Below are positions 1 to 64,000 of a DNA stretch of 64,000 nucleotides, piece after piece. The position numbers and the translations under genes are program-made. Numbering within the stretch: the stretch's first letter is position 1; each line of letters starts with the position of its first letter. The stretch spans positions 4,097,001 to 4,161,000 of the forward strand of contig NC_134846.1 of assembly GCF_965363235.1 (NCBI RefSeq). Reading direction: 5' to 3'. The notes under the pieces were generated by a model, which was not told the origin of the DNA, made no database searches, and saw nothing but the letters and a program-made list of their open reading frames with translations. This DNA comes from Mytilus galloprovincialis. Its lineage: Eukaryota > Mollusca > Bivalvia > Mytilida > Mytilidae.

Positions 1-1589
1 ACCAAATAAAAATTTCTCTTCTTTATGTCTAAATATCTCATTGTTCTCTAATCTTTATTCCTTGGGCATTGTTTCTTTATTCGTTATAATTTTTGCCCTT
101 TATTCTTATTTTTTTACTTTTGGCCTCTATTCTAAAAACCTCACCAAGACCCACATATTATCTACAAGGATCAACAGAATGTAATGACAAAGTATTTATG
201 ATCTAATTGTGTATCTGAAGTCGTAAATAATATGAAAGATTACATACTAAAAAGGAAAGAACAGAGTTAAGATGATCCCATATGTTGTTTTCTTATAGAT
301 CGAACAAGAGGACTCGTCTGATATAATTTTGTATTTTTGTATTGTTATGTGTCAGGATTCTATGCTGGATATTTACGATTCGAATATTTAATATGTTTAA
401 AATTTGAAATACTCAAATGTGTAATAAAAGCTGTATGATCATATAAACTTGTATTTATTTTTTTTATCATTTATAGTAAATATTGTTTTGCTTTGAAGTG
501 TGTCCTATTATATATAATACATGTACAATCATGACTGTACTTGCAACATTTGAACGTTTTACAAAACTTGTAGCACGAAAGAAGCGTTTCACACATATAG
601 TTTACATGTATGCAATTAGTTTTAACCAATATTTTATTCGAATAAATGAAAACATGATAAAATAAAATTATAATACATGAAATAAATAGAATTTAGAAAC
701 AAGCTTTTATTAAAAGGATAAAATAATTGAATGAAGAATACCAATGGTCTATTATGAGTGCATTTCTCTTGTGTTAACGTTGTTTGTATAAGTTGACAAA
801 GAGACAACTGTCCACAAGAGACCACAATGACATGTTGTTGCACGGTCAGCCTTTTAATAAAGTTCTGAAAGGGGGTTATATTTTTCTATTTCTTTAATTT
901 CCAATCTATATTTTCTAAATAAGATTTAAACATTTTCTATTTTTCACTTTTCTCGTCTGTTTTTTCTCTATTCTGAATATTTTTCCCTTTATTCTGCAAT
1001 GTGTGCCCATTATTCTCTATTCTGTAAATCCCCCATTAAGACCCTCTTTATTTTCGTCAATTTCGATGCTTTTTTTATTGAAATCAGTATAAAGTTAATT
1101 AAAGAAAGATTAGTCTAACAACACAAGAAACAGCTGTTGTCTGCATTATCAAACATTTGCTGCATTTTTAGACGATGCAGGTTTTCTTTTAAATAATGAA
1201 AAATGATGCAGTTTGAAAGTGGTGTGATTGAAGACATTCTTGTAAATCTTGTACATTTTTTAGAAGAAACACCTGAGTACCATTCAAACAGTTGATTAAA
1301 TGTCGCAATAGTTACAATGTAATTGCCAAAATCATAATCAAATATTTTATAATGATCCTCTTTAAAACATTTTTCACGAGAAAGTTACCCTAGAGATTTA
1401 GCAAATATAATTATGTAAACTTTAAGGTTCTTTATCCATGATGTCCAACCAAAGTGTTTGTCGGATAATACATGTATGTAAAAAGGTGGATACATGTTAG
1501 AGTAGTTATTTTTCAATTTTAGTTATATAATATATAAGATATGTTTTGGCGTTTAGTATGACGTTCATTTTCACTGAGTTAGTCCACAG

Positions 1590-1725
1590 TTTTATTTAGG
1601 GGCCAGCTAAGGACCGCCTCCATGCCTGGGCGGGATTTTCTCGCTGCATTGAAGACCCATTGGTGGCCGTGAACTATTTGGTAGGTTTTTTGTCTGCTTG
1701 ACATATTCCCCTTTTTCATCCTCAA
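1590..1725 (+). repeat. Interspersed bivalve repeat, GGGGCCAGCT family
   Basis: The segment runs from GGGGCCAGCT through a conserved TCTCGCTGCATTGAAGACC block to a CTCAATT-type end. The same family recurs at 32545-32690 (plus), 37095-37195 (minus) and 51255-51385 (minus). A short minus-strand end is visible near 2775-2800. The copies differ by many substitutions, so the family is old and dispersed. I cannot assign a class; a tRNA- or DNA-transposon-derived short element is possible. Confidence 0.6.
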
Positions 1726-3808
1726 TTGTATAATGAATACGAGTTTAATATCCCCATTAAGTTGTCTGATGTCTTTTTGTTAACTTTTTAAATTATCTAA
1801 CAAAGAATCAAACTGAGAATGTTGCTACACTCCATCGTAATAATTATAAAGTGTAACGGTTCAATAGCTCAATTTTAATTAAAAAGAAGTTTCCAATATT
1901 TATCAGGGCGTCATCTGTAACATTATTTTAATAATTGTTTGTAATTTCTATGAAGGAACAGTCATTAAAACGCGCAACAAATGTTCTTTCACGTCATTTG
2001 GTCTCTGGTGGAGAGTTGTGTCTTTGACAATCATACAACATCTATTCACTTTTATATTAACATATGAAAATTGAAGGTTTTAAATGCGTGTACTAAAGGT
2101 TTTATTGATTATTATACTAAATGGAAGTTATGGTCAAATCTCGGGTTTATTGGATTTTCATTTACGTTTTAAATCGATCGAACGTGTCATTGTATGAAAT
2201 GATCGACATGGAAAAGGAATTCCGTAATTTCGAACAGTATGAAAAACTCAAAAACAATCAACAAGCCATAATAATTGTTACATGTACTATACTCGTGTCA
2301 TCAAAGAGAAACAGAAAGAAAATACGATTAGGGGATGTTTTTTGTCATTCATATCAGGCCAGAATAGTCATGTCAATTTTCTATGATATGAGCACTACTT
2401 TGTACAAGACAGACAAACTAGTCACTAAGATATGAACTTTAACGTCCTCTGGTCATCTGTTGTACTTTTCAAGTTAGATTGTCCACAGGAAAACATGTCA
2501 TCCTACCTGGACATACTATTCGGAATCCTAGCCGACATACTATTCGGATTCCTAGCCTACCAGTCTTGGCTGTTACTCCTATACAAGTAATAGCTTTTCT
2601 AAAAAGCTTGCCGTATTTTAGCTGATTATATTGAGATCAGTGGTTTGTGAGTAGATTATTTTTATTGGAATATTGCACTGCAAGCAATATAAAAACATAG
2701 CGCTTTTTTTCTACTAATTTGTCATTTTTGTTGTATTATTGGTGGACCCGTGTTATAATGGTAGGAGACTTTATAAAATTGAGAATGGAAATGGGGAATG
2801 ATTATAATGTATTCTGTGTCTATAATCAACGTGATAAAACTAGCATATAACCTACACGTACTATTTGACAAAATGGACAACAACAGAAGGCAGTGGTGAA
2901 TCCAGAGAGGGACGTAGAGGGCGTACGCCCCATCCCCCCGCCCCCCATTTGCTCGTTTTTTGTTGTTGTTTTTTTTGTTGTTTTTTTTAAGTGATTAATC
3001 ATACTAGACTATGTGAACTTTGCCATTTCCTGTGTACTCTATTATTTAATATTTATGCGACAATTCTTTACTTATATAGACATTTTTCGCTGGAATTTAC
3101 TGATTGTCAAAGTCATGTGATTCGCTATGGTGGAGTTGACCAGTGCTTCGAAAAACGTCGCTCAGTCATTTTGAAATTCAAATTACAGTAACACATTGCT
3201 TAAGCTGAGAATGACAATCATGACACCTTCAAAGCGACATAGGATTATGCAAGAGCGTATTGACTTCTATTTCACTATTCTACCAAACAGGAAGTAATAC
3301 TCTATAGACTATAACACTCTCATGAAAAAAGTTCCATGGCAATATTATTTACCTACGAACACATGTTTAACCCCAAACGCCATTGTCATGATTGATATGG
3401 ACTATATAAAATTGCTGTTTGGTGTGAACTGAGCTTTATAAATTGTGACTTGGATAGACAGTTGTCTTTGGTATTTACATGTATATGAGATCCTGTAATA
3501 TCTATCTACAAGATTGAGAACACATTTTTGGTAATAAATTTAAAACATATTTAATTCTGTAATATCTGATAATATGTATCAGTTATTTGTGATTTTTCAT
3601 TTGATGTGTACTCTCTGGTAATGTCAGTATCAGCATGATCAGTTGAATGGTTGTGATAAAAAAAATGGGGCAGTTTGCAATTGTCATGTGCAGGTACACC
3701 ACATGTGGATCTTCTTTCCCCTCTCATTTATAAAATTGTGCATAATATTTATCACAGAAACGCACCAGTATTTTGGTGAATGAAACACTTGTCATATTAA
3801 ATTAAAGT

Positions 3809-3921
3809 CAGAGGTGGAGTTTTGTTGTTTTTATAGGGAATCACTCAAGCATGACTGGAGTTGGCCCCTTTGTAGGCAGTCAGTGGGCTCCCGCTTATGA
3901 AAATTTCTGGACCCACCACTG
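3809..3921 (-). mobile_element. 113-bp MITE with 5-bp target duplication AAAGT
   Basis: The segment begins CAGAGGTGGA and ends CCACCACTG, which are imperfect inverted ends. It is flanked by AAAGT on both sides (3804-3808 and 3922-3926). Read on the minus strand it matches the family at 35391-35549 along most of its length, including a TCACGCTTCAGTGATTCCC-like block. CAG-starting ends with a 5-bp duplication fit the hAT5-type subgroup as I know it, but this is inferred from ends alone; there is no coding capacity. Confidence 0.8.
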
Positions 3922-5369
3922 AAAGTTTGAGTAAAGTTAGATAAGAATTTAATTATGTTGAAATTTGCACAGATAATGAATGAAAAATCTAGTAAATTAA
4001 AAAATAGGCACTATTATTAAAAGCTTTCCTAGCTTATTCACAATCACATATACAATGTAATATCCTCCATGCTATTCCGATCTGAGTTTTTATTCATACA
4101 TACATGTAGTCTGGTGCTGTTCCAAGTAGTCTTCTTTTTTCTGTTTCTTGAGAAGTATTTGTTTTACCTGTTCAGTCACTGTAAAGTGTTACAATTTATA
4201 TTTAAACGCAACACATAAATAGTGACCAAAAAGGTACGGCTATCACATGAGAGAAGCTAGAAAAAAGTAAAATGTAAACATTTTAAACATTTTTGTGGGA
4301 CCATGAAAATGTGGTATAAAGATAGATATGCATAGATAGACCATAGAACAAATAGGCAAACAAATTCAAAGGAGATGTACATGTAAGATGAATTATGAAA
4401 AAAAAGAGGCATGGACAATAAATATAGCCTTTGTTAGAGGTGACCCAGGTCGCCTATCTCTAAATCATCTATATTAAAGGTAACCACATATTTCTGGGCC
4501 GGGTTGAAAAATAAATGAAAATGACTTTGAAAAAAAGCTAATAGAAATACACCAAATTTGGGAGACATCTATTAAAATGTTTGAAATAATAAGAAAGTTG
4601 AGAAGAACTAAGCTTTTTCAGATAATATACACACTATTGCAGTCAGCCTATAAAAGACTCTTTGCCTCCTGAAATGTTTGCTTATACACTGTGCTTTCCT
4701 ATAATGATTTAAAATCAGTGTGATAGTTTTCATGAAGAACACTGAGGTATTATGTCAAGATAAATGTTGTGTTACATGTATCTACCCAAATATAAAGTAA
4801 AATATAAAAATTCTTGACTTCTAAAACCAGTGATTGATCTCCTGATTTATATCTCATCACTCTATGCAGATGCTGTGCGAAAAAAACCAATTGACTTACC
4901 AGTATGCTTCTTTTCATTGAGTTGATTTATTATTAATTATTTTGCTTTGAATACACCTTATTGCTACAATATGTATATGTCCGCCATTACAAACTGTACA
5001 TGTACATCACAAATATTTCATGTAAAATTTTGATGTTTTAATACAAAATATAAGATGCCACAATGTAAAAGTAATTGTTGTATGACGTTAATGGTTAAAG
5101 AGGGACAGATTCTCAAGTCAGCTGGGACAATAAGGGGGAGGTGGGCGACTTCTCCACTCATGCTTCAGTGCTTCCCTACATAATCAACCAAATAGTAATG
5201 TTCATCAAGAAAAAATATACTAAGTGTAAGACCTGATGGTGTGAATAAATTGAAATCAGACATATCAAATAGAGTTTTCAGTGCTTTTGATATATCAATG
5301 GACAATCTGATGAGTTAAGCCTTTTTTGACTGATTTTTATAGTTCGTTCTTATGTTGTACTGTTATACA

Positions 5370-5735
5370 TGTACCACTGTCCAACTGGTTAGGGCGAGGA
5401 TCGGAATCCCGCTACAATGTTTTACCCCGCCACATTATTTATGTATGTGTCAGTCCCAAGTCAGGAGCCTGTAATTCAGTGGTTGTCGTTTGTTTATGTG
5501 TTACATATTTGTTTTTCGTTCATTTTTTTATATAAATAAGGCCGTTGGTTTTCTGGTTTGAATTGTTTTACATGTCATATCAGGGCCTTTTATAGCTGAC
5601 TATGTTACATGTATAGGCTTTGATCATTGTTGAAGGCCGTACGGTGACCTATAGTTGTTTTAAAATGTCTGCGTCATTTTGGTCACTTGTAGACAGTTGT
5701 CTCATTGGCAATCATACTACATCTTCTTTTTTATA
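5370..5735 (+). repeat. Interspersed repeat family B, longest copy
   Basis: This is the most complete copy of the commonest dispersed repeat here. It has a CCCGCCACAT block, then AGTCAGGAGCCTGTAATTCAG, then AAGGCCGTTGG, AAGGCCGTACGGTGACC and finally GTTGTCTCATTGGCAATCAT followed by a T-rich end. Truncated or diverged copies lie at 15187-15490, 18285-18512, 24330-24572, 31405-31512, 34830-34972 and 55690-55815. Fragments occur near 1985-2040, 30150-30190 and 41395-41440, with minus-strand pieces near 12530-12580 and 52670-52770. The class is not determinable by eye. Confidence 0.7.
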
Positions 5736-5787
5736 ATGACTGCTGATCACCACTGTGTCCATACTGGGACTATTATGGTCCAACAAC

Positions 5788-5881
5788 CAGTGGCGGATCC
5801 AGAAATTTTCATAAGTTCAGGCCCACCAAATTTCCCAGAAAAGGATGGCATGCCCCTGGCCCCTTCTAAATCAGACTCCTG
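5788..5881 (+). mobile_element. 94-bp MITE with 5-bp target duplication ACAAC
   Basis: It starts CAGTGGCGGATCC and ends AGACTCCTG. ACAAC flanks it on both sides (5783-5787 and 5882-5886). It belongs to the same CAGTGGCGGATC family as 35391-35549 and 3809-3921 but is shortened internally. It encodes nothing. Confidence 0.8.
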
Positions 5882-6510
5882 ACAACTCCAAAGAATAAAA
5901 CATCATGTACGAGATCATCAAACTGTCTACCCCACATGCAAACATCTTTTTCGGAGTTCACTGTGTTGCAAGTTTTTTTGGTTCGAAGGATCGTATAAAT
6001 GATTGCCTTGGGCTGTTGGGGGTCATTGTCAAATATAAAGCTAAATTATATAATTTGCAACAGCTGACACTATAGTATCCTATAATGCACTGAAACCCTT
6101 GCCAATAACAATACCGTGATGATTGGTGTAGGCTTCTTTGCACATAAGAAACCATATTGCTCACCTTGTAATTTTTGTATCCTTCTAATCAGTAGCGTCG
6201 GGTTTGTTTATTTACACCAGAAATCAATGAAGCGATGAAAGTGCTGGAAACGAAATTACATCTTCGGTAAATTCCGTGATTTTAATATTTTCTAATCAAT
6301 ATGTCCAAGCAATGAAAAATAAATGGTTATTATTTTTATACATAGAGCATACGTTTTGTGTATTCTAAGCTGACGAAGAAATCTAACACAAAAGTATCTC
6401 AATCATTTAACCGTTTTAATACGCAGTTTAAAGTGTGAATTATACACATTACTGTCCTATTTTTAGAGAATAGCAATAATACATAAATGTACAGTTTCTT
6501 ACCAAAATAG

Positions 6511-6747
6511 TGTGGTGCCGCTTATGTATACATAGAAGAACCAGTCCATATCTTACAGTATGCCAAGCAATACCTCTGGACGACTGACGTCACGAGGATT
6601 CTCTTCTACTTCCGTTTACTGTATTAACCACATGTATTATTATATTGCTGTCTACTGATTCATCAGATATACAGAGATTTACAGATATTAAAGGTATTCT
6701 GTTTATTACACATACACTTTACTTATTTGTACCATATCGGCACAACA
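6511..6747 (+). repeat. 5' LTR of the gypsy-type retrotransposon
   Basis: This 237-bp repeat begins TGTGGTGCCG and ends GGCACAACA. It is identical by eye to 47547-47783. The direct repeat ATAG lies just outside both LTRs (6507-6510 and 47784-47787; AATAG is possible if the LTR is taken one base shorter). An ATTAAA at 6687-6692 may be the poly(A) signal. The internal sequence starts TTGGCGTCGTCGAC just after the LTR, where the primer-binding site should be; I could not assign the priming tRNA. Confidence 0.92.
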
Positions 6748-7433
6748 TTGGCGTCGTCGACAAAGAAAGAATAATTTTTAGCAAGTGAGGCGGACTCCAC
6801 GAGGGCGCCTTTGCAGATTTGAAAACTTTCCATACTTCATTTTTTTGTAAATTCATTACGTGCGCCTTACCCTAAATTTACATCAGATTGATTGTAGATT
6901 AATTGCATCAAATTTTTACAGTTTAGCACGTATGATATCTTTATATTTGATATTTTTCATCAGATAAGGTTAGGAACTTCCGGTTATCGCCATTAGGTCC
7001 TTCTTCACGGAAGTCATTTGTCTGCAAAACTCCATTGCGCAGACGCAAACCGGAAACAGTCTTCATTTCAGTAGATTGGTTTCGTATAATATTTTATACT
7101 GAACTTGGACTAATATTTTATATTAAAGAAGGTATATACACTCATAAATATTTATGAGCAACATATTATACACCGTATAATAAAGTACAGTGTGTCAGCT
7201 GAGTCTCTGTTCCAGTTCTGCCCTATTTTGTTGCCTGCATTTTTGAAATTGTAAAAGTAGTAGCTTTTATAAAAAAGCTGCATTGTTTATGTCTTGAGTC
7301 ACACATAAAAGTTGTGATTTTGAGATTTATTTGCCTTGAGTAATTACTCAGTGCATATTGTCATATTGTTTTGAGTTGCATAATATTGTAATTTGAAATA
7401 TTTAAGAATATTGTAATTTGAAATAAAGACAAC
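6748..7433 (+). other. Retrotransposon leader (untranslated)
   Basis: This is the internal sequence between the 5' LTR and the gag ATG, with no open frame of note. It should carry the primer-binding site (starting TTGGCGTCG) and packaging signals. An AAGAAGGTATATAC stretch at about 7125-7138 could act as a splice donor for a subgenomic RNA, but that is a guess. Confidence 0.6.
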
Positions 7434-9758
7434 ATGGCAGGAATTGGGGATGAGAATGAACTGAAGGAAAACATTGAAACAGAGGAGTTGATACAAGATG
7501 ACATATTCACAAAAGAAAATATAGCTGATACTACTTTGACAGAACCAGCTGAAAATACCAAAATGTCATTGGAACAGCTATACCAAGAGTTTCAGGCGGA
7601 TAGAAAAGCAAATGCAATAAGAGCTGTTGAGACTGAAAGCAGGGTGAAACAAAGTGAGGATCGCATTGAACAGATTTTCCATGGTTTGTTAAATATTCAA
7701 GCTGAACAAAAAGAAGCAACAAAAATCAGTACAGAAAACATAGTGGCAATATCCCAACAAGTGCAACGGTCAGAACAGAGAATTGACAAGAAGATTGATG
7801 CTAACGGTAAACGTTTAGAAGAGTTAACATCGGATAAGTTTAATGCCTTGGGAAGGCGGCTAGACAAAATGGCTGCTGCTAATGATGAGGCAAGTACCGT
7901 GCAATTCAAGAGTGCATTTGAACACCCAGGTTCATTTCAGCAGATGGCATCAAGTGTTAGCGATTTGATTAACAAGAGAAATAAGGAAGTCAAGCTCCCT
8001 TCTATGGATACTCCTGTTCAACAGAAATCTGAAGCTAGTCCATATATTGCCAGTACTCCATTACTGCAAAATAAGCCTCCAGCATTTAGTCTCTCGCCAA
8101 TTATGTCAATTGATGAGACTACACAGCCTGAATCTAAGGCAGGTACAACTCCAGTATCGAGTGACAAAGGTAATGTGTTAGGGCCCCCGGCTCTGCACAA
8201 TACATTGTTGTTTCAACAGATTCAGGGCAAAGGCATGCCAGAAAGTGTTGGTAGTGACCAGGAGATCTATCATATGCAAGGTTCGTTGCCACTACTGAGT
8301 GACAAGGGAAGCGTGCCAGGGCCCTCGGCTCTGCACGGGACAAACTCAGGTATGGTAACACAGCATCCATTCAAAGGCATAGAGGGGGTATCCACTGAAT
8401 ACAAACCCCAACATAACACAACTCCATCAACGGCTACTTTTGCACCGTCCTATGTTGGTACACCATATGTATCTCAGGGTATCAATGTTAGTACACCTTT
8501 ACACGTTGCACCAGCTACAAGTAGCGAATCATATGCAGCGTCCTTAGTACAGAGTAGACCAGCTCTGTACCCTCATATAGGATCAATGATACAACAGCCT
8601 CCGCCTGCGTTTATGACCCCTGTGATGACAACAGTAGCATCCACAGGCCCGTCACCAATGCAAATTGACACTAGCAGGTCTTCAAGATCACGCACTAAAA
8701 AGAAAAAGGAACGAAGCCACAGCTCTTCGTCAGACTCCTCTCTTGATAGGGAGTGCTCTAGGTGGCAGGAAAACTCTGGGGCGAGAGACAGGAGTAGAAG
8801 TCCTCAGCTTCCTAAAATGCAAGTTTTCACAGGAAGAGGTTTTCTTACGTGGGAAGCCTTTATCTATCAGTTTGAAAGAACAGCAGGAAGGAGACAATGG
8901 GAAAATAGGAAGAAAGTTTGCCGACTATTGGACTGTCTAGCTGATGTGGCTTTAGAATATGCAAGAAAGGTCAACATCGATGATGACTATAAGACTTTAA
9001 GGAAAGCACTGAAACAGCGTTTCAGCAAAAAGGACGAACCTGTATCAGCAAGACGCCAGTTGCAGTATGTGAGGCAGCAAGACAGTGAAACACTGGAGGA
9101 GTTTGCTGAACGGGTCCATTTTGTTGCAATGGATGGGTATGATAAATGTGACAATTCTGTCATTGATCAAATTGGCACAGAGGCATTCCTCAGAGGTTGC
9201 AAGGACAAAGAGGCTGCCCGTCACGTGATTGAAAGGAACCCAGAGTCCATCAATAAGGCGTTGAAAATCATGAAAACGTCCATAGCGAATCAGAAGGCTA
9301 TTTATGGATCTAGAAGTCCAAATTTCGCTCACAGACAGGTCTCATTTGCTGATAGCGCTGGTAAATCACAGGACACAGAAAGTGCTAGTACTGTTAATAG
9401 TCCATTGGAAAAGGAAGTAAGGAACTTGACTCAACTTGTGACCAAATTGACAGAGGTGATGCTTTCTTCTGATCAACATACACGTGGTAGGTCTCCCGAA
9501 AGATATACACCACCTAAGTACAATGCATATCGATCACCTACACCACCTCCTAATCAAAGTTCATATAGTCCTCAACAAAGGTCATATAGTCCCCAACAGA
9601 GGTCATTTAGTCCTCAACGTCAACGTTCGCCATCACCACGACCAAATTCTAGAAATCAAGGCTACTTTAAACAACGGTCCCCTTCACCTGGCGACAGAGC
9701 TTATCCAAACTCTACTCCAACAACTGAGTCTTTAAATGCCAACGGGTCGAGCCGGTAG
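7434..9758 (+). CDS. gag: Gag polyprotein of the gypsy-type element
   Basis: This 774-residue protein should form the retrotransposon capsid particle in the cytoplasm. The N-terminal 150 residues are charged and helical, probably a coiled coil. Residues of about 170-420 are Ser/Thr/Pro-rich and of low complexity, with a repeated SDKG(N/S)V..PPALH-like unit. Residues of about 425-450 are Arg/Ser-rich. The capsid-like retrotransposon gag domain lies at about 460-625, recognisable from FxGRGFLTWEAFIYQFER and the helical RQLQYVRQQDSETLEEFAERV region. The C-terminus holds repeated YSPQQRS units and SPSP motifs. No CCHC zinc knuckle is visible, which is unusual; the basic tail may bind RNA instead. 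The start is the first ATG after the leader. Pol follows in the -1 frame. Confidence 0.88.
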   Translation: MAGIGDENELKENIETEELIQDDIFTKENIADTTLTEPAENTKMSLEQLYQEFQADRKANAIRAVETESRVKQSEDRIEQIFHGLLNIQAEQKEATKISTENIVAISQQVQRSEQRIDKKIDANGKRLEELTSDKFNALGRRLDKMAAANDEASTVQFKSAFEHPGSFQQMASSVSDLINKRNKEVKLPSMDTPVQQKSEASPYIASTPLLQNKPPAFSLSPIMSIDETTQPESKAGTTPVSSDKGNVLGPPALHNTLLFQQIQGKGMPESVGSDQEIYHMQGSLPLLSDKGSVPGPSALHGTNSGMVTQHPFKGIEGVSTEYKPQHNTTPSTATFAPSYVGTPYVSQGINVSTPLHVAPATSSESYAASLVQSRPALYPHIGSMIQQPPPAFMTPVMTTVASTGPSPMQIDTSRSSRSRTKKKKERSHSSSSDSSLDRECSRWQENSGARDRSRSPQLPKMQVFTGRGFLTWEAFIYQFERTAGRRQWENRKKVCRLLDCLADVALEYARKVNIDDDYKTLRKALKQRFSKKDEPVSARRQLQYVRQQDSETLEEFAERVHFVAMDGYDKCDNSVIDQIGTEAFLRGCKDKEAARHVIERNPESINKALKIMKTSIANQKAIYGSRSPNFAHRQVSFADSAGKSQDTESASTVNSPLEKEVRNLTQLVTKLTEVMLSSDQHTRGRSPERYTPPKYNAYRSPTPPPNQSSYSPQQRSYSPQQRSFSPQRQRSPSPRPNSRNQGYFKQRSPSPGDRAYPNSTPTTESLNANGSSR

Positions 9759-10902
9759 GCCAACACTCGACTCTAAAATCACATGGCCAAGGGAAAATAC
9801 CACCCGACAAATCAGAACCGAGGCCCACGGCTTCGTCTGATATTGTTATAAGACGTACAATTGGGAAAAATTTGGCCGTACGGGGAACAGTATTTCAACA
9901 AAATGCAAGTATGATTGTTGATACAGCAGCTATGATTACACTCGTCAACGAGAAATTAATACCGGAGAATATAGAATGTTCCGAAACAGTGACGCTACGT
10001 GGTTTGGGCGAGCAACTGGTCATTGGCAAGATTATTAGGAACACACTCCTGAATATAGATGGATTAGAAATAAGGTGGGACGTGTGTAGGGCACCACTTA
10101 CAGATGATGTCATTCTAGGTCTAGATATTCTGGATACGCTTGGTGCAGTCATCAACCTCAGCACTCCATCACTTACAGTTAACAACAGAGTTATACCTGC
10201 CTCATTCGTTACTGGATCTGATGATAGTGCTTCTCAACAAGTCTGCATTAAACGTACAAGTACAGTCCCGCCAAATTCAACGATGATCTTCAGCATAGAT
10301 ACACACAGAGGATCCGAACAAGAGTTTATTTTGGAACCATGCTCTCTTGCCAGTGGAGTTTTAGTTTCGCATGTTGTCGGAAAAGGCAAATCTTGCCCTG
10401 TAACTATTTTAAATGATGGGAATCGTTACATACGTATTAAAAAGGGTACACCGATAGGTCATTTAGAAGAGATTGACAGTATGATGGAGGAGACTTCGGA
10501 AGAAAGTGAAAATCGAACTCCAGATGTCCGTCGTGGCATCGTAGAAACACAAACCCAGGTGCCTACGGCACCAGGTTTAAGCCAAGAAGAATTGTCTGCG
10601 TTGCCATCCCATTTAACAGACCTGTATGAACGTTCTATAAAGCATGTAATTAGTCAAGATGATAAGTTAAAACTCAAGAAGTTATTAATCGAATACCAGG
10701 ATGTCTTTGCACAGCACGACCTAGATCTCGGATGCCTTACAGCTGTCCGGCATAAAATAGATACCAAAGACCACGCTCCAGTTAAACACCGGATGCGAAG
10801 AACACCTCTTGGATTCCAAGATCTCGAACAGCAGCACCTTGACAAGATGTTACAAGCAGGTGTCATTGAGCCATCATCTTCTGAATGGGCCTCAGCTCCA
10901 GT
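9728..10902 (+). CDS. pol: Pol, 5' fragment: protease and start of reverse transcriptase
   Basis: The frame is open from 9728, right after an in-frame stop at 9725-9727. It overlaps the end of gag by about 31 nt in the -1 frame. The overlap contains the heptamer T TTA AAT (9731-9737, spaced in the gag frame), a classic -1 slippery sequence, so pol is probably made by frameshifting. The retropepsin region follows: IVDTAAMITLV with a D-T-A active site, and later VILGLDILDTLGAVI. After a linker, the N-terminal part of RT is recognisable from HKIDTKDHAPVKHRMRR and the EPSSSEWASAPV segment. The reading frame is cut at 10902 by the CACTA insertion, just before the first strongly conserved RT block. 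Confidence 0.88.
9731..9737 (+). promoter_or_regulatory. Putative -1 ribosomal frameshift heptamer
   Basis: TTTAAAT is positioned as T TTA AAT in the gag frame, 21 nt before the gag stop at 9756-9758. A -1 shift here continues directly in the pol frame, which is open from 9728 to the insertion. The X XXY YYZ pattern is met exactly. I did not model a downstream stem or pseudoknot. Confidence 0.7.
10900..10902. repeat. Left target-site duplication AGT of the CACTA element
   Basis: AGT at 10900-10902 is repeated at 42124-42126, directly outside the CACTA terminal inverted repeats. A 3-bp duplication is the rule for En/Spm (CACTA) elements. Confidence 0.85.
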
Positions 10903-11152
10903 CACTAGTAGCACGATTTCAGTCTGAAACGGTCATTTTGGTCTGATCGCATCTTGATTGACTGGATTTACCGCTAGAGAAATTCGTCAAGATATTTAAG
11001 GTCGTTCAGTCGTCGTTCAGATCGATAGCCTCATCAGGTAAATCAGTTCGTTAAGGCATGTCAAGACGGAAAAGACTGAATCGTCTAGCGGGCTGTTAAG
11101 ATCCGTTACGACTGTGTCAGACCAAAACAGACTACGGATAGAAAATTACGTT
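10903..11152 (+). repeat. Left terminal inverted repeat of the CACTA element
   Basis: It pairs with 41874-42123. The outer 188 bp differ at only one position; the inner 60 bp differ at about nine. It and the adjoining DNA carry repeated copies of a YGTYAAGR motif (10985, 11049, 11059, 11094, 11149, 11170), consistent with the subterminal repeats that the accessory protein binds in plant En/Spm. That function is inferred from the family. Confidence 0.9.
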
Positions 11153-12771
11153 AAGATGTTGTCAGACCGTGTCAAGGCATGTTCAGATTTTTAAAATTTG
11201 GATAAAAAACGGGTGAAACTTTCACAGTGATTATCAGGGGTTGCTCCCCTTTTAAGAATAAAATAAAAATTAGAAAGAAGACGGTTTATGTTAACTGAAA
11301 GTGTACCATGTCCCCTTAATTAAATAGAAAAAATAATCAACTTTAATTCTTGCTTCTTCCTATTTAATTAATTAATATTTTTGATATTAAAAAAAATAAG
11401 TAGCTCAAAGTCAAACTGCTGCACAAACCGCTGCGACTTGAGTTAAAAATCAACAGATTGCCGAAGTATTATTTATTTATTGAATATTAAAGCATCTGAA
11501 ACTTTATAAGTGATTGCAAATACATTTGTGCAATTACTGACTGGTGCCGTGGTGAAAAATTTGTCAACTTGACTTATCAGTTATAAATTAAAGAATTACA
11601 GATGTTCTTAAAAAAATACGGGATGTCGGGATGATCATAGTGACTTGAAAACGCGTAATCATGTTTAATTAAATTTTGATGTATTTTTTTTTAATATTGG
11701 AAATGAAAAAAAAACATTATCACTTATTTTCTTTATGTTTTCCATATAAATTTCATTTTGGGTAAATTTGAGGCAGGAAAAATCTATTAAATAACGAAAG
11801 TTGCCAATCAATCTCGCAGTGCACAAATTATTCGGAAGACTCTTGCAATACTCTACGTAGTTTAAGGTGACCCCAGAGGAGTATCGATTGAGGCACGCTA
11901 TCGTTGGCGCCATTTTAGATGCTGAAGCCGAACAAACTACAACCTGTAAATTACATCGGAAATAGTAGACACCCGTAAGTAGATTTTTCTAATAGAAAAC
12001 TATCTTATATTGCCACCGGCCTTATAATATCATTTATAAATGTAAAAATGTATAGATATATTGCAATTTGCAGAGTAAGAGCCTAGAGGCTCTCAGTTTC
12101 CGCACTCCATCATAACAAATTAAAATTGATAACTTGGCAGTGAATTCCGTGCTAATAAATGTTTGAAACATCACCACCTCAGTCTGACTTGAAAATCCCT
12201 TGTATTCACACAAAAGTATATTTCTGAACTTTCTATTTTAAAAAAAATATATGGAATGAGGGGGTGGGGATGGGGTGGGGGAAATATACCTTTTTGTGTT
12301 AACCTGTTATGGCCCTTTTCAAGGTGCTGGTAACTGTTATTTGAGATCAAGTTGTTCGTTAAATGTTATCAGCATTTTTTGTGACCTGTTTTTGCCAAAA
12401 TCTAGGTGTTGTTAACCTGTTAACAGACCCCTATTGCCCCCCCCCCCCCCCCCTGATGAAATATTCACTGACAGAATTCACAAAGTAGTGTATTGAATAT
12501 TTTTCTACACACTGTTATACATAGATATATAGGAAGATGTGGTGTGTTTGCCAATGAGACAACTATCCGTCCAAATAACAATTTATAAAAGTAAACCATT
12601 ATACATGTGGTCCAAGGACACAGTTATCGTCCTTTGGTTTTCGTTTGTCTACGAATATAGTCCCTAGTGTAAACAGTGTATAACTTGCATGTTTTATTTG
12701 ATACACTTTCCCCAATTTATTTCTTGATATTAAATGCATGCAATATTAAGTAGGGGGATGTAATTACATGT

Positions 12772-13989
12772 CAGTGTTCCAGCTAGGTTTTCAAAAGGGC
12801 AGGGTGCCAATCCTGAAAAGGGCATTTAACGCGCGATATGATAATATGAAAAGGGCATATTTTAATAAAATATTTGTGTTTATTCGTTGAATCACAGGTT
12901 ATACAAGAACAACATCTTTAGCCCATATAGAACTCTATCTTTCTACTTTTAAGGCTGAAAAACTTGTCAAGCAGCTTGTCACACAAGTTTTTTTATCATT
13001 GCTTGGCACAGTTGAACTTTATATGCAGTATGTTTTGAAAGGAGATCTGTTTCATACTGTTTCTATGGTCTACCACATTTTACCAGTTTCACCTTTCTAC
13101 CCCTGCTGTGCTTGATGGCAATACAGCACAAAACAGCTGTGCTCAGTAAATTCACAATTTTAGGATATAAAGCAACAGTGAAAAATAGTATCAAAAATAA
13201 AGAATACAGAAAAAGATGACCAATGCACCCTACCAACACTGCTACTAAGACCCTCTTTAACTTTTCCCATAACTCAAAATAAATACCTAAACATATATAT
13301 TCTTAAGCAAGAAGTATGGAGACACATTTTAGAATATGTAAATGGGTTACTCAATGCTAGGAAAAAAATCAGATTGAGTTATCTTTCTTTATTCGGGTGT
13401 GCTCCTTCTTTGGAGGATTATAAACAGTACGTAAATATGATGTAAATATGATCACAATATGGCAGCCGATTTTGTTATTTTCGTATCAAAAATGAAGGCA
13501 GTCAATGACAAATACGTCTGAATTTTCTGTTTATTTTACAGAAAACAAGTAAAACAATGTCTTCAACGAGTTTATAATGGTTTTCCAACTTTCTGTCATT
13601 ACGTTTCTTCCATGAAACTACGGTAAACATCGCAAATTGTGCCCAAGTTGTTGTATGCACATTTCTTCAAAGATAATTGCAGACTGACCGATTCTATTTG
13701 AACGAATTAATGTTGATGATCATTAATGACCCATCCGATAAACGGATTACCTATAACAACAGATTATGACACCAGTTGTAACCATTGATTAGCTTGGGGT
13801 GGTAAACAAAGTCATAATCTTTTCCCCAGGTAAAATTTAGTAATTAGCGTATCATATCAATACACAAATTAATATGCAATCGATCTTCAAAAAAGGCAGG
13901 GCGCCCTGGAAACTGTAAAAAGGGCACAGGGCGCCACTCGGAAAAGGGCGGGCGCCGCGCCCTCTGAAAACGGCCTAGCTGGAACACTG
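12772..13989. mobile_element. 1.2-kb non-autonomous DNA element, TSD CATGT
   Basis: The left end reads CAGTGTTCCAGCTAGGTTTTC-like and the right end is its near-complement (CCTAGCTGGAACACTG). CATGT stands on both sides (12767-12771 and 13990-13994), giving a 5-bp duplication. Subterminal parts repeat AAAAGGGC and GGCGCC-rich words. There is no long open frame, so it needs a transposase supplied elsewhere. The ends resemble those of hAT-like elements with 5-bp duplications, but I cannot assign the superfamily firmly. Confidence 0.85.
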
Positions 13990-15186
13990 CATGTCAAAAA
14001 AAATTGGGTGCTGAATCTTTATGTTAAGAAGTAAATTAGTCCAGTTCTAAAAGGTCAAATTTTAGCACGTCTGAAGCTGTCAAACTGAATTTTACATCCC
14101 CTTAACACAGATTTGTCAATATTTTGAGTTAGAGCTGGTAGAAGTTTGTATAATTTTGATATTATTTGTCTCACTGGTAGTACACTACACTGTAAAATCA
14201 TTTTGAGAAAGAGCAGGTGCAGATTTTTTTAATTTGAATTTATTGTCTAAAAGAAATGCACTACAAAATAACTGTGTTCTCGGGCCTAAGAAGGTCAAAT
14301 TATGGCATTCAACTGGCAGCCTTAACTTGTTGACATTAAAAGAATGAAAGGAAGTATTGTCCACTGTCATTGATAATTTTTTACAATATTTGAATAAGAA
14401 ACTTTCTTAAGGTGCAAGTGTAATTCAGAACATATGCGTGACAAGGCAATGAATATGAATAAATTATTTGAAAAATAACTAATCTGTACTTCTACTTAAA
14501 ACTTAATGTATTTTGAAAAACATGAAAAATGTATTCTTAAAAGTACATGCATTAACACAGACTTTCAATTTTTCCTGAAGTTTCATTGGTGGAGGTTGAC
14601 TTTTCACAGTTTGGTGGTCAAGGGGTCTCTAGTTCTGAAGTTTGATTATTAACTTTTTTCTACCCTTTATATTACATTATAAGAAGCATAAAAAGCAGTA
14701 GAAAGTGCTTGCCTAAATAAAAAAATCCCTTTCAGAAAGCTGTAAAATATCGTCATACATGTATATGAAAATCATTATTTTCTTTAATTTAAGAAAGGAA
14801 AAATGGGGAATTTAATAGCAGAGTCTTAAATACTTAGCTATTACTCAATTGTGTTCAATTTTAAACTATTTTATTCATCTCAGCTTTTTTGTACATGTAA
14901 TATTCATTTGGTGACACTGACATGACTGATAGTTGATTTACATGTATAGATATCAGTAATAATAATTATAACAAGTTACATTTTTGTAACTAACATCTAA
15001 ATCACACCCAGCTTCATATAAACCAGTACTGTCCTTATGCAAATTAAAATGTTACAGATTAGCACCATCACTCAGTTGAGAAAATATTGTTGATATATAT
15101 TTGTACATGCATTGATAATTTAGTAGCAAGATTTTCTCAGATTTAAATTTTAAGTGGTTTCTATGTATTACATTGACCTATGGTTA

Positions 15187-15490
15187 GAGGAATGGTTAGG
15201 ATCCGGCTTAGATGTTTAACCCCGCCACATTCTCAATTTCTGTATGGTGTCTGTGCCATGTATCATGTGTATATTTGTTTGTTATTTTTTTGTACATAAT
15301 TTAGGCCAATAATTTTGTTGTTATATGAAGGATTTCACTAATATACAACAGCAATTTATACCTGAAATTTCAACCAAGAAAAAAAGGTGTATAAATGCTC
15401 ATTATTGAAGGCTGTTTACCATGTTCACCTATATTTGCTAACTGCTACAATATTTGATCTAGTGGAGACTTGTATCAATAGTAATCATAC
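15187..15490 (+). repeat. Diverged copy of interspersed repeat family B
   Basis: It shares the GTTTAACCCCGCCACATT block, a TGTACATAATTTAGGCC block and the following arrangement with the copy at 5370-5735, with many substitutions. Confidence 0.55.
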
Positions 15491-16603
15491 ATATACATTT
15501 TTGTACATGTACACGTACCACGTAATTAATATATTAAAAATAGCTGGCCATTTAGTTATGGAACATGAGAGACATACATTGTCATTGTAAGACCTTAAAT
15601 TAAGATTTATTTAGAGTCTGATAAAACCGGGCTGTACTGGAGATACAAATGTACATGTAGGTGTAGAGTGGTCATTAAGGAAATGAATTGCAATGACCAT
15701 AGTCAGAGCAATTTACATATTTTTGTATGTATAGTGCATGTAGTTGTTTCGTGGTAATAAGGGGAAATTGAAAAACCATCTAGTTATTAAAATGTATAGC
15801 AACACATCCATAGCATAATTTATAAGAAAACCACTTCAGATAGCATCACATTAAAAATTGTAAAATCACATTACCATGAAGTTAAAAGGCCCTTGGGAGA
15901 ACACTGTGAGTAACTATAGAAAGATGAACAAAAGTTTGCTCGTTTATGGTTCAGTGTATGCTGTTCACCTTTACATTTACCTGATTTATATTCAATGTCC
16001 TTTGGTCTGTGATGGCATTGTCATATATTGTAAATCATACTAGATATCTTTTAACTATAAAATTTAAACACACTGATAAAATTTAATAGCTGGCATGGAG
16101 ACAGGGCTCACATGCTTCAGAATCATAGGGATACATTGCAAGTGACTCTCTTTGAAACAGATAGGGAGAAGTGGAGATTTGAGAGAGAAGTGCTCTAGTA
16201 CTATAGTATTAAGTGTCTACCGGTATGATGAGTTTATATATGTAAATAATGTTCTTTTTATATTGTTCAATTCAAGTTGGAGTATACAATTTAAGTCCAA
16301 ATCTTTTAATTATCATAAAAATAAATTATGTTTCATTGACTTGTTAAGAATGATCCATGAAAGCAACTAAATAGAGAATGGTCAGGTGACAACAGCATGA
16401 CTAGATTTCACTTTTGATGGTTAGGCAAAAGGAATTGATTGGAAAGCGACTTGAACACTGATGTCGCCTGCTAGCATGAGCCATGAATTAGACATTGTAT
16501 TTTATTTATTTTAGAATCTGACATACATGACATATGACTAAGATTTACTTCTAGTCAATTAGCAAAAATCTTCTGGAAATCTATTCATGCATGGCAGATT
16601 GAA

Positions 16604-16892
16604 CTACCATTTGATTTTTATGGGGGGGGGCTAGGATGAAATTTGAAAAAAATAGGCAGGACAGGAGTTTTGCGTAAAAAAAAGGCAGGATGAGACACTT
16701 TGCAAAAAAAAAAGGCAGGATGACAATTTAGGTAAAAAAAAGTCAGGATAAACTATAATAAAAAAAAAGGCAGGACCGAATAGAGTGAAAAATAAAAAGG
16801 CAGGACAGAGATTACAACTAAAAAAAAAGGCAGGACAAAATTTTTCATCCTAGCCCCCCCCCCCCCCCCATAAAAATCAAATGGTAGCTCCC
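16604..16892. mobile_element. Foldback element with G/C-tract ends and AAAAAGGCAGGA array
   Basis: The left end reads CTACCATTTGATTTTTATGG, then a G run, then CTAGGATGAAA. The right end is the reverse complement, with a C run. Between them is an array of about seven units of the form AAAAAAAGGCAGGAC plus a variable spacer. A second copy with the same ends and core lies outside the CACTA at 50070-50457, so this is a mobile or amplified unit and not a chance microsatellite. There is no coding capacity and the superfamily is unknown. Confidence 0.75.
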
Positions 16893-17357
16893 TTAAGACA
16901 ATATTGTATTTTATCAAACTATGGCCACGTTCCTAGCTTAAGTTACAGCTAAGATAAAGAGTGATGCAATTTCACCATCTCTTATAAGGTTACCATAAGA
17001 GTCTTGTATTTTCATCACAAAGAAGTGTTACATGTACTCCTTTGAATTATAGAATAAGTTAACATCAGTAAATTAAGTCTCAAATAAACTTTATTTCATC
17101 ACCAAACATAAAATCAGGACCATTTTCCCCATTTCAAGCCTCTGTAAGTTTTCTTCTATTTTCACCATGTACACACATGCGCAAAGTCAACTTTCGAATA
17201 CACATCCTAATTGGAATTTTGAACATCAGGAGTTTGTAAACATTGACCAATAAGACAATGATTTAAAACATAATGAAATATTGGCAAGCTAAAAAGGTAA
17301 GACCAGTTCGAGTCTATGGACATTTCATGCTTTTCTTAATCCCACTGACTTCATTCT

Positions 17358-17530
17358 TTTTTATACGGCCGCAAAAATAAAAATAAAAATATGGTTGTAT
17401 ATTGGTATCACGGATTGTTTTCGAATTATAACTTTTGTATTTATATAAGTTAAAAGAAATCAAAAAATTTTAACACAATGTTTATAACCACAAAAGAGGG
17501 GTTAAATATCTATTTTTTGTATGTTAAATT
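17358..17530 (+). repeat. Interspersed repeat family D fragment
   Basis: It starts with TTTTATACGGCCGCAAAAAT and continues with TTGGTATCACG. The same family is seen more fully at 20675-20990 and 29598-29905, where GAACACAAGG and GATTGATTTTGGAAGTTTTGG blocks follow. Confidence 0.5.
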
Positions 17531-17712
17531 AACTCACATAAACTCTTGTAATATGATAGGGGGTTAGGGGGGATATTTGTAGATCATAACATTATGTTGA
17601 ATAACAACATAAAAAGAAATTTGTCTAAATATATGTAAAATTAATTCCTAACTTTTGTCTCATTTAGGTTAATACATTGTACGTGTACAAAGTGATGGTT
17701 ACATTACCTTAG

Positions 17713-17749
17713 ATGAATATGGATTTTTCTGGTTATTTTGATATATGTG
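17713..17749 (+). CDS. Possible first coding exon of the CACTA transposase
   Basis: A 37-nt open stretch begins ATGAATATGG and ends at a strong donor (TGTG|GTAAGT). It ends in phase 1, and the next plausible exon at 25254 begins with the two bases needed to complete the codon, so the frame is kept across a 7.5-kb intron. The encoded 12 residues are too few for a family match. An alternative is that another exon within the 7.5 kb supplies the start. Confidence 0.35.
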
Positions 17750-18284
17750 GTAAGTACAATATACAAATAATTAAAAATGTTAATTCGTACAACTGTATTT
17801 TTTTATGGTCCTGGGGCTGGCCTGTTATCATTTTTATACCCCATGGAAAGAAGACACAGAGAGTATAATGTTTTTGACCCGTCCATCCGTCAGTCCTGTT
17901 TCTTGTCATAGCAACTCCTCTGAAACTACACTGTAACAGAATTTAATGAAGCTTTTTGAAGATAATAAGGACATACTACGTAGATGTGCATAAAGACAGG
18001 ATTTTTTTTTATATTTTTCTTATCATAATTTAATTTCTCCTATAAAGACAATGTGTGGATGTGGGACATGTATCCTGATAATAGTGAGTGCAGTTGTGGG
18101 AAATGTTGTATATTATTTAATGCTATCGCACAATTCAGTGACAATGCAAGTATTAATTGCATCCACCCCTCAGTCAGTGTCTAGCGACTTGAGTTTACAT
18201 CTATTAATTAACTAGAACAAACCCGCGAAATTGCAGGCATTCAAAGCGTGTTTGAAAGTATGTAAAGTGTCATAGGAAGGATTT

Positions 18285-18512
18285 TGTGGTTGTTTGTTTG
18301 TTTAAGTGTTTCATATTTGTTTTTCGTTCATTTTTTGTACATAAATAAGGCCGTTAGCTTTCTCCTTTGAATTGTTTTACATTGTCATTTTAGGGCCTTT
18401 TATATCTGACTATGCCGTATCGGCTTTACTCATTGTTGATTTCTGTGTCATTTTGGTCTCTTGTGGAGAGTTGTCTCATTGGCACTCATACCACATCTTT
18501 TTTTTTTGTAAA
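18285..18512 (+). repeat. Interspersed repeat family B, 5'-truncated copy
   Basis: It matches the 3' two-thirds of the copy at 5370-5735: a TTTGTTTTTCGTTCATTTTT block, AAGGCCGTTAGC, and GTTGTCTCATTGGCA followed by a T run. Confidence 0.65.
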
Positions 18513-18659
18513 AAAATTTAATAACTGAAGAATTTCAGAACAACAAATCATAGGTGATTTGGGACAGGATTATTGTTTTTATAGCCCGGCTCATGCTTTT
18601 TTCACAAAAAAATAAGTTTTTTTTGTTTGCTATTGATTTTAATAATACATGAATAACTT

Positions 18660-18928
18660 TTATATGTATGTTCAAAAGTATACAGAAAACCGCTAACCGG
18701 AAGTCAAATCTGACTTAGAATTTCATCTAACGACGAATATCAGACAGCAAATACACTTCATTCGTAGTATATGTATGTTTATAGTATACAGGAAAACACA
18801 TACTGGAAGTCTAATCTGACTTAAAATTTCATCTAACGACGAATATCAGACAGCAAATACACTTCATTCGTAGTATATGTATGTTTATAGTATACAGAAA
18901 AACACATACTGGAAGTCTAATCTGACAT
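18660..18928. repeat. Tandem repeat, 106-bp unit, about 2.5 copies
   Basis: The unit includes CATCTAACGACGAATATCAG and TAGTATATGTATGTTTATAG. TGAC anchors fall at 18711, 18817 and 18923, giving an exact 106-bp period. The second and third units are nearly identical, the first is more diverged. Confidence 0.85.
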
Positions 18929-19518
18929 ATCAGGACGCCTTTTTCTCGTTTTTCTCCCCAAAAAACTAAATCTGAATAATTATATGAATGGATGACAAAT
19001 GCAATTATGCACTGTACCTATAGGACACAGAGGCATGATGATTAATTTATTGTGGAAAGAAGAGAATTGACACACATCTGGTTAAATAGTATAGATATTT
19101 CTGGCATTATTTCTATTATTCAATATTGGTTGTTTTATAAACCAGATTCTCAACACCATTTCAGTCTTTGTTGAGAAGTTTCATACCAAATTTTATGTTT
19201 TATAATATTATTAACTACTGATCTTGAAATTAAAAAACCACATACAGTCCTTGTTCTGTAACATGTGTAGATATACATGTACATTTGGTTCTGTCAATTT
19301 CTGTTAAGTTTGTAGTACATATGTTCATTCGTAAGTAAGCAAAATGTGAAGTATTAATTCGGTGCTGTGAATGCCAAACCTCTATTTCTATGGCTGAGCT
19401 GGTAGATAAAAAATATTTAAAGAAAGACTTGATGATGTTATATTTGCCTTTGGCATTTCTTTTAATAAATACAATGTGGAATATACATGTATATTGATGA
19501 TCATACATGAATGAAAAA

Positions 19519-19519
19519 A

Positions 19520-19557
<38 letters not shown>
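19519..19557. repeat. (AT)n microsatellite
   Basis: About 19 AT dinucleotides. It creates a spurious Tyr-Ile run in one minus-strand frame. Confidence 0.9.
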
Positions 19558-19559
<2 letters not shown>

Positions 19560-20117
19560 AAAAATATAAAAATATGTATATCCTAATTTATCCTTCCTCA
19601 CTCATTTAATCATACATGCATGTATCGTGTTTTGTCGAATTTACAAAAGATCAATACATGAAAGTTTTGGGCATTCTATTTTAGACATTTACAATGTAGA
19701 AACATGAGAAATATAATGCCACAATTTTAGGTGCTGTAATCATTAGACTAGGCCTACAATTTATCTTTAATGTTCATACAATTTCATACAGTTAGGTTTT
19801 GATGATATCAGTCTTTTGGGTTTTAAAGTAATATTCTTTCATTTGGTTTTTTTTTTTTTAGCTAATTTAGGGATGACTTGATGATGATAAGATATGTCAA
19901 TAAAAAATCGTTATGAACAAAGTACAAGGTTTATAAAAAAAACTGTTCTGGTTACACAAACAATTTGAGTTATATATTTCAATTAAAAAAATTCTTAAAC
20001 ATTCTCAAAGTTGCTCATACCAAGTAAACAGGGACAGTTTGATAGGTTTTCAATTTTTGATATATATATTATTTTATAATAAATAACATGTGATAACCAT
20101 GATAACAGAAATATAAT

Positions 20118-23100
20118 TTAAAAATGTTGACAATAATGGATCAGTTTTTTTTCCCAAGCTTCATCGGCTGGTATCTCATCAGTTGGAACAGTTGATTTTT
20201 CCTCAGTTGGAACAGTTGATATTTCGTCAGTTGGAACAGTTGATATTTCGTCAGTTGGAACAGTTGATATTTCATCAGTTGGAACAGTTGATTTTTCTTC
20301 AGTTGGAACAGTTGATATTTCATCAGTTGGCTTTGCAGCATCTAAGTCTTGAATGGGTGTTGCTTCATATATTATATGATCATGATGATCTGTATCATTG
20401 GACTTGTGATGAATTTCTGCTCTAATTGTTATGTTGGCTCCAGCAGTTTTGTTTGCTTCAACCGGTGTGTTGGCTTCAAGGTCTGTGTTGTTGGTATCAG
20501 AATCATCTTGCTGGTTGAATTCTGGTTCTCGGTCAGGATCGATTGTCATCAGGTCTGTGCTTGTTTGGTCATCAAGGGGACAAGTTGATTCAAGTCTGAA
20601 ATTAAAAAATCCTAATTAATAAGATAAGATATTAAAGATAATTGTATTCCAATTAAAGGGCCCATTTATTACAATGATTTTTATACGATCGCAAAAATTC
20701 TAAAAATTTTGGTCGTATTGATATCACGTTGGCGTTGTTATCTGCGTCGTCAGAGTACTTTAAGTTTTCGCCCTCTAACTTTAGTTTAAGTCAATAGAAA
20801 TCTATGAAACTTGAACACAAGGTTAATGACCATAAAAGGAAGGTTTGGATTGATTTTGGAAGTTTTGGTCCTAACAGTTTAGGAATTAGGGGCCAAAAAG
20901 GGCCCAAATAAGCATTTCTTGGTTTTCACACCATAACTTTAGTTAAAGACATAACAATATATCTATTATTAACAGGCAAATATATTCCATGAATTAATAT
21001 GTTCATGTTGAATATTTTATACCCCATTGTCCAGAAGTAATGGTCTAAAATATGATCTTATATGGATAATAGAAATTATGATGAGTCTGTGCTATCTAAG
21101 ATGGCTGCTAGTTGAGGACTTGATTAACCATATAAGCAACATTCTGACTTTAACAGTGCTTACTGAAAAATGACAATAAAATCTTTAGGGTAGGCTATTT
21201 TTAAGCCTCTAGTTTGTAATAGGGGATAATGAACCTTCAATAATGTTAAAAAGTGCCACTTATAGTGTTGAGCTTTTTTTATGATGCATTTTATTTTAGT
21301 CCGTCATTGATTTTGATTTAAGGATGCCCTACCTTTTTGTCTTATTAAGCATCTGACGCACTGTTTGTCCCTGTGTTTCAGCTCTTTGCCTGTAATTAAA
21401 AAAGTAAAATATAAAACAAATCGCAATCGAAACAGATTAAGACAAATTTATCATAAATCAAATTAATATAATTAGGACCAATCATGGTCTTTTGATTTGA
21501 GGTATTAGTTTATAACCATGATAACCTTGAAATATATCTCAAGGTGACCTTTTGACAATTGAAATGACACTTTAAACTTATTTTCTTCCTTCATACATTG
21601 TCATATTTGAATACATGTTTTTGGTGATAAGACCTTCCAGAACAATTTTTAAACGCCCGTCAAAATTTTGAGATGTACATGTATTTTGTAATAAAAATGT
21701 CAGGTGTCAGTCAAGAACGACTTATCCAAATTTCATGAAACTTATTATAGTTGTTTATTATGAGGGTCAAATGATCTGTATACTTTTTGGTGAAAACAAG
21801 ATTAAAACTTTTTGAGTTACGGCACTTTCTTAATAAAACAGGTGTGTGTTTTTCACATGTCATACTGTAGATCTAAAACGATTTAGATCATTGCTTAAAA
21901 CTTTACACACTTCTAAGTTATAATTTAATCTTAAGATCGATATACTTTTTTGTGATGATTCAAAATTTTATTTTTCAGTTATTTAGTATTTTGTAAAAAA
22001 GGGGAAGTTTTTTTTACATGTCATGCCATATCTCAAAAAAAAAATTAGGATTAGTGCATAAAACTTTACACACTTCTTTGTTATATTAATCTAAGGATCT
22101 GTATATTTTTGGTTTTGATTCAAAATTCAATTTGAGAATGTGCTATTATCATGATTATCTTGTAAACCGTCTAGATCCCCACCCCTAAACCATATATATT
22201 CTTGTATCAGGGTTTGCAAAAACCCTGGTTTTATGAGTATTGCCCAGCCCAGTGGGAAATACTGGGAAAACCCGGGTTTTACTGGGTTTTAGTGGGTAAT
22301 AATGGGCAATACTGGGTAATATAAAATACTTGTCTGAATTTTAAAGAAGATTCAGTGATACACAAATTTAATATATTTAATAAGATATTTATACCCTATT
22401 TTGTTTGTCTAGCATTTGTCTAGATTGTCAAACTGTAAATATAAAGCAAAACAATTTTTTCTTTCAAATAGATAAAACTCCTAATTTAAGAATTAACAAT
22501 TACTTTGTAAGAAAAATTACAATTAAATAATGTCACTAATTAATTAGTAATTATTCAGATTAGAACACAGATTTGTTTATGTAACAATAATCAGCCCTTA
22601 TAATTCTATAAGTTTTATTGGCATGACCCCTTAGGGTGTTTATTTAGCAATATGAATGTATAACAAATAAAATTAACAAGTCACTTAAACACTGCAATAA
22701 AATGCATGTTTCAAAGTTTGGATTATTAAAATAATGTTTTGTAATTAAAAAGGTATCTTTAAATGTACAAATCTTCTGTTCTGCCTACATATAGAATTAA
22801 TAGAGAAGAGAATGAAATTGAGAATGATATATTTCTAGAAATGACTGTCAATGGTTATCTGTATAAAAAGTATATATTTAGCTGTTATACTATGAAACTG
22901 TACCAAGTCTTTACTATTTAGTGTTAAAATAAGCTTAGAAAATCATATTGCCCAGTATTGCCCACTATTACCTATTTCTGGGAGTATTGCCCAGCCCGGG
23001 AAAACCCGGGTTTTCCCATCCGGGAATTCCCGGGCGGGTAATACTTTGCCAACCCTGTCTTGTATGGGACAATAAAACAAATTAAATGATAAAAAAGGGA

Positions 23101-26100
23101 AGTCCCTGGGGGTCACCTCACCCTATTCAATTTAATAATGTGCTTTTATCTTGTAATCAGACGAGATCCCCACCCCTAACCAAGAAATATTGGGTAATAA
23201 AACAAATGAAATGAAATAAAAGGGAAGCCCCTTGGGGTCATACCCATCCCCTCTTGGTTAAAAAGTTGTAAACAGTCCCCACCCTTAAACCATATATATT
23301 CTTGCATGGAACAATAAAACACATCAAATGATGAGAGTCCATTGACTGTCATTAAACCAAAACTATTCATGAAAAAAATAAAATTACGTACTTGAGGTTA
23401 CCATAGTATTGTCTGTTGACTTTTGACCTTCTAATAGCACGGTTTAACTTTTTGTTGGTTTTTGGTGATGAGCGTATCTCTGGAAACATCTCTCTAACAA
23501 TTCCAATTGTCTTGTGTCTATTGTCGGACACTTCATCTAGGGTTCTTATGGCTCTCTGCAAGTGTAAAATGATTTTAATTTAATTTAAACTAAAAACAAA
23601 TTGGAGAAAAAATGAATGACTACTAAACATATGGCGGGTTTTTTTTTATACCCCAGGAATAGTGCAGTAGGATTACTTTTTTCAGAGATATGATTCTTGG
23701 ACTAAAAATAGTCACTTAAATGATAAATTTACAACACTTTTGGTCTTCTTTCTTGAGGATGTTGATTTGATATAATTTGTCAAATAGTATACACTGTGAC
23801 AAGTTATAAATCAAGTTCGGATTTTGTTCCAATAAAATGAATTTGTAACAGGTACCAGGGATCTCCATGGATGAAAATTGAACCATGGAGGAACTTTCAT
23901 CATCATAAACTGTATCATACGCCGTACAGTGTAGCACGATGTAATGTATTTCATCCCTCCACATAAGTATGGGTGAACATGCTAATTTATTTTATTTGAA
24001 TTATATTTATTTGAATTTTCATTATAAATACTATATAGAAGTATATATTTTCAATGATTGCCGTTTTTATTAACCCTTCAAAGGCCAAGCCCTCATGCCC
24101 CTACCTTTCCCTAAGTCGAGAATAACCAATAGCTGTCACGAAGGTCCCAATGCATTTTTCTTGCTATTTTTTGGTAATTGTTATGGGGGTTAAAAATTAT
24201 GTGGAGCTTATTTTTCACGGACACTGTCAAATTCAGTAGTCATGAACCCATTACCAGTATGGCTGGTTTGCAGTAGTGCGGATGTATCAATTTGATTATA
24301 AAATACGAAATGTTTGCACCTGTACAGAAGTTGTCGTTTGTTTATGTAATATATACGTGTTTCTCGTTTCTCGTTTTGTTTATATAGATTAGACCGTTGG
24401 TTTTCCTGTTTGAATGGTTTTACACTAGTAATTTTGGGGCCCTTTATAGCTTGTTGTTCGGTGTGAGCCAAGGCTCCGTGTTGAAGGCCGTACTTTAATC
24501 TATAATGGTTTCCTTATTAAATTGTCATTTGGATGGAGAGTTGTCTCATTGGCACTCACACCACATCTTCCTATATCTATATATTATTGTTACAATACAG
24601 CAGTACTCAAGTTATTTCTGATGAAATAACAATTACTGTTCTACGCCTTATTTTGTACTTCTTAAAAAAGGGGGATGCTGATTGCGCAAGTCAAAATAAA
24701 AGCATGTGTTCATCTTGTTAAAACTTTGTAACTGGATTATCAATTTATTTATTTGATCTCTGAATTATCATAAGCATTTGCGGAAACTTAGTTAGATAAT
24801 TCGACAAATAAATCGTTTATCTTCAGATAATATTCTCCTGTCTGTTTTGTTGATCTATCTGTACAAGCTCAGGTACAAGTGATTAGCGATCTTAATCTGG
24901 TTATCCCTAATGGATTATACTATAAAAACAGCCTGAGGGTTATGCAATAACATGCATTTGATTAAAATTGCTAATAAAATGGTGTCAGGCTATAAAAACT
25001 TTCCAGTTTTGAACCATGGCAGAAGACAATTGAACGATGGCACAAGTCATTTGACGATTGCGCAAGACATTTGAACGTTGGGGGGGCGCTATCATTAAAC
25101 AGGCCATGGAGATCTCTGAGGTACATGTAGTGATTTGCAATACTCACAGAAATCAGAATGCTAAATGTTTATATATTAATTTTTCGTTATAATGATCTGA
25201 GTTAATATCAATCACACAATTCCAAATTCACTAAAATCTGTCTTTTTTTTCAGAACTTGGGAAAAGTAAAAGGACTCAAAGAAGACAACAACAGAATTAT
25301 TTTAAAACCATCAGTAATTCAATCAAGGAATCTTCATATCTGAAGCCAAACTTTTTACCGATAGAGAATAATGATGATTCACTTAGCGAAAAACTTCAAG
25401 AACCACTATATCCAGGTTGTCGTACAACACTACTTGACTCCTTGTTTAGACACTTCATAAATTTCAGCGCTAACAATGGAATGTCTAAAACAGCACTGAG
25501 CATGTGCCTAAAAAATGAGAAGACAGTATTACCAACTCCCAACTGCCTCCCTGAATCTTATAAGGAAGCATATCAAATGATAAAACCGATGATTATAGAA
25601 ACAAAAAGATATGATGCATGTGTCAATGACTGCTTACTTTTCTGCAAAACAAGTGACAATGACCACTCATTAGACAGAGAATGTACAAAATGTGGAGAGC
25701 CAAGATACAAAGCAGAGTCCTTAAGTGCACGAAAAACTTTTACGTATATGCCTATTGGACCAAGACTTTCAAGGATTTTTGGAAGTGACAATATATGTAA
25801 GATTCTTTATTCCAGACAAGATCTTTGCAATGGAAAGTTAACTGACATAACTGATGGAAAGATATATAAATCTTGGTATGAAGATGGAGGAGTCTTTCAG
25901 GACATGGAGGAAAGCTGTACAGTTCCATTGGCACTTTTTTGTGATGGGCTTAATCCTCACAAAAGTATGGCAACTCAGAAGTCGATGTGGCCATTAATCC
26001 TCACCTGGCTCAATTTGCCTGTAAATGTCCGAAATATTTTAGGACCAATGATGTTGGTTGGCATTGTTCCAGGTACAAAGACAGAAGAGCCAAAAAACCT

Positions 26101-29100
26101 CGATCCATATTTGGACCTTTTAGTAGATGAATTGCTAGAACTGACAGAGTGCACAATGTTTAATGCCTACAGAGGAGCCCCTACATCAGTCCGAATAGCA
26201 CTCCTGCATTACATGTGTGACATTCCCGCATTCAGCAAGATTTTACATGTTTCAAGCCAGGCTGCACTCCGTGGATGTCCTTATTGTAAGGAAGAAGGAT
26301 TCTATTGTAAGTCTTTACACAAAGTGGTTCATATCAACAATAGAGCTTTTTTACCAGAAAATCATCCATTGAGAAAAGAAAAGAATGATTTTGCTATCAA
26401 AGGTGAGGACAGAGCAAGTAAACCAGAGTCTTATACAAAAGAAGAAGAATTAGAAATCAGAAACAGCTATGATCAACTTCCAAATCAAAACAGAAAATCT
26501 CTTTTACAGAAAAAAACAGGACTGAAAGGAAAATATAGCTTCATGAGACTATATGCTGTAAGTATATGCCATATAAGGCAACTTTATCATATATATATAT
26601 ATATAGTTATATTTCAGTCTCAACACCAGATCTTTACTCAAGTCCACCATGAAAAATTTTGTCACAAGATTTTCATGTCAATTTCTGTTTTAATGATGTC
26701 TACTTAAGAAGCTATTTAAAATACTATTATAAATTACAACGTATATGAATCAAGGAATTAATAGAAAACATGAAACATGTAGGGTCTTTGTGGTTGCTTT
26801 CAAGATATTAACCGTTTAGCAATTTGGTGGGAAGTGAATACCTCTAGATTTTTATGCATTTAACAATGGATGAATAGCATCAGTTTTCCTTCAGAAACTT
26901 TAAAATTAAAGGATTTTTATTTTAATAAGGCATCTTAATCAATATATGTTTTAATAAGATATAAAAGGAAAAGAAAGGGTTTTGGTAACAGAATGTGTCA
27001 ATCGCACTCACTCACTACATCAGAAAAACCAGAGGATTCAGAATAACAGGCAAACATTCAAAAGCAAGGAACATTCTTAGACTTGATTTTATTTCATGGT
27101 TAATATTATTAACATGATTAAAGAATTGTGTTTTGATTACAAAATAGTCAGCAAGTTTGGTTTTTACTGTTTTCACTTTGGTTTATAATAGAGCAGGATC
27201 TGGAAAGCAATTATATAAATTCATAATCTTATTTTATATTTTATATCTCAAATCCAGTGTTTCTGTTCCGTTCTTGCATGTAAATCGCAAAATGGAATAT
27301 CCATTTTTTAAATTGTTTCTCATGGTCATTTCTTTATTTTTTAGATTTACGATTGGTGTGTCTACATGATAATGTCTGGAAAGGTCAAACAAGATGGTAT
27401 TGACATTGGTAAACTAGAGAGACTGCTTTTAGAAGATGAAAAAGATGACAGTTGTAGTACAAATGAGAAAACGTTCTCTATTGATGATAACATTTTGAGA
27501 GAAATGTCCAATGTTTATGACTTTTGTTTGGTAGCAAGAATGAGTAAGGAAGGCAAAGAACTTGCTTCATGCACAAGGTCCTATGGAAACACTACATATG
27601 GAAACACTGGCAGGAAAATTAATTTTTCACCTTTTTCCAATAACAGATCTTCAAATTCATATGTGTATACTGTAGATGAAAATTCAACAGATTCTTTAGT
27701 TGACAGTATAATATTTGGTTCAATTTGTAAGATTTTTGAGCACGTTTGGAGAGGACAAACATACACCTGGGTTTTGCTTGATATATTTGATGATGTAAGA
27801 TATGAAGATGGATTCTGGAGTGTGTTAGAGCATAAAACCTCACAGAAACCTGTTATGTTGAAAGATGTCAGTGCTCCACAGATTGTTGGGAGAGAAAATG
27901 ATAGACTTCATTATGTCCGTACATGTATCTAACTTGTAATTGATCAGTTTTCTTATTTGACAAAGTATATGTATATAGACAATGTTTTAAATTTCTCCAA
28001 AACTGCTGTTTAAATTTAACTTTTTTGATACCAATGTGTATGAATGTTAAATAAAAGCTCCTTTTCTTATAAGATACCATAAGAATCTTTATTTCAGACT
28101 GCAAAGTCAATATTTTTACATGAAACAGAATATTCTGTTCATATTTACACATATATAACTGTCTGAATACTGTATATTCAGAAATTATTGCGTGCATTTA
28201 TTACTGATATTTTATCATTTAAGAATAAAATGCTATATTCAGAAATTTCCTATTGATTTAAAGAAAAATTTCAAAATGGGAGTTTTAATTATTGGAATGA
28301 CTCTTAGCAAAAATAAAATAATTTCATAATATACAGTCCTGACAGTATTCATGATATGTTTATATATGAGTAGTTCTTTATTTATTATATATTGGAATGT
28401 AAGGTTAATTAAATAATTAAATCTTGAACTATTAAAGCTATTTAGAAAGATAGGGTTTTCGAGTATTTATCTTCAAAATAATTTAGACCATGTGTATTCT
28501 TTCTTACATGTACAAATGATACATGCTTGGTCAGAGAGTTTGACTGTTTCTATACAGATTTTGTGTACATAGATTTTTTTTTAATTCTTTGTATTAAAGA
28601 ATTTTAACTATTTGTCAGTACAAACTGTACATACAATATAATATACCTAAATAAATCTATTTTATCTTGAGAGTCACACATCCTTTGAACCTGTACATAA
28701 TTATAAATAAATTCAAGTGATCTCTTAAGATTGAAATTAATGCCAAGCCAAACAAATTTAAAGGATATATAAGTATAAAAGTTGGCTTATCAGGCTGACT
28801 TGTACTTACTTGTATTTTAAGTGAATACTGTTGTAACAGTGTGTATTAAAAAACGTTTTCAAACTCTAGCTCATGTATTTTATACTTATCAACAAAATCA
28901 CACACTTATAATTTTATATAAAGTTAGTTTTTTTTCTGAATTGAAATAAAGATGATAAAAATTTATAGATAGGTTACTAGTTCACATTTTTGACACAATA
29001 AATTTTGAAGTTTAACTTATTTGTAAGGAAGAACATGTTTTTTGTTATTGAAAGTTTATAAAAGTGTATCATATGATCATTGATAATTATTATTTCTTAA

Positions 29101-30738
29101 TTTGCAAGGGTAGTTTTACATGTGATAGCTTATATATTTGATCTTGCTGTATTGACTGACTTTCAGATGTGTAATTTGTTACATTGTGTTCATATAGTAT
29201 GAATAAAAATATTCTTGTACACAAATATGTCCTTCTTCCATATAGCTGAAACGTTTTTAAACAAGTAAGAAGTTATATTGGCATCAGTTACAGGTCAATA
29301 ATGTTTTCAGTCACTCTTAAGCATACCTGCACACTTATTGAGCGTTAAATTGTTTGTTTTTTTCAAAACCACATGAATAAATATACTCTGGACATGTATA
29401 AAAATGACAGAACAAGCCTAACATGTTTTTATATGAAAGAAAACAGTTAAGGTGGTACCTAACCCAACAGGGAGATAACTCTGTAAAATTTGAGTTATGT
29501 TGTGTTGTTAAGGGAAAAATTAGTGTTTGTCAAACTGCTATATATATATAACCAGTGTATTTTTTCTGAAAAAACGGTTGCTTCAAATTCTTTGTATTTT
29601 TATACAACCGCAAAAATTGAAAAAAAAATTTGTCAATTATTGGTATCACGTTGGCTTCGTCGTCGTCTGAAGACATTTGGTTTTCGCACTATAACTTTAG
29701 TATAAGTAAATAAGTATCTTTGAAATTTGAACACAAGGTTTATGACCACAAAAGGAAGGTTCAGATTGATTTTGGAAGTTTTGGTCCCAACAGTTGAGAA
29801 ATTAGGGTCCAAAAGGGCCTAATTAAGCATTATTCTTGGTTTTCGCACAATAACTTTAGTATAAGTAAATAGAAATCAATGAAATTTAAACACAAGGAGG
29901 ACTTTCAAATAACCATCTTCAACAAGTTAACTCATACAAATAAGGCAACATCTTTAATTTTTTTCACAAGATTCATTACCATGATGCATCATGAATATGC
30001 ATGAAAACATTTCCACTGTAAGTAAAGCAAACAACTAATAAGTCAATACGAGATTCACAATCAAATATGGAACAAATACACATATTTAATATGCACGCAA
30101 TTCAACACAAATCTCACATGGTAAAACAGGATGTAAAACAATGAATGAGAGTTGTCTCATTGGCATGCATTCCACATTCCTCTAAATACCAGTTATTTCA
30201 GATATTTCCTATTAATGTTGTACCTAACACTACCGGGAGATAGCTCTGTAAAATCAGCTAAACGTTTTAATTACGTTGTTTTGTTAAGGGGAAATTCAGC
30301 TTCTGAATGATCAAAATTACTGTCTGTCAAACTGCTATATAACCAGTGTAATTTTTCTGATAAAATGGTTGGTTCAATTTTTTTTATATTTTTGTCAAAA
30401 GGTCGAAGTAAATACTTCAAAACTTTGTGAAAATTAAACGAGCCAAATTAATTTTAGTGAAAGTGGTGTGTACCACCTTAAACTTATATTTTATGTGGTG
30501 TACTCACATGAAGCAATGAATGGGCAACATTGCCCCTGGTGAAGTAACTGTCGGAACTGTATCCGTAGCTAATGCCTGGATCTGTTTGTGTTGAGATTGT
30601 TGCTGTGGCGACTGGTTTCCAACAGCTGCATGGCTCATTGTGGGCGATGAGTTTGGCACAACATAAACATCCAATAGTACATATAGCGCGATTATAATGA
30701 GCAGGTTGAGAACCGGGTTGGCTGAAGCTAGTATCCAT
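20118..30738 (-). CDS. Four-exon unrecognised gene of the CACTA element (accessory candidate)
   Basis: Predicted exons, minus strand: 30738-30508, 23555-23392, 21389-21333, 20595-20118. Donors are GTGAGT, GTACGT and GTAGGG; acceptors all end CAG or ACAG after pyrimidine tracts; phases 0, 2 and 2 agree at every join. The result is 309 codons plus a stop. Exon 1 is Cys-rich (ICTIGCLCC, then PCSCW), perhaps a small metal-binding region. Exons 2-3 are basic (KLNRAIRRSKVNRQYYG), suiting nucleic-acid binding. Exon 4 is acidic, with six tandem 8-residue TVPTDEIS-like units. I recognise no family. Its position inside a CACTA element suggests the role of plant TnpA, binding subterminal repeats, but that is inference. 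The first intron contains the transposase exons of the opposite strand. Confidence 0.65.
20176..20331 (-). repeat. Coding tandem repeat, 24-bp unit, about six copies
   Basis: In-frame repeats encode TVPT(D/E)E(I/K)S near the C-terminus of the minus-strand gene. The 24-bp period preserves the frame, and two alternating unit types (DEIS and EEKS) suggest segmental duplication of the array. Confidence 0.9.
20675..20990 (+). repeat. Interspersed repeat family D
   Basis: It runs from TTTTATACGATCGCAAAAAT through TTGATATCACGTTGGCGTTG to GATTGATTTTGGAAGTTTTGG and a GGGCC(A/T)AAAA-rich part. It aligns by eye with 29598-29905. It lies in intron 3 of the minus-strand gene, between exons 3 and 4. Confidence 0.6.
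22208..23057. mobile_element. 850-bp non-autonomous hAT element, 8-bp TSD TCTTGTAT
   Basis: The ends are CAGGGTTTGCAAA and its near-complement TTTGCCAACCCTG. TCTTGTAT is present at 22200-22207 and 23058-23065. An 8-bp duplication with CAGGG ends is the hAT signature. The subterminal regions are rich in ACTGGGTTTT, CCCGGG and TATTGCCCA words in opposite orientations. It has no long open frame. It interrupted a local repeat unit whose neighbours lie at 23160-23345. Confidence 0.9.
23058..23345. repeat. Local diverged tandem repeat around the hAT insertion
   Basis: Units contain CCCCACCC(C)TAAACCATATATATTCTTG followed by an ACAATAAAACA block. One unit starts near 22175 and is interrupted by the hAT; others follow near 23165 and 23278. 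The copies are imperfect. Confidence 0.55.
24330..24572 (+). repeat. Interspersed repeat family B copy
   Basis: Blocks GTCGTTTGTTTATGTAATAT, TTAGACCGTTGG, TTGAAGGCCGTAC and GTTGTCTCATTGGCACTCA occur in the family order. It lies upstream of the transposase exon at 25254. Confidence 0.65.
25254..26557 (+). CDS. CACTA transposase, TNP2/Transposase_21 domain exon
   Basis: The exon opens after a T-rich CAG acceptor (25244-25253) and closes at GCT|GTAAGT in phase 0; 435 codons are open throughout. It shows the order of landmarks of the plant En/Spm TNP2 family: EPLYPGCRTTLL, a helical LPESYKEAYQMIKP region, CVNDCLLF with a Cys pair, CTKCGEPRY, FTYMPIGPRL, then the catalytic-type LFCDGLNPH, WPLILTWLNLP, GIVPGTKTEEPKNLDPYLDLL, ALLHYMCDIPAF and a GCPYC zinc-type pair, ending with GLKGKYSFMRL. 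In this family the enzyme cuts at the CACTA ends in the nucleus. Active-site Asp residues are plausible in CDG and CDIP. The segment expected after YSFMRL, which holds the conserved last part of the core, is not found downstream. Confidence 0.88.
27345..27932 (+). CDS. CACTA transposase C-terminal exon
   Basis: The exon opens after TTATTTTTTAG in phase 0, matching the donor at 26557, and runs 195 codons to a stop. The C-terminal half (FGSICKIFEH, WVLLDIFDDV, SVLEHKTSQKPVMLKDVSAP, then LHYVRT) has the layout of the DUF4216-like tail found at the end of TNP2 transposases. If it joins the exon at 25254-26557 directly, about 300-400 residues of the usual middle are absent. With the 17713 exon the product would be 642 residues. 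A poly(A) signal AATAAA lies at 28050-28055. The exon could also be read on its own from the ATG at 27366. Confidence 0.65.
   Translation: MYDWCVYMIMSGKVKQDGIDIGKLERLLLEDEKDDSCSTNEKTFSIDDNILREMSNVYDFCLVARMSKEGKELASCTRSYGNTTYGNTGRKINFSPFSNNRSSNSYVYTVDENSTDSLVDSIIFGSICKIFEHVWRGQTYTWVLLDIFDDVRYEDGFWSVLEHKTSQKPVMLKDVSAPQIVGRENDRLHYVRTCI
27933..29446. other. AT-rich gap after the transposase
   Basis: There is a poly(A) signal at 28050-28055 close to the end of the transposase gene. Beyond that I see only A/T-rich sequence, with no recognisable repeat or coding segment. Confidence 0.5.
29447..29600 (+). mobile_element. TTAA-type MITE fragment, GGTGGTACCTAAC family
   Basis: TTAAGGTGGTACCTAACCC starts at 29447, followed by GGGAGATAACTCTGTAAAAT and a TCAAACTGCTATATA block. 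A second, longer copy at 30211-30481 ends GTACCACCTTAA. Ends of the form TTAA-GGTGGTAC fit Kolobok or piggyBac-like MITEs with TTAA target duplications. This copy is cut by the family D repeat at about 29598. Confidence 0.6.
29598..29905 (+). repeat. Interspersed repeat family D
   Basis: It begins TTTTATACAACCGCAAAAATTG and carries two TTTTCGCAC(T/A)ATAACTTTAG blocks and a GATTGATTTTGGAAGTTTTGG block. Related copies are at 17358 and 20675. Confidence 0.6.
30211..30481 (+). mobile_element. TTAA-type MITE, second copy
   Basis: The left end (TTAATGTTGTACCTAACAC) is diverged; the right end GTGTGTACCACCTTAA is intact. Internal blocks GGGAGATAGCTCTGTAAAATC and ATAACCAGTGTAATTTTTC match the fragment at 29447. 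It abuts the donor side of exon 1 of the minus-strand gene. Confidence 0.55.
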
Positions 30739-30768
30739 GATTTATGAAATAATCACGTTTGAAAATGA

Positions 30769-30781
30769 TTGTTTATATATG
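30769..30781 (-). promoter_or_regulatory. Possible TATA box of the minus-strand gene
   Basis: On the minus strand CATATATAAAC lies about 32-43 bp upstream of the ATG at 30738. Spacing would give a very short leader. A/T richness makes chance occurrence likely. Confidence 0.25.
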
Positions 30782-31524
30782 AGGGGGGCTTACATCAGGG
30801 AGGCCATACCTCCGTCTGAGTGTACGGCAAGGGGTGCAGGGTATTGTCATAAATTCTCTGGAACTATGGAACACTTACCTGTCAGTAGATGTCAACCCTA
30901 ATTAATATACTTTGTGTTGTTGTAACTATTACCTTGTGTTTGTGTACACATATTAATCGGACATTCTAAAAAAGAATACTTTTAATAAACTACATTTCAT
31001 AGTAACAAAGAAAATATATATTTACAATTATTAATACCATGCACTTAGGTTGAAAAAAACTTGATTTAACTTGCATGTAGCTTGCAGGACTGATTTACCT
31101 GTAACATTTGTAGGAACTTAGATTATTTTTTGTATATAAGATGACCGATAGTGCTGTCTCAATTCAGAGTTTTAACTTTAAAAACATGATTAAGTGTGTA
31201 TTAATATAGTACAGAATAGTATAGAATGTCTATCTATAGCTACATCCAACGCTTTACATGTCATGATATAATGATATTCGTCACCGATATCTATTGAGCC
31301 GCAGAAATGACAAAGTCTGTCTTGAAAGGGGTTGGTTATAATAACTTTAGGAAATTATACTGAATATTAAAGAGAATTTAAAGTAGGGATTTTGCAAATT
31401 GTTGAAGGCCGTACGTGACTATAGTTGTTAATTTCTGTTTCAGTTAAGTTAATCTCGTTTCATGCTTTTGGGGAGTTGTCTCTTTGGCAATAATACCACA
31501 TCTCGATCTTTTTTTATTTTTTTT

Positions 31525-31950
31525 ATCTTCTTCTTCTTCTTCCAGGTAAGGAACCGAATTCAAATCTTGAATGTATGAATCCCGCGAAAACTAACGCAAT
31601 GTCGGACAACACAGAAAGTTTTCTCTTGGCTATTTACAGGATAAAACGTTCTCTATATATATACAATTAAAACTATGTACAGGATGTTACTGTCTAAATT
31701 TTAGCAGAGCATGCCTTCAGGGCAGCTCTGAATCCATCAACTGTGTCAGATGATGTTGCGGATGTTGGCAGTTGGTTCCAGTCTCGAATGGTCCTTGGAA
31801 AAAATGATTGTCCGAAGGCGTCTGTTGTGGCCCTTTCTTGGAAGAAGCGGTTTTTACCTCTGGTCCGGCTATCGTTTGGCGTTAGATTAAATTTACTTTT
31901 CATGAAGTTAATTAGTTTTGTATATAGAGCCCGTTTTTAAGTATAGAAAG
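31525..31950 (-). pseudogene. 3' end of a LINE-type retrotransposon
   Basis: Minus-strand residues include FFPRTIRDWNQLP, the conserved tail found at the end of many non-LTR reverse transcriptases, followed by a stop at 31694. After the stop comes about 170 bp of 3' sequence ending in a (GAA)n tract near 31525-31545. An in-frame stop lies just upstream of the conserved part, so only the last exon-like piece survives. It is 5'-truncated, as usual for LINE copies. Confidence 0.7.
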
Positions 31951-32544
31951 CGTACTGACCAAAATAAATTTTTCAAACAATAAAAATCTCATAAAGTTAG
32001 ATTCTATTTCTCATTTTTATCGGACTTGTCCAGTAATTTAATTCCCGAGTAATACGAATGTTTGAACAAATCCGCATTTAGTAAGATTTTATTTCTCATT
32101 AAAGTCGTTCTTGTCCAGTAATACAATCCTTGAACGAATTACGATGTGAAAATAAATTTGCAACCAAACTAATGGACATTGTACATGTACAACTAATCGA
32201 TTTGAAGCGTTCCCTGTATGGAATGGGAAATTATGAACTTTCGGTCCGTACAGAAGACATGTCGTATCGTACCAATGTTGGTTTTCGAAAGCACAAGAAC
32301 AGCGAGAAAGACTATTTCGGAGACTGTTGATCGACACAAAATCCATCCAAACCACGACTAAGTCTTCATGCTCAGATTTTGAAGTGCCAAAACCCCAGAA
32401 GCTTGCTCGTAAGCCTAACAACAGGAAAAGACCAAGGACAGCACGCACACACCCAAGATATTAGACTTATTTTAAAATTGTAAATATTATTATTGTAAAT
32501 ATTGTACATACATGTACATTATCACTGGACTAGTATATATTTGT

Positions 32545-32690
32545 TTAGGGGCCAGCTGAAGGACGCCTCCGGATGCGGGAATTTCTCGCTACATTGAAGA
32601 CCTGTTGGTGACCCTCTGCTGTTGTATTTTATTTGGTCGGGTTGTTGTCTCTTTGACACATTCCCCATTTCCATTCTCAATTTTAAATGT
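32545..32690 (+). repeat. Interspersed repeat, GGGGCCAGCT family
   Basis: It reads GGGGCCAGCTGAAGGACGCC, then TCTCGCTACATTGAAGACC, then GGTCGGGTTGTTGTCTCTTTG and a CTCAATTTTA end. It is the clearest plus-strand copy of this family in the window. Confidence 0.65.
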
Positions 32691-33244
32691 CATCTCTTTA
32701 ACTATGTGTATTGTTTATTGAGAATAAAATTTGATATTTAGTAAACATTGTTTGTGTTTATTATGTTGAAATGGAGAGAAAGAAAAAATAACAAAGAAAA
32801 ACAAAAATAGAACTTGTTACAGATTTTTTTTATTTTCTTTATTCATAAACTGCAGAATACAAAATATGAATTTAGCCGTCAAAATGAAAAGTAAATTGAA
32901 AAAGAACATCGAATGGGTTATCTTATTTTTTTTCCATGAACATACAATTCACTATTTTCACAGTGCATAATTTAAATTTAACTACATTAAACATGTTAAA
33001 CAATCTCAACTATTTTAAACGCAACATTGTACAAACAACACAATTCATAAACATCAATAAAGATAATCCAATTAATTTTGTTGATTGGATAATTCACGGC
33101 TCAGTAGTTGTGTAATCAGTGACACGTGCCCTCATTATTTTAAAAAAGTTAACATATCTATCTAAGTTCGATTTCAAATTCTACCAAAATTTAATTCTTA
33201 TATAAGCAGCATGTAAGGAATATATACATACATCCTGTGTGCAA

Positions 33245-33350
33245 ATGCGACGACTATAAAGGGTCCTGAGTGCACTTTGTATGTCCTGAGTGCACTCAGG
33301 AGGTCCTGAGCGGTGTTTAGACGTATCCGACTACCGCTAGGCCATTTCAA
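33245..33350 (-). repeat. Short tRNA-like or SINE-like segment with CCTGAGTGCAC units
   Basis: On the minus strand TGGCCTAGCGGTAGTCGGAT resembles a tRNA A-box region. It is followed by three CCTGAG words, one inside the palindrome TCCTGAGTGCACTCAGGA. No convincing B box is seen, so a functional tRNA is unlikely. Confidence 0.3.
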
Positions 33351-34059
33351 CTCAAAATATATAAGATATCGTTGCATCAGTAAAACTTTGAATCTTTTTT
33401 GACAAAAACTATTAGAATTTAAGGCTGCCCTGTTTTTACAATAACTGTTTACTTGTTATCATTTCAATGAATATCAAGTAATATTTGTCGATGGACGGTT
33501 GTTAAGTTAATGCACGGTATTGTGAATTTTTTTTTCACAATTGAATTTATAGAACCTTTTGTTAAGATTCATTGTCCTATGTATCAAATTAAAATAGCTT
33601 TCTATTTCCAGTTCTTTGGCGTTTCAACACCACTGCATGCTCATCCAATGAAAAAAGGAAAGTCATAATATTTATTTTATTAATAATATAATCTTTTATT
33701 CCTAAGCAATACAACTTACAAAAAATAATTATTACAAATATTCAGTTACATCAGTGAAATATATTTACATTTAAACAATTAGTCAGATAATCATATAAGT
33801 ATACCCATGCATATAACAGTACAGCAGAGTATGATCAAATATAACACATTTTTAAATGAATTTAATTTCGTGCCTTCTCAGAAATAATAACCTCCCTTGA
33901 ATTGTTAAGTTGCTTTATATTATGAACAGATACTGGTGAGCACCCAGCCACTTTAAAAGGGGGTCCCATCCCAGCACAAAAAAAGGGGCGAGTTCCAACT
34001 ATATGTCCCCATTCAAATACATTATCGTCTAAACAGTTTAAGATTCGACGGTTTTCTTC

Positions 34060-34245
34060 AACAATATGGTTTGATAAATTTCTTTCGAAGTTCATTATAC
34101 TTTTCACATACTAAAATAAAATGATAATCATCTTCAATTACTCGTTTATCACACATATTACAAAATCTCGGACATCTCTCAATATTATGAAATCGACAAG
34201 TTTCTATATTCAAACAGTGAGCAGATATATGCGGTATTTACCAAT
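34060..34245 (-). pseudogene. LINE tail remnant with CCHC-like motif
   Basis: On the minus strand a frame reads ETCRFHNIERCPRFCNMC followed by IEDDYHFILVC, the Cys/His pattern near the C-terminus of many non-LTR reverse transcriptases. The frame breaks within a few dozen codons, so it is dead. A similar tail on the plus strand is at 36560-36990. Confidence 0.65.
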
Positions 34246-34673
34246 AAATGGTTTTATCAATATAATTTTAAAACAGCTTGATCTAAATAAATTGTTGTTG
34301 TCAAATACATCTATGCAACATACATTTAGGCGAGATTTCAAAAAAATTAGTTCATTTCACTATTAAAGCTACCGTTTAATCTATCTTTGAACTCAATTAA
34401 AAACAAATTCACATTGTTTACACCCTGATGCATAACCGTACTTGTAAAACGTAGTCATCCGTATCAATAAATTGTTTCATATCAAAATTGAAGTGCATGA
34501 GTATTGTTAACGTCTGGGATGAGTGTGAGAAATCTCTGTTGATGGAAATAAACAAAATTTAGCTGAATTTGTATTATTCAATTAATGAAAAGGCAAGCTA
34601 GTTTGTGTTTAAAATGATATTGTTGGAATGGATTTATAGCATGAAAAATGTGTGTAACCGATTTTACATTGAC

Positions 34674-34713
34674 CAAGGATTTGTATAGTAAGGTCTTACT
34701 ATACAAATCCTTG
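34674..34713. repeat. Perfect hairpin, 19-bp arms and 2-bp loop
   Basis: The left arm is CAAGGATTTGTATAGTAAG and the right arm its exact complement, separated by GT. A related hairpin (15-bp arms, one mismatch) is at 52547-52579, sharing GGATTTGTATAGT. Confidence 0.85.
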
Positions 34714-34829
34714 CACTGACTTGGACTGCGAATATGAAAATCATATCTTTGTGAAATCACATTCTACAAGATGACATATTTTGTAAGTACGTTAACCTTT
34801 TATTCTTATTCTAGTATCTTTGAAATGCA

Positions 34830-34972
34830 TTTTATAGCTGACTATGCGGTTTGAGATTTGCTCATTGTTGACGGCCGTACGGTGACATGTAGTTGTTAAT
34901 ATCTGTGTCATTTTGGTCTCTTGTAGACAGTGGTCTAATTCGCATTCATACCACATCTTTTTTTTATATTTA
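34830..34972 (+). repeat. Interspersed repeat family B, 3' part
   Basis: Blocks TTTTATAGCTGACTATG, TGCTCATTGTTGACGGCCG, GTCATTTTGGTCTCTTGTAG and a CATTCATACCACATC end are followed by a T run. Confidence 0.65.
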
Positions 34973-35239
34973 TATAGCTATATTTCTTACAACTGCATGT
35001 TATGTGTACATGTTCCAGGCTCGTGTCGCTGAAAGAGGTCTCCTTTCAAGTTTGAAAATATGTGAATAGCTCGGGAAAACTATCAGAAATATAGTATGAT
35101 AAAAAAAATTTAGCAAAGTTCCCACTACTCTTTTTGTAAACTTTCTTGCTATTTCCGGGTGTGTTTTAATCGAAGAATGTTCTCTCTATTGACACTATGG
35201 TATATAAACTCATCATATATACCATGATTGACATTTTAT

Positions 35240-35370
35240 ATTGACGGAAGACGTGCGTTTCGTCTAAAAAAAATAAGACTCATTAGTGCGCTCGAATAAA
35301 AAATTTAAAAAGGCAAAATAAAGTTCGAAGTTGAAGAGGATTGAGGACCAACATACGTATTCCCAATTAC
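35240..35370 (+). repeat. Interspersed repeat family C
   Basis: It includes GTGCGTTTCGTCTA, GACTCATTAGTG and GTTGAAGAGGATTGAGGACC. Related minus-strand sequence lies at about 49385-49500 (GCGCATTTCGACAAGCAATG) and a plus-strand piece near 57775-57850. It may be a SINE or MITE; I cannot assign a class. Confidence 0.5.
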
Positions 35371-35390
35371 ATCCACCGTAAGGTCATCTA

Positions 35391-35549
35391 CAGTGGCGGA
35401 TCAAGAATTTTTCATAAGTGGGGGCCCACTGACTGACCTAAGAGGGGGCCCGCTCCAGTCACGCTTCAGTGATTCCCTATATAAGCAACCAATTTTTTCC
35501 CAAAAAGGGGGGGCCCGGGCCCCCTGGGCCCCCTCTAAATCCGCCTCTG
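35391..35549 (+). mobile_element. 159-bp MITE with 5-bp target duplication ATCTA
   Basis: It starts CAGTGGCGGATC and ends ATCCGCCTCTG; ATCTA flanks both sides (35386-35390 and 35550-35554). Internal G/C runs (GGGGGCCC and GGGCCCC) form a further inverted repeat. It is the most complete CAGTGGCGGATC-family copy in the window. Confidence 0.85.
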
Positions 35550-36559
35550 ATCTATTCCTAAGATAGAAAAGCCTCTTGTTAAAAAATAAAAAAAAATGTT
35601 AACTTTAAATTTATAATTATGAACATATCAATGATAACTCTTCCATCCTTCAATTGCAAACCACATAAAACCTAAACAATTCAAGTGAACTTATAAATTA
35701 AATGATGAAAAATCGAATGGCGAACAAAATAGTATAATAGATTTGGTTTGGCAATCTTCGTTTTGAGACCTTATTGGTGGGCTAGCTAGCATAAAGAATT
35801 ACATGTACTTTAAATGTATAAAATACATATTTTCTACAATGATATATAATTAGGAATGGAAATTAAAAGGCTTATTTAAAAACATAAAAAGGATCTTTAT
35901 TTTTATATCTGAATATCCTCGAAAATATCTTTGCGTTTGAAAGCTCTTTTAATATATTTTACACGTATATCGAAATGTGTTCATACCAATTGTCCCGCTT
36001 TATACCGAACCCGCGTAACCTTAAAATTAGGACATTACACGAACAAAACATTACAATTTTGTTTATTACAGATATTTTATCATATCCACGGTTGAATGCA
36101 CAATATCCCCACCAAGAAAACCGTCTACTGTTAGAGGAGGGACGACAGCCTAGATGTCGTGTGCAAAAATAATAATTACTTGGTACGGTTTCAGCTTGTG
36201 TATTGTAATTTTGAATAGTATAGATCGATTCGTGTTTTAAAATCAAATAAACGCTACTGCTTTCACTGATGACCGAAAAATTACTTTAATATATATATAT
36301 AAAAAAACAATGTATTTGTTACATGTTTTTGGTATAAAATTATATATTTTGAAGATCATATTCCGTAATGTTATGACCTGAATTCTATTCGATGTCTATA
36401 AAGCAAATTAAATCTAATTGCAATGTCTTTTTCAATAATATATTAGAAAAAAAGATAAATTAAGGACTTAAATGAAAGTAATAAAATTCTCCTATACAAA
36501 AATATTAAGATTAACTTGAAACAAGAATTTTACCTAAAACATAACCATTCTGACTCCAG

Positions 36560-36990
36560 AAAACTATGAACAAAATTTATTATTAGCGAACTCACTCTTT
36601 TAAAAAAAAAGGTCAAACATTCCTAGATATCAGAGATATGCAAATTCTGTAATGAGATTGAGGACGAAAAACACTTCTGTCTCAAATGCTCTAAATATAA
36701 TTTTTATAAAAAAATTTTTTTTGACTCAACGAAAATCAATTCGGAGTGGAAAAACACTGCAAAAGATGATACACTTAAACTTAGGATATTACTAAACGCC
36801 ACATCTCGCAGTCAAATTAAAAATACAGTTTCCTTAATATGAGTCTTTAGAACTGAGGACGGGAGACCCAAAACAATAATTTCAACTGCTACATTTTGTA
36901 TTTTAATATTGTACTGTATATTTTTGTATATATGTTATGTTTGTCAGAGATCAGTTTTTTTTTATTTATATGACAATAAAAGTATTTGAT
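36560..36990 (+). pseudogene. LINE tail remnant and 3' UTR
   Basis: A plus-strand frame reads NIPRYQRYCKFCNEIEDEKH and KCSKYNFYKK, the Cys/His tail of non-LTR reverse transcriptases. It is followed by a 3' UTR with AATAAA near 36973. It is 5'-truncated and cannot encode an active protein. Confidence 0.65.
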
Positions 36991-37094
36991 TATAAAAATT
37001 CAAGGCAAACGTTTTGTTAACATTTCGTTAGAAATCATTGAAATATATAACAATTTTTAAGAATATTATTCATACACACAAAAGTCATTATAAT

Positions 37095-37195
37095 AAAATT
37101 GAGAATGGAAATGAAGAATGTGTCAAAGAGACAACAACCCGACCATAGAGAAGACAACAGCAGAAGGTCACCAACAGGTCTTCAATGCAGCGAGA
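37095..37195 (-). repeat. Interspersed repeat, GGGGCCAGCT family (3' part)
   Basis: In plus-strand reading it starts AAAATTGAGAATGGAAATG and continues GTGTCAAAGAGACAACAACC and GGTCTTCAATGCAGCGAG, the complement of 32590-32690. Confidence 0.65.
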
Positions 37196-39835
37196 AATAA
37201 TGTCTGCATCAGTTGATGCATATATATTCTTACGACGCTAAAAACGGCGATTTTCCAGTAAAATTTCAAATGTAATTGTCAAATACGTGACAAAATACGT
37301 AACCCTACGACATAAAACATTTTTTGGGTATTTTGATTTAATTCAAGATAAAAATAAACACTTGATCATGACAAAATTTTCTTTGAAAATTAGTGTTATT
37401 TGTGCATAGGTCGACTTCGTTCTCTAAGACTATTTCTATTTTTTTGTGTAAAGAATGAATACAATATAACCGATTTTGTGTCAAATGCAGTTTGGTACGA
37501 AATAATAGCTTAAAACCTTTCAAACTATTCTAGTAATTTATCCATGCCGTATGACGTAGGTTATGATTAGCCCTCGGGGAAAAACATTCAAAATTAATGT
37601 AGGGATAATTATGACAAGTACGTGTATTCCCGACAAACAATGACAATTACCAAATTCGTTTATTACGTGTACATGTATGCATTTTGTATAACCATTAAAT
37701 CTGTGGCACCAAATCTATATATGTATAACTGTATAAATTACCCAAGCAGGAACATATATATAATAGTTAGATTTACTGTAACCAGATTCACCTTTTATAT
37801 TTCTTGACACGTGTGTTGTGAGGTTGATTTATTTTTAATAACTAAATAGATAAAAAAAAAATTAACGAATATTTGATACATAATTGTAGATAATACAAAA
37901 CTGGCTGTATGACATTATAAGTAATAACACGGGCCATGCTTGTAAAAACTGTGTGATAGTGGTTAGTTCGTATAAGTCAACGTTCGGTATAGTCAGGGCT
38001 CGAGAGACTAGTCAGGGATTGTTTTACACCAGGAGCCTTTGAATTTAAAAACATGGAACTATGTTATTGCCAATCAGACAATTATTGTACAACTAAATAC
38101 TATTTTGGACTCTTTGGCTCTCATACCACAATGCACATCTTCTTAATCTGTCTTTACGAATACGTCGCTTCTATATATCATAGTCCATATTTAGCAAACG
38201 ACAGTGTGAATATTTTGTGTATGAGTGTCTGAAATGATTCGATGACATACTAGTGTATAATGCAGGCTGTAATCTTTCAAATTTCTTCCTTTATATGTCA
38301 TGCATCAAATAAAAAGTACTATTATACATGTGAAAATTAAGGTGACAAATCTAAGGTAAAGTAGTGACTAAGACCAACGCGTCCGTTGTGTATATACCGC
38401 AAAGGATTTCTTAGTGCACTAAGAAGAAAGTTTAAGCACACAGGACTCTAAAAAAAACGACCTTTTAAGGCCCCAAAGAACATGCCAGGATAAAAGAGAA
38501 TATTAGTATATAACTCATATTAATGGTATCAATAGATATAGTAATTGTGAAGTAAAAAGTCTTTTCAATCAGCGTGTGCCACTCGGCACGTCACCAACGG
38601 CTTAATGCAAATTCCCAATCATCACAATAAAAAGGGCTTTCAAACTAAATGGTAGACCCGACCCCCAACATAGAATGGTTAAAATTTTGAGTTGGAGCCA
38701 TTAAACTGCTCTATAATTTGACGTAATTTGTCTCGAAAGCAGTACACTGCACTGTGAGTATTTGTTAGATAATCACGCGCGATTTTATTATTTAAAGCTT
38801 TAAGGAAATGCTGTACGAAATAACTAAGATCAGTTTATTTGTACCCGTAACAAAAAGGAGAAAAGATTGGGCTGCCTCTCTGCAATTTTGTCTAGTTACT
38901 AAAGTAAAATCAAACTTTAATTCTCCGGCAATGCACATGTTGATATATATATTGTATAGGTCATTCCAACACTTACACTTGTTCTTTTATTTGAGTGCCG
39001 GGCTATTTAATTACCATTTTAATTCAAAGCTTGGATTTGAATCCTTCATTCTCCAGTACGTTTGAATTTCTACATACATCACAGAAAGTAATGAAAGTTG
39101 TGTGTTAAACGTCAATGCGAAAGCAAACAATCCATTAAAGAAGACTTTTAGAAGGCACATATTTATCTTTCGTCTGACAGCACGTATACACCACAGTTAT
39201 CGTAAATTATATAAACATATAAAAAAAAATCGAACAAAAAAACATTATTTTTTTAGACAAAAAGAGAAAAGAACTGATAAGTGCGGGTTATCCATGCGCT
39301 TTTTAGCTTGCCTCCTTTATTTATGTTTCGATATTTCAAAACTTAATTATTCTTTTTATCTATTATAACACGTGAAAACCACACCGGTGAGACCATATAT
39401 GTCATAAACTTACAGCTGGTCCTGAACATGCATGAAGTATTTGCCACTGGACTTTAAACAACAATCAATCACACTACAACTTATAGTATACTATAGTTGT
39501 GAAATACAAAATGTATATTATAATGATACAATTAGCCAAATAAATAGAATACAAATACACACTACTTTATATAACTGACACACTCTCTAAACTATATAAG
39601 TAGAGAAGCGAAAAGTTTCCTGTGAATACTAAACAACCTTTCGAAACAGCACATGTTTTAATGGGTTTCCATGCGGCGCTCAAATATTTTGCATGGTCTT
39701 TGGGTACTATAGTGTTTAGACATATATGATATTGTAAGAACCTTTAACGTATAATAGATTCAAATTCGTTATTTTCCTCAATAAAAAAAAACCAAGCATG
39801 TATATTAAAAACTGACGGTCAGACATCACTAATAC

Positions 39836-40845
39836 GTGTATATGTTGTGTACAAGTTATCATTTTGTACAAATTATAATTTGTACAAAAATATTGTACAA
39901 ATTATAATTTGTATTTTGACTTTGTACAAATTACAATTTGTGCAAAATGTGCCTGTACAAATTACAATTTGTACAAAATTTGACCAAAATTCACTTATAA
40001 CTTGTACAACAGTTTTAAATATTGATTTTGTTGAAAAATTAATTGATTCACATAATAGAACCGTAATTAACTGACCACACAATAAACCTTATAACAAAAT
40101 ACACTGTTTTACACAACTACAAAAGACACATTGATCTTCGAAATTTTTGAAAGAAAAAAAAGGAAAGAAGTATTATATTTTTTTCAAATTTTTCATTCAT
40201 AAACTACTTTTTCTTAAAAAATATCATTCAATAGTACTGCTTGATTAGCTCTTATCGTTATTTGGAAGATTTTTCTTTTATTCAGAAACTTTGCAAAAAC
40301 GGTAATATTTGTAAAAAATTGATATTTTGGATTGTGAAAGATCATGTAGAGCATTTTGATGATCGTGAAAAGGATCAAGAAAGATTTGTTACCACTTATT
40401 CGTTATTTCAAAAAGTCTATGAAAACAATCAAAACATGTCGTCATCAATGTTCTTTCATGTTAAAGCAACACTTGGTACAGCACTTCTTAATTTAGAAGT
40501 GAGAGTCAAAAGATGTTGTGCAATACCTGATTCCATAACATCACCTGCAGAAACGAATGATAAAGAACGACTTTTGAATTTTGTAACTTAGATGTACTGT
40601 GAGGTCATTTAATAGCAATTCAATAATGTGTATCAATGCTTTTTTTTTACCAAAATCCATATGATAAATTATTGTACAAGTAATAAGTGAATTTTTGTCC
40701 ATTTTTGTACAAATTGTAATTTGTACAAGCACTTTTTGTACAAATTACAATTTGTACAAGGTCAAAATACAAATTATAATTTGTACAATATTTTTGTACA
40801 AATTATAATTTGTACAAAATGATAACTTGTACACAACATATACAC
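39836..40845. mobile_element. 1.0-kb foldback element with 174-bp inverted repeats
   Basis: The arms are 39836-40009 and 40672-40845. Each arm is an array of about four palindromes built on TTGTACAAATT and AATTTGTACAA, so each arm can itself fold. Both outer ends read GTGTATATGTTGTG inward. The target duplication is not clear: AC/AC or TA/TA are possible. The unique middle holds an open frame at 40241-40591. The superfamily is unknown. Confidence 0.8.
40241..40591 (+). CDS. Unrecognised exon-like ORF inside the foldback element
   Basis: The 116-codon frame has no obvious ATG at its beginning. A TTTTTCTTTTATTCAG tract ending at about 40284 looks like a 3' splice site, so the coding part may be a terminal exon starting near 40285 and ending at the stop at 40589-40591. 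Its composition is protein-like (charged, with VKDHVEHFDDREKDQERF and HVKATLGTALLNLEVRVKR stretches), unlike nearby random frames. I do not recognise the family. It could be a captured host exon, the remains of the element's own transposase, or chance. Confidence 0.35.
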   Translation: MISSYRYLEDFSFIQKLCKNGNICKKLIFWIVKDHVEHFDDREKDQERFVTTYSLFQKVYENNQNMSSSMFFHVKATLGTALLNLEVRVKRCCAIPDSITSPAETNDKERLLNFVT

Positions 40846-41042
40846 ACATTAATTAATTCTTTATTAACGTTTAGCCCTACGGCACCTTTTTATTAAGAAT
40901 GATGATGAGAGTAATAAAATAGGTATGTACTTTCTTACGTTATGGATCAATGATTTTGTTACCTGTTGACCCGGTTGATTACTAGCACGTGCCATTGAAC
41001 TCGACCATTTTAACCAAAACAGATTTTGTTTTTTTAAATTAA

Positions 41043-41066
41043 CGCCATATATATATATATATATTT
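41043..41066. repeat. Short AT microsatellite
   Basis: A CCATATATAT run of about nine TA units in otherwise plain A/T-rich DNA of the right arm of the CACTA element. The rest of 40846-41873 shows a family B fragment at about 41395-41440 and nothing else I can name. Confidence 0.7.
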
Positions 41067-41873
41067 ATATTGATACTAAGTACTGTATATATATTATATA
41101 GATTAGAAAATAAATATTAGAAGGAAACATTGTTCGAATGAAAATTTGTATACGGTGATACTTTAACACCGTCCCGACAGAGACTGACTGCAGTATTATG
41201 ATCAGCTTTCGGAATCCGGAAAGTCTTTTTCGAATTTCCGGATGTCGGGAATATTTTTTTCCAAGTTTAATAGAGTAACTCGCACGAAAAAAAAAATAAA
41301 CATACGGTAAACTAGGATTAATCAACAGACAACGAATTAAAGCAACTGTCATATACATAAAACAAAAATATGCATGTGTTAATTTGGCTCCGCTGCATTT
41401 CTGTGGATTGTCTCATTGGCAATCATACCACATCTCCTGAAGTAACTTTTTTTAGGTTACGTTAAGGATTTTCCGTTACTAATATTCAAATACGAAAAAC
41501 TATTTCACCGGTGTTCACAACATTTTAAGGTTAAATTTATGGCATACATATTGGAGTGTATACAATTAACATACGCCCTTGCATTTAATTTATTTTCAAT
41601 ATATATTTATATAAACTAACATTTTATATTAAAAAATAAACAACATGTATAGACGAATAATTTATTTGTTCCTCAACAGAACAAGAAAAAAAATAAAGAA
41701 TCAACAGAAGATTTAATCTTTTTTATTAAATAATCCGGCAAAATATACTTCAAATTCTAATATTAAAATACATATATACATATTAATCTAAAATTCATTA
41801 TCGAGTAGAAGGGGCGCAACTCGTGGTATCAAACCGGTATACTGAACGATCTAAACAGGGTCTGAAAATTTTG

Positions 41874-42123
41874 AACGTAATTTTGTATCCATGGTCTGTT
41901 TTGGTCTGACACGCTCTTAACGGATCTAAACAAGCCGCTAGACGATTCAGTCTTTTCCGTCTTGACATGCCTTAACGAACTGATTTACCTGGTGAGGCTA
42001 TCGATCTGAACGACGACTGAACGACCTTAAATATCTTGACGAATTTCTCTAGCGGTAAATCCAGTCAATCAAGATGCGATCAGACCAAAATGACCGTTTC
42101 AGACTGAAATCGTGCTACTAGTG
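41874..42123 (-). repeat. Right terminal inverted repeat of the CACTA element
   Basis: This is the reverse complement of 10903-11152 with about 10 mismatches in 250 bp, ending CTACTAGTG at the insertion junction. YGTYAAGR-type motifs recur at equivalent places. The duplication AGT (42124-42126) follows. Confidence 0.9.
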
Positions 42124-45100
42124 AGTGCTGGTAAGAAAGAAAGATGGAACCGTGCGCTGGTGCATTGACTACAGAGCTTTAAATGACAGAACAATAAAAG
42201 ATTGCTTCCCTATTCCTATTATTGAGGATTGCTTGGACTCACTCCAAGGCACCACCACGTTCTGTACATTGGACCTTGCCAGTGGCTATTATCAGATTGA
42301 GCTTGAGCCAGAAGACCGAAAGAAAACGGCGTTCATTACAAGATATGGGTTGTTCGAGCACACCAGAATGGGAATGGGCCTTTGTAACGCCCCAGCAACA
42401 TTTCAGCGGGCCATGCAACTCGTTTTGAGAGGACTTACTTGGACACAGGTGTTAGTTTATCTTGATGATGTCGTGGTTCTCGGTCGCAACTTCGAGGATG
42501 GTCTCATTAATTTGAGGGCTGCATTTGAAAGATTTAGACAGTATACCCTGAAGCTGAAACCAAAGAAGTGTCAACTGTTTCAGCCTGAAGTTGAGTTTTT
42601 AGGAAAACTGGTGAGTGCTAATGGCATCTCCGTTTCTCCATCTAAGATAGAAGCAGTGAAAAAGTGGCCAACTCCCAAGTCAAAGAAAGAACTCATGTCA
42701 TACCTAGGGTTTGTCAATTACCACCGGGATCACCTGCACAACTATGCAGAAATGACTGCATGTCTATACGACCTTGCTCACCAGACAGGAGAAGCTGAAT
42801 GGCAACAGTGTCACGAAAAGGCGTTCCAACAGTCAAAAACGGCGTTAATAAGTGCACCTTGCCTGACATATCCTAATGCCAATGATAAATTCATATTAGA
42901 TACAGATGCATCTGACACCACCATAGGTGCAGTTTTATCACAATTACAAAATGGTGAAGAAAGGGTTATATGCTTTGCAAGCCACGTTCTATTGAAGCCT
43001 CAGCGTCGTTATTGTACAACAAGGAAAGAGTTACTGGCCGTTGTTAAGTTTTGTCGGCATTTCCGTCACTACTTACTTGGTAGACGTTTTATTTTACGCA
43101 CTGATCATAACAGTTTGGTATGGCTAATGCGTTTCAAGCATATTGAAGGACAACTAGCGCGATGGTTGGAAGAATTGTCATCATTTGACATGGAGATCAT
43201 CCATCGTCCAGGAAAGAAGCATTGTAACGCTGATGGTCTAAGTCGCATCCCAGACGATGTTCCTGAATGTGACTGCTATAGGGCAGGACTTGATCCTACA
43301 ACACTGCCATGTCATGGTTGCAAATATTGCCTACGAGCTCACGAACAGTGGAGCAGATTCGGAAATGACGTAGACGACGTGATTCAATTGGCTACTAAGT
43401 CAGTGATAGCATCAGTACGCACGGTTTCAGTAGTGGCTGAAAATGATAAGGACATGTCCACTGACCAAGAGCCCACGGCTCTGGCAGGGGATTGTCACTC
43501 AGATCCATCACCAAGTTTAGACGATACTCTACCATATGCTGATGGCAATCCATGTAGCAACTGGGCACCTGAATACCCACCTGAACAGTTAAAGATATTT
43601 CAGCAAGAAGACCCTGATTTGGCTCCAATATTACAATGGATGGAGGAAGACGTCGAGCCAACACAGGCTGAACTACGTTTGCAAAGTAGGGCAACTAGGT
43701 CGCTTTGGTTGTGTAGACCTTGTTTTGTCATGTTTAACCATGTTTTATACTACAAATTCATAGGTTGTCCAGCACGCCAAGGTCTTTGTTTAGTTGTTCC
43801 ATCAGAGTTAAAAGGAGAGGTGCTTAAAAATTGTCATGACACCAAAACATCAGGACACTTGGGTCAGAAAAAGACGCTCGATAAGTTAAAGCAGGCTTTT
43901 CTGTGGTATAACATGCGCAAAGATTGTGACGATTATGTTAGTACCTGCGCCACCTGTAGTCAAAATAAAAAGGCGCATGTGCAACCTAGAGCACCACTTG
44001 GGCAGTTCCATGCTGGGTATCCGATGGAGAGAGTACATCTCGATATTCTTGGACCTTTTAATACAAGTAATAGCGGCAATAATTATGTCTTGATGATGGT
44101 GGATCAGTTCACAAAATGGGTAGAGATGGCTGCATTACCTGAACAGACTGCAAAGATGATTGCTGAGAAATTTATTGTGCATTTCGTGGTGACATTTGGG
44201 TGTCCATTGGAAATCCACACTGACCAAGGACGAAACGACAGTGACTTATTCAAAACACTATGTGATGCCTTGGAAATTGCCAAAACCAGGACAACCCCGT
44301 ATCATCCCTCATCAAATGGCCAGGTAGAGAGGTACAATACCATTGTATTGGCAATGATAAGATGTTTTATTGAGAAAAATTGTCGTAACTGGGACAGAGA
44401 CTTGCCTTTCTTGTCTATGGCAATGCACTCAATGGTGAATAGGCAAACTGGATTTACGCCGAATCAAATGATGTTGGGTAGAGAGACTATCCAACCTGTT
44501 CATCTTCTCCTTGGCATGCCACAGTACGGTCAGAACAGAATGACCCCCAACGTTTGGGTACAACATTTAGTCGGAAGGATGCAAAAGATTCACGAATTTG
44601 CAAGGCACAGTCTGCAAACCTCGCAACTAAGACAAAAGCGGGATTATGACCTCAGAGTTGTTGAACATAAATATCAACCAGGCGATTTGGTGTATAAGGC
44701 GGACTCAACTACAAAAGTCGGACAGAGCAAGAAGCTCAAATCACCATGGTGTGGACCTTTTCTTGTCGTGGCTAGTAGACCCCCATTGTACACTATCCGA
44801 GGAAGAAAAGGAGATTCAGTAGTGCACCATGACAAATTGAAACTTTGCAACGACAGGGATATCCCGACCTGGATCAAAAGACTTAGGCATGCGTTATTTC
44901 AAGCTGAAAGTGAAATGGATGAGAGCTGGGATCATCTTGATGATACAATACCCTATGGTGTTGACTTTAATGTTCAGGGCATGTTTGATGCAAATCAGCC
45001 CACTTTTGATAGAGTTGTTTTACCCCAGTCATTAGGTGACCCGTCATATACCCATACTCCATTGACACAAGAACTGGAACAGGGGCCCCAGTTCGATACA

Positions 45101-45316
45101 GTTGCAGCTTTAGATGCTACTAGTAATAGCATTGATGAACCTCCAAATTTAGACTTGGGGGAAATTTCAAAATCGGATAACAGTTTCAGTGGGGACTCTG
45201 TAAATGTCAAAGTTAGCAGCACAGATGACGAGAAGAGGCCCTCGGCCTCTCTGTCTTCTGATCACACCTCAAGGTATGGTAGGCCAATCAGATGCCCACT
45301 TCGATACCAAACGTAA
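42124..45316 (+). CDS. pol: Pol, 3' fragment: reverse transcriptase, RNase H, integrase
   Basis: It continues the pol frame beyond the insertion, about 1063 codons, and is intact to the stop. RT landmarks: VRKKDGTVRWCIDYR, FCTLDLASGYYQIEL, the catalytic YLDD (42458-42469) and a FLGKLVSANGI block. RNase H shows DTDASDTTIGAVLSQ, ELLAVV and FILRTDHNSLVWL. A short linker follows, then integrase with an HHCC zinc finger (HDTKTSGHLG and CATC), Asp residues in VHLDILGPF and HTDQGR, and Glu in NGQVERYN, the DDE triad. The C-terminal part contains YQPGDLVYK and VVHHDKLKLC but no clear chromodomain. The enzyme copies element RNA to DNA and inserts it. The fragment lacks its own start codon in context, so it is stranded by the insertion. 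Confidence 0.92.
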
Positions 45317-45454
45317 TAGATATTGTGTGGGATAATTTCATATGTATATAATGTATATATGTACTTTAGCATGTTCGTACTTAGTAATAAATGTGCATCA
45401 TTTTCGCTATTGTGTTTTTAATCATGTTATGTTTTGATTTCCTCTCGTTCTAGG
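45317..45454 (+). promoter_or_regulatory. Gap between pol and ORF3 with a probable splice acceptor
   Basis: A pyrimidine-rich TTTCCTCTCGTTCTAG tract ends at 45453, immediately before GATGG carrying the ORF3 ATG (45455). This is what an acceptor for a spliced, env-like subgenomic RNA would look like. No donor is established. Confidence 0.45.
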
Positions 45455-47248
45455 ATGGAAGAGGGGTCTCGTTCAGACCAAGATGTGTTGTCACTGAGTC
45501 CACACAGCGAGTGGCAGGAAAGTAAATCTGATTGTACCGATCTTGACGTGGCAGATCTAATGGTTATAGATGAAGTAGGTCCAGATGAAGACGTATGTCC
45601 AGATGAAGGAGAAGGTCCAGCTGAAGAAGTAGGCCCAGCTCAAGAAGTAGGTCCAGATTACCAGGCTGCTGGTGTAGCTTCTGGGGCCCTTGGCCCTGTT
45701 GAGACACACAGCAGTGTGGTTGAAGATACTAGTATTGGTATATACCATAGTGAGATCGATGAGGAGAGAAGCGGCGCGGTAGCAGTTTCGAAAAACAGAT
45801 TACGGCAGTGTCCAATATGTGGGATGGTGTCCAGGGAAAAGACACGCCGTCATGTCCTCAAAAGACACCTTCCATGGTTTTGGTCGGGTGCTACTGCCTG
45901 TTGGGATTGCTGTGAGCAGGAAATCCAGGCATCTTCTCTAGCCAGGAGACACACAGAGGAACATAGGATTGGTTGTTTCTTTGATGAAGAACACCTTCAT
46001 TTGTGGTGCCAGTTGGTGAGTGGCTCTCTTCACCTGGTTAAATCGTGGTTTGGCTTAACAGATCTTGAAGGCTTGTTACAGTATGTACTTGACCGGCAAT
46101 TACATGAAACCGTCACCAGTGGTTTTAGTGACCAAGAACAACAGCTACTGGTGTTCTATGCACAGAACTATAGTCCTGACCGCCTGTCGCACATCAGTGC
46201 TAACCCTCCCAACCATGTCATTAGTCTGACCAACTGGGAGATTATGACTAGCCTATTACGCAGAGTGGGACCTGCTCAACAACAGTCTCTTTTGTCCTGT
46301 GACAAATTCGTAACTTACGAGGGTGCATGGATTGTGGACACGGTACCAGTACTTCTAGAGCCATTTGTCTTTGTAGACAGTCATTTTCATTTAGATTTAA
46401 TCCTCAAGAGACTACATTTTAACACATTTTTACATATGAGCTCACGAATATCTCCGGCTGAGCATAACAACACCTTTTACTACGGAGTTGCCAACTATGT
46501 ATTCCCAGAACATTGGGACAGCTGGTCAGTACAAGTTGGAGCTGCAAAGTCAGTGTATGTATCATTCGGAATACATCCCCATATTGCTGCCAGAGGAGTC
46601 AGTCACAAGCAACTTGAGGACTTGGACCACCTGTTGGGAAACTACAAGTGCGTAGCAGTCGGCGAAATAGGCCTTGACTTCACAACCAGGTGCGGATGCA
46701 AGCGATGTCACACTCCACAGCAATGTCAACAGCGAATGCGGGACTGTCAGGAAAAGGCCTTGTTGGAGATGCTGCAGATCGCACAACGTAGACAGTTGCC
46801 TGTCATCTTGCACTGTCGTGATAGAGGTAGTGGTAATGCTGCAGCCCGTGTATTGGCCATCATTCGCAGTGGTTTTGCTGAATTGCACTATCATCGCCAT
46901 TGCTTTGATGGTAGTATTGAGGAATTGAGAGAATGGCAAAGCCTTCCTAATGTTGTGTTTGGAATCACGGGCAAGTTTCTAAAGGACACGAACACAAACA
47001 GTGATGCGATCTCAAGGATCTTACCACATCAGTTAATCCTTGAGTCCGATGCCCCGTTTCTTTCGCCAATGTCATGTTGTGAGGTGAACCATCCCTGGAA
47101 TTTGATAGATGTTGCTTTGGCAGTGAGTCAGCGCAGAAACATTCCGTTGAACATTTTAAACTGGATGGCTAATGATAATGCCCTCCGATTCTACGGTATC
47201 CCAAAGTTAAGACAAGAGCCAGCTAGCTGGGGCCCTAGGCCTCGTTAG
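45455..47248 (+). CDS. Retrotransposon ORF3: zinc-finger and TatD-type nuclease protein
   Basis: It encodes 597 residues, intact, inside the LTRs and co-oriented with pol. Residues 1-90 are acidic with repeated EVGPDE-like units. Residues 119-138 form a Cys2-His2 type finger (CPIC, then HVLKRH), followed by a Cys/His-rich CWDCCEQ region. From about residue 305 the TatD hydrolase fold is clear: DSHFHLD (D308, H310, H312), FGIHPH, GEIGLD (E404), LHCRD (H453), HCFDGS (H482), GITGKF and ESDAPFLSP (E530, D532). These are the metal ligands of the TatD family, which hydrolyses DNA ends and is linked to DNA repair and apoptosis. The start is the first ATG after a probable splice acceptor; the frame extends six codons further upstream without ATG. 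How it serves the element is unknown: trimming cDNA ends or countering host defences are guesses. Confidence 0.85.
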   Translation: MEEGSRSDQDVLSLSPHSEWQESKSDCTDLDVADLMVIDEVGPDEDVCPDEGEGPAEEVGPAQEVGPDYQAAGVASGALGPVETHSSVVEDTSIGIYHSEIDEERSGAVAVSKNRLRQCPICGMVSREKTRRHVLKRHLPWFWSGATACWDCCEQEIQASSLARRHTEEHRIGCFFDEEHLHLWCQLVSGSLHLVKSWFGLTDLEGLLQYVLDRQLHETVTSGFSDQEQQLLVFYAQNYSPDRLSHISANPPNHVISLTNWEIMTSLLRRVGPAQQQSLLSCDKFVTYEGAWIVDTVPVLLEPFVFVDSHFHLDLILKRLHFNTFLHMSSRISPAEHNNTFYYGVANYVFPEHWDSWSVQVGAAKSVYVSFGIHPHIAARGVSHKQLEDLDHLLGNYKCVAVGEIGLDFTTRCGCKRCHTPQQCQQRMRDCQEKALLEMLQIAQRRQLPVILHCRDRGSGNAAARVLAIIRSGFAELHYHRHCFDGSIEELREWQSLPNVVFGITGKFLKDTNTNSDAISRILPHQLILESDAPFLSPMSCCEVNHPWNLIDVALAVSQRRNIPLNILNWMANDNALRFYGIPKLRQEPASWGPRPR

Positions 47249-47546
47249 CAATTTTTCAATAATATAGATTTTGATGGATTCTGTAAATAGTTTTATCAGT
47301 ACCAGGAAGGTTCCGATATATGTATATGCGTTTCTTTTGATATGGATGACTTTGAGTTTCTTAATCAACTCAATATTTTATACAGAAACTGATTTTCATA
47401 CAGAGTGTTTTAATTTGCATCTCTAATTATTACCCGCAACATCAGCGAGTTATGAACTAGCGTTCAATTTTTGGCGTATTTTATCTTGTTTTTAGGTTTA
47501 TTTTTTTAGTTTAAATATGTGACTGATTCTACACGAAGGGGACGGA
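47249..47546 (+). other. Retrotransposon 3' untranslated region and polypurine tract
   Basis: About 300 bp of non-coding sequence after ORF3. The purine-rich GAAGGGGACGGA at 47535-47546 abuts the 3' LTR and is the expected plus-strand primer. Confidence 0.7.
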
Positions 47547-47783
47547 TGTGGTGCCGCTTATGTATACATAGAAGAACCAGTCCATATCTTACAGTATGCC
47601 AAGCAATACCTCTGGACGACTGACGTCACGAGGATTCTCTTCTACTTCCGTTTACTGTATTAACCACATGTATTATTATATTGCTGTCTACTGATTCATC
47701 AGATATACAGAGATTTACAGATATTAAAGGTATTCTGTTTATTACACATACACTTTACTTATTTGTACCATATCGGCACAACA
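47547..47783 (+). repeat. 3' LTR of the gypsy-type retrotransposon
   Basis: 237 bp, identical by eye to 6511-6747, starting TGTGG and ending CAACA, followed by the target duplication ATAG at 47784-47787. Confidence 0.92.
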
Positions 47784-48490
47784 ATAGCAACATAATTTCA
47801 AGATTAAATCATCGCATTGTCACATGATTATATAATCTGCACCAAATTGAGTGTTTGACGTGAGTTATCATCATAACTAATCACTATAGCAAATGAACAC
47901 TTTATCATAATATGTACCTATAACCTAGTATCATGATTTCAATCCGACCTCACTTACGGACGCGTAGAACATATAATGCATGCCACTCATTAATAGCCAA
48001 TCAGACGTTAAAATGACCTTCATTTCCCCCAGAATCATTCCGGAAACAACCACGAAGCAGCCATTAGATAGTATTTATAACCAATGAAATAACAGAAATA
48101 CCGTTAACAGATTTACCCGAACCTGACGTTTAGCCTCTGACTAATCAGACCGTATCACCATGGTGATACGGTAATAAATGCCACATGCTAAGCAGAAAGA
48201 AAGCACCTACTATTTTTCATTTTTATGGTTTTAACTAACCAGTGATGGAACCTATGATTTCGTGTACTCGATGAAACGGTGATATGGTTTTTCATTGCCA
48301 GGGATGGGAGCTACTATTTTCAGCGATTGAGAGTAGACAGTTATGCAGTTTACAATACCGTTATCAGTACACCATATCGAAAAATAAACCTTGTGGCAAA
48401 CATTTGCAGCAAACTAGCAGCAAACTTGCCACAACCATTTTACCAAGCAAATGATTTGTCAAATTTGTCTGCAATCTTGAGGCAAACAAT

Positions 48491-48597
48491 GGTCAAAGTT
48501 TTCTGCAATCTTGAGGCAAACATATTAAATGGTCAAAGTTTTCTGCAATCTTGAGGCAAACATATTAAATGGTCAAAGTTTTCTGCAATCTTGTGGG
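48491..48597 (+). repeat. Tandem repeat, 40-bp unit, about 2.7 copies
   Basis: GGTCAAAGTTTTCTGCAATC starts at 48491, 48531 and 48571. The surrounding 48400-48680 repeats GCAAAC and TTTGCAGCAA words more loosely, so the array grew from a CAAA-rich local sequence. Confidence 0.9.
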
Positions 48598-50069
48598 AAC
48601 AGTCTTTGTTATTTTAACTTTCTTGCAAATTAATTTTAGTGCAAACATTGATGTTTCTGCAATTTTGCCGCAATTTGCAGCAAATACTTCAGTTCTATAA
48701 TGGACTGCAGATAATAATTGTTACATGTGTAATAACGCGCCAAAATTGTTACCTTCAAATTGTTACTGAAGTTTACTTTTCGATAAATTAAAAAACAACT
48801 AACTACGGTTATGAACAGAAATGCAAAGAAAATGCTAATTCCTTACATCATTCTCAAGAATAATAACAGGTGACGTGGTTAACACTGGCATCTTATAAAT
48901 AAGCATAGAACTTACTTAACAAAGTTAATTTCATAAGAGAATGTACAATTATTCACTGTTCTAATTACGTTTTATTTCATGCAAGTAAATAAATGATACA
49001 TGTAACTTCGATTAAATTGCAAGTTCCTTAATAACAACTTTACTTTCAGTCTGATAGATCAAAGTTAACAAATTCACTCCTGCATGAAGAGCTGTAGAAT
49101 TACGTTGTCAATGCTGATAAAACACTGGAATTTCTCAGACATATTTGACTGATAGTCTTGCGTTAAATTTAAGAAGAATATAATTACTTTATAACTAGCT
49201 TAATGTATCACAAACATATTTGTTTTTGTAATCAATTTATCTTTAAAAAAAAGACATTTTTTTTTTTGGCGTTGAATGATATATTTTTTTACTGGAATAA
49301 ATCATTGACCTCTCTAGTTAAAGGCAGATGCAGATGAGCTTTACAATTGATTTTATGAAATTAAGAAAGTCATTTCGATCTTCTGTTTTTATGCACCAGA
49401 TGCGCATTTCGACAAGCAATGTCTCTTTGGTGATGCTCGAGGCCAGAATATTAGAAATTCCAAAGCGTATTGAAAGATGACGACATCTTTTCTCGAAAAA
49501 AAAAAACAACATTCCTTTGTCTTTGTGTGGACCTATAATTAATAATAATGAAACCAAGTTTGGATTTCTTTCATGACAAATATAATGCAAATTCCATCTG
49601 TTGCTGTTCATTAAAAAAGGGAGTCTTATTTACTTATCCTTTAGAAATAAGTGCAACGAATTGATTAATTTCCACATTTTATTTGTTTCTTTTAGATAAT
49701 TACAAAATCAATTCCATTCGTCAATTATGAATTATGTTGACATAAAAAGTGTTATTTGTTTCTTTACTTCTCATTTTGTTTGATCATTCATGCAATAGAA
49801 AATGAAATATGTGCATACGCTTAGGAACCATGATAACTAAACAGACATTTAAACCTGTAGGTGAGCTTTGGTACCTCCGGAAAACACATGAAAGAAATCA
49901 ATGTGGCCTCTTGTAAACATAATTTAGTTTTGCATTAATCAGGGAAACAAGCAACCATTCAATTGCACAGGGGGGAGGAGTTTAAGATTTTTAGTCTTAG
50001 TCATGATTTTATTTTAGCTTTTGAACGATACCAATCATATATTTTTTTTCAAAATTTACCACTATATAT

Positions 50070-50457
50070 GGGAGCTACCAGTTGATTTGTGTGGGGGGCT
50101 AGGATGAAATATGAGATAAATAGGCAGGATCGGAGTTTTGAGTAAAAGAAAAAGGCAGGATGAAACACTTGCAAAAAAAAGTCAGGATGAGACACTTGCA
50201 AAAAAAAAGTCAGGATGAGACACTTGCAAAAAAAAAGTCAGGACGACAATTTACTAGGTAAAAAAAAGTCAGGATAAACAACAAAAAAAAAAAGGCAGGA
50301 CCGAACAGAGTGAAAAATAAAAAGGCAGGACAGAGATTACAGCTAAAAATAAATGCAGGACAACATTTTTCATCCTACCCCCCCCCCCCCCCCTCTCTCC
50401 AACCCCCCCCCCCCCCCCCCCCCCACCCCGGCCATAAAAATCAAATGATAGCTCCCT
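50070..50457. mobile_element. Second copy of the G/C-tract foldback element
   Basis: The ends (GGGAGCTACCAGTTGATTTG and the complement of a CATTTGATTTTTATGG-type end) and the AAAAAAAGTCAGGA/GGCAGGA array match 16604-16892. Poly(C) tracts at 50379-50424 are longer. The target duplication is not resolved. Confidence 0.75.
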
Positions 50458-51254
50458 AAAGGCTTGTGGAAATTCTGGATTTAGAATTTATTTTTTTTTC
50501 ATCAGCTTGATCATAATATTTTTTTTCGTCAAGTTGGAGATCAGAATAATGTTTAACCATAATCCCCCCTCCCTTTTTTTCTTTCTTGTGAAGTTAAATG
50601 GTCGTTCCCTTATAGACAAGCAAAATAAAGCAAAAATAATTACTTCCGGTTAGAGGACGTTACACTTTTAAACCATAGTCAAGCAATGTGACCCTTCGTA
50701 AACAGATGTTGAACTTATATTAACCATAGGCGACCATTTTGACCTCTGTTAAACAGACCTAAGATTCTTGAACTTTAATCAATAATGAGACCTCTCTTTA
50801 ACAGTATTTGAACTTGTGACCCATAGGCAAGCAATGGGACCTCTGAAAAACATACGTGATCGTTAGTAAAACAAAGTTCTGCTTTTGGTTATACGATAAG
50901 CTTAACCGACAGTTTTAGAATATAAAGGACTTACAAAGTCTGAATACCAAAATATTTCACCCTGCTTGAATATTTTTCAGCATTTTTCCAGATATTTAAA
51001 CTGTAGTATAGTTGATAATCTGGTGATACTTCTAAAATTAGTAAGATTCTCATAGCTCATATTTACTTGAACATCACTGGAATTACTGAAAGTTAATGAC
51101 GAGAGCACCTGCAGAATTCACAGCATATAAATTATCTGAAGGATTTGTATCTTACTACCTGTTAGACATTTCAAGAACTTTCTTCTTCATTTATCGTTGT
51201 GTCAGTGTTATATGGTTTATTCATAAAAATCATAGTTTTATCGTGTCTCATGCA

Positions 51255-51385
51255 GAAATTGAGAACGGAAACAAGCAATGTCTCAGAGAGACAAACGCCA
51301 ATTTCAAGAGATAAAACAGCACACGGCCACAATGGCTCTTAAACGCAGCGAGAAAACACTCGCAAGGCTGGGCATCCGGTGGCCC
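51255..51385 (-). repeat. Interspersed repeat, GGGGCCAGCT family
   Basis: In plus-strand reading it begins TTGAGAACGGAAACAAGCAATG and includes CGCAGCGAGAAAACACTCGC. It is a diverged complement of 1590-1725. Confidence 0.55.
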
Positions 51386-52546
51386 CAATGTATGTATACT
51401 AGTTCAGCAAGATGATTCTACATTTCGTATAGGAAAAATATTTATATCGACAGGCTAAAATTATTAACACATACAATCCGAATGATGTGGAAAACATCCC
51501 ATTTCTAGTTTCTAAAATAAAGAAATAAAGAAAACCATTAAGCGAAAGAAAACCGCCTGAAGACCAAAATGTTAAAGTCCTAAGAAAATGGATAAATTCC
51601 TGAATATTTGAGAACCACACGAATAACAGCGGCCTAAACCTATAGCCATATCTTTCTAACATGTAGAAGGTCGACGTTGCCTGAAAGAGTTTAAACTTTA
51701 GTTTACACTTAACATATGTAAATATATAATGTGAATTAAATAAATGTGTTATCCATCTTATAATTCAGAATCATATATCATCTGTATATGTGGCCTAACA
51801 ATGTTCTGCGCTTCTTTCGGTTCAAAACAGTTACTGTATGTGCGTGTATACGGTTACTTGTTATGCATGTATACTAGGCCACACCAATTTAATTTCTTGT
51901 TCTACGGATTTTTGGACTCCAAAAATTGGGGCGAACGAGCGATTTGAAAATTTTAATAAAAAAATATTTAATTTGCAAATTTTTGAGGCGAAGCTTAAAA
52001 AGTTAAGGCGAGCGATTATGATTTTTTTTTTTTTTGTAAACATAAAATAGTAGGTTTTCACTATATTAAAACTTGATTTATCACTTGTACCTTGACATTT
52101 CTTTAATTTAAGAAGTATTTTTCCCTGTTCAACAAGAAATAATCAGATAATTGAATAATTAAATTTGGTCTAGTATGTATGTGTGACTGACAATGAGACA
52201 ATTCTCCATCCAAATCATAATCAGGTTCAGAACAACCCCTTAATGTTATGCATATCCCTTTTATGAGGGGTCAATATAAGTTATAATATATATTTTTTTG
52301 TAAAAACACTTTTAGTACAAAAGGGCTAATATTTTCCCAAAGAACTATAATATCTATATGGTATTAAATGGTCAAAACATGTCCAGGAATTTTACTGGAC
52401 TGTAACCATGTTAACACATTTACATGTACTTTAACAGTTTAATATTATTCAATATAAGTGGACCCCTCTTTTAGAAAAGTTTTTTTAAATTTATAATGTA
52501 TTTCTCCTCTTTTTGAATGTTTTGAGTCAAACATTGTAAGTTTTCA

Positions 52547-52579
52547 AAGGTTTTGTATAGTAGCACTATACAAATCCTT
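52547..52579. repeat. Short hairpin related to 34674-34713
   Basis: Arms AAGGTTTTGTATAGT and ACTATACAAATCCTT with a 3-bp loop AGC and one mismatch. Confidence 0.7.
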
Positions 52580-54197
52580 AGCATTTCTATTTTCTCTTCT
52601 ACAACAGTAAACATGGTAAAATGACCCCTTCAAGGCCCTTGTCTGAGAGATAACCTGATAATAACAAACATAGGTCAAAGTACGGACTTTTATACAGAGC
52701 TTTGATCCAGACCGATCAGAAAGCTATAAGGGACCACAACTTAGTATTGTACACAATTCGAACAGGAAAACCAACGATCTAATTTATATTTCCAAACGGG
52801 AAAATACCCAACAACAAACGATAACTGCTGAACAACAGGTCCCTGAATCAATCAGGACAGGCACAAACCTGTAGCGGTTATGACCTTTAGCATACATTAT
52901 AATTGCAGTTGAAGGCAAATCCTTCAGAAGTTCTTTGTACTTTATTTTAACAACGAACATTTTTTGATAGGGAATATAAGTCAGGAGGAAAGAAACCAAT
53001 GTTTTGTTCTGAACAGGTATTCCCGCTGTTATAAATATATTTTTATCGGAGCACTCCCACTCCACTCATGCTGAAACAAATATTCTCACAGATATTTACA
53101 GTGTTGTGGGATGCTTATAGGTTTAAAATCGTTATATAAATGTTATACTGTGATTTTAAAAACAAATGTTGAGATCTTTTTATAATATTAACAAACAAAA
53201 AAAAAACGGTGTAGGAAATGGACATGATTACATTTCCGGATGCGGAAAGCGGAAGTATAATAAAAATTAAAAAAAAAATCTGTTTTGAAAAAAAATAGGT
53301 GCGGGCGGGTCCGTCGAACAAGGAATTAAATTGGTGTGGCCTTAGTATATAAAACCAGTATTGTTGAACTAAGTTGCTAGACTTTTCTTTGATTTTCGAT
53401 TTTGACTGGGGTTTCAGTTAAAATTGTCTCCACTTCGTTGTCTAACATTTATGTTTCAACGCCAAGTTGACCATTTCGTTGTTTGTTTTGAAGAAATTGT
53501 GACAAAGACATTGATTGATATCAAAAAACCTTCAATAGTTTGTCTAACATTAATATTGACTCTTTTACACCAGTAACTAGTTCCCTATAGCAATCAAAGC
53601 CAAATCAACATTTGTATGTGTTACAGAATAATCGAGAAAATCAATTAATCAATGCTCGAGACGCTGTTCATAAACAAATCAAAGTTCAGATTCTATTAAA
53701 AGAAAGAAATTTATAAGATAAGAAACGCTAATGACGATTGTCCATCTTAATGATCCGCTATTTGCATCATCCGACGTGCGCAGAATAATCTTCTTAACCA
53801 TCGATGTTTCAAAAGCTAAAATATTGGCAATACAAATAAACAATTGTCGAATTCAGAATTATATATTTATAGAATAAATAAACACAACAAACAAATGTAC
53901 ATCCCATCTGTTGCAGGTGATTAGAGTATAGATATATAGTAATTATGTGTTCTCAAGAATAATTTCTACAATTAATTTTATTGACATACTGTAGTTTTAG
54001 GTATTAAATCGCAAATCGATAATGTATTAGCTTCATATACGAATGTGCTAATCGTTTCTTTATTTTATGATCAATTGATACAGTGTCCATCTATCTGATT
54101 TTGCACTTAAACTTCGAACTGATCGGCTCTTGGTGTGTATTTTTAAAATTTTGACAAAAAAATACCTTACAATTACTTGCCACTACATAACTTTATT

Positions 54198-54537
54198 CAG
54201 TCGCCATGCTATTCTCGTATCGCTGGATTCAAACCTTTAGAGGTAAGGAAAGGTATCGACCTAATCAGTCGCTATGCTATTCTCGTATCGCTGGATTCAA
54301 ACCTTTAGAGGTTAGGAAAGGTATCGCCCTTATCAGTTGCTATGCTATTCTCGTATCGCTGTATTCAAACCTTTAGAGGTTTGGAAAGGTATCGACCTAA
54401 TCAGTCGCTATGCTATTATCGTTTCGCTGTATTCAAACCGTTAGAGGTTTGGAAAGGTATCGACCTAATCAGTCGCTATGCTATTCTCGTATCGCTGGAT
54501 TCAAACCTTTAGAGGTAAGGAAAGGTATCGCCCTAAT
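54198..54537. repeat. Tandem repeat, 68-bp unit, five copies
   Basis: Units start CAGTCGC(T/C)ATGCTATTCTCG at 54198, 54266, 54334, 54402 and 54470. The period is exactly 68 bp, with a few substitutions between units and no indels seen. Confidence 0.95.
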
Positions 54538-55309
54538 CAGTTGCTCAGTGATTTTGTTAGCATGACATTAAGACGTTAGAGAAATGGGAACACCATTTAT
54601 ATAGGTCGCTTAATGTTCGAAAATCAAAATATTCTATTTACTTGCACTATTCAATTGCCCTGTTATTCTCTATTCTCGGCATATTGAGGTGAGAGATTCT
54701 ATAACACAGCGTTACTTCTTTGCTATTGCGCTAAGTGTACCAGTTCACACGCCGTGGATGTGTGCGTAGTTTTAAATATAGGCTTACACATTTTTAATTC
54801 CGTTATACAATAAACAAAAAAATCTCGTTTTTTTGTTATTATCAAATATATTTTGCTTTTTCATTTAGAAAAAAATCCCATAGGACAGTGCACAATCCCA
54901 TGGATTCGAGCATTATCCCATTAAACTGTTTATGCTCTAAAAGGATATTTGTAGTCTCCACTATCACAAATTATTGTTAAAAAAAAACCATTTCAAATCC
55001 GTACTTAAGGATGTACACCTCTGAGGAGCCAAAAATTTCTAGAATTAAACTTTTTTTCTTAACCTGTTTTATTGTTTTATGGAAAGGCATTCAATTGGTT
55101 AATATGGGATAAATTTTCATTTTTCATTAAATCAAAAGTTTAAGGATTCTGTAAATTAGTGTGCAAAATAATTCTTAACAAGATAGGTCTTGATGTTTGT
55201 CACTGAACATGAACCTTAGTGAAGATAAGATGACGTGGATCGTCGTTATAATTTTCATTGATAAAACGAACAAAATAATGAGTTTTTTATACAATAATTA
55301 TGTCACTGC

Positions 55310-55600
55310 ATGTAGAACTGTAAGCCTGACACCTTTAAGACAGTTCTAGCTAGAACTGTTCTAACCTATAACTGATTTGTACAGTTCTACCTAGAACTGA
55401 TCCTGACAGTTCTACCCTAGATCAGTTTTAGACAGTTCTACCTAAAACTGACCAAATCTTTGGTAGAACCCAGTTCTACGACTAGAACAGCTCTACGGTT
55501 AGAATAGATTTATAAATTCTACGGCTAGAATTGATTTATAACTATGATTCTACGGCTAGAATTGATTTATAAATGTTACTGCTCGAATTGATTTAAGAAC
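55310..55600. repeat. Array of CAGTTCTA/TAGAACTG palindromes, left block
   Basis: Many copies of CAGTTCTA and its complement TAGAACTG alternate, giving palindromes such as CAGTTCTACCTAGAACTG. A second block lies at 56015-56275; a family B fragment lies between them. The two blocks may be the ends of one foldback element. Confidence 0.8.
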
Positions 55601-56014
55601 TCCTTGTATTAAATATATAAAGGCTTCGGAAAAATAGCGATTTATATAGAGTTTTGCTATTTTGTCGGTCTTATTTCAGATTTTTAATCAAGAGATGTGT
55701 GTGCCTGTTCCAAGTCAGGAGCCTGTAATTCAGAAATTTTCTTTTGTTGACGTGTTATATAAATTATGCTTTTAGTTCATTTTTTGTACATAAATTAGGC
55801 CGTTAGTTTTATCAGAGACATATACATGTATATATGTGTGTGTGTATGCCTCTTGTTGGATAACCTCTCTATCCGCTTTGATATTTGTTCATGTAACGTT
55901 TGGTCAGTAAAAATATAGAAAATATCTGTTATTACAATGTACATGTATACAGTAAAGTAATTGGAACTGATTTTTTTTCTAAATTCTAAGATGCCCTTAC
56001 TGCAGTGACGTCAT

Positions 56015-56275
56015 TTAGAACTGTTCTTCAGTCCTGACTGATTTAGTCAATTCTGATGACAGTTCTACAGTTAGAACTGATTTGGACAGTTCTACCCTAG
56101 AACTGATCCTGACAGTTGTAAACAGTTCTAACCTAGAATTGATCCTGACAGTTCTATCTAGAACTGATTTAGTCAGTTCTACCTAAAACTGATTCTGACA
56201 GTTTTAGGGTAAAACTGTTCTAGGTAGAACTGTTCTAGGACAGTTTAGAACAGTTCTATGACAGATTATTCTGAA
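56015..56275. repeat. Array of CAGTTCTA/TAGAACTG palindromes, right block
   Basis: It has the same alternating words as 55310-55600, including AGAACTGATCCTGACAGTT units in both blocks. Confidence 0.8.
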
Positions 56276-56390
56276 AGTTATAATGAGAGGTTAGAAGTGA
56301 TCTCCACTGTTGTCTGCATGTACGTTTCCCTTTTGAACTTCACCTCTTGGTCATTAGTCTTTCGACCAAATGATGCAGATTCTTAATCTT

Positions 56391-56996
56391 CTACAAAATA
56401 AAAACTTCAGCACTGAAGCTGGCATGCTATACTAAGACGTTGTCATTTACAAGGTTAGGCCCCAAATTCCAGCTTGACTTGCGTTGACGTGGGATTATGA
56501 AATAACTAATTAACGATGATGAACAGATTTTCTCTAACAGTTTCTGTATGCAAATATTTTTTTCTATGTTATAACTACCCCCTTTGTAATAATATATCAC
56601 CCAAAATAGGGTTTTTCTGAATGTTTTATCACAGTCCTGAAATGAGATATAGGACGAACGTCTCTTAAATATAAATGACTGTCTTAATGAACTTATTTTC
56701 TACAACATAAAAACTTCAGAACTGTCACTGACATGCTATACTAAGACGTTGACATTTACAAATCTTAAAGGTTAAGCCTCAATTCCAGCTTGACTTGCCT
56801 TGACGTGAGATTATGAAATAAATAACAAACCATGATGCACTGATCTTTCTCTAACAGTGTATGTATGAAAATATTTTTTTCTAGATTATAAGTATCATCT
56901 CTGATTCCCTTTGTTATGATATATCAGTCAAAATAGGTTTTTTTTTCTGAATGTATTATCACAGTCCTGAAATGAGATATAGGACGAACGTCTCTT
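56391..56996. repeat. Tandem duplication, 309-bp unit
   Basis: CTACAAAATAAAAACTTCAG at 56391 recurs as CTACAACATAAAAACTTCAG at 56700. Both units end in CACAGTCCTGAAATGAGATA and GGACGAACGTCTCTT. The second unit is interrupted at its end by the element at 56997; its remainder resumes at 58461. Confidence 0.85.
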
Positions 56997-58460
56997 CATG
57001 CGCGTAGCTACGTTTACGTCAAAACGCCCGGGCGTACACTTGAATTTGGCAAAAAAAAAAAAAAAAAATACATCTTAATAAAATTAAAAGAATTAAATAA
57101 CAGTACACCAACCTTCTATGTCTTTCTTCAATGGCTTGTAATTGCGAATAAAAAAGACGAAAAATTTTATCATATGATATATTTGTTCATTTTCTGTCAA
57201 AGTCTTTATACCGTGAATCCTATACTCACTTTCCTTTATTTTTTTAAAGCAATTCATTATATATGTGCTAAGATTCGATAGTGTGGTTTTTTTTTTGTCG
57301 AGCCAGTGCCATTTATGTCGCAAAAGCGAGACATTTCGATCTTAAATTTCGTCAGCGGTGCCAATAGTATAACTATGTAGATGTAGGTTCAGTATATTGT
57401 TTAAAGTTTTAAGATTTTAATAACTTTAATTGTAAAACCTTCGTAACATTTTACGGTACCTGGACAAAAACTGTTGATTGTCAAAAGAGTATCCAGAGTA
57501 TAATGAAGAAATTATATATGATGAGCTTTCCCGTATTTTATGGATAAAAGGAATTTCTTTTTGCATTTACAGTCTGAGGTTAAAATGTGTTACATGTCAA
57601 GTGCTTTGTTAAACATTCGTCGAATTTAATGAAACTTTATTGAAGTTTTTTTTTCATGGTTAATTTCAGAAGCAAAACTTTTTTCGTTCATTTTCCGTGT
57701 AACTGTGTCTGTTATAATGACAGACAGACTTATCTTTACGCAATTTAATTCAGACGATCTAGAATTTTTGTCGCGTTTGTTTCGAGAGACATTGATGTGT
57801 CCTTTGTAGACGATACGAGCGTCTGGCGCAAAGACAAAATTTCAAAGCTGGTATCTATGATGTGTTAATTTTCGTGATAAATTTATAAACCCCCATAGTT
57901 TGTCATGAAACTTGTGCAGAAAGTAATATTCCTGACCAAGAAAAAATATCTAATGAAAATATTTGATTTGTTTAAATCCTGTAATGGACGGATAAATAAT
58001 TTTTCGCGGGGAGAAATCCAAGGCGAGAACCAGGGTTCCATAGAGAACCCTTTACAAGTTTTAATATTTCACCTGAACAACTCATTTACGAAATTTGCAA
58101 ATGAAAATGTGTTTTTGTTGATTGAGTGCTTTACTCCAAGGCTCCCTAATACTTTAATCATATTTGAAAGTAACTGGTATTAACGTTTATTCCAAAGCCA
58201 ATGACCGTCATTAAATTCTAAATAAACACAATGAATAGATAAAACACCAAAAAGAAACAGTTTTTAATCTAAATGTTGTTATTGATGAGTTTCCATTGAC
58301 AGGAATGGTAATTTGTCATTCTCGATAACGCTTAAACTTCCGGAGGCTTCACCCCCGCTAATCCACTACCAACAGGTTCTTTGGAATGGATCCGCTTGGG
58401 CCTTCAGGTCCCTCAACAAGGTTCGGGCGTACACATAAAAATGACCTAGCTACGCCACTG
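56997..58460. mobile_element. 1.46-kb non-autonomous element, TSD CTCTT
   Basis: The left end is CATGCGCGTAGCTACG and the right end TAGCTACGCCACTG, imperfect inverted repeats sharing GCGTAGCTA. CTCTT flanks it (56992-56996 and 58461-58465), and the interrupted repeat unit resumes exactly after it (TAAATATAAATGACTG), which proves the insertion. No intact transposase is seen; a 92-codon frame at 57905-58183 has no recognisable domain. The ends fit a hAT-like group with 5-bp duplications. Confidence 0.88.
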
Positions 58461-58739
58461 CTCTTAAATATAAATGACTGTCTTAATGAACTTATTGATT
58501 CTAAGAATAATTTAATGCCAGCCTCATCAAACTGACGTTTAGCCAATTTACTGTTTAAATTAAAGATTTATGATAAATTTAATAACTGGACTATTCTTTT
58601 TAAAGATTTTCACCAGCTACTGTCGTAATAAATTCAAAGACGAGTACATGTATGACGTATTCTGTATTATCTGACCTATAGCACTGCTGTTAATTTCTGT
58701 GTAAGTATTAGATAAAATACAAAGGTAACAAAGAAACAG

Positions 58740-58863
58740 GCCGGTAACAACCGTTGCCGGATAGTTTTTCTGCACGAGTAGTCAGGTCAAGGTCCGAGGT
58801 GATAGCCGAGGACCTTGACCTGACTACAAGTGCAGAAAAACTATTCGGCTGGTTGTTACCGGC
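58740..58863. repeat. Long imperfect hairpin, about 55-bp arms
   Basis: The left arm runs from GCCGGTAACAACC to GTCAGGTCAAGGTC, the right arm from GACCTTGACCTGAC to GGTTGTTACCGGC. The loop is about 14 bp and is itself partly palindromic. It may be a minimal foldback element. Confidence 0.8.
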
Positions 58864-59198
58864 AAGTTTATTTTCAATTTGTTACTTTTGTTTTTTATCT
58901 GACTTGTACGACGTTTCAATAAAGTAATAATACATTCTGCAAGACTAAACATTTGAGAAACTTAGATAGCCATAAAGCAGTAAATGTAAGTTATAATAGT
59001 ATAAACACATTATGTTTTCATTTCCCTTTAACCGAGATTTTTTTTAAGAAAAATAATCAGGAATCTTATAATTTGATAAAAAAGAACCATTTCAAGTAAA
59101 AGATGAATGCTGTACACATTTAAGACTTTTTAAAATGCAACTTCGTAAGAAAGTAATATACTAAAGAAATATACTGGATGAAATAGAAAGCCGAGAGC

Positions 59199-59231
<33 letters not shown>

Positions 59232-59493
59232 TCATTTTAAAACAAACAGGCTGTGATCTTTATTTTTGATGAAAAAATGCAGAATGTGCCATTCAATCCC
59301 CCCATCCCCCCTTAAAAAAAATCGTAAAAATCGCGCGTTTGTTGCCAAATACATGAATTTAATATTCAAGGATTGGAGGTCCCGTGGGTTGGAACAACCC
59401 TTTTTTGTATGATCAATGCATTTAAATGGGGACATAAAGTTGGACCCCCCCCCCCCTGTTTTGTCCTGGATTTGGACCTGGATCCGCCACTGA
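59199..59493 (-). repeat. Poly(G) tract and partial CAGTGGCGGATCC element
   Basis: A G run of about 28 starts at 59199. A C run near 59445 is followed by TGGATCCGCCACTG ending at 59493, which is a minus-strand end of the CAGTGGCGGATCC family. The other end is not identified. Confidence 0.5.
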
Positions 59494-60064
59494 TATAAAT
59501 TCGATAACAATATAAATCTATCAAAAGAATGAATTTCCCACTTCATTAGTAATAATTTTTTTTATGAAAAAATGGATTTTGTCTAAATATTAAAAATTTA
59601 TATATATTCAGGCATACATGTATACTTTATTTTTTTTTTTAATTCATGCTCGTCTCTTAGATCTGCAAGTGTTGATCGTGATTAAACACGTGTTACAATA
59701 TGATCCAATCGCAGCTTACCGTCCAAAATTGATGACATAAGTTGAATGATTTTCTTCTAGATTTGCTGCTTATTTGGACGCGTATTACATGAACACTTTT
59801 TGTTTATATTGTTCAATCGTCTATTGGTGAGTTGATAGGGATGTTATCTTTTGATATTACATCCCAGCTCCTTTGTTCTAACAGGGGTGATCTGAGCCGT
59901 ATCACCCATACCAGATCACCCCAGTTTGAATTTCTTTGTTATGCATGCTTTCCTTTATTCTGTAACATTTTGGCGGGAATGTCAAATCTACTATAAAACT
60001 TATAATTAAATATACAATTATAAGGAAAAGACTATCTATCAAAATTCACGTAGAAAAAATCCAG

Positions 60065-60200
60065 GGGATATACTGTGATTCGAACTCAAGACCTTTAGCA
60101 TATCAAGCCATGACACAACCACTACACCAGGTATCAAGCCATGACACAACCACTACACCAGGTATCAAGCCATGACACAACCACTACACCAGGACGACTG
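60065..60200 (-). repeat. tRNA-derived segment with a triplicated 31-bp A-box region
   Basis: On the minus strand a TGGTGTAGTGGTT A-box and a GAGTTCGAATC B-box (60077-60087) are in tRNA-like order and distance. The A-box part is repeated three times with a 31-bp period (60101, 60132, 60163). Stems do not pair well, so this is a tRNA pseudogene or tRNA-derived SINE head and not an intact tRNA. Confidence 0.55.
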
Positions 60201-60761
60201 GATACAAACTGTATGTAATTTAACATACTTAAAGGAAGCAAGATATTTTTATAAGTGGGGCGAGTTGTCAGACCTTTATTCAGTGGAGTTTAAACTCTTT
60301 TCGTTAATAAGTGAGTTGTCAGTGATTGTTTAGTTTGATTTTACACTTCTTCAAAAGTGGGGCGAGTCGGTAAACAAGAGTGGGGGATTGTTTTCATAAA
60401 GTGGCATTGGCCAGTGGGGCGAGTTGACATTATTTGATATCTACTCATCGTGTTCGGGGGTCAAAAAGGGTATAAATCCTATAGTAATGTATAAAGTATG
60501 TTATAATGGTTTTGTGGCGTTCTTAACTAGATTTTATGAATTGTAAATGGTTTTTCGTCTAATCTAAAACAGCTGGGATGTAAACTAGTTATCCCACTCG
60601 GACTTGGTGTGTCAGTGTTAGATCACCCTCTGGCCTTCGTAAATATAACGGAACTATAAATAATTGTTGTACACGTGGGAGTTTAAGCTAGCTATAGAAC
60701 AATGTTTTGTATCACCATTAATTGTCTTTTGAAAATAGCAGTACCAAGTTATGAACATAGC

Positions 60762-62043
60762 CATGCGCGTAGCTACGTTTACGTCAAAACGCCCGGGCGT
60801 ACACTTGAATTTTGCAAATAAAACAAATCATCGACATAGAATAAGAAAAACTGGTCAAAAGCACATCAGCCTTGTGCTTCTTTTTTTAATGGATTGTAAT
60901 TTTGAATAAAAAGGGACTTAATTTACTCAAATAGATCAATTTAATATATTTTGTTCGAATCTTTTGTAAAAGTCTGAACCCACTATGAATTCTACGTACT
61001 CTTATATTTAAAGCAATTCACTATCTGCTCAGATTCGATATGCTGTTTGTATTTTTGTCGAGCCTGTGATGTTTGTCCCAAAAACGAGACAAAGCGGCGT
61101 CAATATTTAGGTTCCGAATGTGGATAAAGTCTTTTGAATGACTCTCCGTGAAATTTTACGAAAGTTATACAGAAACTGTTTATGATCAAAAGAGTATTCA
61201 GAGCAATATAATAATGCAATTATATCTTTAATTTTTGCCGCATTTTAAGGACAAAATGTTTTTCTTTCTGCAATTTATAAGTGGTCGCAGTTTGGGCTTA
61301 TATTTTGTTATTTCTCAATTACATTAACTACTTGTCGAACCTTCATCGAAATTTATGAAAATGCCGAAGAAGCTTTTTCTATGACTAATGTCTAAAGCTA
61401 AAATTTTAAAAGCATTTGTTTTCGTTCATTTTTCGGTTCTTTTCTGATATCTGATAGACAGATAGCCGGACTCTTCTTTACGCAATTAATTGTTTTACAT
61501 GGTCAATTTATAAACCTTCAAAGAAAAAAATATCAATAGAAAATTTTAGACGGGTAGATTTTTTAAAATCCGTTTAAAGGAATGATAGATTGATTTACTT
61601 TTTGTGGAAGAAATCCTAGGTGTTCCAGATTTTTTTTATATTGCACCTCTTAAAAATATTTTTTTCCGTGTTCATTAAAAGGGGCTTTTGTTGATTGTAT
61701 GCTCACTCACGGCACCATTTAAACTTATTTAAAAGTAATATTGGTTTGGACGTTTTCTCTAAAACCAATGACCATTAGCCTATCTTCCAGTTTAACACGA
61801 TGAATAAGTTAAAATATTACAAAATTTAAAAAAAAATAAACCATTTAGATTCAAAAGTATGTTGTTATCAATGATTTTTTACTGACAGGAATCATTATGG
61901 TATCTCATTCTAGATAGATTTCGGGGGTTTCGTCCCTTTCGAACCCACTACCAACAGGTGCTTTGACATTGAGCGGTTGGCACCCCTCATATCCCTCGCC
62001 AAGGTTCGGGCGTACACGTAAAAATGACCCAGCTACGCCACTG
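60762..62043. mobile_element. 1.28-kb non-autonomous element, TSD ATAGC
   Basis: It starts CATGCGCGTAGCTACG and ends AGCTACGCCACTG, like 56997-58460, to which its ends and parts of its interior are clearly related. ATAGC flanks both sides (60757-60761 and 62044-62048). It has no coding capacity. Confidence 0.87.
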
Positions 62044-62811
62044 ATAGCCGTTGTTTTCAGTCGTTTGATTTGTGGATTTAGTTGAGGGCTTGTTTTTTGT
62101 TAGGTCTGACGAACTTCTCCCTTTTTGCACTAACGGCCATATAAATATAAAAACAAGCTTGCGTTCGTCAAACGTAAAACCGTTAAATCGCTTATTGACG
62201 GTGGCAACTCTTTAACTACAGTTTTGTTATTCCTTAAATTGTAGCCACTCGACACAACCTTAAGCTTTTTAAATCGTTCGCTATAAAGGATTATTTAATT
62301 GATTTGTGTCTAACGTTACTTTTATAACTCATAGCTATTTCATGACGGTCAATACTTACTTATGCATGTGTTCTACTTTTCTAATTAACACGTATTATTT
62401 TAGTCCTGTTTCACACAATTACTTTAGACGCATTGACGAAACACGTTTGACCTTAAATGTTTACTAGATATTTACGTCATATTATGTTTTTGTTTTCACA
62501 GTTTTACTATATATAGGTCATACAGGTTTTGAATTTGTATTTGTGTTAGCGTGACTATTGAGGGCAAGTATTTATAAGTTTTATTGTTTTTTTTTTTTAA
62601 TTTCGGATTTTTTAATTTTATTACAGTTTTATTAGTGCTATTTTTCAAATGCTGTGGTAAACATGGAATAGCAAATGCTAAAACACCCAGTTAACCTGCG
62701 AAATAAAAATGCTGGAGATATACATAAATGAATTTCAGCAATTGTGAATACAATGAAAGAATGAAAACTGCATAAAAGCAATTATATAAAGCAGAATACT
62801 ATAAATCTTGA

Positions 62812-63183
62812 ATGATGACCTTCCCATATAAATTTTTACACAAGATGATATGTTCTCGACGCCTTTGCATGTTTTTTAAGCCGAGCACTGACAGATCTAC
62901 ACTGTTCTCTGGTCCTCTGAGCTTCAATGATGAAAGGATATATGACAGAATGGTTCATTTGGATATAGTTATAGCGATGACAGATAACACGATCCATGCG
63001 TCAGAAAATACCATTTTTGTAGATCTTTTTTGTCAATTAGTAACAATTGATATTACGATTGCTGACTCGCAAATTCTCGCGAGAATTGCTGAAATTTATA
63101 TTGCTATGATCATCTTTGTTTGTGACTTGATTAATTCTGTTGATTGCTTTAATATTCCGAAAGTAAAAAGCTGCTGTTTATAA
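62812..63183 (+). CDS. Unrecognised 123-codon ORF
   Basis: An ATG-started frame in AT-rich DNA, with no repeat match inside the window. The second half is hydrophobic (ITIADSQILARIAEIYIAMI) and could be a membrane helix or random. No domain is recognised, no neighbour supports it, and no splice partner was found. It could be a chance frame or part of an exon of a host gene continuing beyond 64000. Confidence 0.2.
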   Translation: MMTFPYKFLHKMICSRRLCMFFKPSTDRSTLFSGPLSFNDERIYDRMVHLDIVIAMTDNTIHASENTIFVDLFCQLVTIDITIADSQILARIAEIYIAMIIFVCDLINSVDCFNIPKVKSCCL

Positions 63184-64000
63184 AATTTGTCTCATGGTTG
63201 GGGCTAAATCATGTCTTGCTGTGTTGTTTACTTACGAACAAAAAAATGATAGATATGAAATAATATAAATAATGCCAGTAGTATTATTCTAAGCAATTTC
63301 TAGAGAATCAATTTGAAAAACACAATTTTTTTGTCTCTTGTCGTTTATAACTCATCAAATGTACATGGATTAATTACAGTGTGTTTGAACAAATTATTTT
63401 GCTACAGGTCAATTTAAACAGATTTGTATTCCTAATTTCACCGTTATATTGTCTGCGTTCTTAAATTCGACACATGAGTCTAATGATTTCTTTTAAGAAT
63501 CAATAACAACACTTTTACAGAATCGTCCAAAGGCGTTATAAAGCAACTTCTATTTAAACGTTTATTAGATCTTTATAATTGTGTGGTTTGATTCAATGCA
63601 AACTCTGTGATACGTCAGTCGGAGACGTATATATTTTCCTACAGAAGGACGTTCAGATTAGAATGTGTTGATATCAGTACGCAATGATTTTCTCTGTGTC
63701 AGTTGGATCTTCTTCAACAGTGGATGCATATTTGTTTTGTCATTAATCGAAAGCAGGTAAGAAAAAATATGTTTTAAATAATTAATTATAATTTAATTAT
63801 ATCTTATAAAAAAAACTTGCCCTTATTTAACTTAGAAATGGAATTTTACTAATTTAATTTTAAATGAAAATGCAGTTAGCTTAATAATTTTTTTATATAT
63901 TAAACGATTAACGAATGATCTGTTTCAGTGATGTTATCAGCATGTATACGACTTTTTGTCTGATATATATATGATATCATGTAGCTACATCAAGCGTTTT

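What the first reader, a model, noticed from the sequence alone, without database searches (positions are those of the whole stretch)
45455..47248. A gypsy-type retrotransposon carries an intact TatD-family nuclease as a third ORF
The 597-residue ORF lies between pol and the 3' LTR, in the same orientation, with no stops. All usual TatD metal-ligand positions are visible (DSHFH, GEIGLD, LHCRD, HCFDG, ESDAP). TatD hydrolases are DNA-processing enzymes and I know of no established role for one in an LTR retrotransposon. The occupied position is that of env. The intact frame in an element with identical LTRs suggests it is kept by selection and not freshly captured debris.
Basis: partly seen in the sequence, partly recalled or inferred. 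Interest (0 to 1): 0.92.

Follow-up and report, generated by a model that had tools for sequence, protein, structure and literature searches.

The report
TatD nuclease in mussel gypsy retrotransposons
A branch of mussel retrotransposons (virus-like jumping genes) carries its own TatD-family nuclease gene where a retrovirus would carry its envelope gene, and natural selection has preserved that gene's protein sequence.

Summary
Window 45455-47248 is an intact 597-codon ORF with a complete TatD domain, between pol and 3' LTR of a Ty3/gypsy-type element with identical 237-bp LTRs. The LTRs lie 41 kb apart because a 31.2-kb CACTA transposon is nested in the RT.

It is not a one-off capture. In this Mytilus genome 41 of 41 scored integrase places at least 48% identical to this one have TatD downstream, 10 of 23 at 45-47%, 0 of 41 below 45%. 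Integrase and TatD trees of 14 elements share one topology. dN/dS is 0.02-0.25 among five intact copies. A second lineage has protease-RT-RH-IN-PHD-TatD in one frame. Two related loci keep the N-terminal ORF3 module but end in a ubiquitin-like domain. The TatD groups with host TATDN2-like genes.

Most likely it is an element-encoded nuclease acting on the element's own replication intermediates; the substrate is inferred and no activity or RNA was measured. Closest kind: bdelloid LTR elements with a DEDDy-exonuclease ORF3. No paper listed by my searches describes TatD in a retroelement.

The parts
6511..6747 (+). 5' LTR, 237 bp, TGT...ACA; preceded by ATAG at 6507-6510
6748..6770 (+). putative primer binding site (TTGGCGTCGTCGAC...), tRNA not assigned
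   Evidence: sequence directly
7422..9758 (+). gag ORF, 778 codons
   Evidence: Retrotrans_gag E 2.9e-5, 24.7 bits against cut-off 24.1
9728..10902 (+). protease and N-terminal RT, cut by the nested insertion
   Evidence: RVP E 7.5e-4, 20.2 bits, just under the cut-off 20.7
10903..42123 (.). nested CACTA DNA transposon, 31,221 bp, 274-bp terminal inverted repeats 94% alike, AGT duplication; not part of the retroelement but interrupts its RT
   Evidence: Transposase_21 ORF at 25235-26707
42127..45316 (+). rest of pol: RT, RNase H, integrase, C-terminal tail
45274..45453 (+). candidate intron: donor CTCAAG|GTATGG in the pol tail, acceptor TTCTAG|GATGG before ORF3; removal joins pol and ORF3 in frame (...HTSR-MEEGSR...)
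   Evidence: same junction in M. coruscus models P0001 and P0033, another one in the M. edulis model P0035
45455..47248 (+). ORF3, 597 aa: disordered N-terminus, two C2H2-like patterns, helical domain, TatD nuclease domain
45809..45964 (+). two C2H2-like zinc-finger patterns of ORF3 (residues 119-138 and 149-170); by residue pattern only, Pfam finds no zinc finger here
46370..47197 (+). TatD domain (residues 306-581) with H310, H312, E404, H453, H482, D532
47535..47546 (+). polypurine tract GAAGGGGACGGA
   Evidence: sequence directly
47547..47783 (+). 3' LTR, identical to the 5' LTR; followed by ATAG at 47784-47787

Best explanation
This is the third ORF of a Ty3/gypsy-type retrotransposon clade that carries a TATDN2-like TatD nuclease behind an N-terminal module with two C2H2-like zinc-finger patterns and a helical domain, in the position where env sits in retrovirus-like elements. 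Shown: ORF and domain; place inside identical LTRs; presence downstream of every scored integrase at least 48% identical; shared history with pol; purifying selection; conserved metal ligands. Supported but without RNA evidence: ORF3 is made from a spliced message, either alone from its own ATG or, in this subfamily, also as an in-frame Pol-ORF3 fusion. Inferred: the zinc fingers tether the protein to the element's nucleic acid or particle, and the two-metal TatD site trims RNA or DNA ends in RNA:DNA hybrids or damaged cDNA during reverse transcription or integration, an accessory replication enzyme alongside RNase H. I put the statement without the substrate at 0.9 and the hybrid/cDNA-processing role at about 0.4.
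For: Place and domain. Genome-wide association: TatD downstream (same strand, within 8 kb) of 14/14, 27/27, 10/23, 0/17 and 0/24 integrase places at >=60, 48-59, 45-47, 40-44 and <40% identity; 40 of the first 41 gaps are 1.1-1.8 kb, one is 5.8 kb. Of 20 TatD loci fetched, 16 have gypsy pol upstream. LTR pairs: 10 of 14 hold TatD, 282-303 nt from the 3' LTR in 6 of the 10. Co-history: one topology of the integrase and TatD trees for 14 elements, Mantel r 0.979, p 1e-4. Selection: 10 pairs among five copies of this subfamily, omega 0.02-0.25, all Fisher p < 0.02; five pairs of other subfamilies 0.08-0.16, p < 1e-8; pol in five pairs 0.10-0.32. Fused Pol-PHD-TatD in 3 loci of one lineage. Ligands: HxH, H453, H482 and D532 in 17 of 17 element proteins (eight lineages), E404 in 16 of 17. 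Splice junction as in two M. coruscus models. Beyond this genome: P0017 (TatD) and P0129 (pol) each lie on one Logan contig of 8926 nt. Biochemistry: TATDN1/3 are 3' exonucleases and AP endonucleases (PMC10085689 passages); TATDN2 is described as an RNase that resolves R-loops (PMC12709183 abstract and passages).
Against: No activity, transcript or protein was measured. Splice-acceptor scores before the ORF3 ATG, against other ATGs of the same locus, are strong in only part of the eight loci (seven subfamilies) tested: upper-tail fraction 0.0, 0.014, 0.03 and 0.047 in four, 0.078-0.155 in three, 0.55 in L027. The M. edulis model P0035 uses another pol/ORF3 junction. One element protein, L014, has lost the catalytic Glu. 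dN/dS was computed on intact frames only; L014/L016 (0.37, p 0.14) and L034/L035 (0.51, p 0.29) are not significant, and in the fused lineage the ORF3 module (0.22-0.51) is less constrained than its integrase (0.07-0.11). Half of the ten LTR-flanked copies of this subfamily have a broken ORF3. Of the 45-47% class 13 of 23 lack TatD, so it is not needed in every related element. Pfam does not recognise the zinc fingers.
Confidence: 0.85

Rival explanations
1. ORF3 acts mainly against the host: the zinc-finger TatD protein resolves R-loops or degrades host RNA or DNA (silencing RNAs, damage signals) in the germ line, so that the element is tolerated or expressed.
For: Affinity to TATDN2-like host genes; in medaka tatdn2 is expressed in germ cells and its loss raises R-loops (PMC12709183 abstract and passages).
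Against: Pol-TatD fusion in one frame in L030, L034 and L035 ties the enzyme to replication proteins rather than to a free effector.
Confidence: 0.2
2. ORF3 is a DNA-repair enzyme for the cDNA: an AP endonuclease that nicks abasic sites left by deamination or oxidation, comparable in role to retroviral dUTPase (recalled).
For: AP endonuclease activity was found in human TATDN1 and TATDN3 and in the three E. coli TatD paralogs (PMC10085689 passages); class II HxH site conserved.
Against: Nothing in the sequence separates this from 3' trimming or RNA cleavage; TATDN2 is described as an RNase.
Confidence: 0.25
3. A one-off or recent capture of a host TatD gene, carried as debris.
For: Host-like TatD loci exist in the genome (L010, L011, L013, L031).
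Against: Presence downstream of 41 of 41 close integrases, matching trees, purifying selection, 24-25% identity to three host-like loci.
Confidence: 0.02
4. ORF3 is kept for binding, not catalysis: the zinc-finger and helical module is the essential part and the TatD barrel is a scaffold.
For: The N-terminal module is also present in two related loci with a ubiquitin-like end instead of TatD; L014 lost the Glu.
Against: Metal ligands are kept in 17 of 17 (Glu 16 of 17) element proteins, some only about 27% identical to this one.
Confidence: 0.1
5. The direction is reversed: animal TATDN2 descends from a retroelement TatD.
For: Two TATDN2-like host rows fall in one clade with the element TatD (100/99.9); the exclusion of these host rows from the element group is weak (63/62), and a tree with them inside and L030 outside is not rejected, p-AU 0.25.
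Against: [quoted passage not shown]
Confidence: 0.08

Closest known systems
Bdelloid rotifer Vesta/Juno LTR retrotransposons with a DEDDy-exonuclease ORF3 (PMC5408684; abstract and passages seen)
   Same: LTR element with a nuclease ORF3 in place of env; those authors say that most Vesta and Juno members lack bona fide env and that ORF3s are typically expressed from spliced messages
   Different: Different enzyme: RNase D-like DEDDy, not TatD; the authors report no significant departure from neutrality in their intragenomic analysis, whereas here dN/dS is far below 1; here there are also Pol-PHD-TatD fusions
TATDN2 and class II TatD nucleases (PMC12709183 abstract and passages; PMC10085689 passages)
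   Same: TatD fold, HxH motif, one clade with mussel TATDN2-like genes in my trees
   Different: Here encoded by a mobile element, behind two C2H2-like patterns and a helical module; many copies
Orchid Ty3/gypsy elements with an m6A RNA demethylase domain (PMC9289625; search listing with title and start of abstract only)
   Same: Enzymatic domain gained by a gypsy lineage
   Different: Different enzyme and host kingdom; called recent in the title
Gypsy-type errantiviruses with env (recalled; PMC4276936 seen only in the listing)
   Same: ORF3 between pol and 3' LTR, expressed by splicing (recalled)
   Different: No env domain found here; ORF3 is a nuclease
QatD anti-phage TatD nuclease (NCBIfam match E 2.5e-12, 46 bits against a cut-off of 230)
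   Same: TatD nuclease in a genetic-conflict setting
   Different: Bacterial defence gene; far below the model's cut-off

Membership tests
Ty3/gypsy-type LTR retrotransposon | LTR pair with TG...CA ends and a short target duplication | tested here: met
   237/237 identical LTRs, ATAG both sides; one other copy has identical LTRs and GTAC both sides
Ty3/gypsy-type LTR retrotransposon | gag and PR-RT-RNaseH-IN in the gypsy order | tested here: met
   Pfam order (protease just under its cut-off) and, in one frame
Ty3/gypsy-type LTR retrotransposon | primer binding site matching a host tRNA | tested here: inconclusive
   TTGGCG... follows the 5' LTR; not matched to a tRNA
Ty3/gypsy-type LTR retrotransposon | place among named clades (Mag, CsRn1, mdg1, errantivirus and others) by RT tree | not tested
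   no reference set of named elements was used
TatD nuclease family (PF01026) | match over the whole profile above the curated score | tested here: met
   140 bits against 27, positions 1-253 of 253
TatD nuclease family (PF01026) | TIM-barrel TatD fold | tested here: met
   AF2 model and Foldseek, best E 8e-15
TatD nuclease family (PF01026) | metal ligands conserved | tested here: met
   H310, H312, E404, H453, H482, D532
TatD nuclease family (PF01026) | metal-dependent nuclease activity | not testable with these tools
   needs purified protein
TATDN2 subgroup | class II HxH motif | tested here: met
   HFH at 310-312; class definition from PMC10085689
TATDN2 subgroup | common clade with TATDN2, apart from TATDN1 and TATDN3 | tested here: inconclusive
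   clade with two mussel TATDN2-like genes apart from TATDN3 and bacterial rows, 100/99; L031 and L011 are called TATDN2-like by resemblance, and no TATDN1 or vertebrate TATDN2 was in the tree
env-bearing retrovirus-like element | ORF3 is an envelope glycoprotein | tested here: not met
   Pfam finds only TatD and AF2 a TatD barrel; no membrane-segment predictor was run
Bdelloid-type DEDDy ORF3 | DEDDy exonuclease homology of ORF3 | tested here: not met
   Pfam and NCBIfam find TatD-type families only

The most novel reading that the evidence does not exclude
In a large molluscan gypsy clade the env slot has become a plug-in cassette: an ancient zinc-finger and helical targeting module with an exchangeable effector, a TATDN2-like nuclease in one lineage (split or fused to Pol-PHD) and a ubiquitin-like domain in a sister lineage. 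The nuclease works as a second hybrid-processing enzyme beside RNase H, a function that no paper listed by my searches describes for a retroelement.
Probability: 0.35. Interest if true: 0.85.

Novelty: new variant of a known kind. Interest (0 to 1): 0.73.

Why it matters
Accessory enzymes in LTR elements are seldom shown to be kept by selection (my general knowledge; the bdelloid study found no departure from neutrality). Here one genome gives a sharp clade boundary, matching trees, low dN/dS and two architectures. If the enzyme is active, it would add a nuclease family to the known retroelement toolkit, give a natural system for asking what a retroelement needs beyond RT, RNase H and integrase, and warn that genes annotated 'TatD' or 'TATDN2' in mollusc genomes may be retroelement pieces.

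Tried and rejected
Relatives in viral contigs: four scans gave one locus, L001, a 26% match over residues 399-580. Relatives of pol in genome contigs: none. PHROGs, PADLOC and any retroelement library were not searched. A first splice join with wrong coordinates gave a stop; it was redone correctly.

Considered and rejected: chance ORF (608 open codons with a full domain); host gene with introns (L031 matches in scattered exons, the element ORF does not); LTR copies without the ORF as evidence against it. Of the four such pairs, three are 4.1-4.3 kb long. I read one, L033: it keeps gag (in two frames) up to about 300 nt beyond the gag end and the 3' end, with no nucleotide match to the rest of protease, to RT-IN or to ORF3 apart from a weak match at the very end of ORF3. 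The other two short pairs were not read. The fourth pair, C5:53799144/53840648, matches the LTR at 75 and 70% and is doubtful.

Limits of counts: the integrase search scored 107 of 2450 first-look candidates, so the low-identity classes are a sample; I gave 115 of the 144 TatD places and merged 109 integrase matches to 105 places. Of the 13 places in the 45-47% class without TatD I read three (L044-L046). dN/dS used intact frames only, and pairs share copies. The paired trees used 13 of the 16 fetched loci with pol (L016, L020, L026 left out) plus the window. In one search two bacterial rows were dropped because their long branches met.

Literature: TatD with retrotransposon+gypsy (1 paper), LTR retrotransposon (2), transposable elements+Mytilus (0), Ty3 (0), retroelement (2), transposon (53, 25 listed), and two broader searches (36 papers, 20 listed; others listed). 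No listed title or abstract start describes a TatD retroelement. Repbase and most subscription journals were not searched, so an entry may exist there.

Full report
WHAT IS THERE. The ORF is real and complete: 597 codons from ATG 45455 to a stop ending at 47248, one Pfam family over its whole profile, TatD_DNase, E 1.2e-40. An AlphaFold2 model from 21 aligned relatives (mean pLDDT 78.1, pTM 0.68) gives a disordered N-terminus (1-113), a region with two C2H2-like patterns, a helical domain and a confident TatD barrel. Pfam does not recognise the zinc fingers; they rest on the residue pattern. Of Foldseek's 17 best solved structures 14 are labelled TatD or deoxyribonuclease, including human TATDN3 and TATDN1, and 3 are labelled uncharacterized metalloprotein or amidohydrolase.

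THE ELEMENT. A 237-bp sequence after a polypurine tract at 47535-47546 recurs, identical, at 6511-6747. Both copies are flanked by ATAG. Between them lie gag (7422-9758), protease and the start of RT (9728-10902), then RT-RNaseH-integrase (42127-45316), then ORF3. The 41-kb span comes from a nested CACTA transposon at 10903-42123: 31,221 bp, 274-bp inverted ends 94% alike starting CACTA, a 3-bp AGT duplication and a Transposase_21 ORF inside. Less the insert the element is 10,049 bp; four other LTR pairs span 9,992-10,040 bp. So the copy in the window has a broken RT and an intact ORF3.

THE HOST. Close named proteins are Mytilus coruscus P0001 (91%), M. edulis P0005 (96% over 57% of the query) and M. 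trossulus P0002 (70%). The assembly behind the window has 1.385 Gb. It is a Mytilus, species not fixed.

NOT ONE COPY BUT A CLADE. PF01026 has 144 matches in this genome (a lower bound that includes fragments and host exons). I fetched the 20 best loci: 16 have gypsy pol upstream of the TatD ORF; L010, L011 and L013 look like host genes; L028 gave no pol match. TatD proteins at these 16 loci are 27-97% identical to this one, their pol 35-97%. In a separate search with this integrase (383 aa), 109 matches merge to 105 places. TatD lies within 8 kb downstream on the same strand in 14 of 14 at 60% identity or more, 27 of 27 at 48-59%, 10 of 23 at 45-47%, 0 of 17 at 40-44% and 0 of 24 below 40%; 107 of 2450 candidates were scored, and 115 of the 144 TatD places were used. 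The boundary is clade-like. The LTR of this subfamily has 31 matches forming 14 pairs; 10 pairs hold TatD and 4 do not. Of those 4, three are short (4.1-4.3 kb); the one I read, L033, is a gag-only derivative. The fourth is a doubtful pair. Of the 10 copies with TatD, 5 (the window's included) have an unbroken ORF3, one has a stop and four are shifted or decayed.

SHARED HISTORY AND SELECTION. For 14 elements (13 fetched loci and the window) the integrase tree and the TatD tree have the same topology, and their identity matrices correlate with r 0.979 (Mantel p 1e-4). Nei-Gojobori dN/dS of ORF3 is 0.02-0.25 in the 10 pairs among five intact copies of this subfamily (all p < 0.02), and 0.08-0.16 in five pairs of other subfamilies (p < 1e-8); L022/L023 gave 0.09 without a test. 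It is 0.37 in L014/L016 (p 0.14), and 0.27, 0.22 and 0.51 in the three pairs of the fused lineage, the last with p 0.29; the integrase of those three pairs gives 0.11, 0.11 and 0.07. L021/L023 has no synonymous difference. Pol in five of the other pairs gives 0.10-0.32. Only intact frames were used, and pairs share copies. Metal-ligand positions: HxH, H453, H482 and D532 are kept in 17 of 17 element proteins from eight lineages, E404 in 16 of 17, L014 having lost it.

ARCHITECTURE. Three loci of one lineage (L030, L034, L035) carry pol, a PHD finger, the N-terminal ORF3 module and TatD in one reading frame (Pfam on L030). Of 13 places in the 45-47% class without TatD I read three. In L044 and L045 an ORF3 follows pol (in L044 pol ends in a PHD finger). 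It matches a profile of the TatD-bearing N-terminal modules, first zinc finger and helical part, with 34.3 and 49.8 bits, against at best 3.7 bits for 400 shuffled sequences. Its C-terminal domain is not TatD: a weak model (mean pLDDT 67.8, two sequences) matches mostly ubiquitin folds, E 5e-3 at best and none below 0.001, and Pfam finds nothing in either ORF3. L046 had no ORF of 120 aa or more. So the N-terminal module is shared and its effector end differs.

EXPRESSION. In this subfamily a donor in the pol tail and an acceptor one base before the ORF3 ATG join pol and ORF3 in frame. M. coruscus gene models P0001 and P0033 show the same junction, the M. edulis model P0035 another. Acceptor-like sequence near the ATG is clear at some loci and not at others. 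No RNA was examined.

ORIGIN. With 29 or 27 TatD domains, element TatD and two mussel TATDN2-like genes form one clade (100/99) apart from TATDN3 and bacterial TatD. Whether all element TatD form one group without those host genes is unresolved (63/62), and the reverse placement is not rejected (p-AU 0.25); L030 and L011 are long branches. L031 and L011 are called TATDN2-like by resemblance; vertebrate TATDN2 and TATDN1 were not in the tree.

OTHER SPECIES. The first protein search gave 36 relatives, among them named Mytilus and oyster proteins (Crassostrea angulata P0027, a cluster of 153 members; Magallana gigas P0032) and unnamed ones. P0017 (TatD, 42% identical) and P0129 (pol, 53%) are each on a single contig of 8926 nt, most likely the same one. 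P0023, a M. coruscus model, joins an integrase zinc domain to TatD of another subfamily. The element context of the oyster proteins was not seen.

HOW IT PROBABLY WORKS. The tested TatD enzymes are 3' exonucleases on single strands and AP endonucleases on duplex DNA, with two metals (PMC10085689, passages). TATDN2 is described as an RNase that resolves R-loops, and medaka tatdn2 protects germ cells from R-loops (PMC12709183, abstract and passages). A TATDN2-like enzyme tied by zinc fingers, or by fusion to Pol, to an element that replicates through RNA:DNA hybrids suggests removal of RNA remnants or trimming of ends in the cDNA. That step is inference.

NOVELTY. LTR elements with an enzymatic ORF3 are known: DEDDy exonuclease and GDSL esterase in bdelloid rotifers (PMC5408684, abstract and passages). 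A TatD nuclease ORF3, the fused Pol-PHD-TatD form and the effector swap appear in no title or abstract start listed by my searches. Hence a new variant of a known kind.

Noticed in passing
window 10903-42123: A 31.2-kb CACTA (Transposase_21) DNA transposon with AGT duplication is nested in the RT of the retroelement; only seven ORFs of 110 aa or more were listed in it.
   Followed up: partly
window 39821-40038 and 40643-40860: Inside the CACTA element, a pair of 218-nt inverted arms 89% complementary, 604 nt apart, rich in GTACAAATTATAATTTGTAC palindromes: a likely further nested foldback element.
   Followed up: no
L044 452-2017 (+); L045 1867-3132 (-): Related gypsy elements whose ORF3 has the same N-terminal module but a ubiquitin-like C-terminus in place of TatD.
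   Followed up: partly
L030, L034, L035 and L044: A PHD finger at the end of gypsy pol, possibly a chromatin-targeting module (Pfam on L030 and L044).
   Followed up: partly
L033 (C2:79961600-79965800): Gag-only 4.1-kb derivative with LTRs 95-97% alike to this subfamily; two more pairs of similar length exist.
   Followed up: partly
P0137: A gypsy pol related to this one (48%) is deposited under the bacterium Candidatus Thiodiazotropha taylori, a clam symbiont (recalled): probably host DNA in a symbiont assembly.
   Followed up: no
PMC6962438, figure legend passage: The giant squid Hox cluster contains predicted genes named TATDN2, POGK and ZMYM1; the TATDN2 one could be a TatD retroelement piece.
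   Followed up: no
window 54126-54613: Tandem array of a 68-bp unit.
   Followed up: no
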